The notes under the pieces are model-generated. The model saw only the letters and a program-made list of their open reading frames with translations, was not told where the DNA came from and did no database searches. From Malaciobacter pacificus (lineage in GTDB: Bacteria; Campylobacterota; Campylobacteria; Campylobacterales; Arcobacteraceae), in the NCBI RefSeq assembly GCF_004214795.1, contig NZ_CP035928.1, positions 1,240,001-1,304,000 on the forward strand: a stretch of DNA of 64,000 bases. The letters are read 5' to 3'. Below, piece after piece: positions 1 through 64,000 of the stretch. The translations under genes were made by a program, and so were the position numbers. Numbering within the stretch: the first letter of the stretch is position 1; each line of letters starts with the position of its first letter.

Positions 1-56
1 ATCACATTTTTTACCCATATTTTTTATTGTAATTTAAGCTTTTATTAATATTATAA

Positions 57-136
57 ATGTTAACATTATGTATAAATATAAAATATATTAAATATAACAT
101 TATGTTTGTAAAAATATTTTATATATAATATTATGT
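57..136. promoter_or_regulatory. Repeated ACAT-N-ATGT boxes before the recombinase-fold gene
   Basis: TAACATTATGT occurs at 61-71 and 95-105, and TAATATTATGT at 126-136, spaced 34 and 31 bp. Each box is close to a short palindrome (ACAT-T-ATGT). The first is joined to a perfect ATGTTAACAT palindrome at 57-66. The last box ends about 15 bp before the start codon. The arrangement suggests an operator, possibly for autoregulation; no function is shown by the sequence alone. Confidence 0.4.
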
Positions 137-150
137 AAAAGGAATTTGCT

Positions 151-792
151 ATGAGTAATATTTTTTCTTATGTAAGAGTTAATAAAAATAATGAATCGTA
201 TACACAAAAGCAAAAGGCGTCAATAAGTAAATATATTGATCAACATAATATTTCTATTTACAAAGAGTTTGAAATTGAAATTTCAAGTTCAAGTGAAGAA
301 AAAAATATTTTAGAATTATTAAAAAACTGTGAAAAAAACTCTACTCTTTTGGTTTCGGATTTAAATGTATTTGGAAGAAGTATTGAAACAATTTTAGAGA
401 TTGTTAAATTTTTACTATCTAACAAAGTGAGAATTTTAGTAGTAAATCAAAATCTTGATTTAGTTGATGATAAAGATATGCTTACTCAAATGATTCTTGG
501 TGTTATATCTATGACTATGAATTTAGAAAAAGATTTAATGAGTCTAAGAACAAAAGAAGCATTAAGTGTTAAAAAACAAAATGGAATTGCATTAGGAAAA
601 CCTAAAGGTACAATTCAAAAGTCAAAATTTGATGAACAAAGAGATAAGATTGAAGAGTTATTACAACTTGGATTATCTGTTAGAAAAATTGCAAAACTTC
701 TTGGTTATAACAATCATATAGGATTGAATAACTATGTTAAGAAGAGAAAGATTCGAGAAAATTTGCCTAATACTCTTAATATTGCAAGTTAA
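151..792 (+). CDS. Serine recombinase-fold protein lacking the catalytic serine (probable DNA-binding pseudo-resolvase)
   Basis: The 213-aa protein follows the resolvase/invertase layout: an N-terminal catalytic fold (about 1-140), a long E helix ending LRTKEAL, a GKPKGT linker, and a C-terminal helix-turn-helix (about 165-200). The usual Y-x-R-V-S motif reads YVRVN, so Asn11 replaces the nucleophilic serine. The D-R-L-G-R motif reads LNVFGR: the second Arg (Arg76) stays, but the first becomes Val73. Without the nucleophile it should not cut DNA, so a DNA-binding or architectural role is more likely (inference). It starts at ATG 151 after AAAGGAA. It stands alone, followed by its own terminator hairpin. 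Confidence 0.8.
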   Translation: MSNIFSYVRVNKNNESYTQKQKASISKYIDQHNISIYKEFEIEISSSSEEKNILELLKNCEKNSTLLVSDLNVFGRSIETILEIVKFLLSNKVRILVVNQNLDLVDDKDMLTQMILGVISMTMNLEKDLMSLRTKEALSVKKQNGIALGKPKGTIQKSKFDEQRDKIEELLQLGLSVRKIAKLLGYNNHIGLNNYVKKRKIRENLPNTLNIAS

Positions 793-818
793 TAAACTTC
801 AATATTAAGAGTTTCTTA
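772..818 (+). terminator. Hairpin terminator of the recombinase-fold gene
   Basis: ACTCTTAATATTG (772-784) pairs with CAATATTAAGAGT (800-812). Inner AAGTT/AACTT pairing closes an AATA loop, giving about 18 bp with one bulge, followed by TTTCTT. The left arm overlaps the last codons and stop of the gene. Confidence 0.65.
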
Positions 819-876
819 TACTTACTAATTAATATAAACTTATCTTACTAAAAGTTTAAATTATAAAAAAATTTTA

Positions 877-882
877 TATAAT
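877..882 (+). promoter_or_regulatory. -10 box TATAAT placing +1 at the ATG of the YeiH-like gene
   Basis: TATAAT ends 6 nt before ATG 889, and the spacer (TCCGCC) has no Shine-Dalgarno. Transcription from this box would begin at or next to the A of the start codon, giving a leaderless mRNA. Whether the box is used is inference. Confidence 0.4.
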
Positions 883-888
883 TCCGCC

Positions 889-1854
889 ATGGATAAATTA
901 TACGGAATTTTTTTATGTGTTGTTATTGCCCTAGGTGCAATATTCCTTTCAAATTACATAATAATAGGCTCAGTGGCAATAGCAGTTATTTTAGGCGCTT
1001 TAATTGGTAATACAATGCCATTAAGTTCAAAATTTAATAGCGGTATAACTTTTAGTGAGAAAACACTTTTAGCAATAGCAATTTCTCTATTAGGAATTAA
1101 TTTAGATTTTAATATTTTAATGCAACTAGGTTTTAATACAATCATAATTATTATTCTCTCTTTAATTGCAACTATATTCTTTGGAACTTATATAGCAAAT
1201 CAAAGAAATTTTGATAAAACATTTGCTCAAATTTTATCTATTGGTAATGGTGTTTGTGGAAGTGCTGCTATTGCTGCAACAAAAGATATAGTAAAACTTG
1301 ATAAACAAAAAGCTGCTTTAGCTGTTGCAATTGTTAATTTATTAGGAACAGTAGGATTATTTATTTTACCAATCATAGGATTGCTTCTTGGTTTAAATGA
1401 TGTTGATATGGGAATTTTACTAGGAAATACCCTTCAATCAGTTGGTCATGCAATTGCAGCTGGGTTTAGTGTAAATGAAACAGTAGGTCAAAGTGCAACA
1501 ATTACTAAAATGGGAAGAATACTACTTTTAACACCAATTATCATTTGGCTTATATTTCAGGTTTCAAAAAATAGTACAACACAAACAAGTTTAAAAGAGA
1601 AAATTAGCGTACCTTTTTTTATTGTTGGATTCATAATTACTTCAATTTTAGCAACAAGTGGAATTTTACCAAAAGAGACTATTGATTTAATTTCAAATAT
1701 AAGTGAATTAACTCTTATCATCGCAATGAGTGCCATTGGTTTAAAAATTAGTTTTAATGCTATTAAACAAAGTGGATGGGATGCATTTGTTTTAGCAGGA
1801 TATATTTTTAAATTTCAAATTATTTTAACAATATTATTAATTGCTATTTTATAA
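889..1854 (+). CDS. YeiH family (UPF0324) membrane permease, putative sulfate exporter
   Basis: A 321-aa polytopic inner membrane protein with about ten hydrophobic helices, the normal size for the family. The family signature GNGVCGSAAIA sits at 119-129, and LGNTLQSVGHAIAAGFSV follows in the second half. YeiH proteins are annotated as putative sulfate or small-anion exporters, but the substrate is not established. It starts at ATG 889 with no visible ribosome binding site and a -10 box directly upstream, so the message may be leaderless. No operon partner: rplI follows after 58 bp with its own ribosome binding site. Confidence 0.85.
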   Translation: MDKLYGIFLCVVIALGAIFLSNYIIIGSVAIAVILGALIGNTMPLSSKFNSGITFSEKTLLAIAISLLGINLDFNILMQLGFNTIIIIILSLIATIFFGTYIANQRNFDKTFAQILSIGNGVCGSAAIAATKDIVKLDKQKAALAVAIVNLLGTVGLFILPIIGLLLGLNDVDMGILLGNTLQSVGHAIAAGFSVNETVGQSATITKMGRILLLTPIIIWLIFQVSKNSTTQTSLKEKISVPFFIVGFIITSILATSGILPKETIDLISNISELTLIIAMSAIGLKISFNAIKQSGWDAFVLAGYIFKFQIILTILLIAIL

Positions 1855-1912
1855 TTTCTAATTAATACAGGCTATTGTAGAATATCACCAATAAAATTGA
1901 ATTGGAGATATT

Positions 1913-2362
1913 GTGAAAGTATTATTAATTAAAGATGTTAAAAGTTTAGGTAAAGCTGGAGAGATTAAAGAAGTAAAAGATGGATATGGAAAAAACTTTT
2001 TAGTTGGTAAAGGTTTTGCATTACATGCAACTGATGAAGTTATTGCTGAGTATGAAGCAAAACAAGCTGAACTTAAAAAAATAGAAGCTGAAGAAATAGC
2101 AGCAGCTAAAGAACTTGCAGAAAAATTAAATACTACAAAACTTACTATTAAACATAAAATTGGTGCAAATGGCCACTTAATTGGATCAGTTACAAATAAA
2201 GAGATTAGTGAATCATTAAATGAAGAGTTTGGAATAGATATTGACAAGAAAAATATTTCACTAAAAAATAAAATAAAATCAGCAGGTATTTTTGAAGTAG
2301 ATTGTAAATTAGGTCATGGTATACATGCAGATTTAAAAGTAGATGTAATTGGAGTTGAATAG
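1913..2362 (+). CDS. rplI: 50S ribosomal protein L9
   Basis: The 149-aa protein opens MKVLLIKDVKSLGKAGE and continues with the K-D-G-Y-(G/A)-K-N-F-L pattern diagnostic of L9. A long connecting helix rich in Glu, Ala and Lys (about 40-75) joins it to the C-terminal rRNA-binding domain. The start is GTG 1913, set by GGAGA at 1904-1908. Its stop abuts the hslV start (zero gap), so rplI-hslV-hslU are probably one transcript with translational coupling. Confidence 0.97.
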   Translation: MKVLLIKDVKSLGKAGEIKEVKDGYGKNFLVGKGFALHATDEVIAEYEAKQAELKKIEAEEIAAAKELAEKLNTTKLTIKHKIGANGHLIGSVTNKEISESLNEEFGIDIDKKNISLKNKIKSAGIFEVDCKLGHGIHADLKVDVIGVE

Positions 2363-2899
2363 ATGTTTGATGCTACTACGATACTTGCATACAAAGGACC
2401 TAATAAAGCAGTAATTGGAGGTGACGGTCAAGTTACTTTTGGTAATGCTATTTTAAAAGGTAATGCTACAAAAATTAGAACTTTATATAATGGAAAAATT
2501 TTAGCAGGATTTGCAGGAAGCACTGCTGATGCATTTAATTTATTTGATATGTTTGAAACACATTTAGAAAATACTAAAGGTGATTTATTAAAAGCTGTGA
2601 TTGCATTTTCTAAAGAGTGGAGAAAAGATAAAGTGCTAAGAAGACTTGAAGCTATGATGATTGTATTAAATAAAGATAATATTTTTATACTTTCAGGAAA
2701 TGGTGATGTAGTTGAACCAGAAGATGGGGCAATTGCTTCTATTGGAAGTGGTGGAAACTTTGCAATTAGTGCCGCGCGTGCTTTAGCAAAACATGCAAAT
2801 ATGGATGAAGAAGAGTTAGTTAAAGAATCACTTATGATTGCAGGTGAACTTTGTATTTATACTAACCAAAATATTAAGATTTTAAAACTAGAGGATTAA
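2363..2899 (+). CDS. hslV: ATP-dependent protease proteolytic subunit HslV
   Basis: A 178-aa threonine protease of the proteasome beta family. The N-terminus MFDATTIL places the nucleophile Thr5 after a four-residue propeptide that must be removed, and [15 protein letters not shown] is the conserved strand and loop. It forms dodecamers capped by HslU, encoded immediately downstream (6-nt gap), for degradation of misfolded cytoplasmic proteins. ATG 2363 follows the rplI stop directly. Confidence 0.96.
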
Positions 2900-2905
2900 T
2901 AAAAG

Positions 2906-4234
2906 ATGGATTTAACACCAAAGCAGATAGTTGAATATTTAGATGATTATATTATTGGTCAAAAAAATGCTAAAAAAACTATTGCCTTAGCTTTAAGAAA
3001 TAGATTTAGAAGAATGAAAGTAGAACCTACACTTCAAGAAGAAATTATGCCAAAAAATATTTTGATGATAGGAAGTACTGGTGTTGGTAAAACTGAGATT
3101 GCTAGAAGATTAGCAAAAATGATGGGATTACCTTTTGTAAAAGTTGAAGCTAGTAAATATACTGAAGTTGGTTTTGTAGGTCGAGATGTCGAATCAATGG
3201 TTCGAGACTTAGTTTATGAATCAATTAATCTTGTAACAAAAGAGTATGAAGAAAAAATCAAAGATAAAATTGAAGAAGAAGTAAATAAAAAAATCATTGA
3301 AAAATTAGTACCACCACTTCCTGATAGTGCAAGTGATAGTGCAAAAGAATCATTTATTAAAACATATAATGTGATGGAAGAGAAACTTCTAAAGGGTGAT
3401 TTAGATGATAAAACTATTGAGATAGAAATCCCTAAAAAGACTCATGTAGAGATTTTAGATTCTAATATGCCTTTAGATATGAGTTCTATGCAAGAGAGTT
3501 TAAATAAAATGCTTGGTGGACTTAATAAAGAGAAAATAAAAAAAGAAGTGAAAATTAAAGATGCTAAGGTTTTATTAAAATCAAGTGCAAGTGAATCTTT
3601 ACTTGACCAAGAAGCAATTAAAATTGAAGCGATTAAAAGAGCAGAATCAGGTGGAATTATTTTTTTAGATGAAATTGATAAAATTGCATCAGGTAAATCA
3701 AATCAAAATCAAGACCCATCAAAAGAGGGAGTTCAAAGAGACTTACTTCCAATAGTTGAAGGAAGTTCTGTTCAGACAAAATTTGGTCATGTAAAAACTG
3801 ACCATATTTTATTTATAGCAGCAGGGGCATTTCATGTATCTAAACCAAGTGATTTACTGCCAGAATTACAAGGACGATTTCCTTTAAGAGTTGAGTTAGA
3901 AACTTTAGATGAAGATGCTTTATATAAAATTTTAACAAATACTAAAAATTCACTTCTTAGACAATATAAAGCTTTATTAGAAGTTGAAGAAGTAGAGTTA
4001 GAGTTTGATGATGAATCAATTAAAGCTTTTGCAAAATATTCTGTGACTGCAAATAATAAAACAGAAGATATTGGTGCGAGAAGACTTCATACTGTTATTG
4101 AAAAAGTTATTGAAGATATTTCATTTAATGCTGATGAAATGAAGGGACAAAAAGTAATAGTAACTAAAGAACTAGTAGAAGAAAAACTAGATACTATTGT
4201 GGAAGACGACGATTTAGCTAAGTATATATTATAG
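2906..4234 (+). CDS. hslU: ATP-dependent protease ATPase subunit HslU
   Basis: A 442-aa AAA+ unfoldase. Walker A GSTGVGKT is at 56-63, and Walker B lies in GGIIFLDEIDK (about 250). The sensor and arginine regions include ELQGRFPLRVEL and TEDIGARRLHTV, and the C-terminal DDDLAKYIL tail that docks into HslV is intact. The inserted I domain (about 110-240) is Lys/Glu rich. It works with HslV immediately upstream. Confidence 0.97.
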   Translation: MDLTPKQIVEYLDDYIIGQKNAKKTIALALRNRFRRMKVEPTLQEEIMPKNILMIGSTGVGKTEIARRLAKMMGLPFVKVEASKYTEVGFVGRDVESMVRDLVYESINLVTKEYEEKIKDKIEEEVNKKIIEKLVPPLPDSASDSAKESFIKTYNVMEEKLLKGDLDDKTIEIEIPKKTHVEILDSNMPLDMSSMQESLNKMLGGLNKEKIKKEVKIKDAKVLLKSSASESLLDQEAIKIEAIKRAESGGIIFLDEIDKIASGKSNQNQDPSKEGVQRDLLPIVEGSSVQTKFGHVKTDHILFIAAGAFHVSKPSDLLPELQGRFPLRVELETLDEDALYKILTNTKNSLLRQYKALLEVEEVELEFDDESIKAFAKYSVTANNKTEDIGARRLHTVIEKVIEDISFNADEMKGQKVIVTKELVEEKLDTIVEDDDLAKYIL

Positions 4235-4296
4235 GTCTTTAAAATTAATAATTTTTTAGATAGAATATATCTATTAATAATTTAGGGGAGTTGGTT

Positions 4297-4602
4297 ATGG
4301 ATATAATTACATTTAATGAGGTTGATGAATCATTATTTAATAGTGAGTTTAAGGTTGAACACTTTCATACAGGAACTAGTATGAAAGCTGATGTTGTGAT
4401 ATTGGATATTAATACGATATTTGAATTTGAAGAGAATAAAGCTGAAGTTACAAAAGATAAATATGTGTCAATTGCAGTAATTGAAGATGAAAGTGATTAT
4501 GATGCTTTCAAGAATTTTGGAATTGATGCATGGATTTTAGCAAGTGAAATTTCTCAAATTAATAATATAGTAAATCTAGTAAATAAAAGATTTTTATCAT
4601 AA
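4297..4602 (+). CDS. Conserved small protein of unknown function between hslU and the TatD gene
   Basis: About 101 aa, acidic, soluble, no signal or membrane segment. The pattern VVILDIN, SIAVIEDES and GIDAWILASEISQINNIVNLV resembles the alternating strands and helices of a response-regulator receiver without a proven phosphorylation site; this is a weak fold impression only. ATG 4297 is preferred over the in-frame TTG at 4291 because AGGGGAG (4284-4290) is then 6 nt away. The downstream TatD gene begins about 10 bp after the stop. Confidence 0.7.
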   Translation: MDIITFNEVDESLFNSEFKVEHFHTGTSMKADVVILDINTIFEFEENKAEVTKDKYVSIAVIEDESDYDAFKNFGIDAWILASEISQINNIVNLVNKRFLS

Positions 4603-4612
4603 GGGATAAGTT

Positions 4613-5401
4613 ATTATTTTAGATACACACTGTCATTTAGACAATGAAAAATTTTATGAAGATATTGATGAAGTTATAAAAAATGCACTTGAACATGGAG
4701 TTAAAGGTTTTTTAATTCCTGGTGCTGATTTTGAAGATTTACCTCAAGCTGTTAAATTAGCTGAAAAATATGATGAAGTATTTTTTAGTGTAGGAATACA
4801 CCCTTATGATTGTGATTCTTATGATGAATCAATAATGGAAAAATATGTAACTCACCCTAAATGTATTGCTATTGGTGAATGTGGTTTAGACTACTTTAGA
4901 CTCCCTGAAGATGAAGAAGAAAAAAGACAAAATATAGCAAAACAAAAAGAGGTATTTATATCTCAAATAGAGTTTGCAAAAAAAGTAAATAAACCTTTAA
5001 TAGTACATATAAGAGAAGCATCAAATGATTCAAGACAAATTTTAATGGATTATAATGCAAAAGAAGTTGGTGGAGTATTACACTGCTTTAATGCAAGTGA
5101 GCATCTACTTCCATTAGCTGACCATGGATTTTATTATGGAATTGGAGGAGTATTAACTTTTAAAAATGCTAAAAAGTTAGTTGATGTTCTACCTAAAATC
5201 CCAAAAGATAAATTAATAATTGAAACAGATGCTCCATATTTGACTCCTCATCCCCATAGAGGAAAAAGAAATGAACCATACTATACAGTTTTTGTAGCTG
5301 ATAAAATGGCAGAATTACTTAATATGCCAAGGGATGAGATAGAAAAGCTTACTACAAACAATGCTATAAAATTATTTAATGAATTTTCTAGAATATCTTA
5401 G
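4613..5401 (+). CDS. TatD family metal-dependent hydrolase/DNase starting at ATT
   Basis: Reading back from the obvious TatD body, the frame contains the required N-terminal metal motif as M-I-L-D-T-H-C-H-L-D (HxH at residues 6 and 8). The only codons between the in-frame stop TAA 4607-4609 and that motif are GTT, ATT, ATT and TTA. ATT 4613 gives the canonical N-terminus and lies 6 nt after AAGGGA (4601-4606). Later motifs: GIHPYDCD, GECGLDYFR, HIREA, LHCFNAS, IETDAPYLTPHPHRG. Length 262 aa, typical of TatD/YcfH. A start at ATG 4835 would delete the active site. Likely Mg2+-dependent 3'-5' exonuclease or repair role, by family. Confidence 0.85.
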   Translation: MILDTHCHLDNEKFYEDIDEVIKNALEHGVKGFLIPGADFEDLPQAVKLAEKYDEVFFSVGIHPYDCDSYDESIMEKYVTHPKCIAIGECGLDYFRLPEDEEEKRQNIAKQKEVFISQIEFAKKVNKPLIVHIREASNDSRQILMDYNAKEVGGVLHCFNASEHLLPLADHGFYYGIGGVLTFKNAKKLVDVLPKIPKDKLIIETDAPYLTPHPHRGKRNEPYYTVFVADKMAELLNMPRDEIEKLTTNNAIKLFNEFSRIS

Positions 5402-5522
5402 ATATAATATATACTATTTAAGATACTAGAAAGTTTATTTACAAATACTCAAATATATTCTTACTATAAGCTATTACAGAGTTGTTTAAATTTAAACTTT
5501 ATTAAAAATTTAAAGGTACTTT
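5402..5522. other. Intergenic promoter region before rlpA
   Basis: 121 bp, very AT-rich, no reading frame. TACTATAAG at about 5463-5471 is a candidate -10 for the rlpA-hisB-kdsC-lptCA-engB run. AAAGGTAC precedes the rlpA start. Confidence 0.35.
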
Positions 5523-6422
5523 ATGTCTAAGAATAATAATCTATTTTTTCAAAGTATAGTTGCAACTGTTATTTTAGGTGTAGCTTTTTCTGGATGTTCC
5601 TCAAAAAAAACTAGACTAGCAAGTAATACAACAATCAATAAGTTTTATAAAGATACTAATAATACAAAGATTAAAAACTCAAGAAATATGCATAAATATA
5701 CATTAAGACCATATAGTGTTTTTGGTATAAAATATTATCCTTTTGTGGCTAATGTAGGTGATGAATTTACAGGGATTGCATCTTGGTATGGTCCAGATTT
5801 TCATGCAAAGAAAACTTCAAATGGTGAAACCTATAATATGTACGCTTTAACAGCAGCACATAAGACTCTACCCATGAATACAGTTGTAAGAGTTGATAAC
5901 TTAGAAAATGGTAAATCTGTAATTGTAAGAATCAATGATAGAGGACCTTTTGTAAAAGGCAGAATAATTGACTTATCAAATAAAGCTGCCCATGCTATTG
6001 ATATGGTTAGAAAAGGTACAGCTAAAGTAAAAGTTACTGTATTAGGATATAATGGTGAAATAAATAATCATAATGCGCCTACTGTAGCTCATGTAAAACA
6101 GATACCTGTTGAAACTAAACCAAAGGTTATTGATGTAGGTGAAGCTATTAACCCTACAACAATAGAAGAAAATACTGTAACACCTTCTAGTGTAGGAGCA
6201 TATAATATTCAAGTAGGAGCCTTTTCAAAAGCTCAAGGTGCTATTGAAACAAGAGATAAATTTCAAAGTTTATACCCTTCAAATAAAGTTGAAGCAAAAA
6301 GAGAATTTACGAATGGACAATATTTTTATAAAGTATTTATAAAAGGGTTTTCAACAAAAACTGATGCAGAAGTATTTAAATTAGAAAATGGTTTAAATAG
6401 TTCAATGATAGTAAAAGATTAA
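5523..6422 (+). CDS. rlpA: RlpA-like septal lytic transglycosylase lipoprotein with SPOR domain
   Basis: A 299-aa lipoprotein. The signal peptide ends in a lipobox with Cys25 (AFSGC). The double-psi beta-barrel domain includes [19 protein letters not shown] and VRINDRGPF, with the catalytic-type Asp in NDRGP. A C-terminal SPOR domain (about 225-299, [14 protein letters not shown]) binds denuded septal glycan. The family localizes to the division site and trims peptidoglycan. Only 11 bp separate it from hisB. Confidence 0.9.
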
Positions 6423-6433
6423 GGAAAAAATTA

Positions 6434-7006
6434 ATGGTAGAAGTTAATAGAAAAACAAAAGAAACAGATATTAGATGCAAACTAGATATTAATGGGACAG
6501 GAAAATCAAATATAAATACAGGTGTTGGTTTTTTTGACCATATGCTAGAAGCTTTATCAAAACATAGCGGAATAGATATTGATTTAACTTGTGATGGCGA
6601 TTTACATATTGATGCTCATCATACAGTTGAAGATTGTGGAATTGTTTTAGGACAAGCTTTAAAAAAAGAGATTTTCCCTATTGAAGCTGTTGAGAGATAT
6701 GGAAATGCAACTGTTGTTATGGATGAAGCATCAACAACTTGTGCTTTAGATTTATCAAATAGACCTTTTTTAGTATATGAAGTAAATGTTAGTGGAAAAG
6801 TAGGTGAGTTTGATGTAGAACTAGCTGAAGAGTTTTTCCATGCTTTAAGTGGAAATGCTGGATTAACAGTTCATATCATAAATGAAAGAGGAAGAAATAA
6901 ACACCATATTTTAGAAGCAAGTTTCAAAGCATTTGCTGTTGCTCTTAGACGTGCTTTAGTAAAAAATGAAAAACTTGGAATTCCAAGTACAAAAGGTGTT
7001 TTATGA
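6434..7006 (+). CDS. hisB: Imidazoleglycerol-phosphate dehydratase
   Basis: A 190-aa single-function HisB without the phosphatase domain found in enterics. Metal-binding motifs DAHHTVEDCG and GRNKHHILEASFKA are both present, as is GVGFFDHML near the N-terminus. It catalyses step six or seven of histidine biosynthesis. The stop overlaps the kdsC start by 4 bp (ATGA), so the two are translationally coupled despite unrelated pathways. Confidence 0.97.
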   Translation: MVEVNRKTKETDIRCKLDINGTGKSNINTGVGFFDHMLEALSKHSGIDIDLTCDGDLHIDAHHTVEDCGIVLGQALKKEIFPIEAVERYGNATVVMDEASTTCALDLSNRPFLVYEVNVSGKVGEFDVELAEEFFHALSGNAGLTVHIINERGRNKHHILEASFKAFAVALRRALVKNEKLGIPSTKGVL

Positions 7007-7500
7007 TTAAGTTAATTGTTTTAGATGTAGATGGAACACTAACTGATGGAAAAATCACTTACTCAAATAGTGGAGAAGAGACTAAATCTTTTGATGTAGC
7101 TGATGGTTTAGCAATTGCAGTATGGACAAAGAAATTTGGAAATAAAGCAGCAATTATTACAGGTAGAAAATCTGATATTGTTGAAAAAAGAGCTAAAGAG
7201 TTACAAATAACTCATCTTCATCAAGGTATAAAAAATAAACAAGAAGTTTTAGAAAAAATCCTTGAAGAAGAGGGAATTGATTGGTCAGAAGTTGCTGCTA
7301 TTGGTGATGATTTAAATGATTATCACATGTTAAAAAAAGCTGGACTTTCTTTTACACCTGCAAATGGTAGTCACTATATTAAAGATATAGTTAATGTTGT
7401 TTGTAAAAATAAAGGTGGAGAAGGTGCAGTTAGGGAAATGATGGAATATATTTACAAAGAAGATGGATTAGAAGAGGATTTTCTTAACGCATGGATATAA
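7003..7500 (+). CDS. kdsC: 3-deoxy-D-manno-octulosonate 8-phosphate phosphatase
   Basis: A 165-aa HAD-family phosphatase without a cap domain, usual size for KdsC. The catalytic DVDGTLTDG motif begins at Asp8; the C-terminal acidic motif is GDDLNDYHML. It releases phosphate from KDO-8-P for lipopolysaccharide inner core synthesis. Overlap by 4 bp with hisB and by 10 bp with lptC places it in the envelope operon. Confidence 0.95.
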   Translation: MIKLIVLDVDGTLTDGKITYSNSGEETKSFDVADGLAIAVWTKKFGNKAAIITGRKSDIVEKRAKELQITHLHQGIKNKQEVLEKILEEEGIDWSEVAAIGDDLNDYHMLKKAGLSFTPANGSHYIKDIVNVVCKNKGGEGAVREMMEYIYKEDGLEEDFLNAWI

Positions 7501-8021
7501 AACTATTTATTAGTGCACTTTTAGGTGTCTCTACTTTTGCATATTTCTTACCTGTTGAAAATTTAAAAAAAAGTAATGAAGATAAAGATATACCTTTAGT
7601 TATTTTTGAAAAACCTTTAATGTATTCACTAACGCAAGATGGAGTAAGTAGGGTTATTCAATCTTCTCAAGCAGTTAGATATAATACAAGAGATGAGTTA
7701 TTTGATGCTAATATTTTGGTGAAAAATGAATTAGAGAATAAACAATTTCAAGTAGAGAAATTTAATGCAGATATAATTATAAAAAAAGATAGTTTATATA
7801 CTTTGATTGATAATGTAAAATATGAAAGAGATAATTTTGCAAAATTGAAAACTAATCAAATGTTTTATGACGAAAAAAAAGATATAGTTTATAACAATAA
7901 GAGTTTTGAAGGTAATTATTATAATAGTAAATTAAAAGGAACAGATTTATATTTAGATCTAAACAATAAGACTTTTAGTGCAAAACAGACTCATTTTGAA
8001 ATAGATATGAAAAAGAAATAA
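7491..8021 (+). CDS. lptC: LPS export protein LptC
   Basis: A 176-aa bitopic protein: an N-terminal hydrophobic anchor (about 4-20) followed by a periplasmic beta-jellyroll region with the recurring YNTRDELFDANI-type strands of the LptC family. Sequence identity in this family is low, so position between kdsC and lptA is strong supporting evidence. It links the LptBFG transporter to the LptA bridge. ATG 7491 lies inside the last codons of kdsC. Confidence 0.88.
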   Translation: MDIKLFISALLGVSTFAYFLPVENLKKSNEDKDIPLVIFEKPLMYSLTQDGVSRVIQSSQAVRYNTRDELFDANILVKNELENKQFQVEKFNADIIIKKDSLYTLIDNVKYERDNFAKLKTNQMFYDEKKDIVYNNKSFEGNYYNSKLKGTDLYLDLNNKTFSAKQTHFEIDMKKK

Positions 8022-8031
8022 AGGGATTTAA

Positions 8032-8505
8032 ATGAAATATTTAGCTAGTTTATTATTAAGTTCTACACTGCTATTTGGAGCTAGTGAACAACTTATTATT
8101 GATGCAAAAAATTTTGAAGCAAGTGATAAAGAAGGTGTTTCAACATTTAGTGGTAATGTAAAAATACAAATGGGAAAAGATAAATTAAATGCAGAAAAAG
8201 TAAGTATCTTTTTTAATACAAATGGTAAAAATCCCACTAAATATGAAGCAACAGGTAATGTAAATTTTGAATTTAATACAAAAACAAAAAAGTATATAGG
8301 AAAAGGAAATAAAGTAGTTTATTCACCTTTAAAAGAAGAATACACAATCATAGGAAATGGTTTTTTACAAGAAAAAAATGATAATAGAAAAATCTATGGT
8401 GAGAAAATCTATGTAAATCAGCTAAGTGGTGAAGCAAAAGTGAGTGGAAGTGATAATAAACCAGTTAGATTTATTATTGATGTAAAAAGAGGTGAGGGAA
8501 ACTAA
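8032..8505 (+). CDS. lptA: LPS transport periplasmic protein LptA
   Basis: A 157-aa periplasmic protein with signal peptide MKYLASLLLSSTLLFGAS. The body carries the OstA/LptA-type repeats (LIIDAKNFEASDKEGVSTFSGNVKIQMG). It forms the periplasmic bridge that carries LPS from LptC to LptD. Its stop overlaps the engB start by one base (TAATG), giving tight coupling. Confidence 0.93.
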   Translation: MKYLASLLLSSTLLFGASEQLIIDAKNFEASDKEGVSTFSGNVKIQMGKDKLNAEKVSIFFNTNGKNPTKYEATGNVNFEFNTKTKKYIGKGNKVVYSPLKEEYTIIGNGFLQEKNDNRKIYGEKIYVNQLSGEAKVSGSDNKPVRFIIDVKRGEGN

Positions 8506-9116
8506 TGAAAATAGTTGATGCACAGTTTTTACAATCGGCCCAAAGTGTAGCTGATTCTCCAAGTCCCGATAGAGCAGAAGTTGCTTTTCTAGGTAGGTCT
8601 AATGTTGGAAAGTCTTCATTATTAAATACTTTAACAAATAGAAAAGGTTTAGCTAAATCATCTTCTACTCCAGGTAAAACTCAATTGATTAATTATTTTG
8701 AGATTAAGTTTAAAACTGAGAATGAAGAACTACCATATCTATATGCTAGGTTTGTCGATTTACCAGGGTTTGGTTATGCAAAAGTTGCAAAAACTTTAAA
8801 AGCTGCTTGGAACAAAAATTTAACAGGTTATTTAGAACAAAGACCTAATTTGCAGATATTTGTTCATTTAATTGATGCAAGACACCCAGATCTTGCAATT
8901 GATAAAAATGTTGATGAGTTTTTAGGAAACATTAAAAGAGGTGACCAGATTATTATTCACGCTTTTACAAAAATTGATAAATTAAAACAGAATGATTTAC
9001 AAAAATTAAAAAGAGCATACCCAGATGGAATTTTCATCTCAAATCTTAAAAAACGTGGTATGATAGATTTACAAAATAGAATTACAGGATATTTATTTGG
9101 AAATGAAATTTTATAA
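8505..9116 (+). CDS. engB: Ribosome biogenesis GTP-binding protein EngB (YihA/YsxC)
   Basis: A 203-aa TRAFAC GTPase. G1 GRSNVGKSS is at 30-38, G2 STPGKTQLIN, G3 DLPGFGYAK, G4 TKIDK. The N-terminal QSAQSVADSP segment is typical. It is an essential-type factor in late 50S assembly. The last codons overlap the start of the acetyltransferase gene. Confidence 0.96.
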   Translation: MKIVDAQFLQSAQSVADSPSPDRAEVAFLGRSNVGKSSLLNTLTNRKGLAKSSSTPGKTQLINYFEIKFKTENEELPYLYARFVDLPGFGYAKVAKTLKAAWNKNLTGYLEQRPNLQIFVHLIDARHPDLAIDKNVDEFLGNIKRGDQIIIHAFTKIDKLKQNDLQKLKRAYPDGIFISNLKKRGMIDLQNRITGYLFGNEIL

Positions 9117-9558
9117 GCCAACAGTAGCTGATATTCCTTCTATGCAAGAGCTTGTTAAGGGTGAAGTAGAGAAAGGAAATATTTTATTAAGAACTGCTGA
9201 TGAAATGGCAACAACAATTAGATCTTATACAGTTGTTTCAGTTGATGGGAAAATGGCGGGATTTACTGCAACTCATATACACTCTCCAAGACTTGCGGAA
9301 GTGAGAAGTTTGGTTGTTGGTAAAGATTTTAGAGGTCTAAAACTTGGGAAAAAACTTGTTGAAGCTTGTATTGAAGAAGCAAAATCTTATGGAATAGAGC
9401 AAGTTTTATCCTTAACTTATGAAAAAGGTTTTTTTGAAAGTTGTGGCTTTAGAGAAATCTCAAAAGAGGATATTCCTGAGCAAAAAATTTGGGCAGATTG
9501 TATTAGATGTAAACACTTCCCAATTTGTGATGAAGTTGCCATGGTAATTGATTTATAA
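9103..9558 (+). CDS. GNAT acetyltransferase, short N-acetylglutamate synthase-like
   Basis: A 151-aa GNAT enzyme with the acetyl-CoA loop region VGKDFRGLKLGKKLVE and a C-terminal cysteine cluster CIRCKHFPIC typical of stand-alone ArgA acetyltransferase domains in Campylobacterota. It probably makes N-acetylglutamate for arginine synthesis, as no amino-acid kinase domain is attached. ATG 9103 is preferred over the in-frame TTG 9097. It lies inside the engB 3' end. Confidence 0.8.
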   Translation: MKFYKPTVADIPSMQELVKGEVEKGNILLRTADEMATTIRSYTVVSVDGKMAGFTATHIHSPRLAEVRSLVVGKDFRGLKLGKKLVEACIEEAKSYGIEQVLSLTYEKGFFESCGFREISKEDIPEQKIWADCIRCKHFPICDEVAMVIDL

Positions 9559-9590
9559 ATTTCTCTTTTTTGAGAAATTTATAATTTTTT
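9555..9590. terminator. Bidirectional terminator between convergent genes
   Basis: ATAAATTTCTC (9555-9565) and GAGAAATTTAT (9572-9582) form a perfect 11-bp stem with a T-rich loop, followed by ATTTTTTATT on the + strand. It serves the + strand envelope operon and probably the minus-strand efflux operon. Confidence 0.8.
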
Positions 9591-9591
9591 A

Positions 9592-9870
9592 TTAGTTTTT
9601 TAGTTTTAGTCTTAAATATACTTTATATTTTAAATGATCAAGTTTCACTGATAAATCTTCAATATTATCAGATTCAAGTTTTTCTAACATCTTTCTATAA
9701 TCCCTGATTTTTTCATCTGTTATATCAACAATTAGTAAGTCTTTATTTGAAAATGATTTACAATTTACAACATCAATCATCTCTTGAATACTATCTTTTG
9801 TAACTTTTTTATATAGCTTTCCATTTCTATGGTAAACTTTATCAAAAAATCCTTGTTCTTCAAAACTCAT
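9592..9870 (-). CDS. Hypothetical protein at the end of the efflux operon
   Basis: 92 aa, charged and mostly helical (ITDEKIRDYRKMLEKLESDNIEDL). No signal peptide, no membrane segment, no motif that I recognise. AAAGGAAAA precedes ATG 9870, and the gene begins 20 bp after the thioredoxin-fold gene stop. It is therefore probably cotranscribed with the efflux genes; function unknown. Confidence 0.65.
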   Translation of the reverse strand: MSFEEQGFFDKVYHRNGKLYKKVTKDSIQEMIDVVNCKSFSNKDLLIVDITDEKIRDYRKMLEKLESDNIEDLSVKLDHLKYKVYLRLKLKN

Positions 9871-9890
9871 TTGTATTTTCCTTTAAAAAA

Positions 9891-10373
9891 TTATTTAGCC
9901 CACCATAGTTTCAGTTTCAAACTAAAACTAGAAGTATATCCTACATCACTAAACTTTAAATTTCCATTTTTATCATAAATTAATGTAGTAGGATAAGTTT
10001 TTATATTAAATCTGTATGCAAAATCATTATAAATATCATCAATAACGTTAAAAGTAAACTTGTTTTCTTTTAAATACTCTTCTATTTTTTCTTTAGAACC
10101 AGACTGACTAGCTATTGTTATAACTTGATAATCCTTTGAAAGAGATTCAATATTAGGTGACTGAAATTTACAAACAGGACACCACGTGGCCCAAAAATAT
10201 ACTAAAGTTGGTTTTGAGTCATCTAAAATATATTTTGAATCATTAATTAATGTAAATGAATCGTATGGAAACTTCTCTTTATTTAAATCTTGTGCTTTAT
10301 AAAAGCTTACAACATTTAAAGCTACTATTATTATGATTGAGTATTTAATAATCTCTTTTATATATTTTTTAAT
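9891..10373 (-). CDS. Thioredoxin-fold periplasmic oxidoreductase (TlpA/ScsD-like) starting at ATT
   Basis: An uninterrupted 160-aa frame: a positively charged N-terminus and single hydrophobic anchor (about 8-24), the thioredoxin motif W64-C65-P66-V67-C68 in FWATWCPVC, and the cis-proline loop TYPT (126-129). There is no ATG, GTG or TTG upstream of the anchor. ATT 10373 lies 1 nt after the stop of the permease half and 9 nt after AAAAAAGG, so it is the best start. Likely role: disulfide oxidation or reduction in the periplasm, membrane-tethered. A link to the efflux operon is by position only. Confidence 0.85.
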   Translation of the reverse strand: MKKYIKEIIKYSIIIIVALNVVSFYKAQDLNKEKFPYDSFTLINDSKYILDDSKPTLVYFWATWCPVCKFQSPNIESLSKDYQVITIASQSGSKEKIEEYLKENKFTFNVIDDIYNDFAYRFNIKTYPTTLIYDKNGNLKFSDVGYTSSFSLKLKLWWAK

Positions 10374-10374
10374 T

Positions 10375-12030
10375 TTATAAAACCTTTTTTAATTGATTTT
10401 TGATAATTACTGGTACAAAGAACATTGAAACCACATAAGAGATTAAAGTTCCACCAATAAGTGCAACACCAAGCCCTCCAAATACTGCATCAGTAGCAAG
10501 TAATGATGAAGCAAATACCATAGTTAAAACTGTTAGAATAATAGGTTTTGATCTAGTTGCAGTGGCTCTTGCAATAGCTTCATTTATTCCCATTCCATTT
10601 TCATTAACTAACTGTTTTGAAAAATCTATTATTAGTGTAGAGTTTCTTGAATTAATTCCAATTAGCCCAATAAATCCAATAAGTGAAGTTGCTGTTAGAT
10701 AAAAAGTATCAGCAGTAATTAAATCCATAATAATGTGAGCAAATATAACTCCAATGATAGAGACAAAACTAGCTAGTACAATACCACCAGAAATTGCAAA
10801 ACTTTTATAATACATTACCATTAAAAAGAAAATTAATACAAGTGCAATGATAAATGCCCCTCCTAAGTCTCTAAATGTATCTAAAGTTACTTTTAGCTCT
10901 CCATCAAAAATAAGTTCAAATCTCTCATTTGACTTTTTATCTACAAAAGCTAGATTTAGCATATTTGTTTTAACTACTTTATAATCATTTGATAGTTCAT
11001 CAAACATATCAGCTCTTGCATCAAGTAGGGGATAGATTTGGCTATCTTTATCAGTTTCTGCTATTACATTTATCATTTGATTTAAATTTTTAGAAGTTAT
11101 TGTTGGTTCTTTTATAGTCTCTTTAACACTAACAAACTCTGAAATACTTACTGTAAAGCCTTGATTGTTTATTACTTTTAGAGTTTGAAGTCTGTTTATT
11201 AAATCTTCTTTTGAAGATTTATTTAAGAGTCTACTATCATCAAGTCTTAGGAAAATTGGGATTTGACTCTCTGCTTTGTTTTCATTTATAACAGAAATTT
11301 CCATACCTTCATAAGCTAAAAATAGTATATTTTTGATTTGCTCTAAACTAACACCACTTTTTATAGCTTTATTGTTATCTAGTTCTAATTCATACATTTT
11401 ATAATCATCATCAGCCATAACATCAATATCAACTAAAGTTGCTTGTTTTTCTAGTATTTTTGCTATTTTTTGCGAAAAATCTCTTCTACTTTCAAAACTA
11501 TTTCCACCATAAATCTCTGCAACTATTGAAGCAAGTACGGGAGGACCTGCTGGAAGTTCGATTAATTTGATTGTAGCTTCATATTTTGTACAAATTTCTT
11601 GGATATTTTTTCTAAGTTTTGATACTAGATTATAACTTGTGATATCTCTATTTTCAGCTCTTTTTATATTCACCATGATTTCAGCTTGTGACTCTTTATC
11701 TTTTAGGGCACTTTGTTTTACAAGTGCTGCAAAATCTAAAGGTTGACCTTCACCTAAAAATACTGAGATATTAGTTACATTTTCATTTTTCTGTAATTCA
11801 TTTGAGATACATCTAGTTAGCTCTTTTGTTTGATTTATACTTGAGCCATCTTTTAAATCAACATACACAGAGAATGTATCAGAGTCTTTACTTGGTAGCA
11901 TCTTCGCTTTTACTATTTCAGTTGGGAACGTGGCTACTGAAAGTAAAAATAGAACTAAAGTGATAAGATAAACCATCAGTGATTTTGATTTACTATTTAA
12001 AATACTTAATATAAATTTTTCTAATTTCAT
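10375..12030 (-). CDS. RND efflux permease, C-terminal half (separate polypeptide)
   Basis: About 551 aa covering the second half of an AcrB-type permease: TM7-like helix (YLITLVLFLLSVATFP), the second porter domain, and TM8-12 with GINSRNSTLIIDF, in which Arg replaces the usual Lys of the proton relay. It is in the same reading frame as the N-terminal half but separated by TAG-GAT-TAA-GTG. AGGA lies 7 nt before ATG 12030, so it has its own ribosome binding site. It presumably pairs with the upstream half to make a full pump of about 1,077 residues. Confidence 0.88.
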   Translation of the reverse strand: MKLEKFILSILNSKSKSLMVYLITLVLFLLSVATFPTEIVKAKMLPSKDSDTFSVYVDLKDGSSINQTKELTRCISNELQKNENVTNISVFLGEGQPLDFAALVKQSALKDKESQAEIMVNIKRAENRDITSYNLVSKLRKNIQEICTKYEATIKLIELPAGPPVLASIVAEIYGGNSFESRRDFSQKIAKILEKQATLVDIDVMADDDYKMYELELDNNKAIKSGVSLEQIKNILFLAYEGMEISVINENKAESQIPIFLRLDDSRLLNKSSKEDLINRLQTLKVINNQGFTVSISEFVSVKETIKEPTITSKNLNQMINVIAETDKDSQIYPLLDARADMFDELSNDYKVVKTNMLNLAFVDKKSNERFELIFDGELKVTLDTFRDLGGAFIIALVLIFFLMVMYYKSFAISGGIVLASFVSIIGVIFAHIIMDLITADTFYLTATSLIGFIGLIGINSRNSTLIIDFSKQLVNENGMGINEAIARATATRSKPIILTVLTMVFASSLLATDAVFGGLGVALIGGTLISYVVSMFFVPVIIKNQLKKVL

Positions 12031-12039
12031 CACTTAATC

Positions 12040-13620
12040 CTATAAAAATTTCTTAACAAAATATGGCATAAATGCATAAGCTACAAAAAGCGAAGCAACA
12101 AGTGATATTGGTATAAATACCGGAAGAGGGTGCATAAATTGTCCCATCATTCCACCAACAAAGAACATAGGAATAAATGTCATAATAATTGCAATCGTTG
12201 CAATATTTGTAGCATTTCCTATTTCATTTGTAGCGTTTATTGAAATTACTTTTATATCAGCATCTAAACTCATTTGTCTGTGTCGGTGAATGTTTTCAAT
12301 TACTATAATTGCAGCATCTACTAACATTCCAAGACTTACAATAAGTGCAAATAGAGTAATTCTATTTACAGTCTCATCAATCATAAATCCTATAAATAGT
12401 GTTAATGATAAAATCATAGGAACTGCTAGTGAAACTATCATTGCTTCTTTAAATCCAAGTGTAAAGATAAGTAAAATTGCTATAATCACAATAGAAATAA
12501 GTAAGTTTTGAACCAAACTATTTACTGCATTGTTTGCAGTGTATCCATCATCTCTTGTGATTGTATATTTGATGTTTTGTGAAAGTAACTCTTCTTTGAT
12601 GCTATCCATATATTCAAATACTTTTTCATTGATAACAACAGAGTTTGCACCTTTTAGTTTTGATACAGTCATTGTAAGTTGTTCAATCTCTTCAAATTCA
12701 CCATTTTTATCTTTTTGATAAAGTAAGGCTTCTTTTTTATTTTGAATATCATAATCTCTTGTTACATTTGCAATATCTTTTAGATATACAGGAACACCAA
12801 AATTATATGAGATGATTATATTTTCAATATCTTTAGCACTTTGAATAGCTTGTTTAATTCCAAATACTACGATTGAATTATCTTTAGTATTTCCAGTGAT
12901 ATTTGGAGTTTTGTATGAAAGTGATTGAATCTGTTTCATAACTTGTCCTAAAGATAAATTATAAGCTGATAGTTTATTTGAATCAACTAATATATTGTAT
13001 TGCTCTTTTTTTTCACCCTTTAAATCCACAAGTGCTACATTATCAATCTTATTTATCTCTTTTGTAATCTTATTTACTTCATTGTATAAAGTTGTTTGAG
13101 ATACTAAGTCAACTCCGTCTTTTTTTGCTGAATAAAATGCAATAGTAGCAATTGGAATATCTGTATCAATATCCATAGTTTTAATAATAGGTTGCATTGC
13201 CCCACGGGGCATTAAATCCATATTTCTCATAACTTGATCGTACAGTTTTAGATTTGATTCCTCTTTATCTTGACCAATATAGTATTGAGCTTGTACAATT
13301 CCTACAGAATCTTTTGCATAAGAGTAGATATGTTCAACACCTTTGATTTCTTTTATTTTTTTCTCTAATGGTTCAATAATCACCTTTTGAATTTCACTTG
13401 GTTTTGCTCCTGGAAGTGCAACAATAACAGCTCCTCCACTTACTTTTATTTGTGGATTTTCTTCCCTTGGCATAAATACAAGTGAGATGTATCCAAGGGC
13501 AAGTATAAACATTCCTAAAATAAGTGTTAATGGATGTTCTATAAAACCACTTGCAAGACGACCAGCAATATTTTGATTTTTTTTATCAATTTTATGTGAA
13601 AATTCTTGTTCATTTATCAT
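12040..13620 (-). CDS. RND efflux permease, N-terminal half (separate polypeptide)
   Basis: 526 aa. TM1 (HPLTLILGMFILALGYISLVF) is followed by PREENPQI, a porter domain, and TM2-6. The proton-relay motif in TM4 reads GMLVDAAIIVIENI: the first of the two conserved Asp residues is kept and the second is Ala. It ends KKFL at the natural boundary between the two halves of RND permeases. It sits between the adaptor gene (8-bp gap) and the second half. Confidence 0.88.
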   Translation of the reverse strand: MINEQEFSHKIDKKNQNIAGRLASGFIEHPLTLILGMFILALGYISLVFMPREENPQIKVSGGAVIVALPGAKPSEIQKVIIEPLEKKIKEIKGVEHIYSYAKDSVGIVQAQYYIGQDKEESNLKLYDQVMRNMDLMPRGAMQPIIKTMDIDTDIPIATIAFYSAKKDGVDLVSQTTLYNEVNKITKEINKIDNVALVDLKGEKKEQYNILVDSNKLSAYNLSLGQVMKQIQSLSYKTPNITGNTKDNSIVVFGIKQAIQSAKDIENIIISYNFGVPVYLKDIANVTRDYDIQNKKEALLYQKDKNGEFEEIEQLTMTVSKLKGANSVVINEKVFEYMDSIKEELLSQNIKYTITRDDGYTANNAVNSLVQNLLISIVIIAILLIFTLGFKEAMIVSLAVPMILSLTLFIGFMIDETVNRITLFALIVSLGMLVDAAIIVIENIHRHRQMSLDADIKVISINATNEIGNATNIATIAIIMTFIPMFFVGGMMGQFMHPLPVFIPISLVASLFVAYAFMPYFVKKFL

Positions 13621-13628
13621 AAATTCAC

Positions 13629-14384
13629 CTATTTAATATCTAATAAAAGTTTTGAATACATACCTGGATAAATAGTCTTATCACCTTTATTAAAACTAAT
13701 TTTTAGTGTAAATGAGTGAGTTGTTGTATTTACATTTGGAATGATGGATTCTATTTTTCCATTTGTCTCAAAGTTAATCGATGGGATTGAAACTTTTACA
13801 TCATCACCAACTTTTACACTATTTAAATTTGATTCACTAATATCTGTTTTAATTTTTAAACTAGTTAAATCTGAAAGAATAATAGCTGGAACACTTGGCA
13901 TTGCCATTTCCCCAGCTTTGATTGATTTTTTGATAACTAAACCATCATTTGGAGCTTTGATTTTTAAATAATCATATTGAGTATTTATCTCTTTTAATTT
14001 AGCATTTGTAATGGCAATCATATTTTTTGTATTCATTAGATTTAATTCTAATTGTTCTACATCATATTTTGGAACTAAATCTTGTGCATATAATCTTTTG
14101 TATCTATTATAGTTTGTTTGAATATTATTTAATTGGTTTTGTTGAATTTGAAGATTTAATAAAATCTCTTTTTTATTTGAATCCATATTTGATGAATCAA
14201 TCTCATAAAGAAGTTCTCCTTTTTTTACAAAAGAACCTTCACTCACATATACATTTTTTACAAATCCCATATTTCTAGAACTTATTACTTTTTCATTATC
14301 TGAAATAACTGTTCCTGATAATTCTATTTCTTGAGAGAATAGGCTTAGAGATAGGGCAGTTATAGCTAATAGTTTTTTTATCAT
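13629..14384 (-). CDS. RND efflux periplasmic adaptor (membrane fusion protein)
   Basis: 251 aa with signal peptide MIKKLLAITALSLSLFSQE. The biotinyl-like half-motifs GFVKNVYVSEGSFVKKGELLYEID and IKAPNDGLVIKKSIKAGE flank a coiled-coil hairpin (about 75-125). The C-terminal beta-barrel region ends TIYPGMYSKLLLDIK. Rather short for an AcrA homologue: the membrane-proximal domain is reduced. ATG 14384 overlaps the outer membrane gene stop by 4 bp. Confidence 0.9.
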   Translation of the reverse strand: MIKKLLAITALSLSLFSQEIELSGTVISDNEKVISSRNMGFVKNVYVSEGSFVKKGELLYEIDSSNMDSNKKEILLNLQIQQNQLNNIQTNYNRYKRLYAQDLVPKYDVEQLELNLMNTKNMIAITNAKLKEINTQYDYLKIKAPNDGLVIKKSIKAGEMAMPSVPAIILSDLTSLKIKTDISESNLNSVKVGDDVKVSIPSINFETNGKIESIIPNVNTTTHSFTLKISFNKGDKTIYPGMYSKLLLDIK

Positions 14385-15721
14385 AGTTTGTTTCCTAATA
14401 CTAATTTTAATTTTGCAAGTGCAAGTGATTTTTCATATTTTGCTACTATTAGTTGAGCTTCATTATTTCTAAGATTTGCTTCTTGTTCTAATAGACTTGT
14501 CATTGGAATCAAGTGATTTTTATACATTAGTTTTGATTGTTCAAAAACTTCACTTGCTAAATTTTTAGCTTCAAGTTTTTCTTTTAATATTTTCTCTTTT
14601 GCTTTTAAAGTAAGTATCGCATTGTTTAATTCTAATTTGATAGCATCTTTTAGTTTTTCATCATTTATAGTTGCTTTTTGATACTCTATTTTTGATTTCT
14701 CTTTTTGTACACTTCTATTTGCATCAAATAGTGTAAAATTAACTCCAAGCATAGCCATATAGTAATCTTTGTCACTATCAAGTGTAAATTTATCATCATT
14801 AAAACCATACTCTAAATGAGTATAAATATTTGGATAATATTCAGCATTTGCAACATCAATACTCTTTTTTAAAGCATTTTTTTGAATATCTTGCATTTTT
14901 ACTTCATCTCTATTTTTTAGTGCAACTTTATATAATCTTTCTAAATCATATTCTCCATTTGAGATATTTTTTAAATCTTTAACATCTTTTATTTCATCAT
15001 TTGAAGTTAGAAATCTAAGATACGCTAATGCTAATTCAAATTTATTTTGTGCTTCTATTAAGTGAGAGTTTACATTTAGTTTATGTACTTTTGCTTGTTT
15101 TACATCTATTTTTGTTACTAAGCCTTCATTATGAAATGCAGTTGCACCTTTTACAACTAGTTCTATGGCTTCTTTTGCTTTTTGAGTGGCATTTATAAAC
15201 TCTTTTGCTACAACAGCACCATTGTAAGCTTTTAAAACTTCGTAAGATAACTCTTTTTCATTTAGATTATATTTTAGTTCTTGGGCTTTTTGTTGAAGTT
15301 TTAAAATATCTTTTTGATTTGATAGTTTAAATCCAGTAAAAAGTGGAATATCATATGTTACTTTTGTATTAAAGTTGTTTCTAGTGTCTGGATTATTTAG
15401 ATTATCTGGAATTACATTTATATCAGCAGGTGTTTGAAATTGTAATGCTCCAAAGTCATTAAAACTAGCCTCCCTAGAAGATAGTTTAGAATTAAATACA
15501 TATCCAGGGTGGTTTGTTCTTGATATTTCTTCACTTAGTGCTAATTTCCCATATGAAAATGAATCAACACTTTTAATATCTAATTTTGAATTTTCTATTT
15601 GTAGTTTTTGGTTTTTTAAATCTTTATTATTTTTTAGTGTCATATCTAAAGCTTCATCAAAACTTATAGTTTGAGAATAAGTAAGTGATGCTAATAATAA
15701 TGATAAATAAATCTTATGCAT
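14381..15721 (-). CDS. TolC family outer membrane efflux protein
   Basis: 446 aa, signal peptide MHKIYLSLLLASLTYSQ, then two OEP repeats made of long amphipathic helices with heptad character (LEQEANLRNNEAQLIVAKYEKSLALAKLKLVLG at the end is typical). It provides the outer membrane exit for the pump genes downstream. A -10 box TATAAT lies at 15750-15755 (minus strand) and GGAAGGG precedes the ATG. Confidence 0.92.
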   Translation of the reverse strand: MHKIYLSLLLASLTYSQTISFDEALDMTLKNNKDLKNQKLQIENSKLDIKSVDSFSYGKLALSEEISRTNHPGYVFNSKLSSREASFNDFGALQFQTPADINVIPDNLNNPDTRNNFNTKVTYDIPLFTGFKLSNQKDILKLQQKAQELKYNLNEKELSYEVLKAYNGAVVAKEFINATQKAKEAIELVVKGATAFHNEGLVTKIDVKQAKVHKLNVNSHLIEAQNKFELALAYLRFLTSNDEIKDVKDLKNISNGEYDLERLYKVALKNRDEVKMQDIQKNALKKSIDVANAEYYPNIYTHLEYGFNDDKFTLDSDKDYYMAMLGVNFTLFDANRSVQKEKSKIEYQKATINDEKLKDAIKLELNNAILTLKAKEKILKEKLEAKNLASEVFEQSKLMYKNHLIPMTSLLEQEANLRNNEAQLIVAKYEKSLALAKLKLVLGNKL

Positions 15722-15749
15722 AGCCCTTCCTATAGTAGGTTTGTTTAAT

Positions 15750-15755
15750 ATTATA
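15750..15755 (-). promoter_or_regulatory. -10 box of the efflux operon
   Basis: TATAAT on the minus strand, 29 bp before ATG 15721. No clear -35 is seen, as is common in this phylum. Confidence 0.45.
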
Positions 15756-15810
15756 CAAAAAAATATTAAAAAGACTTATAAGAATATGTTATAATTTATA
15801 AATTTGTTTT

Positions 15811-16326
15811 TTAGTAACCTTTATCAACTAAAATCTTATAGTTTTTACACCCTTTTTTATATAAATCATTACATGCTTTATTAAAGTATATTTTTGCTTT
15901 ATGATAATCTTTTTTTATTTTTTGACCATTTAAATATACAGCAGCAATATTGTAACATGATCTATAGTTTCCTTTTTCACATGCAATTGAATAATATTTA
16001 ATTGCTTTATTGATATTTTTCGAGCTAGACTCACCTTTATCATAGATAACTCCTAAATTAAAACAAGCATTTACTATTCCATTTTTACAAGACATTTCAT
16101 ATAATTCAATAGCTTTTTCTTTCTCTTTTTTTATACCCATTCCAAAATCATACATAACAGCTAAATTATAACAAGCACCAGGGTTTTTAAGTTTGCAAGA
16201 TTTCATAAAAATTGAATAAGCTTTTTCATAGTTTTTTTTATCAAGGGCACTTATACCATCTTGAACACTCACTGCAGCTAATAAAATAGAACTCATAATA
16301 GTACTTATAAATATATATTTAATCAT
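15811..16326 (-). CDS. Sel1/TPR repeat protein (Hcp-like, cysteine-rich, exported)
   Basis: 171 aa with a signal peptide (MIKYIFISTIMSSILLAAVS) and about three Sel1-type repeats of 36 residues. Each ends in G-x-C and contains C-Y/F-N-L/I, with Cys pairs spaced as in Helicobacter cysteine-rich proteins (ACYNLAVMYDFGMG, ACFNLGVIYDKGE, SCYNIAAVYLNG). Such pairs usually form disulfide-locked repeats in the periplasm. TATAAT at 16361-16366 (minus strand) and AAGGAAG precede ATG 16326. Partner unknown. Confidence 0.85.
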   Translation of the reverse strand: MIKYIFISTIMSSILLAAVSVQDGISALDKKNYEKAYSIFMKSCKLKNPGACYNLAVMYDFGMGIKKEKEKAIELYEMSCKNGIVNACFNLGVIYDKGESSSKNINKAIKYYSIACEKGNYRSCYNIAAVYLNGQKIKKDYHKAKIYFNKACNDLYKKGCKNYKILVDKGY

Positions 16327-16467
16327 TTTCTTCCTTTTCTTAAAAATAATAAATAATATTATTATAAGTAAGCTTAAATAAATATATAATTTTATTATTT
16401 TTTAATAATAAAAATTTAGTCTCAAAGTAGGTGCTTTTTACAGTAAGTAATATAGTAATGATTTTTT

Positions 16468-16490
16468 AAAAGCAGAAGAATTCTGCTTTT
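16468..16490 (-). terminator. Terminator of the repeat lipoprotein gene
   Basis: A perfect 10-bp stem AAAAGCAGAA/TTCTGCTTTT with a 3-nt loop. On the minus strand it is followed by AAAAAATC rather than a U tract, and on the + strand by AAGTTT. It lies just after the stop at 16495. The remaining 16327-16467 holds only AT-rich sequence and the Sel1 gene promoter. Confidence 0.55.
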
Positions 16491-16494
16491 AAGT

Positions 16495-19400
16495 TTAATT
16501 AGCTACTTTTATAGCTATTTGATAGTCAGTTAAGTAATTTAAAATAGAATAAATTTTAATATAGTAAACTCCAGAATCAAGAGTTAAATTATCAATTTTT
16601 GTAGAATTATTATTAAAAGAACTATCAAATATTTTATTAGATAAACCTTGTTTATAAATTTCATAATTAGCTAGATTAAGAGTAGTTAATGCTTCAATTG
16701 AAATAGTAGTTTGTTCAGTTAATTCAAATTTTAAATAATCAATATCATCACTAAGTTCTAAACTACCAGTAGTTGTTGTATTAAGAGATACTTCTGCTGC
16801 ACTTGATTGAGTATTACTATAATCATCATGATTAACAATACCTGAAGAACCTTTTATAGCTATTTGATAGTCAGTTAAGTAATTTAAAATAGAATAAATT
16901 TTAATATAGTAAACTCCAGAATCAAGAGTTAAATTATCAATTTTTGTAGAATTATTATTAAAAGAACTATCAAATATTTTATTAGATAAACCTTGTTTAT
17001 AAATTTCATAATTAGCTAGATTAAGAGTAGTTAATGCTTCAATTGAAATAGTAGTTTGTTCAGTTAATTCAAATTTTAAATAATCAATATCATCACTAAG
17101 TTCTAAACTACCAGTAGTTGTTGTATTAAGAGATACTTCTGCTGCACTTGATTGAGTATTACTATAATCATCATGATTAACAATACCTGAAGAACCTTTT
17201 ATAGCTATTTGATAGTCAGTTAAGTAATTTAAAATAGAATAAATTTTAATATAGTAAACTCCAGAATCAAGAGTTAAATTATCAATTTTTGTAGAATTAT
17301 TATTAAAAGAACTATCAAATATTTTATTAGATAAACCTTGTTTATAAATTTCATAATTAGCTAGATTAAGAGTAGTTAATGCTTCAATTGAAATAGTAGT
17401 TTGTTCAGCTAATTCAAATTTTAAATAATCAATATCATCACTAAGTTCTAAACTACCAGTAGTTGTTGTATTAAGAGATACTTCTGCTGCACTTGATTGA
17501 GTATTACTATAATCATCATGATTAACAATACCTGAAGAACCTTTTATAGCTATTTGATAGTCAGTTAAGTAATTTAAAATAGAATAAATTTTAATATAGT
17601 AAACTCCAGAATCAAGAGTTAAATTATCAATTTTTGTAGAATTATTATTAAAAGAACTATCAAATATTTTATTAGATAAACCTTGTTTATAAATTTCATA
17701 ATTAGCTAGATTAAGAGTAGTTAATGCTTCAATTGAAATAGTAGTTTGTTCAGCTAATTCAAATTTTAAATAATCAATATCATCACTAAGTTCTAAACTA
17801 CCAGTAGTTGTTGTATTAAGAGATACTTCTGCTGCACTTGATTGAGTATTACTATAATCATCATGATTAACAATACCTGAAGAACCTTTTATAGCTATTT
17901 GATAGTCAGTTAAGTAATTTAAAATAGAATAAATTTTAATATAGTAAACTCCAGAATCAAGAGTTAAATTATCAATTTTTGTAGAATTATTATTAAAAGA
18001 ACTATCAAATATTTTATTAGATAAACCTTGTTTATAAATTTCATAATTAGCTAGATTAAGAGTAGTTAATGCTTCAATTGAAATAGTAGTTTGTTCAGTT
18101 AATTCAAATTTTAAATAATCAATATCATCACTAAGTTCTAAACTACCAGTAGTTGTTGTATTAAGAGATACTTCTGCTGCACTTGATTGAGTATTACTAT
18201 AATCATCATGATTAACAATACCTGAAGAACCTTTTATAGCTATTTGATAGTCAGTTAAGTAATTTAAAATAGAATAAATTTTAATATAGTAAACTCCAGA
18301 ATCAAGAGTTAAATTATCAATTTTTGTAGAATTATTATTAAAAGAACTATCAAATATTTTATTAGATAAACCTTGTTTATAAATTTCATAATTAGCTAGA
18401 TTAAGAGTAGTTAATGCTTCAATTGAAATAGTAGTTTGTTCAGTTAATTCAAATTTTAAATAATCAATATCATCACTAAGTTCTAAACTACCAGTAGTTG
18501 TTGTATTAAGAGATACTTCTGTTGCACTTGATTGAGTATTACTATAATCATCTAAAGATATATTTTCACTTGGGACAGTGTTTTCATAAACATCAATAAC
18601 TTGAATACCAATTATTCCTGATTGTGAACTATTATTAGAAGAATCTGTAGCTACTACATATATTTCATAATAGTCTTTTGTTTCATAATCAGGGGCTGCT
18701 TTAAATGTAATCTCTCCTGTTGTAGAATCTATATTAAAATAACTTGCATCAACTCCAGTTAAACTATATGTGATTTCAGATTCATCAGTGGCTGTAATTG
18801 TTACACTAAATGTAGTATCATTTTCATTTACTCCTGAATGCATTCCTAATTCTGGTGGAAGATCTGTAAATACAGGAGCTGTAACATCTGGCTCATAAAT
18901 ATCATTAATACTTATTGTAATCTCTTTTGAAGTGCTATTATTTGAAGTATCTACTGCTTTAACAATTATTACATATGAGTTTTTTGTTTCATAATCAGGT
19001 GCTGCTTTAAAAGTAATCTCTCCTGTTGTTGAATCTATATTAAATAAATCTGCATCTGTTCCACTAATTGAATATATTAAACTTGATGAATTATCAGTGG
19101 CATTTATTGTAAATGCAGTTGTTTGATTTTCATCTATATTAATTGTTGAACTATTTGAAATAATAGGTGCTGTTATATCTACTTCATCCTCAACTAAAAA
19201 CTCTATTAAAACATCAGTGTTCCCACCATTATTTACTAAAGAATTACCTGCAAAATCCTTTAACTTTGAGCTTACAGTAAACTCTAAAGATTGTGAATAT
19301 GAAAAATTGTTTATAGGTTTTATTGTAACACTATCTTTATCTCCTTCTATTGTTAATTCAATATCATTTCCACTTGGATAGTCAACTAATCTAAAATACT

Positions 19401-20064
19401 CATTTGTTAAATATTGTTTAGGGATATCTTCTGAAAATGTTAGAACAATTGATGCATTTGTAGAAACACCTGTTTGTCCATTTGTAATAGAACTACTAAC
19501 TAATTCTATAGCAGTCATATCACTAATAACCCCATGTTGTTTTTGAGAATTTATTATATGTGCTCTAACTTCTTCAGGAGTTTTAACACTAAAACCATTT
19601 GATGTTAAAATTGTACTTATATTTAAATCGTCAATTGTTTTATTTGTATTTTCAAATTTAGTAAAATCTGATGAATTAATTTCAATTTCATCAGTACTAG
19701 AATCAGAATCTAGAGATTGTAATAAACCAGCTATTTTAAGTAATTTATTATCAGTAGTATTAGTTCTATCAATTCCTATAATATCTTGAATAAATACTTT
19801 ATTATCACTAGTCATAGAGTTTAATTCACCTAGTTTAATATCTCCTAAATAAAACTCAACTAAACCAGATGTATAAGGGAAATTACCATTTGAATCAGTA
19901 TATCCAGTATCTGTTCCATTTACATATTTAACACCAGAAATAATATTATCAATCAATGTACCAGTTGTAGCTAAAGGAGCACCAGAAGATGAACCTCCAC
20001 CTCCACAACCTACTAAAAATCCTGCTGTTATTGTTGATAGTATTAAAGAGTTTAATCTTTTCAT
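16495..20064 (-). CDS. Large surface lipoprotein: Ig-like, two cadherin-like and six near-identical PPC-type repeats
   Basis: 1,189 aa. Lipobox FLVGCGGGGSSSG (Cys about 20) and a Gly/Ser linker come first. Next is an N-terminal module (about 30-165), a bacterial Ig-like domain (NGQTGVSTNASIVLTFSEDI), and two cadherin-like repeats, each with ATD and LFNIDSTTGEITFKAAPDYE. Six tandem 115-aa repeats resembling pre-peptidase C-terminal domains (DDIDYLKFEL, GVYYIKIY) end the protein. No secretion-system tail is visible. Role in adhesion or biofilm is inference. ATG 20064 follows AAAGGAAAA; the promoter carries direct repeats. Confidence 0.85.
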   Translation of the reverse strand: MKRLNSLILSTITAGFLVGCGGGGSSSGAPLATTGTLIDNIISGVKYVNGTDTGYTDSNGNFPYTSGLVEFYLGDIKLGELNSMTSDNKVFIQDIIGIDRTNTTDNKLLKIAGLLQSLDSDSSTDEIEINSSDFTKFENTNKTIDDLNISTILTSNGFSVKTPEEVRAHIINSQKQHGVISDMTAIELVSSSITNGQTGVSTNASIVLTFSEDIPKQYLTNEYFRLVDYPSGNDIELTIEGDKDSVTIKPINNFSYSQSLEFTVSSKLKDFAGNSLVNNGGNTDVLIEFLVEDEVDITAPIISNSSTINIDENQTTAFTINATDNSSSLIYSISGTDADLFNIDSTTGEITFKAAPDYETKNSYVIIVKAVDTSNNSTSKEITISINDIYEPDVTAPVFTDLPPELGMHSGVNENDTTFSVTITATDESEITYSLTGVDASYFNIDSTTGEITFKAAPDYETKDYYEIYVVATDSSNNSSQSGIIGIQVIDVYENTVPSENISLDDYSNTQSSATEVSLNTTTTGSLELSDDIDYLKFELTEQTTISIEALTTLNLANYEIYKQGLSNKIFDSSFNNNSTKIDNLTLDSGVYYIKIYSILNYLTDYQIAIKGSSGIVNHDDYSNTQSSAAEVSLNTTTTGSLELSDDIDYLKFELTEQTTISIEALTTLNLANYEIYKQGLSNKIFDSSFNNNSTKIDNLTLDSGVYYIKIYSILNYLTDYQIAIKGSSGIVNHDDYSNTQSSAAEVSLNTTTTGSLELSDDIDYLKFELAEQTTISIEALTTLNLANYEIYKQGLSNKIFDSSFNNNSTKIDNLTLDSGVYYIKIYSILNYLTDYQIAIKGSSGIVNHDDYSNTQSSAAEVSLNTTTTGSLELSDDIDYLKFELAEQTTISIEALTTLNLANYEIYKQGLSNKIFDSSFNNNSTKIDNLTLDSGVYYIKIYSILNYLTDYQIAIKGSSGIVNHDDYSNTQSSAAEVSLNTTTTGSLELSDDIDYLKFELTEQTTISIEALTTLNLANYEIYKQGLSNKIFDSSFNNNSTKIDNLTLDSGVYYIKIYSILNYLTDYQIAIKGSSGIVNHDDYSNTQSSAAEVSLNTTTTGSLELSDDIDYLKFELTEQTTISIEALTTLNLANYEIYKQGLSNKIFDSSFNNNSTKIDNLTLDSGVYYIKIYSILNYLTDYQIAIKVAN
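16501..18551 (-). repeat. Six tandem 345-bp coding repeats
   Basis: The marker TATTTGATAG recurs at 16516, 16861, 17206, 17551, 17896 and 18241, exactly 345 bp apart. Copies differ at only a few bases: CAGCT instead of CAGTT in two middle copies (FELAEQ versus FELTEQ) and GTTGC instead of GCTGC in the N-terminal copy. The near identity at synonymous sites indicates recent expansion or ongoing gene conversion. Confidence 0.97.
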
Positions 20065-20091
20065 TTATTTTCCTTTAAATTTAATAACAAA

Positions 20092-20148
20092 ATTATAGCA
20101 AGCAAATGACTCAGAAATGACTCATTTTTTGTGTCATAAAAGTGTCAA
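20092..20148 (-). promoter_or_regulatory. Promoter of the repeat lipoprotein with four 11/12-bp spaced direct repeats
   Basis: On the + strand TGACTCA lies at 20107-20113 and 20118-20124, then TGTGTCA at 20130-20136 and AGTGTCA at 20141-20147: steps of 11, 12 and 11 bp, one side of the helix. The minus-strand -10 TATAAT is at 20092-20097, 9 nt from the nearest repeat, so the repeats cover the -35 region. This is the layout of a response-regulator activator site. A matching arrangement is at 63488-63520. Confidence 0.6.
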
Positions 20149-20327
20149 AAATAATTTTAGATTTAATAATAGTTTAGATGCAGACTTGTAGGCTTCTTAC
20201 TAATAAAATAATCAATAATAATTTTAGAAAAAAATATTAAATTTACATTTATTAAATAACACTATATATATGGTTGCTATAAAAAATACTAATTATATAA
20301 AATAAAACACTATATAAGGTGTTAAAA
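20149..20327. other. Upstream region of the XRE regulator with a direct repeat
   Basis: AACACTATATA occurs at 20258-20268 and 20306-20316, 48 bp apart, the second copy running into the ribosome binding site of the XRE gene. It may be the operator of that regulator. The rest is AT-rich without a reading frame. Confidence 0.35.
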
Positions 20328-20579
20328 TTGGTAGATTATTTAGATAATGAAGCAAATGAATTTTTAGATTTAATTTCAGCAAATGTAGTAAAAGCTAGAA
20401 AAGAAAAAGGATATAGTCAACTAAAACTGGCTACTGAAATTGGTTATTCTAGTGCCTCTTATTTTGGAAGAATGGAAATAAGAAAAAATGGAGAACATTT
20501 TAACTTAGTTCACTTATATAAAATCTCAAAAGTTTTAGAAATACCAGTGTGTGAACTTTTAACCCCATCACTTAACTAA
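20328..20579 (+). CDS. XRE-family helix-turn-helix regulator
   Basis: 83 aa. The Cro/CI-type HTH runs about 15-70 (VKARKEKGYSQLKLATEIGYSSASYFGRME, then YKISKVLEIPVCELLTP). No effector domain is attached, as in small autoregulators and antitoxin-like proteins. TTG 20328 is preferred: AAGG (20316-20319) is then 8 nt away, while GTG 20319 overlaps it. The last codons fall in a sequence (AACCCC-TCACTTAA) repeated at 21111, next to fliP. Confidence 0.8.
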   Translation: MVDYLDNEANEFLDLISANVVKARKEKGYSQLKLATEIGYSSASYFGRMEIRKNGEHFNLVHLYKISKVLEIPVCELLTPSLN

Positions 20580-20611
20580 CAAGCATCAATCACAATAAAA
20601 AAGATGATTTT
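20561..20611. repeat. Degenerate copy of the fliP 3' end
   Basis: AACCCCATCACTTAA, an 8-nt spacer, then CATCAATCACAATAAA and ATGATTTTAA match the fliP stop region at 21111-21190, with one internal gap of about 36 nt. Read on the minus strand it still encodes K-I-I-F-F-I-V-I-D. It marks the left edge of a segment of about 0.5 kb lying between the two copies. Confidence 0.75.
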
Positions 20612-20706
20612 AAATTATTTTTATGCTTATGCTAATTATTTGTAGATGTTAATATCTAATAAAAAGCTGTTTTCTCTAACTTGATGTAATCTAAATAAAC
20701 ATAGAA

Positions 20707-20735
20707 TTGACTTGTAATTTTTGTTTAGTTATAAT
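20707..20735 (+). promoter_or_regulatory. Near-consensus sigma70 promoter of the putative antisense RNA
   Basis: TTGACT (20707-20712), a 17-nt spacer and TATAAT (20730-20735). A recognisable -35 is uncommon in this phylum, so the promoter looks strong. The predicted start is about 20742. Confidence 0.75.
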
Positions 20736-20741
20736 GCGATT

Positions 20742-20834
20742 ATAAATGTCATTGAGTTATTCCAATATGGGATTGATTACCCCATTTGAATAGCACAGTT
20801 AGAAAGAGGCAGGGTTTCGGCTCTGCCTTTTTTT
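20742..20834 (+). ncRNA. Putative small antisense RNA (candidate type I antitoxin), about 93 nt
   Basis: It lies between a consensus promoter and a strong intrinsic terminator. The 5' end has an unpaired segment at 20743-20755 that is perfectly complementary (13 bp) to 20890-20902, the start codon and first codons of the small peptide gene. After a 2-nt bulge, TATTCC (20758-20763) pairs with GGAATA (20884-20889), the peptide's Shine-Dalgarno. A middle hairpin (ATGGG/CCCAT, 20767-20785) exposes loop TGATTA, complementary to loop TAATCA at 20974-20979. Expression is not shown by sequence. The alternative is a transcription attenuator in the peptide leader. Confidence 0.65.
20804..20834 (+). terminator. 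Intrinsic terminator of the small RNA
   Basis: AGGCAG (20807-20812) pairs with CTGCCT (20823-20828), extended by GG/CT and flanking A-U pairs, followed by seven T residues (20828-20834). Confidence 0.85.
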
Positions 20835-20892
20835 ATGTCTGTGGGTTGTGTAGCAGATTAAAGGGTGGGAGTGCTGTTTTAAAGGAATATCA

Positions 20893-20955
20893 ATGACATT
20901 TAAACTGGTAATACTTCTTTTAATACTCTGCATATTTGTGGTTAAATTGTATTAG
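20893..20955 (+). CDS. 20-residue hydrophobic peptide, candidate type I toxin
   Basis: ATG 20893 to TAG 20953-20955 encodes MTFKLVILLLILCIFVVKLY: a short charged start, one continuous hydrophobic helix, and a C-terminal Lys-Leu-Tyr. Size and pattern resemble Ibs/Fst-type membrane toxins, although no homology is claimed. AAAGGAAT lies 5 nt upstream. The start region is complementary to the small RNA encoded just before it on the same strand. No separate promoter is clear between 20835 and 20892, so it may be expressed by readthrough of the small RNA terminator. Confidence 0.6.
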   Translation: MTFKLVILLLILCIFVVKLY

Positions 20956-20964
20956 AAGTGACAT

Positions 20965-20987
20965 AGAAGGGACTAATCACCCCTTCT
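20965..20987 (+). other. Hairpin in the 3' region of the peptide message
   Basis: AGAAGGG (20965-20971) pairs with CCCTTCT (20981-20987), loop ACTAATCAC. It shares the pattern GGGA-Y-T-R-AT-Y-ACCCC with the small RNA hairpin exactly 200 bp upstream, while the outer stem bases differ but still pair. It could be a 3' stabiliser or weak terminator. The sequence from 20990 to 21110 contains no further gene that I can support; GGAGC/GCTCC (about 21014-21044) could form another loose hairpin. Confidence 0.5.
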
Positions 20988-21116
20988 TGTATTACCACAT
21001 TATGCCAATATTAGGAGCATCTAATCCACTATTACTTTTGCTCCAACTTCATAAGCTAAATCTTTTACAACTATATTATATAGTTAAAATTGATTACAAA
21101 ACCTTTACAAACCCCG

Positions 21117-21851
21117 TCACTTAAATGATTGAGCTAAATTCCCAATAATCAACTGCCAACCATCAATCACAATAAAGAAAATGATTTTAATAGGTAAGGA
21201 TATCATAACAGGTGGTAGCATCATCATACCCAATGACATTAAAATTGAAGCTACAATAATATCAATTACTAAAAATGGTAAGAATATTAAAAATCCAATT
21301 TCAAAGGCAGTTCTTAGTTCTGAAACAATAAATGCAGGCATTAAAATAGTTAATGAAACATCATCAATATTTTTGGGGTTTTCTTCCTTTTTTATTCTAT
21401 AAAATAGTGCTAAATCATCTTCCCTAGTATTTTTTATCATAAACTCTTTAAATGGCTTAATTCCTTGTTCAAATGCAAGCTCATAACCGATTTGTTCATC
21501 CATATATGGCTTTATACCATTTTCCCATGATTTTTTAGCATAAGGTTCCATGATAAAGATTGTCATGATTAGACCAAGTGAGATTACTATTTGAGTAGGT
21601 GGAGTTTGTTGTAAACCCATAGCTTGTCTAAGTAATGAAAATACAATAATAATTCTTGTAAAAGAAGTAACCATTAGTATTAAACTAGGAGCTAATACTA
21701 ATAAAGCTAATATAATAGCAATATTAATTGTTTTTACAAACTGAGTAGGATCGTCAATAGCCGCTACTGATAAGTTAACTATAGGAGGTGCGGCAGTCTC
21801 TTCTGCAAATAATGATATTGAAAATATTAATAGTGTTAGAAGTAACTTCAA
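21117..21851 (-). CDS. fliP: Flagellar biosynthetic protein FliP
   Basis: 244 aa, usual length. Signal peptide MKLLLTLLIFSISLFAEE, then the FliP core with FSLLRQAMGLQQTPPTQI and VMISLPIKIIFFIVIDGWQLI. It is a core pore component of the flagellar type III export gate with FliQ and FliR. It lies alone here, with no other export-gate core gene beside it. Part of its 3' coding end is duplicated 0.55 kb downstream. Confidence 0.97.
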   Translation of the reverse strand: MKLLLTLLIFSISLFAEETAAPPIVNLSVAAIDDPTQFVKTINIAIILALLVLAPSLILMVTSFTRIIIVFSLLRQAMGLQQTPPTQIVISLGLIMTIFIMEPYAKKSWENGIKPYMDEQIGYELAFEQGIKPFKEFMIKNTREDDLALFYRIKKEENPKNIDDVSLTILMPAFIVSELRTAFEIGFLIFLPFLVIDIIVASILMSLGMMMLPPVMISLPIKIIFFIVIDGWQLIIGNLAQSFK

Positions 21852-21916
21852 AAAAAATCCTACAAAAAATTTAAAAAATATAATATCTAAAAAATATTTA
21901 AAATGGTATTATCATA

Positions 21917-23695
21917 CTATTTAGTATTTTTTATATAGCCCATTTCATATAATTTATTATAGATTTTACTAGTAATTCCACCAGCAGCTTCTCCTCCATG
22001 TCCACCATGTTCTACTAAAACAGTAACAACATATTTAGGGTTTTTATAAGGACCATAACTTGTAAGCCATGCGTGAGATCTTTGGAAATATTTTAACTCA
22101 CTCTCTTTCATTCTTACTTTTTCAGATTGAGGAATAGTTACAACTTGTGCTGTACCTGTTTTAGATGCGATATCTACTTTTGTTTTTATATATCTGTATG
22201 CTGTACCTTTTGGATTATGTCCTACATCATACATACCTTGTCTCATCATATTTAAATATTTTTCAGGCACATCTAGTTTTTTTGGCTCTTCATAGGTAGC
22301 TTTATAAAAGTGTGGTTTTGGAAGTTTTCCTGTTGCTAAATATGCTGTATATCTTGCCATTTGCATAGGAGTTACTAGCATATTTCCTTGACCAATAGAT
22401 GTAATAACAGTTTCCCCTACATACCAAGGTTGTTTATATTTTTTTTGTTTCCAATCTTTGTTTGGATTTATTCCAAAAAACTCATTTACTTGATCAACAC
22501 CAGTTTGTTGTCCAAATCCAAATTTATCCAAAGTAGTAGAGATTTTATCAATACCAACTCTTAAACTACCTTTATAGAAGAAATCATCACAGCTTTCTCT
22601 AATAGCTTTTCTAAAATCAACTTTACCATGTCCCCATGTTTTCCAACATCTAAAGTTTCTATTCCCAATTCTAATAGACCCTGAACAATTAACTGTGTAA
22701 TCTTCTTCAATTCCATTTTCTAAAAATGATAAAGCAACTCCCATTTTAATTACAGACCCAGGAGGATAAAGACCATTTATAAGCTTATTTGTAAAAGGAT
22801 GATTAAGATCATTTCTCATTTCATTCCACTCTTTTACAGAAATTCCTCTTGCAAAAATATTATTATCAAACTCTGGGAAAGAAGCAGCTGCTAATAGTTC
22901 ACCATTATGTGTATCCATTACAATAACAGCACCACTTTTATGTTTAAACTCTTTTTGAATATACTCTTGAAGTTCTATATCTAATGATATTTTAATACTA
23001 TTATCAATTGATGGCTCTTTTTCATCTAAAACTTCAATCTCTTCATTTAGAGCATTTACTTTTACATCTTTGTATCCCATAGTTCCTTGAAGCTTATCAT
23101 TGTAGTATTTTTCTAAACCATTTTTACCTATTATTCCATTATGCGCAGATATTTCATTATTAACTATATCTATTCTTGAAGCTTTCCCTACATATCCCAC
23201 AACATGAGATGCAACTTCTTTATATGGATAAAACCGTTTAGTAGATGATTCAACTTTTATCTCATCCCTTGAAGCTAATATTGTATATTTCTTAAAAAAA
23301 TCTTCATAGGGAATATAATCTATAACTTCTACAAAATCATGATTATATGGTGAATTATTCCTTCTGTATTTTTTTATAAGTTCTTCTTTTTCATACTGAG
23401 GAAAATGTTTTACAATTAAATCTATTGCTTCATTTAGTTTTTGTTTATTTTTATATGAATTTAAATGAGGTTTTATAAGAACAGAAAATCCCATTTCATT
23501 AATAGCTAATTTTTTGCCATTTCTATCTTCAATTACACCTCTAACAGGTGTTTTGTAAACTCTATTGATGTAGTTGTTTTTAGATAGTTCTTCATAGTAA
23601 GTATTAGATTTAACACTTAAAAAATAGACTCTAGAAAGTAGGGTAATTAAAATCACAAAAATTAGTAAAAATATTATATTAAGTCGGTAATTCAT
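21917..23695 (-). CDS. mrdA: Penicillin-binding protein 2
   Basis: 592-aa class B transpeptidase for cell elongation. N-terminal membrane anchor (about 5-28), pedestal domain with TPVRGVIEDRNGKKLA, catalytic SxxK in PPGSVIKMG, SCD motif in RESCDDFFY, and the KTG box SKTGTAQV. It acts in the periplasm with RodA. The MreD-like gene upstream overlaps its start by 4 bp. Confidence 0.95.
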   Translation of the reverse strand: MNYRLNIIFLLIFVILITLLSRVYFLSVKSNTYYEELSKNNYINRVYKTPVRGVIEDRNGKKLAINEMGFSVLIKPHLNSYKNKQKLNEAIDLIVKHFPQYEKEELIKKYRRNNSPYNHDFVEVIDYIPYEDFFKKYTILASRDEIKVESSTKRFYPYKEVASHVVGYVGKASRIDIVNNEISAHNGIIGKNGLEKYYNDKLQGTMGYKDVKVNALNEEIEVLDEKEPSIDNSIKISLDIELQEYIQKEFKHKSGAVIVMDTHNGELLAAASFPEFDNNIFARGISVKEWNEMRNDLNHPFTNKLINGLYPPGSVIKMGVALSFLENGIEEDYTVNCSGSIRIGNRNFRCWKTWGHGKVDFRKAIRESCDDFFYKGSLRVGIDKISTTLDKFGFGQQTGVDQVNEFFGINPNKDWKQKKYKQPWYVGETVITSIGQGNMLVTPMQMARYTAYLATGKLPKPHFYKATYEEPKKLDVPEKYLNMMRQGMYDVGHNPKGTAYRYIKTKVDIASKTGTAQVVTIPQSEKVRMKESELKYFQRSHAWLTSYGPYKNPKYVVTVLVEHGGHGGEAAGGITSKIYNKLYEMGYIKNTK

Positions 23696-24135
23696 ATAAA
23701 TAGTCCAAAAAATATTAAATCAATAAACATATTTATAAGTAATATTAATGAAATTCCATCACTATTTTCAAAGTTTAGTTCCCAAGTTATAAAAACTCCT
23801 ATATAAAATAAGACTATATGTAAATAGTTATTTAATCTACTAAATGAAACTAATCTTTCTGTTTGGGGAATCACAAATACATACAAAAAGAAAGAGAGTA
23901 AAACTAATGAAAATGGCTTTAGTCCAGAGTTGATTTCTACAAATAAAAAAGTAATTATTACAAAAAATAAAGAGTATAGATATCTTTTTTTTAAACAAAT
24001 ATAAAATGCATTAAATAATACCCCTGATAACATAATTAATAAAAAATGAATTGATGAAATTGTATTTACTGTTACAATCAAAATTAATAATATATATAGG
24101 AAAATAGGGTTTTCTAGGTTGTTTCGTATCATCAT
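23692..24135 (-). CDS. MreD-like small membrane protein
   Basis: 147 aa with about five hydrophobic helices and almost no soluble part. Sequence alone is weak, but MreD proteins have this size and topology, and the 4-bp overlap with mrdA (ATGA) supports a role in the elongation machinery. Called by context; could also be an unrelated membrane protein. Confidence 0.6.
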   Translation of the reverse strand: MMIRNNLENPIFLYILLILIVTVNTISSIHFLLIMLSGVLFNAFYICLKKRYLYSLFFVIITFLFVEINSGLKPFSLVLLSFFLYVFVIPQTERLVSFSRLNNYLHIVLFYIGVFITWELNFENSDGISLILLINMFIDLIFFGLFI

Positions 24136-24191
24136 ACTTTAGTGCTTTTATTGATTTGAGGGATTATATTATAAAAAGTCTTATATCAATA

Positions 24192-24512
24192 TCAATCTTT
24201 ATTAAATACTTTATTTTCAATTTTTTTATTGATTTCTTCTTTGTTTTTAGACATTTCATAGATAAATGAAAATATTTCAGCTACTGCTTTGAACATGCTA
24301 GGAGGAATCTCTTTATCTATATCTAGTTGCGAAAGTAGTTCTATTAGGTCTTCATCTTTTTTTATAGGAATTTCATTTTCTTGGGCAATTTTTATGATGT
24401 TTTTTGCGGTTTCACCTTGTCCTTTTGCAGTAACTACAGGTGCACTATCCCTTTGAATGTCATATTTTAGTGCAACTGCTTTTTGATTATTTAGATTATT
24501 TTCATTTGCCAT
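24192..24512 (-). CDS. FlhB-like protein consisting of the cytoplasmic C-terminal domain only
   Basis: 106 aa. KYDIQRDSAPVVTAKGQGETAKNIIKIA matches the C-terminal FlhB domain just after the NPTH autocleavage site, but here no N-terminal membrane part or NPTH motif exists. Small paralogues of this kind are known in Campylobacterota and are linked to flagellar export switching. It follows the FliK-like gene directly (1-bp gap). Confidence 0.85.
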   Translation of the reverse strand: MANENNLNNQKAVALKYDIQRDSAPVVTAKGQGETAKNIIKIAQENEIPIKKDEDLIELLSQLDIDKEIPPSMFKAVAEIFSFIYEMSKNKEEINKKIENKVFNKD

Positions 24513-24513
24513 G

Positions 24514-26478
24514 TTATACCCTAATATTTAAACCTAAATCTAAATCATCATTTAAGTTGGTATTTGAATAAATATTTGTTTTCTGAGTTTTTTTATCTTC
24601 TTGTACCTCTTTTAAATCATAAAGTTTTATACTAATAGGAATTAAATCAACACTATTTAAAGCCTGTCTTAATTTAGGAATATTCTCTTTTAATTTATCT
24701 TTAAAATGCTCCCTTTGAGCATACATATTTATCTCTATTTTATTATTATCATAAAGTGCTAACATCAAATCTAGTTTTCCATTATCTTTTAATGTTAAAT
24801 TAATTTGACAATAAAACTTCTCTTCATCACTTTTTTTCATATTTATACTACCATCTTCAAGCATTTCCCAAAAAAATGGAATATAAACATAGTTTGAATT
24901 AGAATTAAGTGAATTTAATTGATGCAAATCAATTTGAGTTAGTAATCTTTCAACTTGTTTCATTATCTCTTGCGAATTAGGGTCACTTTTGTTAGCTAAT
25001 TCTTGAGTTAGTTGTAAAAGTACACTTTTCATATCATTAGTCATTGAAAAATCATTTTTAAGTATATTAGGATTTGTTATAACATCTCTTATAATATTTT
25101 CAACTTTTGTGATATTTTTTTGTAAATCATTTTGTAGATTTAAATTTTGAGGATTATCTTGACTTTGAGTTAGACTCTCTTTTAAATTTAAAAGTAAACT
25201 ATTTAAATTGTTTGCAAAATTACTTAAAAAAGTACCTTGACTTAATGTTTGAAGATTTTGAAGTATAGGATTATTTTGTACCTCTATTTTTGAAAATAGA
25301 CTTTGTAAATTATCTAGTTTAGAAATTAATTGATTTAAATTTGTTGTATCAACACCTTTAATATTTGATAATTCAGTTTTTAAATTACTTAGTGTTTCAG
25401 TAATATTTTGCAAAAGAGTGTTTTTGGGGTCAGTAATATTTTGAAGATTCAAAGCTTTTGTTTCAAGTGTACTAATATTTTCAACAATATTTTTAAGATT
25501 TAGTACTAAATTTGAGATATTTTGATTAGTTGTACTAAGTGATTTTAATTCAGTTGAATTTGCAATTGCATTTAAAACTGTTTTAGGCTCAAGAAAATTG
25601 CTATTTTGTTTAAATAAATCATTGGTTTTTATCAAATCATCCATTTGTGAAATAAGATTTTTAGAGTTTGATAAATTTGGATTTTGAATAAATTCATTTC
25701 TGATTTGATTTAAAAGCTCTTTTGTTTGAGTGTTTAGTTGCTCTTTTGTAGTAGAAATTGGGATATTATTTTGTATTTTAGATTCTATTAGTGATGAATC
25801 TTTTATTAAGTTTTGTAATTGATTTGTTAAGTTATTTAAAGTTTGTGTTTCATTTGAACTTAAACTATTTGATAGTGTCTGTAAATTTGTTAATAGGGAT
25901 TTTAAATTTACTAGTTGTTCATTTGCTTTTAAATTTGGATTTTGAAGATCTGTTAGAAGTTGATTTATTACTTTTGTTTGTGGTGAATCAATATTTTTGA
26001 TTAAATTTTGTATTTGATTTAAAAGTGTATCTAGTAGTTTTGAGTTTTGTAAGTTACCATTTTGAGCTATTTTAGATTCTAAAAATATTCCAGTTTTAGA
26101 GATTTGTTCTTTTAAGTTTGTAGCATCTAAATCTTTGATATCTTTAAATAGATTTTCTATAATTCCTTTAAAGTTCTCTAATTTAGGATTTGAGCTATTT
26201 TGCTCTAAGTTTGTAAGTAGATTCGAAATATTTTTATTAAAACTTCCTAACTCTTTAAAAACATTTGAGTTTTTCAATATATTTTCAATATTACTATTAT
26301 TACTTTTTCCATTTTTTAATTGTTCAAACAGATTTTTTATAACTTCATTTACATTTGCAGATTTATTATTTATCATCTGCTCTAAAGTGTTTGTATCTGC
26401 TTGCTTTAATACATCTTTTAAAGCTTTATTATCATTTGGAAGTAAAATATTTAATAGTGAATTATTTAAAACTTGCAT
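24514..26478 (-). CDS. FliK-like flagellar hook-length control protein
   Basis: 654 aa. Residues about 1-520 are low-complexity, Leu/Asn/Ser-rich helical sequence with recurring Q-N-L and N-L-L patterns, consistent with an extended molecular ruler. The C-terminal 110 residues (YVYIPFFWEML through ALNSVDLIPISIKLYDL) resemble the FliK secretion-switch domain. The FlhB-like gene downstream is a plausible partner. Functional name is by family and context. Confidence 0.75.
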   Translation of the reverse strand: MQVLNNSLLNILLPNDNKALKDVLKQADTNTLEQMINNKSANVNEVIKNLFEQLKNGKSNNSNIENILKNSNVFKELGSFNKNISNLLTNLEQNSSNPKLENFKGIIENLFKDIKDLDATNLKEQISKTGIFLESKIAQNGNLQNSKLLDTLLNQIQNLIKNIDSPQTKVINQLLTDLQNPNLKANEQLVNLKSLLTNLQTLSNSLSSNETQTLNNLTNQLQNLIKDSSLIESKIQNNIPISTTKEQLNTQTKELLNQIRNEFIQNPNLSNSKNLISQMDDLIKTNDLFKQNSNFLEPKTVLNAIANSTELKSLSTTNQNISNLVLNLKNIVENISTLETKALNLQNITDPKNTLLQNITETLSNLKTELSNIKGVDTTNLNQLISKLDNLQSLFSKIEVQNNPILQNLQTLSQGTFLSNFANNLNSLLLNLKESLTQSQDNPQNLNLQNDLQKNITKVENIIRDVITNPNILKNDFSMTNDMKSVLLQLTQELANKSDPNSQEIMKQVERLLTQIDLHQLNSLNSNSNYVYIPFFWEMLEDGSINMKKSDEEKFYCQINLTLKDNGKLDLMLALYDNNKIEINMYAQREHFKDKLKENIPKLRQALNSVDLIPISIKLYDLKEVQEDKKTQKTNIYSNTNLNDDLDLGLNIRV

Positions 26479-26563
26479 AATTAAGATTATAACATAAAAA
26501 GATACTTATGAATTATTTAAGTATTTTTATGTAGAATAATTAATCACTTAAAAGGGTTTTTGA

Positions 26564-26935
26564 ATGATATTTGAAGTAGTTGTTCCAATTGATGGATTTG
26601 AAGAAGAAAAAGAGTTTAGTTTTGAAAAAGTAGATGATTTCTTTTCTATAATTACCGCACAAGAGTCCCAAAAACAACTAAGACTTATGAATTTTGGTGC
26701 TTTAAAAAACTTAGCTATTGAGTTCCCAGAAGATTTCAATACTAAATTAGATATCAAAAACTTAGATGATATTTCAATATTTTATATATTTGTACTACAA
26801 ACTGAAAATACTCAAAATAGTCTAAATACCTTTTCTCCAATAATCTTAAATCACAAATCAAATAAAATGGGACAAATTCATTTAGATTTAAAAAAATTAG
26901 GTTTAGAAAATTTAAATAATATTCTTCTTAATTAA
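26564..26935 (+). CDS. fliW: Flagellar assembly factor FliW
   Basis: 123 aa, all-beta protein with the FliW pattern (MIFEVVVPIDGF, NFGALKNLAIEFP, SPIILNHKSNKMGQI). FliW binds flagellin and CsrA, tying flagellin synthesis to export in bacteria with the CsrA-FliW switch. It is divergent from the fliK-like gene. AAAGGG precedes ATG 26564. Confidence 0.9.
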   Translation: MIFEVVVPIDGFEEEKEFSFEKVDDFFSIITAQESQKQLRLMNFGALKNLAIEFPEDFNTKLDIKNLDDISIFYIFVLQTENTQNSLNTFSPIILNHKSNKMGQIHLDLKKLGLENLNNILLN

Positions 26936-26984
26936 CTTTTAGATAAAAAAAGATATTATTCAACATTATTATTTGGAGAATTAT

Positions 26985-27878
26985 ATGAAAAAAGCAGTTT
27001 TATTAGGTTTATTAACATCATCTTTTTTATTTTCTGATGATTATTTACCTTTGAGTGAATTATCAAAAGATAAACAATATGAATATAATTTTATTACTTT
27101 AGGAAATACTGTTATTGATGCTAAAGAGGTAAATACACAATCAACTCCTATTCCTGATGGATATAAAAGTGTTGATAAGATTGTACAAGAAGTACCTAAA
27201 GAAGAAAATACAATAATTGCAGAAGAAGTAAAAAAAACAAATGAAATAAAACTTCCAAAACAAAATGATTTGATTTTAAAAGATGAAGTTAAGTTAACTC
27301 CTAATAAAGAAGTAGAATTACAAAGAGATGTATTCTTTTCTGCACAATTAACATTTTCTCCAATTACAACAGATTTATCAGGTTCTGGAATGTCACTATC
27401 AAGCAAATCTAATACTATTATTCCAGAGGTTAAACTTGATATAAAAGATAGTAGTATTGTTGCAGAATATTTTACAAGTGAAGATGAATTTTCAGTTGTT
27501 AATACAGGTGTTATTGATACAAAACTTCAGTGGTTTAAACTTGGATATAGATATAACATTGATGATCTTAGTATAGGTGCTGATATGAATTATGTGACAT
27601 TAGATGTAAATGAAACTGAAGATTACAATGAATTATATCCATCTTTAGAGCTTGAGTTTAACCATGATATAGAAAATATTGAGTTATCATATGGCGCTGG
27701 ATATGGTAAAAACAAAAATATAGATTACTCTTATGATTATTTTTTATCTGCTGGAATTAAACCTTATGCTTTAAGTGAAGCATCGTTAGTTGCTGGATAT
27801 AAAAATAGAACAATCAAAGATTCAGATACAAAATTAGAGTTTAGTGGACCATTTATTGGAGTTAACTCTACATTTTAA
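26985..27878 (+). CDS. Outer membrane beta-barrel protein of unknown role
   Basis: 297 aa. Signal peptide MKKAVLLGLLTSSFLFS, then a charged linker (about 20-110), then alternating amphipathic strands ending in Phe (GPFIGVNSTF), the C-terminal signature for outer membrane insertion. ATG 26985 is chosen over TTG 26973 because GGAGA is then correctly spaced. No closer family recognised. Confidence 0.7.
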   Translation: MKKAVLLGLLTSSFLFSDDYLPLSELSKDKQYEYNFITLGNTVIDAKEVNTQSTPIPDGYKSVDKIVQEVPKEENTIIAEEVKKTNEIKLPKQNDLILKDEVKLTPNKEVELQRDVFFSAQLTFSPITTDLSGSGMSLSSKSNTIIPEVKLDIKDSSIVAEYFTSEDEFSVVNTGVIDTKLQWFKLGYRYNIDDLSIGADMNYVTLDVNETEDYNELYPSLELEFNHDIENIELSYGAGYGKNKNIDYSYDYFLSAGIKPYALSEASLVAGYKNRTIKDSDTKLEFSGPFIGVNSTF

Positions 27879-27958
27879 AATATTACAAAATGTAATAATT
27901 TATTCTATCTAAAAAACTTTTTGATATAATACCTCAAATTTTAAAATGAGGTATTTAT

Positions 27959-28309
27959 ATGCAAGATATACAAATATGGCACAACCCAAGATGTTCAAAA
28001 TCTAGAAATGCTTTAAATTTATTAGAAGAAAAAGGTATTGAACCAAAGGTTGTTAAGTATCTTGAAGAAACTCCATCAAAAGAAGAAATCATAAATGTAT
28101 TAAAAATGCTAGGAATTAGTGCAAAAGAGCTTTTACGAAAAGGTGAAGATGAATACAAGTCTTTAAATTTAAAAGATGAAACTAATGAAGATAAAGTCAT
28201 TGAAGCTATGGTTAATCATCCAAAACTTATTGAAAGACCAGTAATTATAAAAGATGGAAAAGCTGTTATTGCAAGACCAATAGAAAATTTAGAAGAACTT
28301 TTAAAATAA
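27959..28309 (+). CDS. ArsC family (glutaredoxin-dependent arsenate reductase-like) protein
   Basis: 116 aa with the thioredoxin-fold active site NPRCSKSRNALNLL (Cys12 region), LLRKGEDEYKSL and the ERPVII loop. It may reduce arsenate or be a YfgD-type relative. No arsB or arsR lies nearby, so an arsenic resistance role is not supported by context. Its stop overlaps the next start by one base (TAATG). Confidence 0.88.
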   Translation: MQDIQIWHNPRCSKSRNALNLLEEKGIEPKVVKYLEETPSKEEIINVLKMLGISAKELLRKGEDEYKSLNLKDETNEDKVIEAMVNHPKLIERPVIIKDGKAVIARPIENLEELLK

Positions 28310-28662
28310 TGCATGAAAAACAACAAAGAATAAGATATATTAGAGTTTTAGATAAATTTTTAACTAGAACTATGTCTTTATTAAAACTTGATAACTTTAA
28401 TTATGAATTATTCAAAGAGAGAACTTTAAAAAATTATGAAGATCTAAAAAAAGCTGATCCAGTAGAACTTCATTCACCTTATTATTCCCAATTAAAAGAT
28501 TTTATTGATAAAACATTAATGTATGTTGATAATCACTCAGAAACTTTTGAAACAGAAAGAGCTAATCTTTTAAAAGATGCAAATTTATTGCAAAAAGAGA
28601 AAAAGAAAAACTCTTACAGTAAAGATAAACATAAACATAAAAAATTTGATGATGGATATTAA
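28309..28662 (+). CDS. Hypothetical protein coupled to arsC-like and recD2
   Basis: 117 aa, helical, strongly charged, ending in a Lys/His-rich tail (KKNSYSKDKHKHKKFDDGY). No signal or membrane segment. Starts and ends with one-base overlaps to its neighbours, so it is translated as part of the arsC-like/recD2 unit. Function unknown. Confidence 0.75.
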   Translation: MHEKQQRIRYIRVLDKFLTRTMSLLKLDNFNYELFKERTLKNYEDLKKADPVELHSPYYSQLKDFIDKTLMYVDNHSETFETERANLLKDANLLQKEKKKNSYSKDKHKHKKFDDGY

Positions 28663-30965
28663 TGTCAGATCAAGAGTACAAAAGCTTCAAATTAACAGGC
28701 GTTTTAAAAAAAGTATTATATAAAAATGATGAAAATAAATATGTAATCGCAGTTTTAGAGAATAATCAAAAAATCTGTGGAACATATTTTGACACTGATA
28801 TTGAAAAAATAGTTGGTGAAGAAGTTATTTTAACTGGAAATTGGACAACTCACAAAAAATATGGTGTGCAATTTGAGTTTGATACTTTAGAGTTAAAAGA
28901 AGCAGAACTATTTTTCTTTTTAACAAAAATAGTAAAAGGGATAGGACATAAGTTTGCCCATGAACTTTTAGAAAAATATAGTGAAGAAGAACTAATTGAT
29001 ATTTTAAATAATAACCCAAATAAATTATTAGATTTTAAAGGTATTAAAGAGAAGAAATTAGAAAAAATTGTAGCTTCTTGGCAAAAGTTTAAACACTTAA
29101 GAGAACTAGGCTCTTTTTTAGCTAAATATGGAGTTACTTCAAACTTAATTACTAAAATTTATTCATCACTTGGTGAAGTTGATAATTTAATAGAAAAAAT
29201 TAAAGACAATCCATATATTTTAATAAACATAAGAGGAATAGGATTTAAAAAAGCAGATGAAATAGCAAAAGCTTTAGGAATAGACCCTCGAAGTGAATTT
29301 AGAATTATGGCTTGTTTAAATTATACTTTAAAAGAGTTTTGTGACAATAATGGAAACTCTTCAATTGATAAATATCATTTATATAAACTTTTAGATGAAT
29401 CACTTAGATTTAATAATGAAGAAGCACTTTATGAACAAGCTATATCAAAAATGCTTGTTGATGAAGAGCTTTTTGTAACAAGTGAAAATAGATATGCTCT
29501 TTCAATGCTTTATTATGCAGAAAAAAATATTTTAGATTTTTTTACTAGAAGGGCAAATGAAAAAAATAGAGTTATAACATCAAACTTTGAAGATTATATT
29601 GTAAAAAAAGAGAAAACCTTAGGTTTTGAGTTAAGTGATGAACAAAAAAGTGCAGTTGAACTTATAAATGGTGGAGATAAAACATTATTTTTAATTGGTT
29701 ATGCAGGAACTGGTAAATCAACTTCAAGTAGGGCAATCTTAGAACTACTTGAAGAAGTTGTATCTTATGATGACATTATGACTATTGCATTAAGTGGTAT
29801 TGCTAGTCAAAGAATTGCTGATACTACAGGATATAACTCTTCAACAATACAATCATTACTGGTAAAACATAAAGAGAAAGATTTTTTTCCTTATAAAGTG
29901 ATTTTATTAGATGAAGCTTCTATGGTAAATTCAGTTACTTTTTATCAAATTATCTCAAAAATTGATGATGATACAGTATTTATAATTGTTGGAGATGATG
30001 GTCAATTACCTGCTATTGGTGCAGGTAATATTTTAGCTGATTCAATTAAATTTGAATTAGCTCCAATTTGTAAATTAACTAAAATTTATAGACAAAATGA
30101 AAATCAAGCAATTGCTGTTATTGCAAATGATATTAGAAAAGGAGAAGTTCCTGAGTACAAAGAAGAGTATGAAGATTTTAAATTTATTGATGTCTCAATT
30201 TCAAACTATTATGCACAAAAAAACTCAATAGCACCTACAGAATTTTCTGATATTAGAAGTGAAAATAGTGAGCTTATTTTGAATAATATACTAAATATTT
30301 CAGCTGGTTATATTCAAGAATATTATGATTTTATTAAGAAGAAAAATATCTCAAAAGCACTAACTCTTTTTCAAGTAATTACACCTATGAAAGGTGGATT
30401 ATTAGGAGTTGATAATTTAAATATGCAACTTCAAAAGCTTTTCAATCATACAAAAGGAAAAGCCCATAAAACAAAACTTTATGAGTATAAAATTTCTGAT
30501 AAAGTTATTCATATAAAAAATGAAAATATGAAAGCTCAAACAATGAGTATGTATAAAAGTGGCTCATCAGACTTCTTAGAAAGACGTGTTTATAATGGTC
30601 AATTAGGACTTATTATAAAACTAGATTTTGAAGAAGATAAATGTATTGTTTTATACCCAAATGATGATATGGTAGTATTTTATGACTTTGATGGTTTATC
30701 AAATCTACTCTCACTTGCTTACTGTTTAACAATTCATAAAACTCAAGGAATGGAGTATGATAATGCACTAATCCCAATGAGTTTTTCTCACTATATTATG
30801 CATAATACTAAACTTTTATATACTGCAATCACAAGGGCTAAAAGTATGTGTTTTATTGTTGGGGAAGATGAAGCTTTTAAAAGTGCATGTAAAAAACTAG
30901 AAATAACAATTCGAGAGTCAGTTATAAATGACTTAATGACTAAAGTTAATACTAATATTATTTAA
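28662..30965 (+). CDS. recD2: RecD2-type ATP-dependent DNA helicase
   Basis: 767-aa superfamily 1B helicase. N-terminal OB-like region and helix-hairpin-helix repeats (GIGHKFAHELLEKY, GIGFKKADEIAKALG), Walker A GYAGTGKST, Walker B ILLDEASMV, GDDGQLPAIGAG, and C-terminal AYCLTIHKTQGMEYD and YTAITRAK. RecD2 proteins act without RecBC in repair. Length matches the RecD/TraA family. Confidence 0.9.
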   Translation: MSDQEYKSFKLTGVLKKVLYKNDENKYVIAVLENNQKICGTYFDTDIEKIVGEEVILTGNWTTHKKYGVQFEFDTLELKEAELFFFLTKIVKGIGHKFAHELLEKYSEEELIDILNNNPNKLLDFKGIKEKKLEKIVASWQKFKHLRELGSFLAKYGVTSNLITKIYSSLGEVDNLIEKIKDNPYILINIRGIGFKKADEIAKALGIDPRSEFRIMACLNYTLKEFCDNNGNSSIDKYHLYKLLDESLRFNNEEALYEQAISKMLVDEELFVTSENRYALSMLYYAEKNILDFFTRRANEKNRVITSNFEDYIVKKEKTLGFELSDEQKSAVELINGGDKTLFLIGYAGTGKSTSSRAILELLEEVVSYDDIMTIALSGIASQRIADTTGYNSSTIQSLLVKHKEKDFFPYKVILLDEASMVNSVTFYQIISKIDDDTVFIIVGDDGQLPAIGAGNILADSIKFELAPICKLTKIYRQNENQAIAVIANDIRKGEVPEYKEEYEDFKFIDVSISNYYAQKNSIAPTEFSDIRSENSELILNNILNISAGYIQEYYDFIKKKNISKALTLFQVITPMKGGLLGVDNLNMQLQKLFNHTKGKAHKTKLYEYKISDKVIHIKNENMKAQTMSMYKSGSSDFLERRVYNGQLGLIIKLDFEEDKCIVLYPNDDMVVFYDFDGLSNLLSLAYCLTIHKTQGMEYDNALIPMSFSHYIMHNTKLLYTAITRAKSMCFIVGEDEAFKSACKKLEITIRESVINDLMTKVNTNII

Positions 30966-31038
30966 TTATAGTTCATTTAACTAAGTTAAAAGCAACTCTT
31001 CAGTAATATATCTAAAATTTTTAAGAGGGTAATATTTT

Positions 31039-32502
31039 ATGATAAGCTGGATGCAAAGACACAAAAAGTGGCTAGTAATAACAATTTGGATAAGTACAAT
31101 AGCATTTGTTGGAGCTGGATTTGTAGGTTGGGGATCTTACGATTATGGAAAACAAGGTGGAGTTGTTGCTGTAGTTGGAGATAGAGAAGTATCTGTTGAA
31201 GAGTATCAAGAAGAGTATTCAAGACTATATGACCAATATGCAAGAACATTTGGGTCTATGTTCAATCAAGAAATGGCTGACAAATTAAACTTAAAAGATA
31301 TTGCATATAACCAAACTATACAAAAGAATTTGATTTTGTCTTACGCAGATTCATTAGGACTTGATGTAACAAATGAAGATATTGCAAAAGAGCTAGTAAA
31401 ATATAATGCATTTGTAAAAGATGGTAAGTTTGATAAAGATACTTATATCAAAGTTTTAGCACAAAACAGAACTACTCCAGCAAAATTTGAAGATAGTTTA
31501 AAAAGAGGTATTTTACTTCAGAAAGTTCAAGCCTTATTTGAAATTCAACCCACAAATATTGAAGTTCAAAATTTAAGTAAAATTTTATTTATTGAAGATG
31601 ATATTGAATATAAAGTGATTTCATCAAATGAAATTAATGTTGAAATAAATGAAGAAGAGTTGAAAAAATACTGGGAAGAGAATAAAAATAGATATCTATC
31701 TGAAGTTTCATACGAATTATTAACAGCAAAAATTCCATTAGAGTCTTCTAATCCTACAGATGAAGATATTCAGTCTCACTATGACAAATTTAAATTAGAT
31801 TATAAAAAAGAAGATGGAAAAATCAAAAGTTTAGAAGAGGCTAAAACTGAAATTATTAAAGCTTTAGACTCAAAAGCTACTAAAACAAAAGCATTAAAAG
31901 AGTATTTAAATTATAAAAAAGGTGATTCTACTTTAGAGACTCAAGTTAGTTTTAAAGAGTCTCAATTACCTTATTCTTCTGAAAATAATACGAAAATTTC
32001 ACAAGCTAAAGTAGGTGAGTTAATCAAACCTTTCTTAGAAAATGATGAGTATGTAATTGTAAAAGTAACTAAAATTAATGAGCCAAAACCTTTAGAATAT
32101 GCTGATGCAAAAGCTTTAGCATCAAAAGATTATTCAGCAACATTAAAAGAAGAAAAATTAAATGAATTAGCAAATGAGCAATTAAAAACTTTCCAAGGTA
32201 CTGTTGCTAAAGGAATAACAAGAGAGTCTTTAGACAAGATTGATTTAGATGAATCAAAATCAGCACAGTTTTTATCACAATTATTTGCATCAACTTCGAA
32301 AGAGGGTGTTGTAAAATTTGATGACAGTATTGTTTTATACAGAGTTTTAGACTCAAGACTTGGAAAACATGATGCATCAAAAGATGAATTAGTTAAACAA
32401 ACTTTAGTACAAATGCAAGACCAAGAATTAATGACTAATTTAATTAAAAGCCTAGAAACTAAATTTGAAATACAATCATCAATTCAGACAAAGGATCAAT
32501 AA
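31039..32502 (+). CDS. PpiD-like periplasmic peptidylprolyl isomerase
   Basis: 487 aa. One N-terminal membrane helix (LVITIWISTIAFVGAGFVGWG) and a SurA_N-like chaperone region follow the PpiD pattern (MISWMQRHKKW, VAVVGDREVSVEEYQ). A parvulin-like segment follows (about 240-350), but conserved catalytic residues are hard to assign. Located directly before ftsA (ftsA TTG starts at the next base). Confidence 0.85.
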   Translation: MISWMQRHKKWLVITIWISTIAFVGAGFVGWGSYDYGKQGGVVAVVGDREVSVEEYQEEYSRLYDQYARTFGSMFNQEMADKLNLKDIAYNQTIQKNLILSYADSLGLDVTNEDIAKELVKYNAFVKDGKFDKDTYIKVLAQNRTTPAKFEDSLKRGILLQKVQALFEIQPTNIEVQNLSKILFIEDDIEYKVISSNEINVEINEEELKKYWEENKNRYLSEVSYELLTAKIPLESSNPTDEDIQSHYDKFKLDYKKEDGKIKSLEEAKTEIIKALDSKATKTKALKEYLNYKKGDSTLETQVSFKESQLPYSSENNTKISQAKVGELIKPFLENDEYVIVKVTKINEPKPLEYADAKALASKDYSATLKEEKLNELANEQLKTFQGTVAKGITRESLDKIDLDESKSAQFLSQLFASTSKEGVVKFDDSIVLYRVLDSRLGKHDASKDELVKQTLVQMQDQELMTNLIKSLETKFEIQSSIQTKDQ

Positions 32503-33900
32503 TTGAATAATACTTTATTAGCAATTGACATAGGTTCAGCCTTTATTCATGCAGTAATAGCAAAGCATGATTTAGAAAATAATATAAATATTCTAGGTAC
32601 TGGTACCCAAAAAAGTGCAGGGGTTAATAAAGGTTTAATAGTTGATATTGAAGAGGCTTCAAAAACTATAAAAAATGCTGTTAACCTAGCAAAAAAAAGT
32701 ACAACAGAACCTGTTGATAATTGTGTAGTTTCAATTTCAGGTAGCTACTCAAAAAGTCTTAGAAGTTCTGGTTCTGTAAATGTACCAAATGGGCTTATAA
32801 CTGAAACAGAAATTAATCAAGTTATGCAAATGGCTTTATATAATGCAACTATCGTTCCTGAATATGAAGTAGTTCATGTTATTCCAATTTATTTTAAAGT
32901 TGATGATTCAGTTGAAGTTGATAATCCTTTAAATATGAATGGTTCAAGACTTGAAGTTTCAGTATTTATTGTAACTGCTAAAAGAACAGCTTTAACAAAT
33001 ATTAAATCTGCACTTAATGTAGCAGGATTTGATATGGTTAAATTTGTTTTAGATGGTTATGCTTCAGCGATTGCAGTTTTAGATGAACAACAAAAAAAGT
33101 TTGGTTCAACTGTTATTAATATGGGTGCTACTACAACAGAATTTATCACTTATAAAGCAAACTCTTTAGTTCATAATGGATTTATTCCAGTTGGATCTAA
33201 TCATATTACTAATGACTTATCAGTTATGCTTCATACACCTCCTGGGGCAGCTGAAAAAATTAAATTAGAGTATGGTTCTATTACAAAAGATTATACTCCA
33301 AATAATGAACTTGGAATTACAAAAGTTAAGATCCCAAGAATTGGTGATGAAGATACTACTTCTGAAGTTGCTTTAGATTATATTCAAACAATAATTCATG
33401 CAAGAGTTGAAGAGGATTTAGTTTTAGTTAAAAATCAACTAAAGAAAAGTGGTATTTTAGATAATATTGGTTCAGGTATAGTAATTACTGGTGGATTAAG
33501 TAACTTAGATGGAATAAAAAAACTTGCAGAAAAAGTTTTTGATGGTATTCCAATTAGTCTTTCTATGCCTAAAAATATCAAAAATGGGTTTATTAATTTT
33601 GATGAACCTACATTATCAACTATTATGGGATTATTACAATACTCTCTTGGTACAAATAGAAATTATCAATTAGATTCTAGTAAAAAACTTGTTAAGCCAA
33701 TAAAAAAAGAGGTTTATAAAGAACAAAAACTAGAAAGTGTTCATATTGGGAATCCAACTCAAGCTGATAAGCAACATTTATCAAATTCTCAAAAAGAAGA
33801 GTATCAGATTAAAGATAATTCAACTGTATTAACTCCTTTAAATAAAGAGAAGAAAAAAGGTGTTTCTAGATTTTGGAATAAAGTATCGGAGTGGTTTTAA
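32503..33900 (+). CDS. ftsA: Cell division protein FtsA
   Basis: 465-aa actin-fold protein: LAIDIGSAFIHAVIA phosphate-1 loop, VVSISGSYSKS, STVINMGATTTEF phosphate-2, GIVITGGLSNLDGI adenosine motif. The C-terminal WNKVSEWF is the amphipathic membrane-targeting helix. The start is TTG 32503 after AAGGAT. The stop overlaps ftsZ ATG by one base. Confidence 0.96.
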   Translation: MNNTLLAIDIGSAFIHAVIAKHDLENNINILGTGTQKSAGVNKGLIVDIEEASKTIKNAVNLAKKSTTEPVDNCVVSISGSYSKSLRSSGSVNVPNGLITETEINQVMQMALYNATIVPEYEVVHVIPIYFKVDDSVEVDNPLNMNGSRLEVSVFIVTAKRTALTNIKSALNVAGFDMVKFVLDGYASAIAVLDEQQKKFGSTVINMGATTTEFITYKANSLVHNGFIPVGSNHITNDLSVMLHTPPGAAEKIKLEYGSITKDYTPNNELGITKVKIPRIGDEDTTSEVALDYIQTIIHARVEEDLVLVKNQLKKSGILDNIGSGIVITGGLSNLDGIKKLAEKVFDGIPISLSMPKNIKNGFINFDEPTLSTIMGLLQYSLGTNRNYQLDSSKKLVKPIKKEVYKEQKLESVHIGNPTQADKQHLSNSQKEEYQIKDNSTVLTPLNKEKKKGVSRFWNKVSEWF

Positions 33901-35063
33901 TGGAAGATTTATTTAATGTAGATGATATAAAAGTTGATATGCCAAATAAGGTTTTATCTGATAATGTAGCCAAAATCTCTGTAATTGGAGTTGGTGGTGG
34001 TGGTTGTAATATGATTAACCACATGATTAATGAAGGTTCTCATAAAATCGATTTAATCGCTGCTAATACAGATTTACAGGTTTTAAATATTTCAAAGGCA
34101 CCAAAAAAGATTCAACTTGGAGTTAAACTTACTAAAGGTTTAGGTGCAGGAATGAAGCCAGAAATTGGTAGAGACTCTGCTGTTGAATCATTTGAAGAGA
34201 TTAAAGGCATTTTAAAAGGTGCTGATATTGTATTTATTGCTGCTGGTCTTGGTGGAGGAACTGGAACTGGGGCTGCTGCTATTATTGCAAAAGCTGCAAA
34301 AGAGATTGGAGCTTTAACAGTTTCTGTTGTTACTAAACCATTTACTTGGGAAGGTAAGAAAAGAGCAGGGCTTGCAAACTTAGGATTAGAAGAACTTAAA
34401 AAAGTAAGTGATTCAATCATTGTTGTTCCAAATGATAGATTATTAGAGATTATTGATGAAAATGTTGGTATGAAAGATGCCTTTAAAATCATTGATAATA
34501 TTTTATATCAAGCAGTAAATGGAATGTCTGAAGTTATTTTAAATCCAGGTAATTCAGATATTAATACTGACTTTGCTGATGTTAAAACTATTATGCAGCA
34601 TAGAGGTATGGCATTAATGGGTATTGGTAGAGCAAAAGGTGAAGAAGCTGCTCAAAGAGCTTTAGAAGATGCTATTGATTCTCCACTACTTGATAAAGTA
34701 TCACTAAATGGAGCAAAAGGTATTTTAATTCATTTTAATATTCACCCTCAAGTTTCATTATTTGCTATTAATAGTGTTATGGGAACTATTAATGATAGAA
34801 TGGATTCAAATGCTGAGATTATCTTTGGTACGACTTCAGATAGTACACTTGAAAAAGATGAAGTTAAAATCACTATTGTTGCAACTGGTTTCGAGTCTAA
34901 AAATGAAGAGTTTGAACAAGAAGGTGAGGAAAATGAAGAGAAAGCATCAGTTAGAGTTAATGATGAAAATCATTTAGATGTTCCACCTTTAATGAGAGAT
35001 TATGTTGTACAATACCATATTGTACAAACTCAACAACATGTATCGCCTAAAATAGAAGAATAA
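33900..35063 (+). CDS. ftsZ: Cell division protein FtsZ
   Basis: 387-aa tubulin homologue. The GTP-binding signature GLGGGTGTGAA, GVGGGGCNMI near the N-terminus and NTDLQVL are intact. The acidic linker (about 340-365) precedes the C-terminal peptide DVPPLMRDYVVQ that should bind FtsA. ATG 33900 (TAATG overlap with ftsA) is preferred over in-frame GTG 33891. Confidence 0.97.
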   Translation: MEDLFNVDDIKVDMPNKVLSDNVAKISVIGVGGGGCNMINHMINEGSHKIDLIAANTDLQVLNISKAPKKIQLGVKLTKGLGAGMKPEIGRDSAVESFEEIKGILKGADIVFIAAGLGGGTGTGAAAIIAKAAKEIGALTVSVVTKPFTWEGKKRAGLANLGLEELKKVSDSIIVVPNDRLLEIIDENVGMKDAFKIIDNILYQAVNGMSEVILNPGNSDINTDFADVKTIMQHRGMALMGIGRAKGEEAAQRALEDAIDSPLLDKVSLNGAKGILIHFNIHPQVSLFAINSVMGTINDRMDSNAEIIFGTTSDSTLEKDEVKITIVATGFESKNEEFEQEGEENEEKASVRVNDENHLDVPPLMRDYVVQYHIVQTQQHVSPKIEE

Positions 35064-35082
35064 AAGAGAATTAACTCTCTTT
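35063..35082. terminator. Bidirectional hairpin between ftsZ and hspR
   Basis: AAAGAGA (35063-35069) pairs with TCTCTTT (35076-35082), loop ATTAAC, followed by TTTTC on the + strand. It spans the ftsZ stop and overlaps the hspR stop. Confidence 0.65.
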
Positions 35083-35466
35083 TTTCTTACTATCAATAAT
35101 AACCATATCAAAGGAAGTTTTTTTAACTACTAAAGCCTTTGTATCTGGAACTACTGACATATTATTTATCTTTTGAATTTTAGTTTTATAAATTTCTATA
35201 TGAGTTTCTAGCTCTTTTATTTTATTATTTAATTGTAAGATGATATCAACACCTGCTAGATTTACTCCAAGTTCTCTAGTTAGAGTTAATACATACTTTA
35301 TATGATCGATATCTTTTTGAGAATATAATCTTATTTTGCCGTTTGTTCGAGAAGGTTTTATTAAACCCTCCCTTTCATATTGTCTTAATGTTTGTGGATG
35401 AATATCAAGTATCTCAGCAACTGCAGAGATAAGATATACAGGCTCTTTATAGCTATTCTTTTCCAT
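35071..35466 (-). CDS. hspR: Heat shock repressor HspR (MerR family)
   Basis: 131 aa. The N-terminal winged HTH (VYLISAVAEILDIHPQTLRQYEREGLIKP) is followed by a coiled coil (about 75-105) and a C-terminal tail rich in Val and Lys. HspR represses heat shock genes at HAIR operators, usually with DnaK as co-repressor. It is downstream of cbpA (11-bp gap), and a HAIR-like site lies before cbpA, so it should be autoregulated. Confidence 0.93.
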   Translation of the reverse strand: MEKNSYKEPVYLISAVAEILDIHPQTLRQYEREGLIKPSRTNGKIRLYSQKDIDHIKYVLTLTRELGVNLAGVDIILQLNNKIKELETHIEIYKTKIQKINNMSVVPDTKALVVKKTSFDMVIIDSKKKES

Positions 35467-35477
35467 GATAAACCTTT

Positions 35478-36347
35478 TTAATTTTCAGGTAATTTCTCTT
35501 CAAGAATTTTTACAAGATCTTCATCTAAATTTTCAACTTTAGGTAAAACTATATTTACTTTTAAATATAAGTCACCTTTTACTCCAGCTTTTCTATTTAA
35601 AACTCCAAGCTCTTTTACTCTAAATTTTTGGTTTTGTTTTGTATTTTGTGGAATTTTTAAAGTAATATCTTTATGAATTGTATTAATTAAAATTTTACCA
35701 CCAAACAGTGCTGTTTTTAAAGGTACATCAAAAGTTTTGATTAGTGTATCACCATCTAACTCATACTCAGGACTAGAAGAGACATTTATTTTGATAATTA
35801 AATCACCTCTTTGACCATTATATGATTTACCCTTTCCTTTTGCTCTAATTTTTTGACCATCTCTAATTCCTTCTGGAATTTTAATATCAAATGATTCATT
35901 ATTTATATTAATATGTTGTTTACCACCTAATATTGCAGTTGTAAATGGAATTGTTATTTGAGCATTCATATCTAAGTCAGGTTCACTAAACCCTCCAAAA
36001 CCTCCAAATCCACTTTGGTTGAAACCTCCTCCACCAAATCCGGCACCACCACCGAACATTTGTCTTAAAATTTCATCTAAGTCAACACCTTGTCCTTGAC
36101 CTCTTGCAAAGTCGTGGAAATTTTGACCACCAAACATAGAATCACCAAATTGGTCATACTGTTGTTTTTTCTCTTTATCACTTAAAACTTCGTATGCAGC
36201 GTTTATCTCTTTAAATTTTTCTTCTGCATCTTTATCTTTATTTACATCTGGATGATATTTTCTAGCTAATTTTCTATAAGCTTTTTTAATTTCATCCATT
36301 GAAGCATTTTCATTTACTTCTAATGTTTCATATAAACTTTTTGCCAT
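35478..36347 (-). CDS. cbpA: Co-chaperone CbpA (DnaJ-like without zinc fingers)
   Basis: 289 aa. J domain 1-70 with the HPD motif in YHPDVN, a Gly/Phe-rich stretch (about 85-125), then two C-terminal substrate-binding barrels ([32 protein letters not shown]). The cysteine-rich zinc region of DnaJ is absent. It forms the cbpA-hspR unit typical of Campylobacterota. Confidence 0.95.
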
Positions 36348-36391
36348 TTATTATTCCTACCTCAAATAATTTATTCAAATTTACAAATAAA

Positions 36392-36425
36392 ATTATAGCA
36401 CAAACTTGAGTCTAAGTCAATCAAG
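36392..36425 (-). promoter_or_regulatory. HAIR-type HspR operator and -10 of cbpA-hspR
   Basis: CTTGAGT (36405-36411), 7 nt, AATCAAG (36419-36425) matches the inverted repeat CTTGAGT-N7-ACTCAAG with one change. The minus-strand -10 TATAAT is at 36392-36397, so a bound repressor would cover the -35 region. Confidence 0.75.
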
Positions 36426-36479
36426 GTTAGTAATTTATCTAGCATTTAGTATAATACTTTAACAATAAATAGGATTTAA

Positions 36480-36806
36480 ATGTTTAGTAAAGATGAATGG
36501 ACTCAACAAGAGCTATATAAGTATGCAAAAGAGTTAGAAAAAGATAATGTTAAAGTGGTTTTAATTGATACAATTTTAAAACCATTAGATAATATTGATA
36601 CTATCACATACAATCCTTATGAAATGATTAATTATCCAAAAGGTTCTGTTTTTGTATTTTATTGTGATACAGGTAAAACTACTAAAGAGAGATTAAACTT
36701 TTATAAAAATAAATTTCCAGAATATAAATGTATTAGTTTAAAAGGTGGCAGAGGCTATTGGAGACCAAACTATCAATTAAATGAAGAGATAGGTAAAAAT
36801 GTATAA
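36480..36806 (+). CDS. Rhodanese-like protein coupled to an MnmC-like oxidoreductase
   Basis: 108 aa. The pattern FVFYCDTGKTTKERLNFYK, LKGGRGYW resembles the active-site loop and following helix of rhodanese domains, with a single Cys in YCDTGKTT as the candidate sulfur carrier. The 8-bp overlap with the oxidoreductase gene suggests a joint role, possibly in tRNA wobble modification. Function is inference. Confidence 0.6.
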   Translation: MFSKDEWTQQELYKYAKELEKDNVKVVLIDTILKPLDNIDTITYNPYEMINYPKGSVFVFYCDTGKTTKERLNFYKNKFPEYKCISLKGGRGYWRPNYQLNEEIGKNV

Positions 36807-37971
36807 AAAAGAGTATGAAAATATAATTATAGGGGCTGGTATTGCAGGTTGTTCTTTAGCATATTTTTTAAATAACTACTCTAAAGAGACTCTTTTAATT
36901 GATAAAAATGAAGATGTAGCTTTTGGTGCAAGTGGAGCTGCTGGTGCTTTTTTATCTCCATTACTAGGTAAACCTAATAATTTCAAAGATTTAATTACAA
37001 ACTCTTTACAGTTTTCTGTAGATTTTTATAGAAAAAACTTTAGTGAAGATATTACAAGTTGTGGAACTTGTAGAATTCCAAAAGATGAAAAAGATGATGA
37101 AAAGTTTCAATCATATAAACCTTATATGGATTTTGAGTATAAAGAGTTAGAAGATGGTTATTTTTTTGAAATAGGTAGTGTAGTAGATCCATATAATATT
37201 TGTAAAAAATTAACTAAAGATGTTGATAAGCTATTAAATTATGAAGTAATGAAAATAAAAAAAGAGAATAACTCTTGGATTATTAATGATGAATTAAAAA
37301 CAAAGAATCTTTTTTTATGTACGGGTGCTGATATATCACTTATAGAAGAGAAGTATCTAAATATTCGTCCTGTTTGGGGGCAAAAGATTGATGTTTTAAC
37401 TAATACTTCTACAAATATTAATTATCATAAAGAGTGCTCTTTATCTATTTCAAAAGTTTATGAAGATAAAAATATAGTTTCAATTGGAGCTACTCATAAT
37501 AGATTTAATGAAGATATGAGTGATACTAGCTATAACTTAAAGTTAAAAAATATAAATAATATAAAACACAATGAAAAAACTTTAAAAATTATGAACAATG
37601 ACTGTAACAAGTTATTAAAATTAGCAAATGATATTAAACCTTTAGGTGAAGTAAAAATAATTGATATTAAAATTGGAGCAAGGGCATCTAGTGCTGATTA
37701 TTTTCCAATAGTTGGCAGATTGGTTGATTCTAAAAAATCTTTTGAAATGTTCCCTCATTTAATAAATGGCTCATTTATTAAAGATGATAAACTTCAAACA
37801 ATTGATAATTTGTTTATTATTAATGGAGTAGGGGGAAGAGGTTTTGTTTTATCTCCTTATCTTGCAAATAATTTAGTAGAAAATTTATATAATGATAAAG
37901 AAATTGATTCAAATATAACTACGTTTCGACTTTTTAAAAGATGGGCAAAAAGAGTAAAGAATAACAATTGA
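36799..37971 (+). CDS. FAD-dependent oxidoreductase of the DAO/MnmC C-terminal type
   Basis: 390 aa. FAD-binding GAGIAGCSLAYFLN near the N-terminus, GASGAAGAFLSPLLGKP typical of the MnmC FAD domain, ARASSADYFPIVG and GVGGRGFVLSPYLA near the C-terminus. The methyltransferase half of bifunctional MnmC is absent. Likely converts cmnm5(s2)U34 to nm5(s2)U34 in tRNA, by family. Preceded by a rhodanese-like gene. Confidence 0.8.
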   Translation: MYKKEYENIIIGAGIAGCSLAYFLNNYSKETLLIDKNEDVAFGASGAAGAFLSPLLGKPNNFKDLITNSLQFSVDFYRKNFSEDITSCGTCRIPKDEKDDEKFQSYKPYMDFEYKELEDGYFFEIGSVVDPYNICKKLTKDVDKLLNYEVMKIKKENNSWIINDELKTKNLFLCTGADISLIEEKYLNIRPVWGQKIDVLTNTSTNINYHKECSLSISKVYEDKNIVSIGATHNRFNEDMSDTSYNLKLKNINNIKHNEKTLKIMNNDCNKLLKLANDIKPLGEVKIIDIKIGARASSADYFPIVGRLVDSKKSFEMFPHLINGSFIKDDKLQTIDNLFIINGVGGRGFVLSPYLANNLVENLYNDKEIDSNITTFRLFKRWAKRVKNNN

Positions 37972-37981
37972 TGGAGATTAG

Positions 37982-38554
37982 ATGAAGAACATATTAAAAA
38001 TAGTATTTTTAGGAGTAGTTGGTTTTGGTTTGCTAGTATATTTTACTGCACCAAAGAATCCAAATCCAGTTAAGAAAAATTATTCTAAAGGTGATATTAC
38101 TTTAGACTCATTTCCTAGATTTTTTGATGTAGTATCAAAAGGTGAATATACTAAATTTCAAGACTTATTTACTGGTGGAAAACAATATTTAGTTGTTTTA
38201 AATCATGATGGATTAGCAGTTTTTAAAGATTTACATAAATATACAAATAAAGATATTATTTTAGTTGCTAATATTGTTAATACACCTTGGTTAATTCAAA
38301 AGCTTGCAGTTGATGGAAAATTAGAAGAGTTATTTAAAGACTCAAAAATCCCACTTATAAACGATAGTAAAGGTCTAATTGCAAATATTTTAGATATAAA
38401 AGATAGAAATCAAAATAGTTATATTGTATATGAAATAAATGATAAAAACATAAATAAACTATTTACTTCTAAAGTAAAATTAAATGCTTTACAAGATGGA
38501 GTTACTCAAGAAGAGATAAAAAACTCTATTGAAGAGTTTTTAGAAAAGTTATAA
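37982..38554 (+). CDS. Membrane-anchored protein of unknown function, thioredoxin-like pattern without cysteines
   Basis: 190 aa: an N-terminal anchor (about 5-22), then alternating strands and helices (YLVVLNHDGLAVF, DIILVANIVNTPWLIQKL, KIPLINDSKGLI, NSYIVYEIND). The order is compatible with a thioredoxin fold, but there is no Cys, so no redox role. Possibly translated with the MnmC-like gene 10 bp upstream. Function unknown. Confidence 0.65.
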   Translation: MKNILKIVFLGVVGFGLLVYFTAPKNPNPVKKNYSKGDITLDSFPRFFDVVSKGEYTKFQDLFTGGKQYLVVLNHDGLAVFKDLHKYTNKDIILVANIVNTPWLIQKLAVDGKLEELFKDSKIPLINDSKGLIANILDIKDRNQNSYIVYEINDKNINKLFTSKVKLNALQDGVTQEEIKNSIEEFLEKL

Positions 38555-38582
38555 TGAACTCAAAATCATGAGTTCATTTTTC
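38553..38582. terminator. Bidirectional terminator between convergent genes
   Basis: AATGAACTCA (38553-38562) pairs with TGAGTTCATT (38569-38578), followed by TTTCC on the + strand. It overlaps the C-terminal codons of the minus-strand HMA gene. Confidence 0.75.
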
Positions 38583-38844
38583 CTATAGCACAAGATACAA
38601 AACTTTTAGCTGTAGTTGTAGCTTTTTGAAGACCACTTAATTCATCTGTTGTTAATGGATAACCTAAACCTCTTAATTTAGTTTTTAAATCATCTAATTG
38701 ATTTTCTTCTATATCTAATGTTATTTTTCTTGGAGTTACATTTAAATTAACTTCAACTTTACCAAAATCTTTTTCAAGTGATGTTATTAATGTATTTGCA
38801 CATCCTCCACATTTTACATTTAATACCTCAAATGTTTGTTTCAT
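38566..38844 (-). CDS. Heavy-metal-associated (HMA) domain protein
   Basis: 92 aa. One ferredoxin-like HMA domain with CGGCANT metal-binding motif (Cys12 and Cys15) near the N-terminus. The C-terminal extension SCAIGKMNS carries one more Cys. Probable soluble copper or other soft-metal carrier. No P-type ATPase lies in the window. Confidence 0.85.
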   Translation of the reverse strand: MKQTFEVLNVKCGGCANTLITSLEKDFGKVEVNLNVTPRKITLDIEENQLDDLKTKLRGLGYPLTTDELSGLQKATTTAKSFVSCAIGKMNS

Positions 38845-38909
38845 GATATGAACCTTTTTATTTTATTATATTCTTTTTTTGTGTAAGAAGTGTTGAGAAA
38901 TCTTAGGCA

Positions 38910-38946
38910 TAAAAAAAGGCAAAGCCAAAGCCTTGCCTTTAAAAAA
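38910..38946 (-). terminator. Terminator of icd
   Basis: AAAGGCAA and TTGCCTTT form the stem with AGCC/GGCT-type pairing inside, flanked by A and T runs on both sides. On the minus strand it ends in seven T residues just after the icd stop. Confidence 0.8.
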
Positions 38947-38959
38947 TAATTGGTAAATA

Positions 38960-41188
<2,229 letters not shown>

Positions 41189-41238
41189 TTATCTAGTTTT
41201 GATTTTAAGCTTGATGAAAAAGGGGGTGTTTTTTTATT

Positions 41239-41266
41239 GTGAAATTTTGTTGTTTCAAAATTTCAC
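41239..41266. terminator. Perfect inverted repeat downstream of mltG
   Basis: GTGAAATTTTG (41239-41249) and CAAAATTTCAC (41256-41266), 11-bp perfect stem with loop TTGTTT. On the minus strand it follows the mltG stop by 6 bp. It probably ends mltG transcription before the icd promoter. Confidence 0.6.
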
Positions 41267-41272
41267 AGTAGT

Positions 41273-42403
41273 TTAATTGATACTTTTGAATAAATCTTTG
41301 ATACTAGCTGGTTTTTGCTCTGAAACATCTGTTTTCATAATTTTTTTTGCTTCAATATCAATATCATTTTCTTCTTTTTTCTCTTTTGTGTAGTTTTTAG
41401 GAACACCTCTATTGGCATTAATATTATTCACATGAGTGTTATAATTAGTTGAAAATTTATGAAGACCTGTTTTATTATCTCTTACAAAATATAGGTATTT
41501 ACTTTTTACTGGAAAAATTGCTGCTTTAATAGCATTTAAGCTAACTGCACAAACAGGGTTCTCAGGTAAACCTTTGAATTTATAAGTATTATAAGAGCTA
41601 GTGTCTTCATCTATTCTTTGAGCTGTAACTCTTTGATTAGAATATTTACCATAGTTTAAAGTACCATCCATTTGAAGTTTCATACCCTTTCTTAATCTAT
41701 TATGCACTACACTTGAAACTATTGGCATCTCATCTTCATTTGCAGCTTCTTTTTGAATAACTGAAGCTAGACTTAAATAATAATACCACTTCTTCTTATC
41801 ATAATAACCAAAGATTTTTTTAGAAAACTCTTCATATCTTTTATTTGATTGAGAAAATAGATAAAATAGCATATGATCTTCATTCATACCATATGGTAAA
41901 GAGTATGTATCAGCTAATATATTTCCATCTGCTTTATAAGCATATTTTTCATAAATTTTATTTAGTTTTTCTTCTGATAAATTAAACTCTTTTGCTAATT
42001 TTTTTAAAAATATGTATGATGTTTCACCTGGTATTAAAGTAACTGTTTTTAGGGCAGCTTTTGAAGTTGTAAGTTTATACAAAAAGTCCATTTTTGTAAG
42101 CTCATTCTCATCTATATTTATCCAACCACTTTGAATATATCCTAGACCTCTTAAAACAATATTATCAACAATATTCATTTCATAGCCGTTTTTATTCAAG
42201 TAAGATATGATATTATTAGTACTACCTTTAGGAATAAACAATACTTTTGTAGTGTTTACAGTCATGGTAATATAAAACAGTATAACAATACTACAAACAA
42301 GGACAAACTCTATAATGTCGAAGATAAATAAACTTCTAATAGGTTTCTTTCTTTTTGTTACAATCTCTTCAATTTCATTATATTCATTGTTGTTAGCAGG
42401 CAT
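41273..42403 (-). CDS. mltG: Endolytic murein transglycosylase MltG
   Basis: 376 aa. A short cytoplasmic N-terminus, a membrane helix (about 27-48), a LysM-like region, and the YceG catalytic domain with SVIQKEAANEDEMPIVSSVVHNRL, where the catalytic Glu lies, and QMDGTLNYG. It cuts nascent glycan strands at the inner membrane. The N-terminal 30 codons overlap the divergent AsmA-like gene by 89 bp; no later start keeps the membrane helix. Confidence 0.92.
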   Translation of the reverse strand: MPANNNEYNEIEEIVTKRKKPIRSLFIFDIIEFVLVCSIVILFYITMTVNTTKVLFIPKGSTNNIISYLNKNGYEMNIVDNIVLRGLGYIQSGWINIDENELTKMDFLYKLTTSKAALKTVTLIPGETSYIFLKKLAKEFNLSEEKLNKIYEKYAYKADGNILADTYSLPYGMNEDHMLFYLFSQSNKRYEEFSKKIFGYYDKKKWYYYLSLASVIQKEAANEDEMPIVSSVVHNRLRKGMKLQMDGTLNYGKYSNQRVTAQRIDEDTSSYNTYKFKGLPENPVCAVSLNAIKAAIFPVKSKYLYFVRDNKTGLHKFSTNYNTHVNNINANRGVPKNYTKEKKEENDIDIEAKKIMKTDVSEQKPASIKDLFKSIN

Positions 42404-45257
42404 AAAAATTAACTCTTTCTCTTTTGGTGATTTTTCAGTTTCGCAATTTTATATAAAATTGAATAAAAAGCTTATTGTAAATATTGAAAAAATAACTTAT
42501 ACTTCAAAAAAATCACAAACAATTAACTCTTTTGAGGATATAAAGAAGGATATTGAACTTTTACCAAAAGCATTAAAAATATTTGAAAGAATAAATATCG
42601 AAAGATTTTTAATAGATGGAAATGAATTTACTATTCAGTTAAATGATGAAATGGTTTACTTAGATAATAAATTTGTAAATATATCTTCAAAAATTGATAT
42701 TGTTTCAAATCAAGTAGTTTTAGATTTATATTCAATTTATCTAAAAGATATAAACCTTTTATTATTAGGTAAGGTTAAAATTGATTATTTTAATGAAAAA
42801 GTCAATTATTTTGGTAAGTACAAAAAAGATGATATAACAGGAAATCTTAAAATTGACGCAACAAAAAGTTTAATGAATTTTTATTTAGATAGTGAATCTT
42901 TCAAAAGTTTAAAATTTATAAAAGATTATATAGATTTAGATAAAGATGCAGAAGCATGGATGTATGACAATGTTAAAGGAGATATCACTTTAAAAGAGTT
43001 TTATGGAAGTTATGATTTAAAAAACAATAAAGTTTTAATGAAAACTCTTAATGGTAAAGCTTCAATTTCTAATGCAAAAATTAGTTTTCATAAAGATGTA
43101 GAAGCATTAGATGTGAAACAAGTTGATATAAATTATGATAATGATGAGCTCTCTTTTAATTTAATTGAACCAAAATATAAAAAAACAGCTATGGATGGAA
43201 GTAATGTAATTATTCATAATCTAACTAGTCTAAACAAAGGTGAAGTTGAAATTAATATTAAAGCTAAAACTACACTAAACAAAGATATCCATCAAATTTT
43301 AAAAGCTTTCAAATTAAATATTCCAATAACTCAAAAAAGTGGAATAACGAATGCAAATTTAAAATTAATAGTTCCATATCTAAGTTCAAAAAAAATGATT
43401 ACAAAAGGTGAATTTGAAATAAAAAATGCATTAATTGCCATAAATGATTTTGAATTTACTTCAAAAGAAGGAAAAATATTAGTTGATAATAATATTGTTA
43501 ACATAAAAAACACAGGTTTTAAGTATCAAAAAATGATAGATGCTATTGTTAATTTGAAATTAAATACTAAAACTTTACAAGCCAATGGTAATGCAAAAAT
43601 TAAGTCATTGTATATATCAAGTGAAGATGAGATATTAAATATAAAAAATATAGAAACTCCTCTAAAGCTTGATTTTAATAATACAGTTTCAGTAAAACTT
43701 GATAAGTTAAAAACGAATGTCTTAGTAAAAGATTTAGTTTATATAAACATAGATGATTTATCACTGCTTTATCCTTATTCAAAATTATTAAAAGATAATT
43801 CATTAAAAGGTGGAGCTTTAAATTTAAGTATAAAAGATGAAAATAACTTAACTTTTAAAGGTAAGGTATCAGGGTTAAACTATCCAATCTCTAATGACTC
43901 AAAATCTATTACATCTTTATCATTAAATGGATTTATAAAAAATGGGGATTTTGAAATATCTTCAAGTGATAATTTAATAAAAATTGAAAAATCAAAGAAT
44001 CAAACAATCAAAATCAAATTAAAGAATATTGATATTAATTTGAAAGATGAAGGTTCATCTTCTTTAAATGAGTTTCCAAAAATTGATATAGATTTAGAAA
44101 ATTCAAACTTAATTTTAAAAGATGATACATATAGTTTAAAAAATGCAAAAGTTAAATTAAATCCTAAAATAATATATTTTGATGCAAGTGTAAAAAATCT
44201 TGACTTACCTTTGAAAAAAGATGGGAAGTTAGTTGAAGAATTAGAGCTAAAAGGTAGTTATACTAAAGAGAAAACAGAAATTTATACATATAACAATGAT
44301 TTAAATTTGATTTTAAAAGATGATGATATTTCTGTTGATTTAAATGGTTATGATATTTTATATAATACTGATTTAAATGAAGGAACTAATAGTTACAAAA
44401 ATTTTAATTTAACTGCAAAGAAATCAAGAATCATAATGAATGATAAATATAAATTTTTATCAGATGCCTTAGAAATAAGATTAAGAGAAAAATCTAAGTT
44501 TTTACATCTTCAATATAAACAAAGTGATATAACATTTAAAGAAAATAGTGAAAATGGTATTGATATTTTTGCTAGTGATGTTAAAAGTGAATTTATAAAT
44601 GCAATTTTTGATAAAAAAATATTAAATGATGGTAATTATATGCTTTTAGCAAAAGGAGATATAAATAATCTTGATGGAAAAGTAATTATAGAAAATAGTA
44701 AGGTAGAAGATTTAGCTATTTTAAATAATTTATTATTGTTTATTCACACTAGTCCAGCTTTAATTAATCCTTTACTAGCAGTTCCTTCTGTTGTAGGAAT
44801 GGCTACTAATGGTGGGTTTAATCTAAGTGGGTATAAAATAATAAATGGCAATATAGAGTTTAACTACAGTAAAGAAAAAGAGAATTTAAAGATTAAAAAA
44901 CTTGTAACAGTTGGAAATGGAATTGATTTTGATGGACAAGGTGATATTGATTTATCAAAAATGACTTTACAATCAAAAATAAAAATGATTTTCTTAAAAG
45001 ATTATTCAAAAATTGTTGGCGCAATACCAATAGTTAACTATGTACTACTAGGTGATAATAATAGAGTTGAAACGCAAGTTGATGTTTTTGGACCTTTAAA
45101 TAATCCTAAAATATCTACAAATTTAACAAAAGATACATTTAGTGTACCTGTTAATATTGCAAAAAGACTGCTTCAAAGTCCAGCAAAATTATTAGATTTT
45201 TTGAATGGTCAAGATAATATTGATAATCAAGAACCAATAAATAAGCCCAAAGAGTAG
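42315..45257 (+). CDS. AsmA/YhdP-like large membrane-anchored protein (DUF3971-type)
   Basis: 980 aa. N-terminal anchor (LLIGFFLFVTISSISLYSLLLAG), then a very long repetitive beta-rich periplasmic body, ending in a C-terminal AsmA-type segment (VGNGIDFDGQGDIDLSKMTLQSKIKMIFLKDYSKIVGAIPIVNYVLLG, DVFGPLNNPKIS). Proteins of this group are proposed lipid bridges to the outer membrane. ATG 42315 lies within the mltG 5' end; AAGGA lies 10-12 nt upstream. Confidence 0.8.
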   Translation: MSKINKLLIGFFLFVTISSISLYSLLLAGIKINSFSFGDFSVSQFYIKLNKKLIVNIEKITYTSKKSQTINSFEDIKKDIELLPKALKIFERINIERFLIDGNEFTIQLNDEMVYLDNKFVNISSKIDIVSNQVVLDLYSIYLKDINLLLLGKVKIDYFNEKVNYFGKYKKDDITGNLKIDATKSLMNFYLDSESFKSLKFIKDYIDLDKDAEAWMYDNVKGDITLKEFYGSYDLKNNKVLMKTLNGKASISNAKISFHKDVEALDVKQVDINYDNDELSFNLIEPKYKKTAMDGSNVIIHNLTSLNKGEVEINIKAKTTLNKDIHQILKAFKLNIPITQKSGITNANLKLIVPYLSSKKMITKGEFEIKNALIAINDFEFTSKEGKILVDNNIVNIKNTGFKYQKMIDAIVNLKLNTKTLQANGNAKIKSLYISSEDEILNIKNIETPLKLDFNNTVSVKLDKLKTNVLVKDLVYINIDDLSLLYPYSKLLKDNSLKGGALNLSIKDENNLTFKGKVSGLNYPISNDSKSITSLSLNGFIKNGDFEISSSDNLIKIEKSKNQTIKIKLKNIDINLKDEGSSSLNEFPKIDIDLENSNLILKDDTYSLKNAKVKLNPKIIYFDASVKNLDLPLKKDGKLVEELELKGSYTKEKTEIYTYNNDLNLILKDDDISVDLNGYDILYNTDLNEGTNSYKNFNLTAKKSRIIMNDKYKFLSDALEIRLREKSKFLHLQYKQSDITFKENSENGIDIFASDVKSEFINAIFDKKILNDGNYMLLAKGDINNLDGKVIIENSKVEDLAILNNLLLFIHTSPALINPLLAVPSVVGMATNGGFNLSGYKIINGNIEFNYSKEKENLKIKKLVTVGNGIDFDGQGDIDLSKMTLQSKIKMIFLKDYSKIVGAIPIVNYVLLGDNNRVETQVDVFGPLNNPKISTNLTKDTFSVPVNIAKRLLQSPAKLLDFLNGQDNIDNQEPINKPKE

Positions 45258-45265
45258 GGCTTATT
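45240..45265. terminator. Bidirectional terminator
   Basis: AATAAGCCC (45240-45248) and GGGCTTATT (45257-45265), a perfect 9-bp stem with an 8-nt loop, flanked by T-rich sequence on both sides. It serves the AsmA-like gene and the lolC/E gene, which converge here. Confidence 0.85.
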
Positions 45266-45267
45266 TA

Positions 45268-46473
45268 TTATTCATTTCTTAAAACATCAATAACATCAAT
45301 TTTTGTTGCTTTTTTAGCTGGATAGTATGAAGATACTACAACTATAATAATAGCTCCAATTACAATTGATATAAAATCACTTAATGCTAAGTCAAGGGGT
45401 AATTTAGCAGTACCATAAACATCAGCAGGAAGAGATACAATCTCAAATGTGTCTAATAACCAATATCCAAAGAATCCAAGTGCAATACCTGTTAGAATCC
45501 CAGAAAAACCAATTATTGTTCCAACTCTTAAAAATATTGATTTAATCTCTTTTGTAGTAGCACCCATTGATAAAAGTAGGGCTATTTCTTTTCTTCTACT
45601 CATAACAGTCATAAGAAGTGATGAGATAATATTTAAAGATGCAACTAAAATAATTAACATTAATACTATAAATAGGGCAGTTTTTTCCATTTTCATTGCA
45701 GCAAAGAAGTTACCATTTTGTTGCCACCAGCCAATAACTGCTGCATCAAAATCTTTTAAACTCACTTTTAATTTTTCTATATCTTTAAAAGCATCATCTG
45801 AGTAAACATGTATTCCATCATAAGTTCCTACAGGTTTTTTTAGAAGTGTTTGTAAAGCCTCTAATGAAGTATACATATATGCTTTATCATAGGCATTTAG
45901 TCCTGAAGTAAAAGAGTTTTTATATGTAAATCTTTTCATTTTAGGCATCATTGAAAAACCAGTTGGGTTTAGTTCCGTAAAATATAAAGTTGCCTTCATC
46001 CCACTATTTAAGTATAGTTTATCAGATATTCCAGCACCAGTGATAATATCATATTTGTTTAATTCTTGCTCTTTTATAGCTTGGGCATAAATTGAGTTTA
46101 TTTGGGCTTCTTTTTGTGAGTCTACACCAAAAATCATACCCCCACTCATAGCATCACCACTTTGAACTATTGCTTGAGATGAAATAAAAGGAGAAAATTT
46201 TAAATCTTTATATTCGTTTTGAAGTTTAGCTAAAAGCTCTTCATTTAAACTATTTTGGAATTTTGGATAGATTGTTAATGGATAGTTCATAGTAAAAAGT
46301 TTTTTCTCAAACTCTTTAGCAGTACCATTCATAATAGACATAGATAAAATAAGTACCATAACCCCTATACTTACCCCTAAAAATGCTAAAATAGCACTAA
46401 TAGAGATAAAAGGATTTTTTTTATCAAACCTAAGATATTTTTTTACAATAAAATTTACTAATTTTTTATTCAA
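45268..46473 (-). CDS. Lipoprotein-releasing ABC transporter permease (LolC/LolE type)
   Basis: 401 aa. N-terminal TM (AILAFLGVSIGVMVLILSMSIMNG), a large periplasmic domain, then three C-terminal TMs with MSRRKEIALLLSMGATTKEI, the coupling helix of FtsX-like permeases. It moves lipoproteins from the inner membrane to LolA; lolA is encoded 2.7 kb away, beyond secA, in divergent orientation. It lies 1 bp after secA, so probably cotranscribed. Confidence 0.9.
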   Translation of the reverse strand: MNKKLVNFIVKKYLRFDKKNPFISISAILAFLGVSIGVMVLILSMSIMNGTAKEFEKKLFTMNYPLTIYPKFQNSLNEELLAKLQNEYKDLKFSPFISSQAIVQSGDAMSGGMIFGVDSQKEAQINSIYAQAIKEQELNKYDIITGAGISDKLYLNSGMKATLYFTELNPTGFSMMPKMKRFTYKNSFTSGLNAYDKAYMYTSLEALQTLLKKPVGTYDGIHVYSDDAFKDIEKLKVSLKDFDAAVIGWWQQNGNFFAAMKMEKTALFIVLMLIILVASLNIISSLLMTVMSRRKEIALLLSMGATTKEIKSIFLRVGTIIGFSGILTGIALGFFGYWLLDTFEIVSLPADVYGTAKLPLDLALSDFISIVIGAIIIVVVSSYYPAKKATKIDVIDVLRNE

Positions 46474-46474
46474 A

Positions 46475-49093
46475 TTAGTTTCCTACTGCTAAACCTCTTT
46501 TAGGTCCACTTTTTCCACAACATTGTTTATATTTTTTTCCACTTCCACAAGGACAAGGATCGTTTCTTGCTATTTTTTTATCACTTGACATTACTGCTTC
46601 TTTATCAACATTTGTTACACTGTTTTCAGTTGAACTTTCCATTTCTTCTTTCATTTTTTCTAAGGCTTCTTGCTCTTTTGCTGCATCTTCTTGACTTTGA
46701 AGTTGGATTGTAAATAAAACTTTAATAATTTCATGTTTAATATTAGTAATAAACTCTATGAACATGTTATATGACTCTTTTTTATACTCAACAAGTGGGT
46801 CTTTTTGATTATAACCTCTAAGTCCAATACCAGCTTTTAAAGTGTCCATTGCATATAAGTGGTCTCTCCAAGCTTTATCTAAAATTTGTAAATAAAGAAT
46901 TCTTTCAATTTCACTTTTTTGATCTGGTGCTGCTACACTCATTTTTTGTTCATATACTTCTTTTATGATATTAAATAGTTTTGTTTCTAACTCTTCATAT
47001 GTTTCACTTTGAATATCTTCTTGAGTAACTACTAAATGTAACTCTTCTTGAAGTTTAGCTCTAACATAATCAAAGTTGAAGTCTTCACTTGGCATACCAT
47101 TGATAATTTCTGCATTTGCAAGTAAGTTAGCAATATATTCATTTCTATTTTCATCTAACTTTGAAGTAATGTCATAATCAGGTTTTAATAGATCATTTCT
47201 GAAGTTATAAACTACTTTTCTTTGTTCATTTGCAACATCATCATATTCAAGTAAATGTTTTCTTGACTCAAAGTGCATAGCTTCAACTTTTTTCTGTGCA
47301 TTTTCAACTGCTCTAGTAACCATTTTAGATTCGATATGTTCACCTTCTTCAATACCTAATCTCTCCATGATTCCTTTGATTTTATCACTTCCAAAGATTC
47401 TTAAAAGATTATCTTCTAATGATAGATAAAATTGAGACTCACCAACATCACCTTGTCTTCCAGCACGTCCTCTTAATTGGTTATCAATTCTTCTTGATTC
47501 GTGTCTTTCAGTTCCTATAATTGCTAATCCACCAAGATCTAAAATTTCTTGAGTTAATTTAATATCAACTCCCCGTCCTGCCATATTAGTAGCAATTGTT
47601 ACAGCACCTTTTTGTCCAGCATCAGCAATAATTTTACCCTCTTTTTCATGTTGTTTTGCATTTAAAACTGTGTGTGGGATTTTCTTTTCACTTAATATTT
47701 TATGTAATTTTTCAGATTTTTCAATAGAAGCAGTACCAACAAGAACTGGTTGACCTTTTTCATGAAGTTCTTTAATTCTATCACAAACAGCGTTGAATTT
47801 TTCTCTTTCACTTTTGAAGATTAAGTCATTTTTGTCATTTCTTTTGATAGGAACATTTGTAGGAATTGATACAACATCAAGTTTATAAATTTCTGCAAAC
47901 TCTGTTGCTTCAGTTTGGGCAGTTCCTGTCATACCTGCAAGTTTGTCATACATTCTAAAGTAATTTTGGAAAGTGATATCTGCTAGTGTTTGTGATTCAT
48001 CTTGAATTTGTACACCTTCTTTTGCTTCAAGCGCTTGGTGAAGTCCTTCACTAAATCTTCTTCCTTCGCTTAATCTTCCTGTAAATTCATCAACAATAAT
48101 AATCTCATTGTCTTTTACAACATAATCAACATCTTTTTCAAAGATATAGTTTGCTTTAAGTGCTTGATCAAGTGAGTGAGAAAGCATTGCATTTTCTATA
48201 GAGTATAGATTATCTACACCAAATAGTTTTTCTGCATTTTCATGCCCTTGTTCTGTTAATATTACAGATTTATTTTTTTCATCAACAACAAAATCACCTG
48301 TTGTTTTAGGTTTTTCATCAGCTCTTTTTGGTTCAATTAATTCACCTCTTTCTAATTGCATTGCAATTTGATGAGCGGCAATATAATTTGAATTTTTGTG
48401 ATTTGTTGGTCCAGAGATAATTAAAGGAGTTCTTGCTTCATCAATTAAAATTGAGTCAACTTCATCAACTATTACAAAATTATGGCCCCTTTGAACTTTT
48501 TCATTGATATCATAATTCATATTATCTCTTAAATAATCAAATCCAAATTCATTATTTGTTCCATAAGTTATATCAGCTGCATATTGAGCTCTTCTTTGTT
48601 CATCATCTCTTAATCCACCAACAATTGCGCCAACACTGTATCCAAGGAAATTGTATAAAGGTTCTAATTCAGCTGCATCCCTTGATGCTAAGTAATCATT
48701 TACTGTTACAACATGAACACCTTTACCTGAAAGTGCATTTAATGAAACTGCAAGAGATCCAACTAAAGTTTTTCCTTCCCCTGTTTTCATTTCTGCAATT
48801 CGACCTTCATTTAAAACCATTGCACCAATTAATTGGACATCATAAGGCCTCATATTTAAAGCTCTTTTTGCTGCTTCTCTTGTTATTGCAAATGAGTCAT
48901 TTAAAACTTCATCTAATGATTTTCCTTCATTTTGTACAAGCTCTTTTAGTGTATTGAATTCACTTTTTAATTCTTCATCTGATAATTTTTCATATTTGCT
49001 CTCAAGTGAGTTTATAACTTGAGCTCTTTTTAGATATTTCTTTACTTCTCTGTCATTTTTCGTACCAAAAATCTTTGAAAAAACATTTAACAT
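46475..49093 (-). CDS. secA: Preprotein translocase ATPase SecA
   Basis: 872 aa. Walker [45 protein letters not shown] helicase motif, and a C-terminal zinc-binding SEC-C tail [14 protein letters not shown] that binds SecB or ribosomes. It powers protein export through SecYEG. Starts at ATG 49093 after AAGGAAA. Confidence 0.97.
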
Positions 49094-49150
49094 AAAATAA
49101 TTTCCTTTTTGTTATAATCGCTTAGATTATATAGAAAAAAAGGTTAAAGA

Positions 49151-49678
49151 ATGTTTTATAAATTATTGTTTATATTTCTAGCAATTTTTAGTAGTTTAAA
49201 TGCAATAGAAGATATTAAAAACTTAAGAAGTTTCAAAGCAGACTTTTCACAAGTAATTGACTCTTCAAATGGAAATGAAATTAATTACACAGGAGAAGTA
49301 TATATAAAAGATGATGGGAAAATTCTATGGAAATATAAAACGCCTATTATTAAAAATGTATATATTTTAAAAGATTATGCAATTGTAGATGAACCAGAAC
49401 TTGAGCAAGCAATCATTACAAACTTAGAGAGTGAAATAAATATTATTGAATTATTAAATAAATCAAATAAAATTGATGAAAAAACTTATGTTTCAAAAAT
49501 TGAAGATGTTGATTATTTAATAGGTTTAGAAAATAACAAAATTCATACTATAAAGTATAAAGATAAGTTAGATAATAAAGTTATAATAACTTTTAATGAT
49601 AGTATTGAAAACACTAATCTAAGTGAAGAAATTTTTAAATTCTCTGCACCAGATTATTACGATATTATTCGAAAATAA
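49151..49678 (+). CDS. lolA: Outer membrane lipoprotein carrier LolA
   Basis: 175 aa. Signal peptide FKLLFIFLAIFSSLNA-type, then an unclosed beta-barrel with FKADFSQVI, GKILWKYKTP and INIIELLN typical of LolA. It shuttles lipoproteins across the periplasm. Divergent from secA; its 3' end overlaps the EAL fragment by 22 bp in convergent orientation. Confidence 0.9.
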   Translation: MFYKLLFIFLAIFSSLNAIEDIKNLRSFKADFSQVIDSSNGNEINYTGEVYIKDDGKILWKYKTPIIKNVYILKDYAIVDEPELEQAIITNLESEINIIELLNKSNKIDEKTYVSKIEDVDYLIGLENNKIHTIKYKDKLDNKVIITFNDSIENTNLSEEIFKFSAPDYYDIIRK

Positions 49679-50690
49679 AGCTCTTCTAAATCTTTAGCCT
49701 TTAAAGGTTTAGAGAAGTAATATCCTTGATACTGATCACAAGATATTTTCTTGAGATATTCTAGTTGTGCTTCTTCTTCAATTCCTTCAGCAATAACTCT
49801 CATATTTAAAGCTTGTGCCATTTTAACAATTGTTTCTAAGAAAATCGAACCCTCTTTTGTACTGTAATCATCTACAAATGTTTTATCTATTTTTAGATTA
49901 TTTATAGGGAATTTTTTAAGATAAGATAAAGAAGAATAACCAGTACCAAAATCATCTAAAGATATACTTATATTTTTTTCTAATAGTTTTTCTAAGTTTT
50001 CATTTGTAAACTCTCTATTTTCTAAAAACATATATTCAGTTATTTCTAAATCAATTTTAGAATAATTAATTTCATAATAGTCAATTTTTTTTATTAGTTC
50101 TTTTGCAAAGTTTTTTTGACTAATTTGTTTAGCTGAGATATTTATAGACATAACTAAATCTATTCCATTTTTTTTCCATAATATATATTGATTCAATGCT
50201 TCATCTACAATCCAATCGCCTAATTGTAAAATGAAATTATTCTCTTCAGCTAAGGGGATAAATTTATTTGGTGGAACTAATCCATTTTTTGAATTCCATC
50301 TAATTAATGCTTCAACGCCACAAATTTTTGAATTTTTTATAGAAACCTTTGGTTGATAATATAGTTCATACTCATTATCTTTTAATGCCTCTGTCATATC
50401 TTTAGTTAATGAAATAATATCTTGCACTTTTTTATTTAATTTTTCTGTAAAGAAGTGATATTGATTTCTTCCTAGTTTTTTAGCTTCATACATTGCAATA
50501 TCAGCATTTTTCATTAATTGAATTGAAGTTTTTCCATCTTTTGGATAAATTGCAATTCCCGTACTACAATTTATAGAAATCGGATTATTATGAACTAGCC
50601 ATGGTGTTGAAATATATTTATGAACTCTTGAAATTATAGATATTAATTCAGAATAATTTTTATAATCTCTAATAATTATTACAAACTCAT
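49657..50690 (-). pseudogene. C-terminal fragment (GGDEF remainder plus EAL) of an IS-interrupted c-di-GMP gene
   Basis: The frame runs from the IS3-family junction (50690) to stop 49657. It starts inside the GGDEF domain (E-F-V-I-I-I) and contains a complete EAL domain: VEALIRWN, SINISAKQIS, LEITEY, LDDFGTGYSSL, IAEGIE. Catalytic residues look intact. An in-frame ATG at 50514 could still give a stand-alone EAL phosphodiesterase of 285 aa if transcribed. CAT at 50688-50690 is one copy of the IS3 target duplication. Confidence 0.9.
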
Positions 50691-50764
50691 TGGAGTGGTA
50701 ACATAAATTCAGACAAAGAATTTTAGAGATTCTGCGTTAAAATAAAAAATGAATAAGGGTTACC

Positions 50765-51061
50765 ATGAGAAAATATAGTCAAGAGTTTAAAGACTCAACA
50801 GTACAATTAATTATTAACAATAATGAAAATGTAAAAGATATAGCAAAAGATTTAGATTTAAATCCAAAAACATTATATGCATGGGTTACTGCATATAAAA
50901 AAGAACATAATATTCCAATGAGGAATATTGAAATAAAAAGTACACTCAAAGAGAGTGAAGCTGAAGAGCTTAAACGCTTACGTAAAGAGAATAAGATTTT
51001 AAAGCAAGAAAGGGATATATTAAAAAAAGCAACAGCATACTTCGCAAAAGAAACTCTATAA
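50765..51061 (+). CDS. IS3-family OrfA (transposase DNA-binding subunit)
   Basis: 98 aa: HTH_Tnp-type helix-turn-helix (VKDIAKDLDLNPKTLYAWV) followed by a leucine zipper (LKRLRKENKILKQERDILKKA). Near the end the run TTA-AAA-AAA-GCA (51020-51031) is a suitable -1 slippery site to make the OrfAB transposase. Confidence 0.95.
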   Translation: MRKYSQEFKDSTVQLIINNNENVKDIAKDLDLNPKTLYAWVTAYKKEHNIPMRNIEIKSTLKESEAEELKRLRKENKILKQERDILKKATAYFAKETL

Positions 51062-51108
51062 AGTATGCCTGGATACAAAAACATACAAAGAGTTTCAATA
51101 TCAATAAA

Positions 51109-51939
51109 ATGTGTAAAATTCTAAAAGTAAATAGAGCTTCATATTATCATTGGGTAAAAGCTGGTTGTATTGTAAAAAAAGTAGATATTCAACTTAATGA
51201 ACTTGTAAAATCTATATTTGTTTTTGGTAGAAATAATTATGGCAGTAGAAGAATTCAAGATAAACTAAAAGAACTCTATGGGCTTATTGTATCAAGAAGA
51301 CGTATTTCTACTATTATGAAAGATTTGAATCTAAAAGTGAATATTAAAAGAAGATATAAAAATACTACAGATTCAAATCATAATCTACCAATAGCACCAA
51401 ATATTTTAAATAGAGATTTTTATGCTTCAAATCCTAATGAGAAATATGTTGGTGATATTACTTATATTCCTACTGGAGAGGGATGGTTGTATCTTGCAAC
51501 TGTAATTGATTTATATTCAAGAAAAGTTGTTGGATGGTCTATTGATGATAGTATGAAAGTATCACTTGTAAATGATGCTTTAGATATGGCAATTAAACAT
51601 AGAAATCCACCTAAAGGACTTATTTGGCATACAGATCGAGGAAGTCAATATGCTTCTTATAGTCATAAAGATTTATTGCAAAAATATGGAATAATTCAAA
51701 GTATGAGTAGGAAAGGAAATTGTTGGGATAATGCAGTAGCAGAGAGTTTTTTTAAATCATTAAAAAATGAGTTAATTTATCAGAAATATTTCTATACTAA
51801 AAAACAAGCAAAACAAGAGATTTTTGAGTATATTGAGTTTTATTATAATAGAACAAGATCACATAGTTATCTTGGAAATTTATCACCTGTTAGATTTGAA
51901 GAAATCAATTTGATGTTACAAAATGAAATAGCTGCATAG
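51109..51939 (+). CDS. IS3-family OrfB (DDE transposase catalytic subunit)
   Basis: 276 aa from ATG 51109. The frame is open further upstream to the slippery site, giving KYAWIQKH-type sequence, so the working product is probably the OrfAB fusion by -1 frameshift. DDE residues lie in YVGDITYIP, WHTDRGSQYAS and AVAESFFKSLKNE. HTH_21 region RRIQDKLKELYG at the start. Confidence 0.95.
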   Translation: MCKILKVNRASYYHWVKAGCIVKKVDIQLNELVKSIFVFGRNNYGSRRIQDKLKELYGLIVSRRRISTIMKDLNLKVNIKRRYKNTTDSNHNLPIAPNILNRDFYASNPNEKYVGDITYIPTGEGWLYLATVIDLYSRKVVGWSIDDSMKVSLVNDALDMAIKHRNPPKGLIWHTDRGSQYASYSHKDLLQKYGIIQSMSRKGNCWDNAVAESFFKSLKNELIYQKYFYTKKQAKQEIFEYIEFYYNRTRSHSYLGNLSPVRFEEINLMLQNEIAA

Positions 51940-51978
51940 AATTATAAAAAAAGTGTCTTATTTTAAGTTACCACTCCA

Positions 51979-52502
51979 CATCTCCTCCAACTCTTGCAAT
52001 AAAATCAGTGGGTCTTATTATATTTTTAATTTTATCTGAAATAGTTTTTAGCAGTTCATCCCCAACATTATGTCCTAAAGAATCATTAACTTCTTTAAAG
52101 TGATCAATATCAATAAACAAATATGCAAACTCTTCTTTTGAACGTTTTGCAATAGGAATATTTCTATCTAGGAATTCATCTAATGAATTCCTATTTGCTA
52201 AGCCACTTAAAGAATCAGTTCTTGCCATGTGATATAAAGTCTCTTTTTCTTCTTCAAGTCTTGTAAAACTATCAACCATAGAGTGTCTAATTGCTTCTAG
52301 TTCTTTGATTTTAAAAGCTTTTGGAATAAAACTATGATAATAAGCATATTGTCTTAGTTTCTCAAGAGGAGAAGAGATATAAGTTTTTAAAAAATATAAT
52401 TTAATTAATAATGCAATAGTAATAAACAGTACAAAGTTAATTAAAAAGTTAATTAAAATTTCTTCAAAATGTGTATTGATTTCTTTTTTTTCTAATAAAT
52501 AA
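51979..52502 (-). pseudogene. Middle fragment (second TM, start of GGDEF) of the interrupted c-di-GMP gene
   Basis: Lies between the two insertion sequences. In frame it gives YLLEKKEIN, a membrane helix (NFLINFVLFITIALLIKLYFL), a linker, and the front half of a GGDEF domain (ARTDSLSGLANRNSLDEFL, FIDIDHFKEVNDSLGH, ARVGGD), cut within the Glu codon of GGDEF. The target duplications at both ends (CAT 51979-51981, TAAATAA 52496-52502) are included. Confidence 0.9.
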
Positions 52503-54066
52503 CTTAACTTTCGCACCTAAAACCAAGCAATTTTCCAGTCACATCTCTTAATAGATCAATGATAGCTGTAAAATCCTCATTTCTATTGACAACTTCTTCA
52601 ATTTTTGCAATCTCATCTAAAATAGCTAAAAATGCTTGCATAGCTATTGCTAGAGTATGAAGTTCACATTCTAAATCTTTAAACAATCCACCAATTGTTT
52701 TAGGTTCATTGCTGATACGATTTATATAGCTAACAACATTGTATGTAAAAAAAGATAGTGTAATTCTGGCTATCAAAGCTTCATAGATTCGATTCTCTTC
52801 TTTTCCGAATCCAAAGTGTTCACGAAGTTCTTTATACCCTTGTTCTATATCCCATCGTCTTTTATAAATATCTATAATCTCTTCATCACTAAGTATAAGA
52901 TTGGTTGATACGATTGGTATTAAATTCTCTTTTGTTTTTATAAAAACAATTTTTAATTTACCAGCTTTTTTATGTTCAACTATGGTTGAAAAATACTCAA
53001 ACTTTATCTTTTTGCCATATTGACCCATCTTGATAGATTTAAGCTTTTTAAATTTGTTATAGATGCCATCAAGGGTCTTTTTCTCTCCTGTAAAATTCCA
53101 TATCCTGTCATTGTTTACCATTCTTGAAATGACTTGCAATCCAAGTTCATTCATAGTTTCTATAAATACAGGTTTAGAATACCAGCTATCTACAAGCAGA
53201 TAATCTGCATATATACCACTAGCTACTGCTCTTTTAATCATCTCTATAGCAATTTGTGATTTCCCTTTTAAGCTTTCCAATCTTCGCTTATGTGCATTGG
53301 TTCGATGATCAATAATATTTGTAAACTCTTCTATCTTTACCCTTGCATAACTGTTCATAGCAATTGCAAAGTCCAACATAAAATTTGAATAACCATCACT
53401 ATAGTTTAGTGATACAACATTTACACCTCTGATTTTTCTCTTTGCTTTATTGCTCCAAAGGTTGTCACAACTTCCCTCTATATTTTTACCAACTTTATCT
53501 TCAACAGTATCATCAAGTATAAGAACTCTTACTAGCTTTGAATCTTGCACTTTATGAAGTAGTGATAAGATCTTTAAAGAACTAAGAGATAATAGTTTTC
53601 TCCAATTATAAGAAGTATTGGAAAGTAATCGATAATATACATCTTTTTTGAAACTATCATTACTTTGATCCATAAAGGTTGATATTTTTTTATTCATAAC
53701 CAGCATATATACAAAATGTAATACAACCATATGAACAGCAACTCCCTCTTTTTTAGAAAAATTGCTCTTGGTTAAAATAGTTTTCATATTTAACAAACGT
53801 AATGTTTCATAGATTGGATTTTTTAACTTATCGTTTATAATACCGATGATCTTGGATTCTATCTGCATTCTTACCCTTTAATATAATAGATATTATAGCT
53901 AAAAGTGCCTATTTAAGGGCTTTATTGAGAGTTCAAAATAGAAAAATATCATAGAAAAACAACTAAATTATTTTTATGTCAACAAGGATAAGATTATTAA
54001 CTAAAGGAGTAATGTTTTAGGGAGATTTAGCTACAATTTTAATCAATTTAACGTGCGAAAGTTAAG
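52503..54066 (-). mobile_element. IS4-family insertion sequence, 1,564 bp, inserted in the same gene
   Basis: Terminal inverted repeats CTTAACTTTCGCAC at 52503-52516 and its complement at 54053-54066. A 7-bp direct repeat TAAATAA (52496-52502 and 54067-54073) flanks it. Excising the element with one copy of this repeat restores the host frame, which supports these ends. One transposase gene fills it; 53869-54052 is its promoter side without other genes. Confidence 0.9.
52504..53868 (-). CDS. IS4-family DDE transposase
   Basis: 454 aa. Catalytic Asp candidates in LILDDTVEDK and YLLVDSWYSK, and the Glu in the YREK-like motif YKRRWDIEQGYKELR. The stop codon lies inside the left terminal inverted repeat. 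Full length with no frameshift, so possibly active. Confidence 0.93.
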   Translation of the reverse strand: MQIESKIIGIINDKLKNPIYETLRLLNMKTILTKSNFSKKEGVAVHMVVLHFVYMLVMNKKISTFMDQSNDSFKKDVYYRLLSNTSYNWRKLLSLSSLKILSLLHKVQDSKLVRVLILDDTVEDKVGKNIEGSCDNLWSNKAKRKIRGVNVVSLNYSDGYSNFMLDFAIAMNSYARVKIEEFTNIIDHRTNAHKRRLESLKGKSQIAIEMIKRAVASGIYADYLLVDSWYSKPVFIETMNELGLQVISRMVNNDRIWNFTGEKKTLDGIYNKFKKLKSIKMGQYGKKIKFEYFSTIVEHKKAGKLKIVFIKTKENLIPIVSTNLILSDEEIIDIYKRRWDIEQGYKELREHFGFGKEENRIYEALIARITLSFFTYNVVSYINRISNEPKTIGGLFKDLECELHTLAIAMQAFLAILDEIAKIEEVVNRNEDFTAIIDLLRDVTGKLLGFRCES

Positions 54067-54498
54067 TAAATAAATTAATAGTAAGTTATTAGGTTTATTA
54101 TTTTCAAAAAATCTAATATTTGTGGACAAATAGTCTATATTTTTTATTTTTTCATAATATGAATCATATTTTATCTTTTTTGATGTATCTATTTTATTAG
54201 TATAAGCTATAGTTGATACTAAAAGTTTGTTATCATTAAAAATTAAAATACCTTTTAAAAAGTCATCATTTGCTACCAATCTTTCAAATAAAGCCCTCTT
54301 TTTTAAAAGTTCATCTTTGTTAGTAAGTGTTTTTGATAGATTATATGATAGTTCTTTAATACTAGTATTTAAATTTTTGTAGATTACTTCTGCTCTTTTT
54401 TCCTCTTGTTGAAAAAAAGAATAGCTAAAAATAGAAAAAGTATAAGCTAAAAAGGTGAAAATATATATAAAGAAAAAATTTTGAATATTTAATTTCAT
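54067..54498 (-). pseudogene. N-terminal fragment (first TM and periplasmic sensor) of the interrupted c-di-GMP gene
   Basis: Frame from ATG 54498: membrane helix (FFFIYIFTFLAYTFSIFSYSF) and the start of a periplasmic sensor domain, ending YLLN at the IS4 junction; the host frame then runs into the IS and stops at 54043. ATG 54498 overlaps the stop of the substrate-binding protein gene (ATGA), so both were one operon. Confidence 0.9.
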
Positions 54499-55376
54499 TT
54501 TAAAATATCTCTAACTGGAAAATTTTGATAGTTTAATTTATCTATATAAACTTGCTCAATTTTTTTATTAATCCAAACAATTTTTTCAACAGTTGATAAG
54601 AATTCATCATAGGTCATATTTAGGTTATGTGTTTTTACCGTTTCAAAATATTCTTTAGGATTTTCCTGTAAGTTTTCTATTGCTTTATCTATCAATATTT
54701 TTAATTTTTGAAATTTTTTTTCATTTTCAGTGTAAACCTCTTTTGAAACAAAAAGTGCATCAACAATTAAAAGTCTTAATTTATCTGCCGTTGAGGCTAT
54801 AATATTAATGCCATTCTCTTCTAAAACTTTATAATATGGTGAGTAAGTAACAATTAGAGTTGGTTCCTTTAGATTCTTTTTTTTAAGAGTTGAAATATAT
54901 TGTTGGTCTTTATTTATGTAGTTGATTTTTAAGTTTTTTAAATTATTAGTCACTAAAAAATCTTCTAAAAGGATAGAGTTTACTGAATCAATTTCTAAAT
55001 AAACATCTAGTTTTGAACTATTCTTTAATTCCTCTATTGTTAAATTAGACATTATCATATCTCCACCATTTGAACGGTTTAAAAGTATTAAGGGAATTAG
55101 TGAGTTCTGGCTTTTTTTTGCTAAATTATATTCATATTGAGTTCCAACAAATGCATCGCTATTTCCTGCTTCATATAAATATAAGTTTTCAGTTAGTGAA
55201 GATACTTGTAATATTTTAATATTTAAGTCGTCTAACCATTTTTTCTCTTTTGCATAAATTAAGGGTGTATAACCAATCCAATTTGATATTGAAATTTTTA
55301 ATTTTTTTTCTTCTTTGTATGTACATGAGCTAAAGAAGATTATGATTAAAAATGGTATTAATATCTTTTTTAACAA
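54495..55376 (-). CDS. ABC-type substrate-binding lipoprotein (SsuA/NMT1-like)
   Basis: 293 aa. Lipobox with Cys18 (FFSSC), then a periplasmic binding protein type 2 fold: ISNWIGYTPLIYAKEKKWLDDLNIKI matches the taurine/nitrate/thiamine-precursor binding group. No ABC permease or ATPase is adjacent. Coupling to a GGDEF-EAL membrane sensor suggests it serves as the ligand receptor for that sensor rather than in transport (inference). Confidence 0.82.
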   Translation of the reverse strand: MLKKILIPFLIIIFFSSCTYKEEKKLKISISNWIGYTPLIYAKEKKWLDDLNIKILQVSSLTENLYLYEAGNSDAFVGTQYEYNLAKKSQNSLIPLILLNRSNGGDMIMSNLTIEELKNSSKLDVYLEIDSVNSILLEDFLVTNNLKNLKINYINKDQQYISTLKKKNLKEPTLIVTYSPYYKVLEENGINIIASTADKLRLLIVDALFVSKEVYTENEKKFQKLKILIDKAIENLQENPKEYFETVKTHNLNMTYDEFLSTVEKIVWINKKIEQVYIDKLNYQNFPVRDILK

Positions 55377-55511
55377 ATAAGCCTTTTAAAAATAATGGCT
55401 AATTATACAAGTAAAATGATTATAAATCTATAAAATAACTATTTGATGTTCTTATAAAGTATCTAACTAAAAAGTTTTTGTTTCTAAAGCAAAATATAGA
55501 TAAAATACCAC
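55377..55511. other. Intergenic region before rnpB
   Basis: AT-rich, no reading frame. GATAAAAT at about 55498-55505 is a candidate -10 for the RNase P RNA. Confidence 0.35.
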
Positions 55512-55830
55512 AGGTAAACCTGACAATAGCTTGTTTTAACAAGAGGAAAGTCCGGGCTGCAGTGAAGCAGAGTTCCATTTAAAGAATGGCTAGGGTAACC
55601 TAAGGGATAGTGCAACAGAGAGTAAACAGCCAATTTTTTGGTGATGGTGAAACGGTGAGGTAAGAGCTCACCAGACTTTTGAGTAATCTTAAGTGCTTTG
55701 TAAACCCAACTCGCAGCAAGAAGACCTGGTATTAAGCTTCACACTTTTGGTCTTTGCAAGATTAGCTAAGTAATTTGCTAACTAGATAAATTATTGTCAC
55801 AATAACAGAACTCGGCTTATGGGTTTACCT
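55512..55830 (+). ncRNA. rnpB: RNase P RNA, bacterial type A
   Basis: The universally conserved GAGGAAAGTCCGGGCT (about 55550) and the 3' ACAGAACTCGGCTTA segment (about 55806-55819) are both present. The P1 helix is formed by AGGTAAACC (55512-55520) with GGGTTTACCT (55821-55830). CAACAGAGAGTAAAC and GGTGAAACGGTGAGGTAAGAGCTCACC are the expected internal elements. Length about 319 nt. Confidence 0.96.
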
Positions 55831-55986
55831 CTTCAGTACTATTTTCTATACAGTTTCATAATCCAATACTTCTTTTTTTGAATTTTAAATAAAGTTTCAA
55901 TGTTATATAATCGTTATTATTCAATGCTTCATTGTTACTATAGTAATTTAGAAGGTTATTAATATTTGCTTTATAAGGAGAAAATT
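55831..55986. other. Intergenic region after rnpB
   Basis: 156 bp, AT-rich. No coding potential seen; ATAAGGAG at 55973-55980 is the ribosome binding site of the PAS gene. Confidence 0.4.
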
Positions 55987-56373
55987 ATGAATTCAGATGA
56001 ATTAGTATTAGATAGAAATTCATTTTTATTATCTGAAACAGATGAAAAAGGTATTATTAAATATGCTAATGAAGAGTTTTGTGAATATGCAGAGTATAAA
56101 CTAGAAGAGTTAATAGGAAAGCCTCATAATTTAGTTAGACATCCAGATATGCCAAAAGCTGCATTTGAAGATTTATGGAACACTGTAAAAAGTGGTAAAC
56201 CATGGAAAGGTTTTGTTAAGAATAGAACAAAAAGTGGAAAATACTATTGGGTTTTTGCTACAGTTTTTCCTTTTACTTCTTGTGATGGAAGCAAGGGATA
56301 TATCTCTTGTAGAAGAATGGCTTCAAAAAAAGAGATTGAAAAATACGAAGCAATATATAAAACAATGAAGTAA
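55987..56373 (+). CDS. PAS-domain protein (Aer-like sensor module)
   Basis: 128 aa, one PAS domain: ISET-type start then [39 protein letters not shown] and [23 protein letters not shown], close to the FAD-binding PAS of Aer. No signalling domain attached. The chemoreceptor gene begins 11 bp later, so it may act with it as a split energy-taxis sensor (inference). ATG 55987 fits AAGGAG; ATG-less upstream extension to 55966 is not needed. Confidence 0.88.
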
Positions 56374-56384
56374 GGGGTTTTGAG

Positions 56385-58619
56385 ATGTTATATTTAAAAA
56401 GATTATCTATAAAAAATAAAATTAAGCTTCTAAGTTTTATACCATTGATAGGTTTATTTATTTTAGGTGCTTTATATTTATCTTATACACACAGTAAAAT
56501 AAGTTCTTTAGAAAGTGTAAAAGAGTTAATAGTTATTGATTCTAAAATATCATTATTACTTCATGAAACACAAAAAGAAAGAGGTGCAAGTGCTGGATAT
56601 TTAGGTAGTAAAGGTAATAAGTTTAAAGATATATTGGAAAATCAAAGAGATTTAACTAACAATAGATTAGAAGAGCTAAAAAAATATCTAAATTTAATGG
56701 ATAAGTCACTTCTTATTTATGGATTAAATGAAAAAATAATTTATGTTTTAGATGAATTTAAAAAATTAGATTCTTTAAGAAATTCAATTGATGATTTAAG
56801 TGTATCTGCCTCAAAAGCGATTAGTTATTATACAAATATAAATAAAAACTTATTAGATTTTATTGCAATTACATCTAAAAATGGATTTGATGAGCATATT
56901 ATTACTGATTTAACAGGATATTATAATTTTTTAATGGCAAAGGAAAGAGCAGGTATTGAAAGAGCAGTTGGTTCGAATACTTTTGCACAAAAAACATTTG
57001 GTAAAGGAATGTATCAAAAATTTTTAATTTTAGTTAATCAACAAGAGATGTATTTAAATGACTTCTTTATTTATGGTTCTGAATATGCTGATTTTGTTAA
57101 TGAAAAGTTAAATGCTCCAATTATCGAAGAAGTTCAAAAAATGAGAGATTTATTATTAGCCCATGGTGCTAATAATAGTATAGAGTTAAATATAGATTCT
57201 ACTTATTGGTTTTCTTCTATAACAAAAAAAATTAATGTTTTAAAAGAGATTGATGATTATTTATCAAGTAATATTTTAAAAGAGATTGATGAAGAAATTT
57301 CATCTGAAAACAACTTTTTCTCAACAATTTTACTTATTATGATTATTTCTTTATTTGTTATTATTTATCTATTAAATTTATTTATTGGAAGTATAAATAG
57401 AGGAATAGACAAAATTTCAAAAGGTATTGAACAGTTTATGGATTATTTAAATAAAGAAATAAATGAAATAAACTATATTGAGTTAAATACAAAAGGTGAA
57501 TTAGGCGATTTAGCAAAACTTGTTAATAAAAATATTGATAGAATCAATGGTGCTTTAGAAAAAGATTTACTTTGTGTTGGTGAAGCAACTATTACACTTG
57601 ATAAAGTTGAAAAAGGTTACTATGGATGTAGAGTAAAATCACAAGCTGAAAATCCACAAGTTCAAGTTTTAGCTCAAACAATTAATAGAATGTTAGATAA
57701 TCAACAAAAAGTTATAAATGGTATTTTAACTACATTAAAAGATTATACAAACTACAACTATATGAATAGTATTCAACTTGATAGTCCTATTTATGGTGAA
57801 TCAAAACAGATGGTTGATGGAATTAATGCTTTAGGTGAAGCTATTACTTCTATGCTTATTGAAAATAAATCAAATGGACAAACTTTGCAAGAGAGTTCAT
57901 CTTCTTTATTAAAAAATGTTGATGAGTTAAATAAAGCTTCAAATGATGCAGCAGCAAGATTAGAAGAGACTTCGGCAGCTGTTGAAGAAATAGCAAGTAA
58001 TGTAAATGCTAATACTCAAAACGTATCTAAAATGGCTAGTTATGCAAATGAGTTAAATCAAGCAGCTTCAACAGGTCAAGGTTTAGCAAATGAAACTGTT
58101 AGTTCTATGGATGATATAAATACACAAGTAAGTGCAATAAATGAAGCAATTACAGTAATTGATCAAATAGCATTCCAAACAAATATTTTATCACTAAATG
58201 CAGCAGTTGAAGCAGCAACTGCAGGTGAAGCAGGAAAAGGTTTTGCTGTTGTTGCTCAAGAGGTTAGAAATCTAGCAGCAAGAAGTGCAGAAGCTGCAAA
58301 TGAGATTAAATCATTAGTTGAAAGTGCAAATGAAAAGTCTAATCAAGGTAAAAATATAGCTTCACAGATGATTGAAGGTTATAACAAACTAAATGAAAAT
58401 ATTAATAATACTTTATCATTAATTAATGAAGTAGATAATGCTTCAAAAGAGCAAAAAATCGGAATTGAGCAGATTAGTGATGCAATAAGTTCTTTAGATA
58501 AACAAACACAAATAAACGCAAGTATTGCAAGTGAAGCAAACCAAGTAGCTGTAAGTACATCAAAATTAGCAGATGATGTTGTAAATGCTGTTAATCAAAA
58601 AGAGTTTAAAGGTAAATAA
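56385..58619 (+). CDS. Methyl-accepting chemotaxis protein with NIT sensor domain
   Basis: 744 aa. TM1 (about 12-32), a periplasmic nitrate/nitrite-sensing type helical domain with the typical [18 protein letters not shown] near its start, TM2 (about 306-332), HAMP-like region, a second linker, and the MA signalling domain with hairpin tip [39 protein letters not shown]. No C-terminal CheR-tether pentapeptide. Ligand not certain. Confidence 0.92.
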
Positions 58620-58646
58620 AAGAAAAGAAGTTTAGCTTCTTTTCTT
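58620..58646. terminator. Bidirectional terminator
   Basis: AAGAAAAGAAG (58620-58630) pairs with CTTCTTTTCTT (58636-58646) around TTTAG. It lies between the convergent chemoreceptor and AI-2E-type genes. Confidence 0.75.
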
Positions 58647-59672
58647 CTCTTGTTTCTTTGCTAAATTAGACATCATAATTCCAATCCATTTTGTTTCACT
58701 ATTTGAATCAAAGGCAATTTTTAAAGTCATAGTTATAGGAACTGCTAAAAACATTCCAACTATTCCTAAAATCCATCCCCATAATATTAGTGAGAAAAAG
58801 ATTACTAAAGGTGATAATCCTAGCTCTTTTCCCATAAGTTTAGGTTCTAAAATATTACTAATAGAGATATTTATAATTACATATAAAACTGTAATATATA
58901 TAGTTGAGTTTATATCTAAATTCATTAGTGCTAAAACTATTGCAGGAACTGATGCTATGATAGACCCAACTACTGGCACAAAATTAAATAGTGCTGCAAT
59001 TACACCCCATAATATTGGATAATCAACATTAAAGTACATTAGAATTAAAGTAATTATAAAACCAGTTAAAAAACTTGTAAAAGTTTTAACTAAAAAGTAT
59101 TTTTGGATATTTTTAGAAAATAGATTTACATGTTGTAGTTTTTGTGCATTATTTTGAAAAATGATTTTTAATTTTGTTTGAATTGATTTTGCTTCTGCAA
59201 GTATAAAAGCAACCCCAATAATTACTAATACAAATTTAGATAAAAATGTTCCAATACTACCAATAATATTAGTTGTAAATCCTACAAAAGAACTAAAATT
59301 AAGAGCTTGAAGTATCTCATCTTTATTAACTTTATATCCTGTTTGTTCAATATATATAATACTATCTACAATAAGTTCATTGATTCTAGTTTCATAACTT
59401 GGAAGATTTTCTATAAAATCTTTTAGAGATATATTTATAACATATGCTAAAAGCAAACTTAGAAGAATTAAAATAGATAAGGAAACTATATATGCAAAAA
59501 ATATTGGAATATTCTTATTTTTTAAAAAAGTAAGTAATGAAGATAAAATTGAAGCTATAAATATGGCTAAAAATAATATTACTAAAATCTCACTAGCTAT
59601 TTTTAATCCAGCAATTATTACTATAGACGTAGCTAGAAAAAAGAAATATCTAATTAAGTTGTTGTCATTCAA
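58632..59672 (-). CDS. AI-2E family transporter (PerM/YdiK type)
   Basis: 346 aa with about eight TMs. WGVIAALFNFVPVVGSIIASVPAIVLAL and ISNILEPKLMGKELGLSPLVIFFSLILWGWILGIVGMFLAVP are the family hallmark. Substrate unknown despite the family name. 11 bp downstream of the ABC exporter gene, so the two may be cotranscribed. Confidence 0.9.
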   Translation of the reverse strand: MNDNNLIRYFFFLATSIVIIAGLKIASEILVILFLAIFIASILSSLLTFLKNKNIPIFFAYIVSLSILILLSLLLAYVINISLKDFIENLPSYETRINELIVDSIIYIEQTGYKVNKDEILQALNFSSFVGFTTNIIGSIGTFLSKFVLVIIGVAFILAEAKSIQTKLKIIFQNNAQKLQHVNLFSKNIQKYFLVKTFTSFLTGFIITLILMYFNVDYPILWGVIAALFNFVPVVGSIIASVPAIVLALMNLDINSTIYITVLYVIINISISNILEPKLMGKELGLSPLVIFFSLILWGWILGIVGMFLAVPITMTLKIAFDSNSETKWIGIMMSNLAKKQEKKRS

Positions 59673-59683
59673 ATATAAATCCT

Positions 59684-61453
59684 TTAAATCAATTGTTTTT
59701 TTACAAATTCTAAATAATGTCCTTCTTGTTCTTCAAGCTCTTTATGAGTTCCTTTTTGAACAAGTTTACCATCATTTAGTACATATATTATATTAGCATT
59801 TTTTACTGTACTTAATCTATGAGCTATAGTAATTACTGTTTTGTTCTTTAAAAAATCTTCTAGGTCATTAAATAATTTTGCTTCCGTGTGAACATCTAAA
59901 GCTGAAGTTGACTCATCAAAGATTACAACTTTAGGATTATTTATTACCATTCTAGCAATAGATAATCTTTGTCTTTGTCCACCACTTAATCTAATACCAT
60001 GCTTACCTACAATTGTATCTAAACCATCAGACATTTTTAAAACTACATCTTTTAGTTGAGCTATTTTTAAAGCCTCAAAAATTTTCTCATCACTAATTTC
60101 TTTACCCATAGTTATATTAAATCTAAGTGTATTATTAAATAATATAGGCATTTGTAAAACTAAAAAAATATTTTCTCTAATAGAGTGCTTATCTAATTTA
60201 TCAATTTCTATACTATTATATGTAATATTACCACTATCTTTTTCATAAAAACCTGATATAAGTTGTGCTAGTGTAGTTTTTCCACTTCCACTTGCACCAA
60301 TTAACGCAACTTTTTCCTTAGCTTTTATTTCTAAACTTATATTATCAATAACTTTTTTCTCTTGATTATATGAAAAAGATAGATTTTCTATTTTTATTAT
60401 TAATTCATCATTTTTATTTGGTATTTGAAGATGTGAATTTTTTTCCACTTTTAAATCTAAAATTTTATTTATTCTCTCAATTGCTGCATTTGCACTTGCC
60501 CATGAGTACTGAATTGTTAATATATCTTGAACAGGAGACATAATAAACCAAATATAGCCAAACATTGCAAACATCATACCAATAGTTAAATCACTATATG
60601 CAACTAAAACTAAACCCGTAGCTCTAAATATTTCAAATGTAATTAGAAATATTGTAAAAGAAAATCTCTCATAGGCTACACTTTTGTAGTTGAACTCATT
60701 TGATGTATCTTTTATAGTATTTGCTTTTTGTTTAGATTGCTCAAAAAAGAACTTTTCTTTATTACTTGCTTTTATTTGACCAAAAAGCTCTAATGTTTCA
60801 CTAATATTATTTTGAAACCCCTCAATTGCATTATTCTCTTTTTTCTTCAAAACACCAGTTTTCTTTGATATTTTTTTTGAAAGAATCATAATAATTGGTT
60901 GAATAAATAAAATCATAAAACCCAATATTGGGTCAATAGCTATAATTACAACAGCAACTGCAATTAAAGTTAAAACTGAAGATACAAATTTACTAGCAAT
61001 TGATACTATAAAGTTATCTAATGTATTTACATCTGTGATTAAATTAGCTGCAATTGAACCTGAACCTAGACTTTCATATTCATTCATATTAACTTGTTCT
61101 AAATGATTTAGTAATTTTATTCTTATTTTATAAGTTACATATTTAGAAATTCTAGTAAATATTTTAGTAATAATAACTCCGACTGCAAAGTAAAGAATTC
61201 TTAAAAATACAACGATGAAGGTAACAATAGCAATATAGTAAAAGGCGGTTCCAGAACTAAAGAAGTCATTAATATTGTTTACAAAAAAACCAGGTTTATT
61301 TAGTAATACCTCATCAACTAGCATTGGCAATAGTAGGGGAATTGGTACACTAATTAATATAGCAATAATCGTAATTATTTGCCCCCAAAAAAGGGCTTTT
61401 TTATTGTGTAGTAATAGCTTAAATATATATTTAGCAGAGATTTTATCTTCCAT
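59684..61453 (-). CDS. ABC exporter, fused permease and ATPase (ABCB type)
   Basis: 589 aa. Six TMs (about 1-310), then the nucleotide-binding domain: Walker A GASGSGKTT, signature LSGGQRQRLSIARM, Walker B VVIFDESTSALD, H-loop TIAHRLSTV. Works as a homodimer or heterodimer; the substrate cannot be told from sequence. ATG 61453 lies within an unusual inverted repeat region. Confidence 0.92.
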   Translation of the reverse strand: MEDKISAKYIFKLLLHNKKALFWGQIITIIAILISVPIPLLLPMLVDEVLLNKPGFFVNNINDFFSSGTAFYYIAIVTFIVVFLRILYFAVGVIITKIFTRISKYVTYKIRIKLLNHLEQVNMNEYESLGSGSIAANLITDVNTLDNFIVSIASKFVSSVLTLIAVAVVIIAIDPILGFMILFIQPIIMILSKKISKKTGVLKKKENNAIEGFQNNISETLELFGQIKASNKEKFFFEQSKQKANTIKDTSNEFNYKSVAYERFSFTIFLITFEIFRATGLVLVAYSDLTIGMMFAMFGYIWFIMSPVQDILTIQYSWASANAAIERINKILDLKVEKNSHLQIPNKNDELIIKIENLSFSYNQEKKVIDNISLEIKAKEKVALIGASGSGKTTLAQLISGFYEKDSGNITYNSIEIDKLDKHSIRENIFLVLQMPILFNNTLRFNITMGKEISDEKIFEALKIAQLKDVVLKMSDGLDTIVGKHGIRLSGGQRQRLSIARMVINNPKVVIFDESTSALDVHTEAKLFNDLEDFLKNKTVITIAHRLSTVKNANIIYVLNDGKLVQKGTHKELEEQEGHYLEFVKKQLI

Positions 61454-61456
61454 AAC

Positions 61457-61521
61457 ACTCTTTTAATTTTTTACATACTTTTACTATAAAATATGTAAAT
61501 AAACTATTAAATTAAAAGAGT
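61457..61521. repeat. Nested inverted repeats between the ABC exporter and the regulator
   Basis: ACTCTTTTAATTT (61457-61469) and AAATTAAAAGAGT (61509-61521), 13 bp, perfect. Inside, TTTACATA and TATGTAAA form a second palindromic pair. It could be an operator or terminator for the neighbouring regulator gene (stop at 61532). Confidence 0.5.
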
Positions 61522-61531
61522 ATTTTAAAAC

Positions 61532-62182
61532 TTATATAAAGTCTGCTCTATAACCAACTCCAGAAACATTTTTTATAAGCTCTTTATATACTTTTTTTCT
61601 AAGTTCTTTTACAACAGATCTTAAAGCATCTTGACTCATATTTTCATCCCAAACTTCATTTTGAATCTCTTCATAATTTAATGCTCTATTAGGATTTCTA
61701 AGTAATAAGTCTAAAAATAGTGCCTCTTTATTTGATAGTGAAACTATTTCATCTTTTTTTATTAATGTTTTGTTGTATAAATCATATATAAAATCATTTT
61801 TTAATTTTATAATATTTGATTTATTTGAATCTAATTGTTTTATACAGTCTTTTAAAACATTTTTGAATTCTTCTTTGCAATTCAAGTTTTGAAGAAACTT
61901 AATATGTTCTAACTCAACACTTTGTTTTAAATATTCTTTTTTTAATTCATCTAAGATTGCAACAACTTGAATATTATCATTTATTTTTCTAACTTTTTTT
62001 AATGACTCATAATTATATGTAGTTATTAATAGATTAATTTTTTTTTCATTTACTAAATTAACTAACTCATCTTCATTATTAAATCTTGATAGATTTTTAG
62101 TATTTGAAATTAGATAGTCATTGATTTCATTATCTAATAGATTATCATAATAACCTATATTTAAAAATTTTAGTTCTCTCAT
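61532..62182 (-). CDS. Winged-helix regulator with a degenerate receiver domain
   Basis: 216 aa. The C-terminal OmpR-type winged helix is clear (SLSNKEALFLDLLLRNPNRALNYEEIQNEVWD, ALRSVVKELRKKV, VSGVGYRADF). The N-terminal 115 residues have the strand-helix order of a receiver (LNIGYYDN, KINLLITTYNYESL, IQVVAILDE) but no acidic pocket or phospho-Asp, so it should work without phosphorylation. ATG 62182 after GAGGAAA is preferred to ATG 62203. No histidine kinase adjacent. Confidence 0.85.
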   Translation of the reverse strand: MRELKFLNIGYYDNLLDNEINDYLISNTKNLSRFNNEDELVNLVNEKKINLLITTYNYESLKKVRKINDNIQVVAILDELKKEYLKQSVELEHIKFLQNLNCKEEFKNVLKDCIKQLDSNKSNIIKLKNDFIYDLYNKTLIKKDEIVSLSNKEALFLDLLLRNPNRALNYEEIQNEVWDENMSQDALRSVVKELRKKVYKELIKNVSGVGYRADFI

Positions 62183-62318
62183 AAATTTCCTCAAACTTCT
62201 CATTTATTGTATTTTATCAATAAAATATGATAAAAAAATGAATTGAATAGGTATTTATATCATAGTAAAAATAAAAGATAATTTAAATAGATTTTAAATA
62301 ATTTTGTATAACGTTAAT

Positions 62319-62351
62319 GTAGAAAAAAACTATGTATAGTTATTTTTCTAC
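62319..62351 (-). terminator. Terminator of the small lipoprotein gene
   Basis: GTAGAAAAAAACTAT (62319-62333) pairs with ATAGTTATTTTTCTAC (62336-62351), minus-strand message, with the stem spanning the stop codon. 62204-62318 is AT-rich and shows no gene. Confidence 0.6.
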
Positions 62352-62639
62352 AGAAGAGAACATTTTTTGACAAATTTCTACTTGCATTCCTTCGTGCCAT
62401 CCACAATTAAGACCACATTTAAAAATCGCAGATTTTTGTAGGTTTTGATTATTTATCTGTTTGATAGATTCATCTTTACACTCTTGTAAAGTTTTAAAAG
62501 TTACAGGACTTTTTACACTTCTTTTTGTATTTTCTTTATCTGGGTAGATAAATGCAGTCCAATTTTCTTCTTCTTTCTCTCCAAAACATCCTGAGAAAAG
62601 AACTGAAGCTGTAGCTAATATTAATAAGTTTTTTAACAT
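62340..62639 (-). CDS. Small lipoprotein of unknown function
   Basis: 99 aa. Lipobox with Cys18 (LFSGC). The mature part has four further cysteines (QECKDE, FKCGLNCGWHEG, EICQKMF), which suggests disulfide-bonded folding in the periplasm. No known domain. Confidence 0.75.
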   Translation of the reverse strand: MLKNLLILATASVLFSGCFGEKEEENWTAFIYPDKENTKRSVKSPVTFKTLQECKDESIKQINNQNLQKSAIFKCGLNCGWHEGMQVEICQKMFSSVEK

Positions 62640-62688
62640 AAATCTCTCTTTTTAATAAGGATTGTAATTAAAATAAGATTAATAAGTC

Positions 62689-63456
62689 TTAAACTGAAAT
62701 ATTTTGCAAGCTCTCTTTTATTAGATTAAAGTTTTTAAGTTCTTCTTTTAGTCTTAAATTTTCTAAATATAGCTCAATTGCTTTTTTTAATTGCTCACTA
62801 ATTTTACCTGTTGAAGCTGCTTTATTTATAGTATCAGGTTTATATCCAAGTTCAAAAGCTAATATCTTGTATGTTGAATTAAGATCTTTACAAACGCTTT
62901 TTATTAAATTTGGGTTTAAGTCTTCAAATAGTTGAGCAGTATCTATGTCAAATGATTGTGCAACATCTTCTATTATTTCTCTTTTTTCTAAAAGAGTTTT
63001 TCTATATAAATATTGTTTATTTGACGGGTCAAATAGTTTTAAATTATCTTTTTTAATTGAAATAAAAAGATTTTTCCCATTACATCCTATGATTTTTTCA
63101 AAAGCATTCACTAATGATTCTTCATCTAAGTGCTTAAAAGTCTCAATAAACATAAATGAATTTATATATTTTGTTTTAGTTTTAGACTCTTTATACTCCT
63201 CAAAAGTAAACTCTACTAACTCATTTTTAAAATTTATTTGAAGACTCTCCTTTGGTATATGGGATTTTATTACCAAATGAAAATGCAATAAATTATCTCT
63301 ATTATTAGAAAAAATATTAATTATGTCTTTTTTATTTATACCTTTTTTAGATAGTTCATTTATTACTGTCTCTATGTAGTTTAAATCCTTATAGTTATTA
63401 TCTTTATCTCTAACTAAATAAGGAATTTTATTGTATAACTTCCCAACTTGTATCAT
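62689..63456 (-). CDS. Unknown cytoplasmic protein under a repeat-bearing promoter
   Basis: 255 aa, no signal peptide. A mixed N-terminal part (about 1-150) and a C-terminal part with helix patterns like DNA-binding or coiled-coil proteins (YKILAFELGYKPDTINKAASTGKISEQLKKAIELYLENLRLKEEL reads as an HTH-like segment then a leucine-rich helix). A transcriptional role is possible but unproven. ATG 63456 after AGGGA is chosen over TTG 63471. Confidence 0.65.
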   Translation of the reverse strand: MIQVGKLYNKIPYLVRDKDNNYKDLNYIETVINELSKKGINKKDIINIFSNNRDNLLHFHLVIKSHIPKESLQINFKNELVEFTFEEYKESKTKTKYINSFMFIETFKHLDEESLVNAFEKIIGCNGKNLFISIKKDNLKLFDPSNKQYLYRKTLLEKREIIEDVAQSFDIDTAQLFEDLNPNLIKSVCKDLNSTYKILAFELGYKPDTINKAASTGKISEQLKKAIELYLENLRLKEELKNFNLIKESLQNISV

Positions 63457-63487
63457 TCCGCTTCCCTGCAAATGTTTAAATTAACCT

Positions 63488-63520
63488 ATTATATTATACA
63501 AATGTCTCAGAAATGACTCA
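63488..63520 (-). promoter_or_regulatory. Promoter of the 255-aa gene with 11-bp spaced direct repeats
   Basis: TGTCTCA (63503-63509) and TGACTCA (63514-63520) are 11 bp apart. The minus-strand -10 TATAAT at 63488-63493 is 9 nt from the nearest repeat, the same geometry as at 20092-20124. The shared core is CTCAGAAATGACTCA. Confidence 0.6.
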
Positions 63521-63583
63521 ATTTACCTTTTATAAAAAGAAATTACAAATTTTTGTTTTACAATTATTATACATTTACTATGT

Positions 63584-63589
63584 TATAAT
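63584..63589 (+). promoter_or_regulatory. Candidate -10 for the DUF1104/response regulator unit
   Basis: TATAAT in TATGTTATAATC, 25 bp before ATG 63614. The leader carries AAAGTGACACAATG, whose GTGACAC resembles the complement of the GTGTCA half-sites at 20131 and 20142. Confidence 0.4.
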
Positions 63590-63613
63590 CAAAAAAAATA
63601 CAAAAGTGACACA

Positions 63614-63832
63614 ATGAGAAAAATAGTAGTTTCTATAATATTTGTTTTTACTTCATTAATGGCTAAAGTTGATTATAGTGAAATGAGTACTCAAGAGCTT
63701 ATTGCTATTATGGGATATGTAAAGAGTGAAAATAAAAAAGCATTTAATAAAGAGTTGAATTCTAGAGTTCCTTTAATGAATACAAAAGAGTATGAAATGT
63801 ATAAAAAAAATAAAGAGAAATTAAATAGATAA
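63614..63832 (+). CDS. DUF1104 periplasmic protein
   Basis: 72 aa. Signal peptide MRKIVVSIIFVFTSLMA, then the DUF1104 pattern DYSEMSTQELIAIMGYVKSENKKAFNKELNSRV. Proteins of this kind occur in Campylobacterota, often beside two-component systems; here the stop overlaps the response regulator start by one base. It may be a sensor accessory (inference). Confidence 0.85.
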   Translation: MRKIVVSIIFVFTSLMAKVDYSEMSTQELIAIMGYVKSENKKAFNKELNSRVPLMNTKEYEMYKKNKEKLNR

Positions 63833-64000
63833 TGAAAGCAACAATTTTACTATTAGAAGATGATTTAACACTTAGTGAAACAGTAGTTGAATATTTTCAA
63901 GACCAAGGCTTTGATATTGATTTTGTATATGATGGAGAAGAAGCACTCTCATTTATATATGAAAAAAATTATGATTTACTTTTACTTGATGTTAATGTTC
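63832..64000 (+). CDS. Response regulator, N-terminal part (cut by the window end)
   Basis: 56 codons visible: receiver domain with the acidic pair LLLEDD (Glu9, Asp10, Asp11 region), YDGEEAL, and the phospho-acceptor Asp in YDLLLLDVNV. The output domain lies outside the window; OmpR type is likely by position after DUF1104. It is the nearest candidate for binding the direct repeats at 63503-63520 and 20107-20147. Confidence 0.85.
   Translation, partial: MKATILLLEDDLTLSETVVEYFQDQGFDIDFVYDGEEALSFIYEKNYDLLLLDVNV

Follow-up and report, generated by a model that had tools for sequence, protein, structure and literature searches.

The 64,000-nt stretch of DNA analysed here (the window, part of genome G000) carries, behind the genes of an efflux transporter, an open frame for a thioredoxin-fold protein that shows no ordinary start codon where one is expected. 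An earlier note, made from the letters alone, proposed that this gene starts at ATT. This raises the question of whether the frame is a live gene translated from AUU, and whether the lineage uses such starts more often than assumed. The locus was compared across 104 genomes of one family, which by gene content and genome sizes presumably is Arcobacteraceae.

The frame lies on the minus strand and extends from stop to stop over 10388..9891 (165 codons). Counted from the ATT it has 160 residues, which agrees with the 160 uninterrupted codons claimed earlier and supplies the strand that the claim left unstated; the plus strand opposite is full of stops. The translation reads KRFYKIKKYIKE...WWAK, or with its landmarks KRFYKIKKYIKEIIKYSIIIIVALNVVSFYKAQDLNKEK...FWATWCPVCK...TYPTTLIYD...WWAK. 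The motifs and the membrane anchor named in the earlier note are all present. WCPVC forms a CxxC active site and TYPT a cis-Pro loop, with C65, C68, P128 and T129 invariant in a 19-row alignment, and the predicted N-terminal anchor, read from the translation, is the hydrophobic run YSIIIIVALNVVSFY behind a basic start. Pfam matches above gathering score are AhpC-TSA (1.1e-12, 48.5 bits, cut-off 26), Thioredoxin (5.3e-12, 46.1 bits, cut-off 23.5) and Redoxin (39 bits, cut-off 26.6). None of the NCBIfam models listed reaches its cut-off with this product (StoA 68.2/210, DsbE 45.7/123.15 and ResA 42.3/170 bits). StoA is the best of these matches (7.2e-19), and the closest solved chain is 3erw, also StoA (1.4e-12). 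The product is a predicted TlpA/ResA-like membrane-anchored thiol-disulfide protein. It shares the anchor, CxxC and TYPT with TlpA, ResA and StoA proteins, but differs from them in falling below the NCBIfam cut-offs and in being encoded inside an efflux operon.

Homologues, fold family and synteny together indicate that the frame, termed tlpA here, is a real gene and the last cistron of an outer-membrane-protein/fusion-protein/split-RND efflux operon (Table 1). In nine relatives a fusion-protein-sized frame is followed by a split RND pair and then by tlpA. Because these nine share it, the succession of fusion protein, the two RND halves and tlpA is old. The RND transporter itself is divided between two half-length genes that share a reading frame and are separated by stops, and two half-length genes are also present in the nine relatives. 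Elsewhere on the minus strand, at 16495-20064, the window encodes a protein of 1189 residues in which units of roughly 100 residues (DDYSNTQSSA...) recur several times almost unchanged.

Table 1. Locations of the genes, start codons and signals discussed (window positions unless a locus is given)
Feature	Location	Strand	Details
AAGGG, Shine-Dalgarno-like	4601..4605	+	7 nt before tatD ATT; -5.2 kcal/mol
tatD, presumed first ATT-start gene	4613..5401	+	ATT 4613-4615 at family start position; open frame from 4610
Small gene downstream of tlpA	9592..9870	-	G002 counterpart (L005) at the same site, 84% identity
tlpA-like CDS	9891..10373	-	ATT to TAA, 160 residues; predicted membrane anchor and thioredoxin fold
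Proposed AUU start of tlpA	10371..10373	-	Ile5 codon of homologues
AGG codon	10383..10385	-	four codons upstream of ATT; ATG/GTG/TTG there in 53/59 other family genomes
AAAAAAGG, Shine-Dalgarno-like	10383..10390	-	within RND gene 3' end, 9 nt before ATT
RND efflux transporter, second half	10375..12033	-	552 aa; ACR_tran positions 517-1016
RND efflux transporter, first half	12040..13620	-	526 aa; ACR_tran positions 5-486
Membrane fusion protein of efflux operon	13629..14384	-	HlyD_D23
Outer membrane efflux protein	14381..15721	-	OEP
AUH candidate, G000	L259:15666-18560		ATC; signal-peptide-like start, weak RCC1-repeat matches
AUH candidate, G000	L263:13297-13740		ATA; no Pfam match
AUH candidate, G000	L278:10840-11532		ATC; signal-peptide-like start

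At the DNA level, the tlpA frame has neither ATG nor GTG, and its one TTG is codon 157. The earlier statement that no ordinary start lies upstream of the anchor was therefore, if anything, too cautious. Since the chance of 156 coding codons without ATG, GTG or TTG is about 0.016, estimated from codon usage, the mere absence of these codons is only mildly unusual. The real anomaly is that a start is missing from the conserved start position. Read along the minus strand, TAA (10377-10375) closes the upstream RND gene, then come one base and the ATT (10373-10371), just as the earlier note described. The ribosome binding site that it called good, AAAAAAGG, is present, but its anti-Shine-Dalgarno (anti-SD) pairing is modest at -3.8 kcal/mol; weaker pairing is found in only 22% of 305 sampled ordinary starts. 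With a 9 nt spacing and a single base from TAA to ATT, both the SD sequence and the coupling position are usable. The other AUH codons (AUA, AUU or AUC) among the first 21 of tlpA have anti-SD values of -2.9 to +2.3, none stronger than that of the ATT. This ATT is the best candidate start, and translation likely begins at AUU there.

Homologues of tlpA were found in 60 of the 104 family genomes at E <= 1e-25, and the start region was located in all 60. In 56 of the 59 other genes an ordinary start precedes the ATT position by three to six codons: at four codons it is ATG in 49, TTG in two and GTG in two, at three codons ATG in two, and at six codons TTG in one (L151). The usual N-terminus in the family is M-x-x-K-(I/L/V)-K-K-Y. 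The other three genes differ individually. L153 has an ATG further upstream, outside the range of the main start scan; L004, if aligned without gaps, has an ATG where the window has the ATT, a four-residue gap being equally possible; and L016 (G011) has a TTG exactly at the ATT position, directly behind the upstream gene's stop. L016 suggests that even a weak start codon at this place, right behind an upstream stop, can start tlpA. An AUH start is not conserved in tlpA: each of the 59 other family genes begins with an ordinary start codon at or close to the N-terminus. The AUU occurs in a single genome, the sole exception of the 60, from a genus represented by that one genome. Because family homologues start upstream and the ATT corresponds to their fifth codon, the comparison identifies it as an ancestral isoleucine codon used as a start in one genome, not as a conserved start. 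The earlier proposal of an ATT-start gene accordingly holds for the best available start and fails for conservation, and the finding that it had said would speak against it, orthologues that clearly start elsewhere, applies in part.

The second gene at issue, presumably the other ATT-start gene of the earlier note, is tatD. Its product matches Pfam TatD_DNase at 5.1e-80, and the first ordinary start in the window is codon 76 of the open frame, beyond the DTHCH motif. tatD is present in 100 of the 104 family genomes. The start position is AUH in 91 of these (ATA 70, ATT 17, ATC 4), and 88 of the 100 genes have no ordinary start codon at or before the DTHCH motif; an ordinary codon occurs further upstream in frame in three of the 91 AUH genes (G009, G065 and G120). 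ATG starts are seen in G094 and G019, and one codon up in G011, G027 and G112, while GTG is used in G007, G024, G036 and G090. Sister-family tatD genes show ATG, GTG or TTG at the start position or one codon before it in all 22 readable loci, the 23rd being cut by a contig end. In AUH tatD genes the distance from the end of the SD core to the start codon is 8 nt in 61 of 90 rows and 7 nt in 20. Eight of the 90 rows have just one codon between an in-frame stop and the AUH, which leaves hardly any alternative start. Strong comparative evidence points to an AUH start of tatD inherited in the family. Codon bias was also considered. With relatedness uncorrected, ATA exceeds its frequency at the next Ile codon when counted at the tatD start (chi-square p about 3e-10), but the excess over the second Ile codon is not clear (p 0.14, likewise uncorrected); the bias was not taken as proof of an AUH start.

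Outside these two genes, the genome scan for frames without ATG, GTG or TTG starts that the earlier note had proposed was run on a sample: the window and 600 kb further of G000, or 664 kb, 25% of the genome, screened by codon usage. A total of 613 coding frames were kept and 23 were flagged as lacking an early ordinary start. Sorted by eye, five were convincing, tatD, tlpA, L259:15666, L263:13300 and L278:10849, and the others were judged to be frames antisense to genes or outside them, broken genes, or genes of the ordinary kind extended upstream by an open run. The sample thus yields three candidates beyond tatD and tlpA, two of them backed by homologues. The L259 gene, in 20 loci, has ATC in seven (window genome included), ATT in one, and ATG at or near the same codon in 12. 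The L263 gene, in 25 loci, has ATA in the window genome and 13 others and ATC in L341, all at the same place; ten other loci have ATG or GTG two codons further down, and a GTG is also found further upstream in L331 and L341. Homologues of the L278 gene are few and diverse (ATC, ATT, TTG, ATG). These comparisons support putative AUH starts for the L259 and L263 genes and point weakly to one for L278. A 200 kb sample of G109 gave 11 flagged frames of 194, none convincing by eye, and the G109 tatD itself has ATA; 200 kb of G051, from another family, gave none of 184. That the lineage uses AUH starts more than assumed, as the earlier note had asked, appears well supported, because tatD is AUH in 91 of 100 family genomes and further genes emerge from a 25% genome sample.

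Two further observations concern unusual frames. The window at 49657-50736 (minus strand) has a coding frame of 359 codons, RRISKILCLNLC..., that lacks an early start and resembles the remnant of a broken signalling gene. In G000 L264, at about 3683-13819, a long tandem array of ~321-base units was seen via antisense frames and is probably a large repetitive protein.

A change in IF3 was considered as the cause of the AUH starts. Among 20 parsed infC loci of 30 (12 from the family and eight from sister families), the IF3 C-domain stretch is alike in the family and the sister families. The proposal was rejected because sister families with similar IF3 have ordinary tatD starts where readable.

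How tlpA came to its AUU is suggested by the surrounding sequence. The best match to the window locus is G002, with 80% identity in the RND first half, 81% in the second half (L368) and 84% in the downstream gene (L005). The window and G002 tlpA genes share only 53% identity, versus 75-76% with those of G098, G109 and G110, and the tlpA tree groups the window with these three at support 100/100. In none of the three is tlpA behind an RND gene. G002 has 79 nt between RND stop and tlpA start and a long gap to the next gene too; the window has gaps of 1 nt on the RND side and 20 nt to the downstream gene. As tlpA resembles the G098/G109/G110 allele while the flanking locus matches G002, allele replacement is read as the simplest explanation: a foreign allele related to that of G098, G109 and G110 would have taken the place of the resident one in situ. 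The junction, as inferred with a donor allele outside the sampled genomes, would have clipped the first four tlpA codons, including the ATG. Ribosomes terminating at the RND stop one base upstream would then reinitiate at the AUU (10373-10371), and AAAAAAGG in the RND 3' end would help initiation. So weak a start would be tolerated because the family already appears to start several genes, notably tatD, at AUA, AUU or AUC. Reinitiation at very short stop-start spacing is well documented (PMC10666635). The tlpA start resembles known termination-reinitiation gene pairs in lying one base behind the upstream stop; in most such pairs the two genes overlap, by 1 or 4 nt (PMC10666635), and tlpA differs in this and in starting at AUU. 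The window tlpA probably survives by reinitiation at the ATT, and the whole account, of a live gene started at AUU by reinitiation after allele replacement and tolerated by the family's AUH habit, is considered fairly probable.

Perhaps the replacement that took the ATG also silenced tlpA, leaving a start-less pseudogene whose decay is yet to come. The window genome is indeed the only one of 60 that has no ordinary start close to the conserved position, its terminal branch in the tlpA tree is somewhat longer (0.21 versus 0.13 for L111), and a silent recent pseudogene would look identical. On the other hand, the whole frame is intact and keeps its active-site motif, a usable SD and coupling position are still present, and dN/dS is low. 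Against the three nearest relatives, L111-L113, dN is 0.14-0.15 and dS 0.92-1.85 over a frame open throughout. Because these relatives give similar values among themselves (dN 0.12 and dS 0.85 for L111-L113), tlpA shows no visible sign of relaxed selection, with the qualification that dS is close to saturation and that a loss of recent date would stay hidden. Silencing is regarded as unlikely.

Other readings alter the start itself. In principle, one misread base close to the junction could conceal an ordinary start, yet the genome is one contig of completeness 100, the difference between this junction and those of homologues is much larger than a single base (the RND-tlpA distance is 79 nt in G002), and tatD and other genes with the same start type are backed by other genomes; a sequencing or assembly error is thus very unlikely. 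About as improbable is a start at another codon, either the AGG, which is in frame at the ancestral position, or an AUA or AUU further down: AGG is not known to serve as a start codon, and the later AUH codons, with anti-SD values of -2.9 or weaker, would cost the protein part of its basic N-terminus or of the anchor. A ribosomal frameshift at the end of the RND gene, giving an RND-TlpA fusion with no new start, could draw on A AAA AAG, a slippery heptamer just ahead of the stop in the RND frame. Minus-one slippage there meets a stop within a few codons, however, the tlpA frame is +1 and the sequence has no recognisable +1 signal, and in the nine relatives with the operon the RND gene is a cistron of its own that stops at about the same position. 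Such a fusion is extremely unlikely. Reinitiation at the AUU after allele replacement is retained as the preferred reading.

In E. coli, infC and pcnB are rare AUU/AUA-start genes, infC starting at AUU; the infC gene of G000 (L184) instead has a TTG near the frame start, the frame opening AAT TTG AGT with TTG as the first ordinary codon. The literature adds infC, cvfC1, ccpN and citZ of S. aureus (PMC13009471) and Borrelia pncA (PMC13398362) as rare AUU/AUA-start genes, and Streptomyces sigR with a GTC start under IF3 control (PMC5472188). Single AUU/AUA-start genes, some conserved among related species, are thus already known; the ccpN and cvfC1 starts are conserved among related species (PMC13009471), as is that of tatD in the family. 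The likeness of tatD and tlpA to infC and the other known genes is an AUH behind an SD in place of AUG. They differ from the known genes in that the tatD AUH spans most genera of one family, with AUA, AUU and AUC interchanging, and the tlpA AUU occurs in one genome after ATG loss. A limited open-access literature search found no publication tying the family, or tatD, to AUH starts. The broader proposal is that the family widened its start set, with AUA, AUU or AUC inherited for about 1% of genes (a conservative count from one genome) and the tatD AUH across most genera, and that this let tlpA survive the loss of its AUG; taken jointly, these points make a mildly favoured account.

Gene finders limited to ATG, GTG and TTG would shorten or miss AUH-start genes. 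tatD, if started at its first ordinary codon (codon 76), would lose the DTHCH motif. A family that swaps AUA, AUU and AUC at one fixed position would offer a natural way to probe the tolerance of start-codon selection, and the tlpA case may illustrate a way in which a gene might outlive the loss of its AUG, by its position one base behind a stop codon.

Follow-up and report, generated by a model that had tools for sequence, protein, structure and literature searches.

Two distant genes in a stretch of Malaciobacter pacificus DNA (assembly GCF_004214795.1, contig NZ_CP035928.1, positions 1,240,001-1,304,000 of the forward strand; genome code G000), hereafter the window and 64,000 nt in length, appear to share a direct repeat ahead of the -10 element, and this raises the question of whether the repeat is a regulatory site, which genes it marks and which protein reads it. 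A reading made from the letters alone (the sequence-only reading) had described four half-sites in front of a surface lipoprotein gene, and all four are present: TGACTCA at 20107-20113 and again at 20118-20124, TGTGTCA at 20130-20136, and AGTGTCA at 20141-20147, at steps of 11, 12 and 11 bp. That observation is confirmed, and is here extended to the whole genome and its relatives. The elements concerned are as follows.

20105-20124, minus strand: box, copy 1, TGAGTCATTTCTGAGTCATT, two 7-bp half-sites with an 11-bp period
20092-20097, minus strand: -10 element of copy 1, TATAAT, 7 nt after the box and 9 nt after the last TGAGTCA
20130-20147, minus strand: two extra, putative half-site-like repeats, TGACAC-N5-TGACAC, upstream of copy 1
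16495-20064, minus strand: target of copy 1, a 1189-aa surface lipoprotein with a lipobox, Big_5 and cadherin-like domains and repeated PPC-like units
63501-63520, minus strand: box, copy 2, TGAGTCATTTCTGAGACATT
63488-63493, minus strand: -10 element of copy 2, TATAAT, 7 nt after the box
62689-63456, minus strand: target of copy 2, a 255-aa protein with no assigned function, starting more probably at ATG 63456 than at the listed TTG 63471

Ahead of the lipoprotein ATG at 20064, the minus-strand promoter reads TTTTGACACTTTTATGACACAAAAAA-TGAGTCATTTCTGAGTCATT-TGCTTGC-TATAAT, and the copy 2 promoter, facing the 255-aa gene, reads TGAGTCATTTCTGAGACATT-TGTATAA-TATAAT. Common to both is a 20-bp box on the minus strand, TGAGTCATTTCTGAG(A/T)CATT, that is located 7 nt before TATAAT and consists of two 7-bp direct repeats with an 11-bp period in place of a -35 element. 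The claim that the arrangement recurs at 63488-63520 stands for the exact core (63506-63520), the TATAAT, the orientation and the spacing, but not for the upstream pair of half-sites. A genome search met that pair (20130-20147) at no other promoter, and only the two proximal half-sites recur. Within the lipoprotein itself, the C-terminal half is made up of approximately six near-identical PPC-like units of roughly 105 aa each, suggesting a recent repeat expansion.

In the window alone, the 15-mer core, allowed 3 mismatches, does not reach significance. Across the 2.66-Mb genome, TGAGTCATTTCTGAGACATT with no more than 3 mismatches gives 21 matches compared with 0 for a reversed-pattern control, and nearly all of these copies lie immediately ahead of genes. 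The genome-wide search for repeats at this spacing that had been called for earlier (TGASNC-N5-TGASNC) returns 29 matches against 2 in the control, and the suspected regulon signal is borne out by a box at 21 promoters. A 33-bp matrix was built from 18 sites and used to scan extracted stretches of genome DNA as well as Markov sequence; true sites score 29-47 bits, the next best match in the scanned stretches scores 12.2, and nothing in the Markov sequence reaches 11. Of the 20 box columns, 18 are invariant or nearly so (invariant positions T0, G1, A2, G3, A6, T7-T9, T11, G12, A13, G14, C16 and T19), with an A-tract before the box and TGnTATAAT after it. The regulon is confirmed at the level of sequence, and on that level the box and its regulon would be new, of a known type, and unusual in their contents. 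One perfect box with a -10 (L179:5230; G000:C1:2101229) is followed by no ORF of at least 60 aa within 400 nt downstream, and Rfam gives no match at this locus; it may possibly precede a small RNA or peptide of a new kind.

In order to describe the targets, defence and lipoprotein labels were assigned from Pfam, PADLOC, lipobox patterns or inspection of the N-terminal sequence. Lipoproteins account for 7 of the 18 target proteins in M. pacificus compared with ∼5% of control genes (Fisher 6.6e-5). Other targets in this genome are Cas9, HsdM, SbcD, a type II secretion pseudopilin, a WecB-type epimerase, two HlyD fragments and a hemerythrin-like gene, along with proteins that have no assigned function. 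At G000:C1:567552 and 1014363 (L163 and L162), an identical stretch runs from the box into HlyD-like fragments, one of which is truncated, indicating a duplicated promoter-plus-gene segment. When relatives are included, the target classes are lipoproteins, surface-polysaccharide genes and defence genes. Cas6b lies behind a box in five genomes (G001, G002, G006, G010 and G019), and in a related genus, g2, the defence and nuclease targets comprise type I restriction enzymes, a ResIII-PLD protein, Mrr, HNH endonucleases, a NERD-UvrD helicase, bSEFIR and Mre11, with WYL regulators, PAS proteins beside chemoreceptor-like genes, polysaccharide genes and lipoproteins as further targets. Phosphate genes are absent among the box targets of M. 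pacificus and the relatives examined.

A strict 20-mer census detected the box in 10 of 104 genomes of the family, making the motif seem nearly unique to G000. This was misleading because g2 has AGAG where the strict motif has TGAG, and was corrected by a census that allowed one mismatch in the core. The g2 variant, AAAA-AGAGTCATTTG[AT]GAGTCATT, keeps its distance to the -10 unchanged and is found in about a dozen related genomes, with 10 copies in G001, 8 in G030, 6 in G019 and 5 each in G006 and G021. Box type varies by species, AGAG...GAG in g2 and TGAG...GAGA in G000. Throughout G000 and g2, 61 of 63 boxes are followed at offset 7 or 8 by a -10 matching at least 5 of 6 positions; matches in G008, G009, G016 and G026 were left out of this count because they are internal to long ORFs and no -10 accompanies them. 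Such 11-bp direct repeats at a fixed distance from the -10 agree with the earlier remark that phasing and position are OmpR-family-like. At the Mre11/SbcD promoter the box occurs at equal spacing in G019, G021, G022 and G030 and is decayed in G002, G006, G010 and G011, so that across species it is intact, one-off or decayed at constant spacing, a signature of selection on a binding site. In addition, cas6 promoters keep the box at a constant distance in five genomes, and the interval that separates an NFACT-like gene from the following gene cluster has a box and a lipoprotein gene in G000, G001, G002, G022 and G062. Approximately 1.7 kb from a box in G030, beside restriction genes, is a free-standing 131-aa winged-helix protein with no receiver (L152:3934-4329).

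Which protein reads the box was approached through the regulators of the window, for which four further features are relevant.

63832-64000, plus strand: start of an OmpR-type response regulator (P0003) that extends past the window; not supported as the binder
63560-63589, plus strand: a different conserved direct repeat, ACAATTATT/ACATTTACT, with an 11-bp period and a TATAAT, in the promoter of the DUF1104-RR operon
62340-62639, minus strand: 99-aa lipoprotein gene directly upstream of the candidate regulator, an arrangement conserved in relatives
61532-62203, minus strand: candidate regulator, OmpR-type, with a receiver fold but no phosphoacceptor, Trans_reg_C as sole Pfam match and a likely start at M8 (∼62182)

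The sequence-only reading had nominated the response regulator that begins at 63832, which is OmpR-type and lies ∼300 bp from copy 2. We reject it as the binder because its own promoter carries another repeat and because orthologs from box-free genomes share its recognition helix, YSDNSLRTYIKNLRK, without change. The protein is widespread, with an ortholog in 13 g2 genomes that have no box, and ACAATTATTATACA(G/T)TT, a deeply conserved 11-bp direct repeat found ahead of the DUF1104-RR-HK operon across the family and at 63560-63589 in the window, is probably its own site. That this regulator reads the box is therefore extremely improbable.

The DNA-binding domains of the G000 regulators were compared in box-bearing and box-free genomes, and the search pointed to 61532-62203. 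Boxes are present in 12 of 15 g2 genomes with an ortholog of this regulator and in 0 of 13 without it (Fisher 1.5e-5), a P value that overstates the evidence since in a tree of neighbouring genes the 13 genomes that have neither regulator nor boxes group as a single clade, so that the co-occurrence represents one evolutionary event. The ABC transporter and response regulator neighbours are kept in nearly all of the 13. In box-bearing g2 genomes the ortholog adjoins the DUF1104-RR operon, and in the window the gene shares its strand with copy 2 and lies downstream of it, the successive genes (63456-62689, 62639-62340 and 62203-61532) being separated by small gaps only. No box is found at the ortholog's own promoter in g2; a repeat related to the box, TTAGTCAYTTTTTAGTCATTT, is located upstream of the ortholog's own operon in two g19 genomes. 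An ortholog with a near-identical recognition helix also occurs, with no strict boxes, in G024, G026 and G020 and in genera g5, g16 and g19. We conclude that 61532-62203 is most likely the best candidate, and a better one than the 63832 regulator. A phyletic profile drawn from strict-motif genomes alone had matched no regulator and is superseded by this comparison.

The candidate matches PF00486 (Trans_reg_C) at 49.1 bits against a cut-off of 26.2, and has no Response_reg match in Pfam. Its structure model consists of a receiver-like alpha/beta domain and a winged helix (wHTH), with a mean pLDDT of 88, and yet the ortholog alignment shows that the acidic pair, the phosphoacceptor Asp and the Lys are all absent, unlike in regulator 2338830. 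A receiver without these phosphorylation residues suggests that the protein would act without a classical kinase. The fold matches OmpR/PhoB proteins, including CosR and HP1043 (2hqr), at 14-17% identity, which denotes fold similarity alone. Another regulator of G000, 347356, is widely conserved and presumably resembles CosR more. As a matter of speculation, the adjoining 99-aa lipoprotein could belong to the signalling of the 61532-62203 regulator.

This OmpR-type DNA-binding domain is found in about 34 full-length regulators of the M. pacificus genome, and the box could instead be read by another accessory member (for example 2460974, 382273, 1167377 or 1558174) or by a protein from a different regulator family. 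At least two of these, 2460974 and 382273, share the presence pattern of 61532-62203 in the genomes compared, being found in G001, G022 and G030 but in none of six genomes without boxes. However, none of the other accessory regulators is known to be near a box, and box-free genomes contain 537094, a close paralog of 382273 whose recognition helix is similar; a different reader is a possibility that we consider rather unlikely. Regulator 1165498 was discarded because G006 carries boxes but lacks it and G026 possesses it without any real box; 2338830 was discarded because it is absent from g2.

A separate matter is what binding would do. A repressor could keep the genes off until a signal is received, and the box does overlap the -35 position, where repressors also act, at many targets (nucleases and defence genes) that could be costly. 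Nevertheless, a repressor needs neither a nearly invariant distance to the -10, such as the 7 or 8 nt seen in 61 of 63 boxes, nor the lack of a -35 consensus, making repression distinctly improbable. It is still harder to credit that the box is a constitutive promoter cassette dispersed by copying rather than a regulated site. The identical stretch downstream of copies 567552 and 1014363 and the near absence of intermediate-strength sites would suit such a cassette, but the remaining copies differ in flanks and spacers, at orthologous promoters the repeats persist although the boxes diverge, and the box type changes with the species.

We therefore favor, as moderately probable, a PhoB-type activator box present in ∼20 copies in the genome and read most likely by the 61532-62203 regulator. 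Two TGAGNCA heptamers, each followed by four A/T-rich bases, would occupy the same side of the DNA helix and stand in for the -35 element, with an extended -10 (TGnTATAAT) 9 nt downstream. An OmpR-type winged-helix dimer occupying both repeats would recruit the housekeeping RNA polymerase and, as for HP1043 of H. pylori, the absence of phosphorylation residues would remove the need for a classical kinase. Surface lipoproteins, polysaccharide genes and mobile defence genes (Cas9, Cas6b, restriction enzymes and SbcD/Mre11) would thereby be joined into one surface-defence regulon in M. pacificus and part of a related genus. Activation rather than repression, like the identity of the regulator, is what we infer from sequence comparison, and the pho-box layout together with HP1043-like helical phasing supports, by analogy, an activator that contacts RNA polymerase.

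Several known systems invite comparison. In the pho box bound by PhoB, two 7-bp direct repeats, each with ∼4 A/T bases, form a 22-bp unit that lies near the -10 and replaces the -35 (PMC4971064). The present box has an equal repeat layout and -35 replacement, but its repeat is TGAGNCA, its targets are not phosphate genes and its candidate binder has no phosphoacceptor; it is not part of the Pho regulon. HP1043/HsrA of H. pylori binds TTTAAG-N5-TTTAAG direct repeats with centers 11 bp apart (PMC5253667). This CosR-type protein resembles 61532-62203 in coming from the same phylum, in the repeat spacing of 11 bp, and in a degenerate receiver with predicted phosphorylation-independent action. However, its repeat sequence is different, identity in the fold alignments is at most 17%, and HP1043 is conserved everywhere and controls essential housekeeping genes, whereas 61532-62203 is accessory with different targets. 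PceP, an OmpR-family response regulator of Sulfurospirillum, uses a direct repeat that overlaps the -35 box of a small regulon (PMC7755780); it shares the phylum and the -35 location, but has a CTATW-N17-CTATW repeat, an intact phosphorylatable receiver with a kinase, and organohalide genes as targets. In Serratia, Rsm/Csr brings several CRISPR-Cas systems under one regulator (PMC8450108), and is likewise a single regulator for several defence systems, although it acts post-transcriptionally whereas the present system is a promoter box common to CRISPR, restriction and surface genes. In the Arcobacter/Aliarcobacter literature, we found no paper on the box or the 61532-62203 regulator.

Little is known of how bacteria turn on their defence systems. 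Should the regulon be real, one transcription factor governs many defence systems unrelated to one another, together with surface proteins, and the box offers a precise means of finding regulon members in new genomes. We tentatively suggest that a phosphorylation-independent OmpR-type regulator may run an envelope-plus-immunity regulon in Arcobacter-like bacteria, with newly acquired defences wired into one switch. An equally provisional extension is that horizontally acquired type II and I-B CRISPR, restriction, SEFIR and nuclease-helicase systems might all come under one PhoB-like box.

The boxes of genus g10 may have another reader, given that relatives of regulator 2338830 are present in genomes G055, G062 and G066 of that genus. 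Two other g10 genomes, G056 and G058, contain the box TGAGACATTTGTGAGACATT in reversed orientation; it is separated by ∼18-19 nt from the -10 that precedes a gene for a chemoreceptor (L155 and L156, near position 6001).
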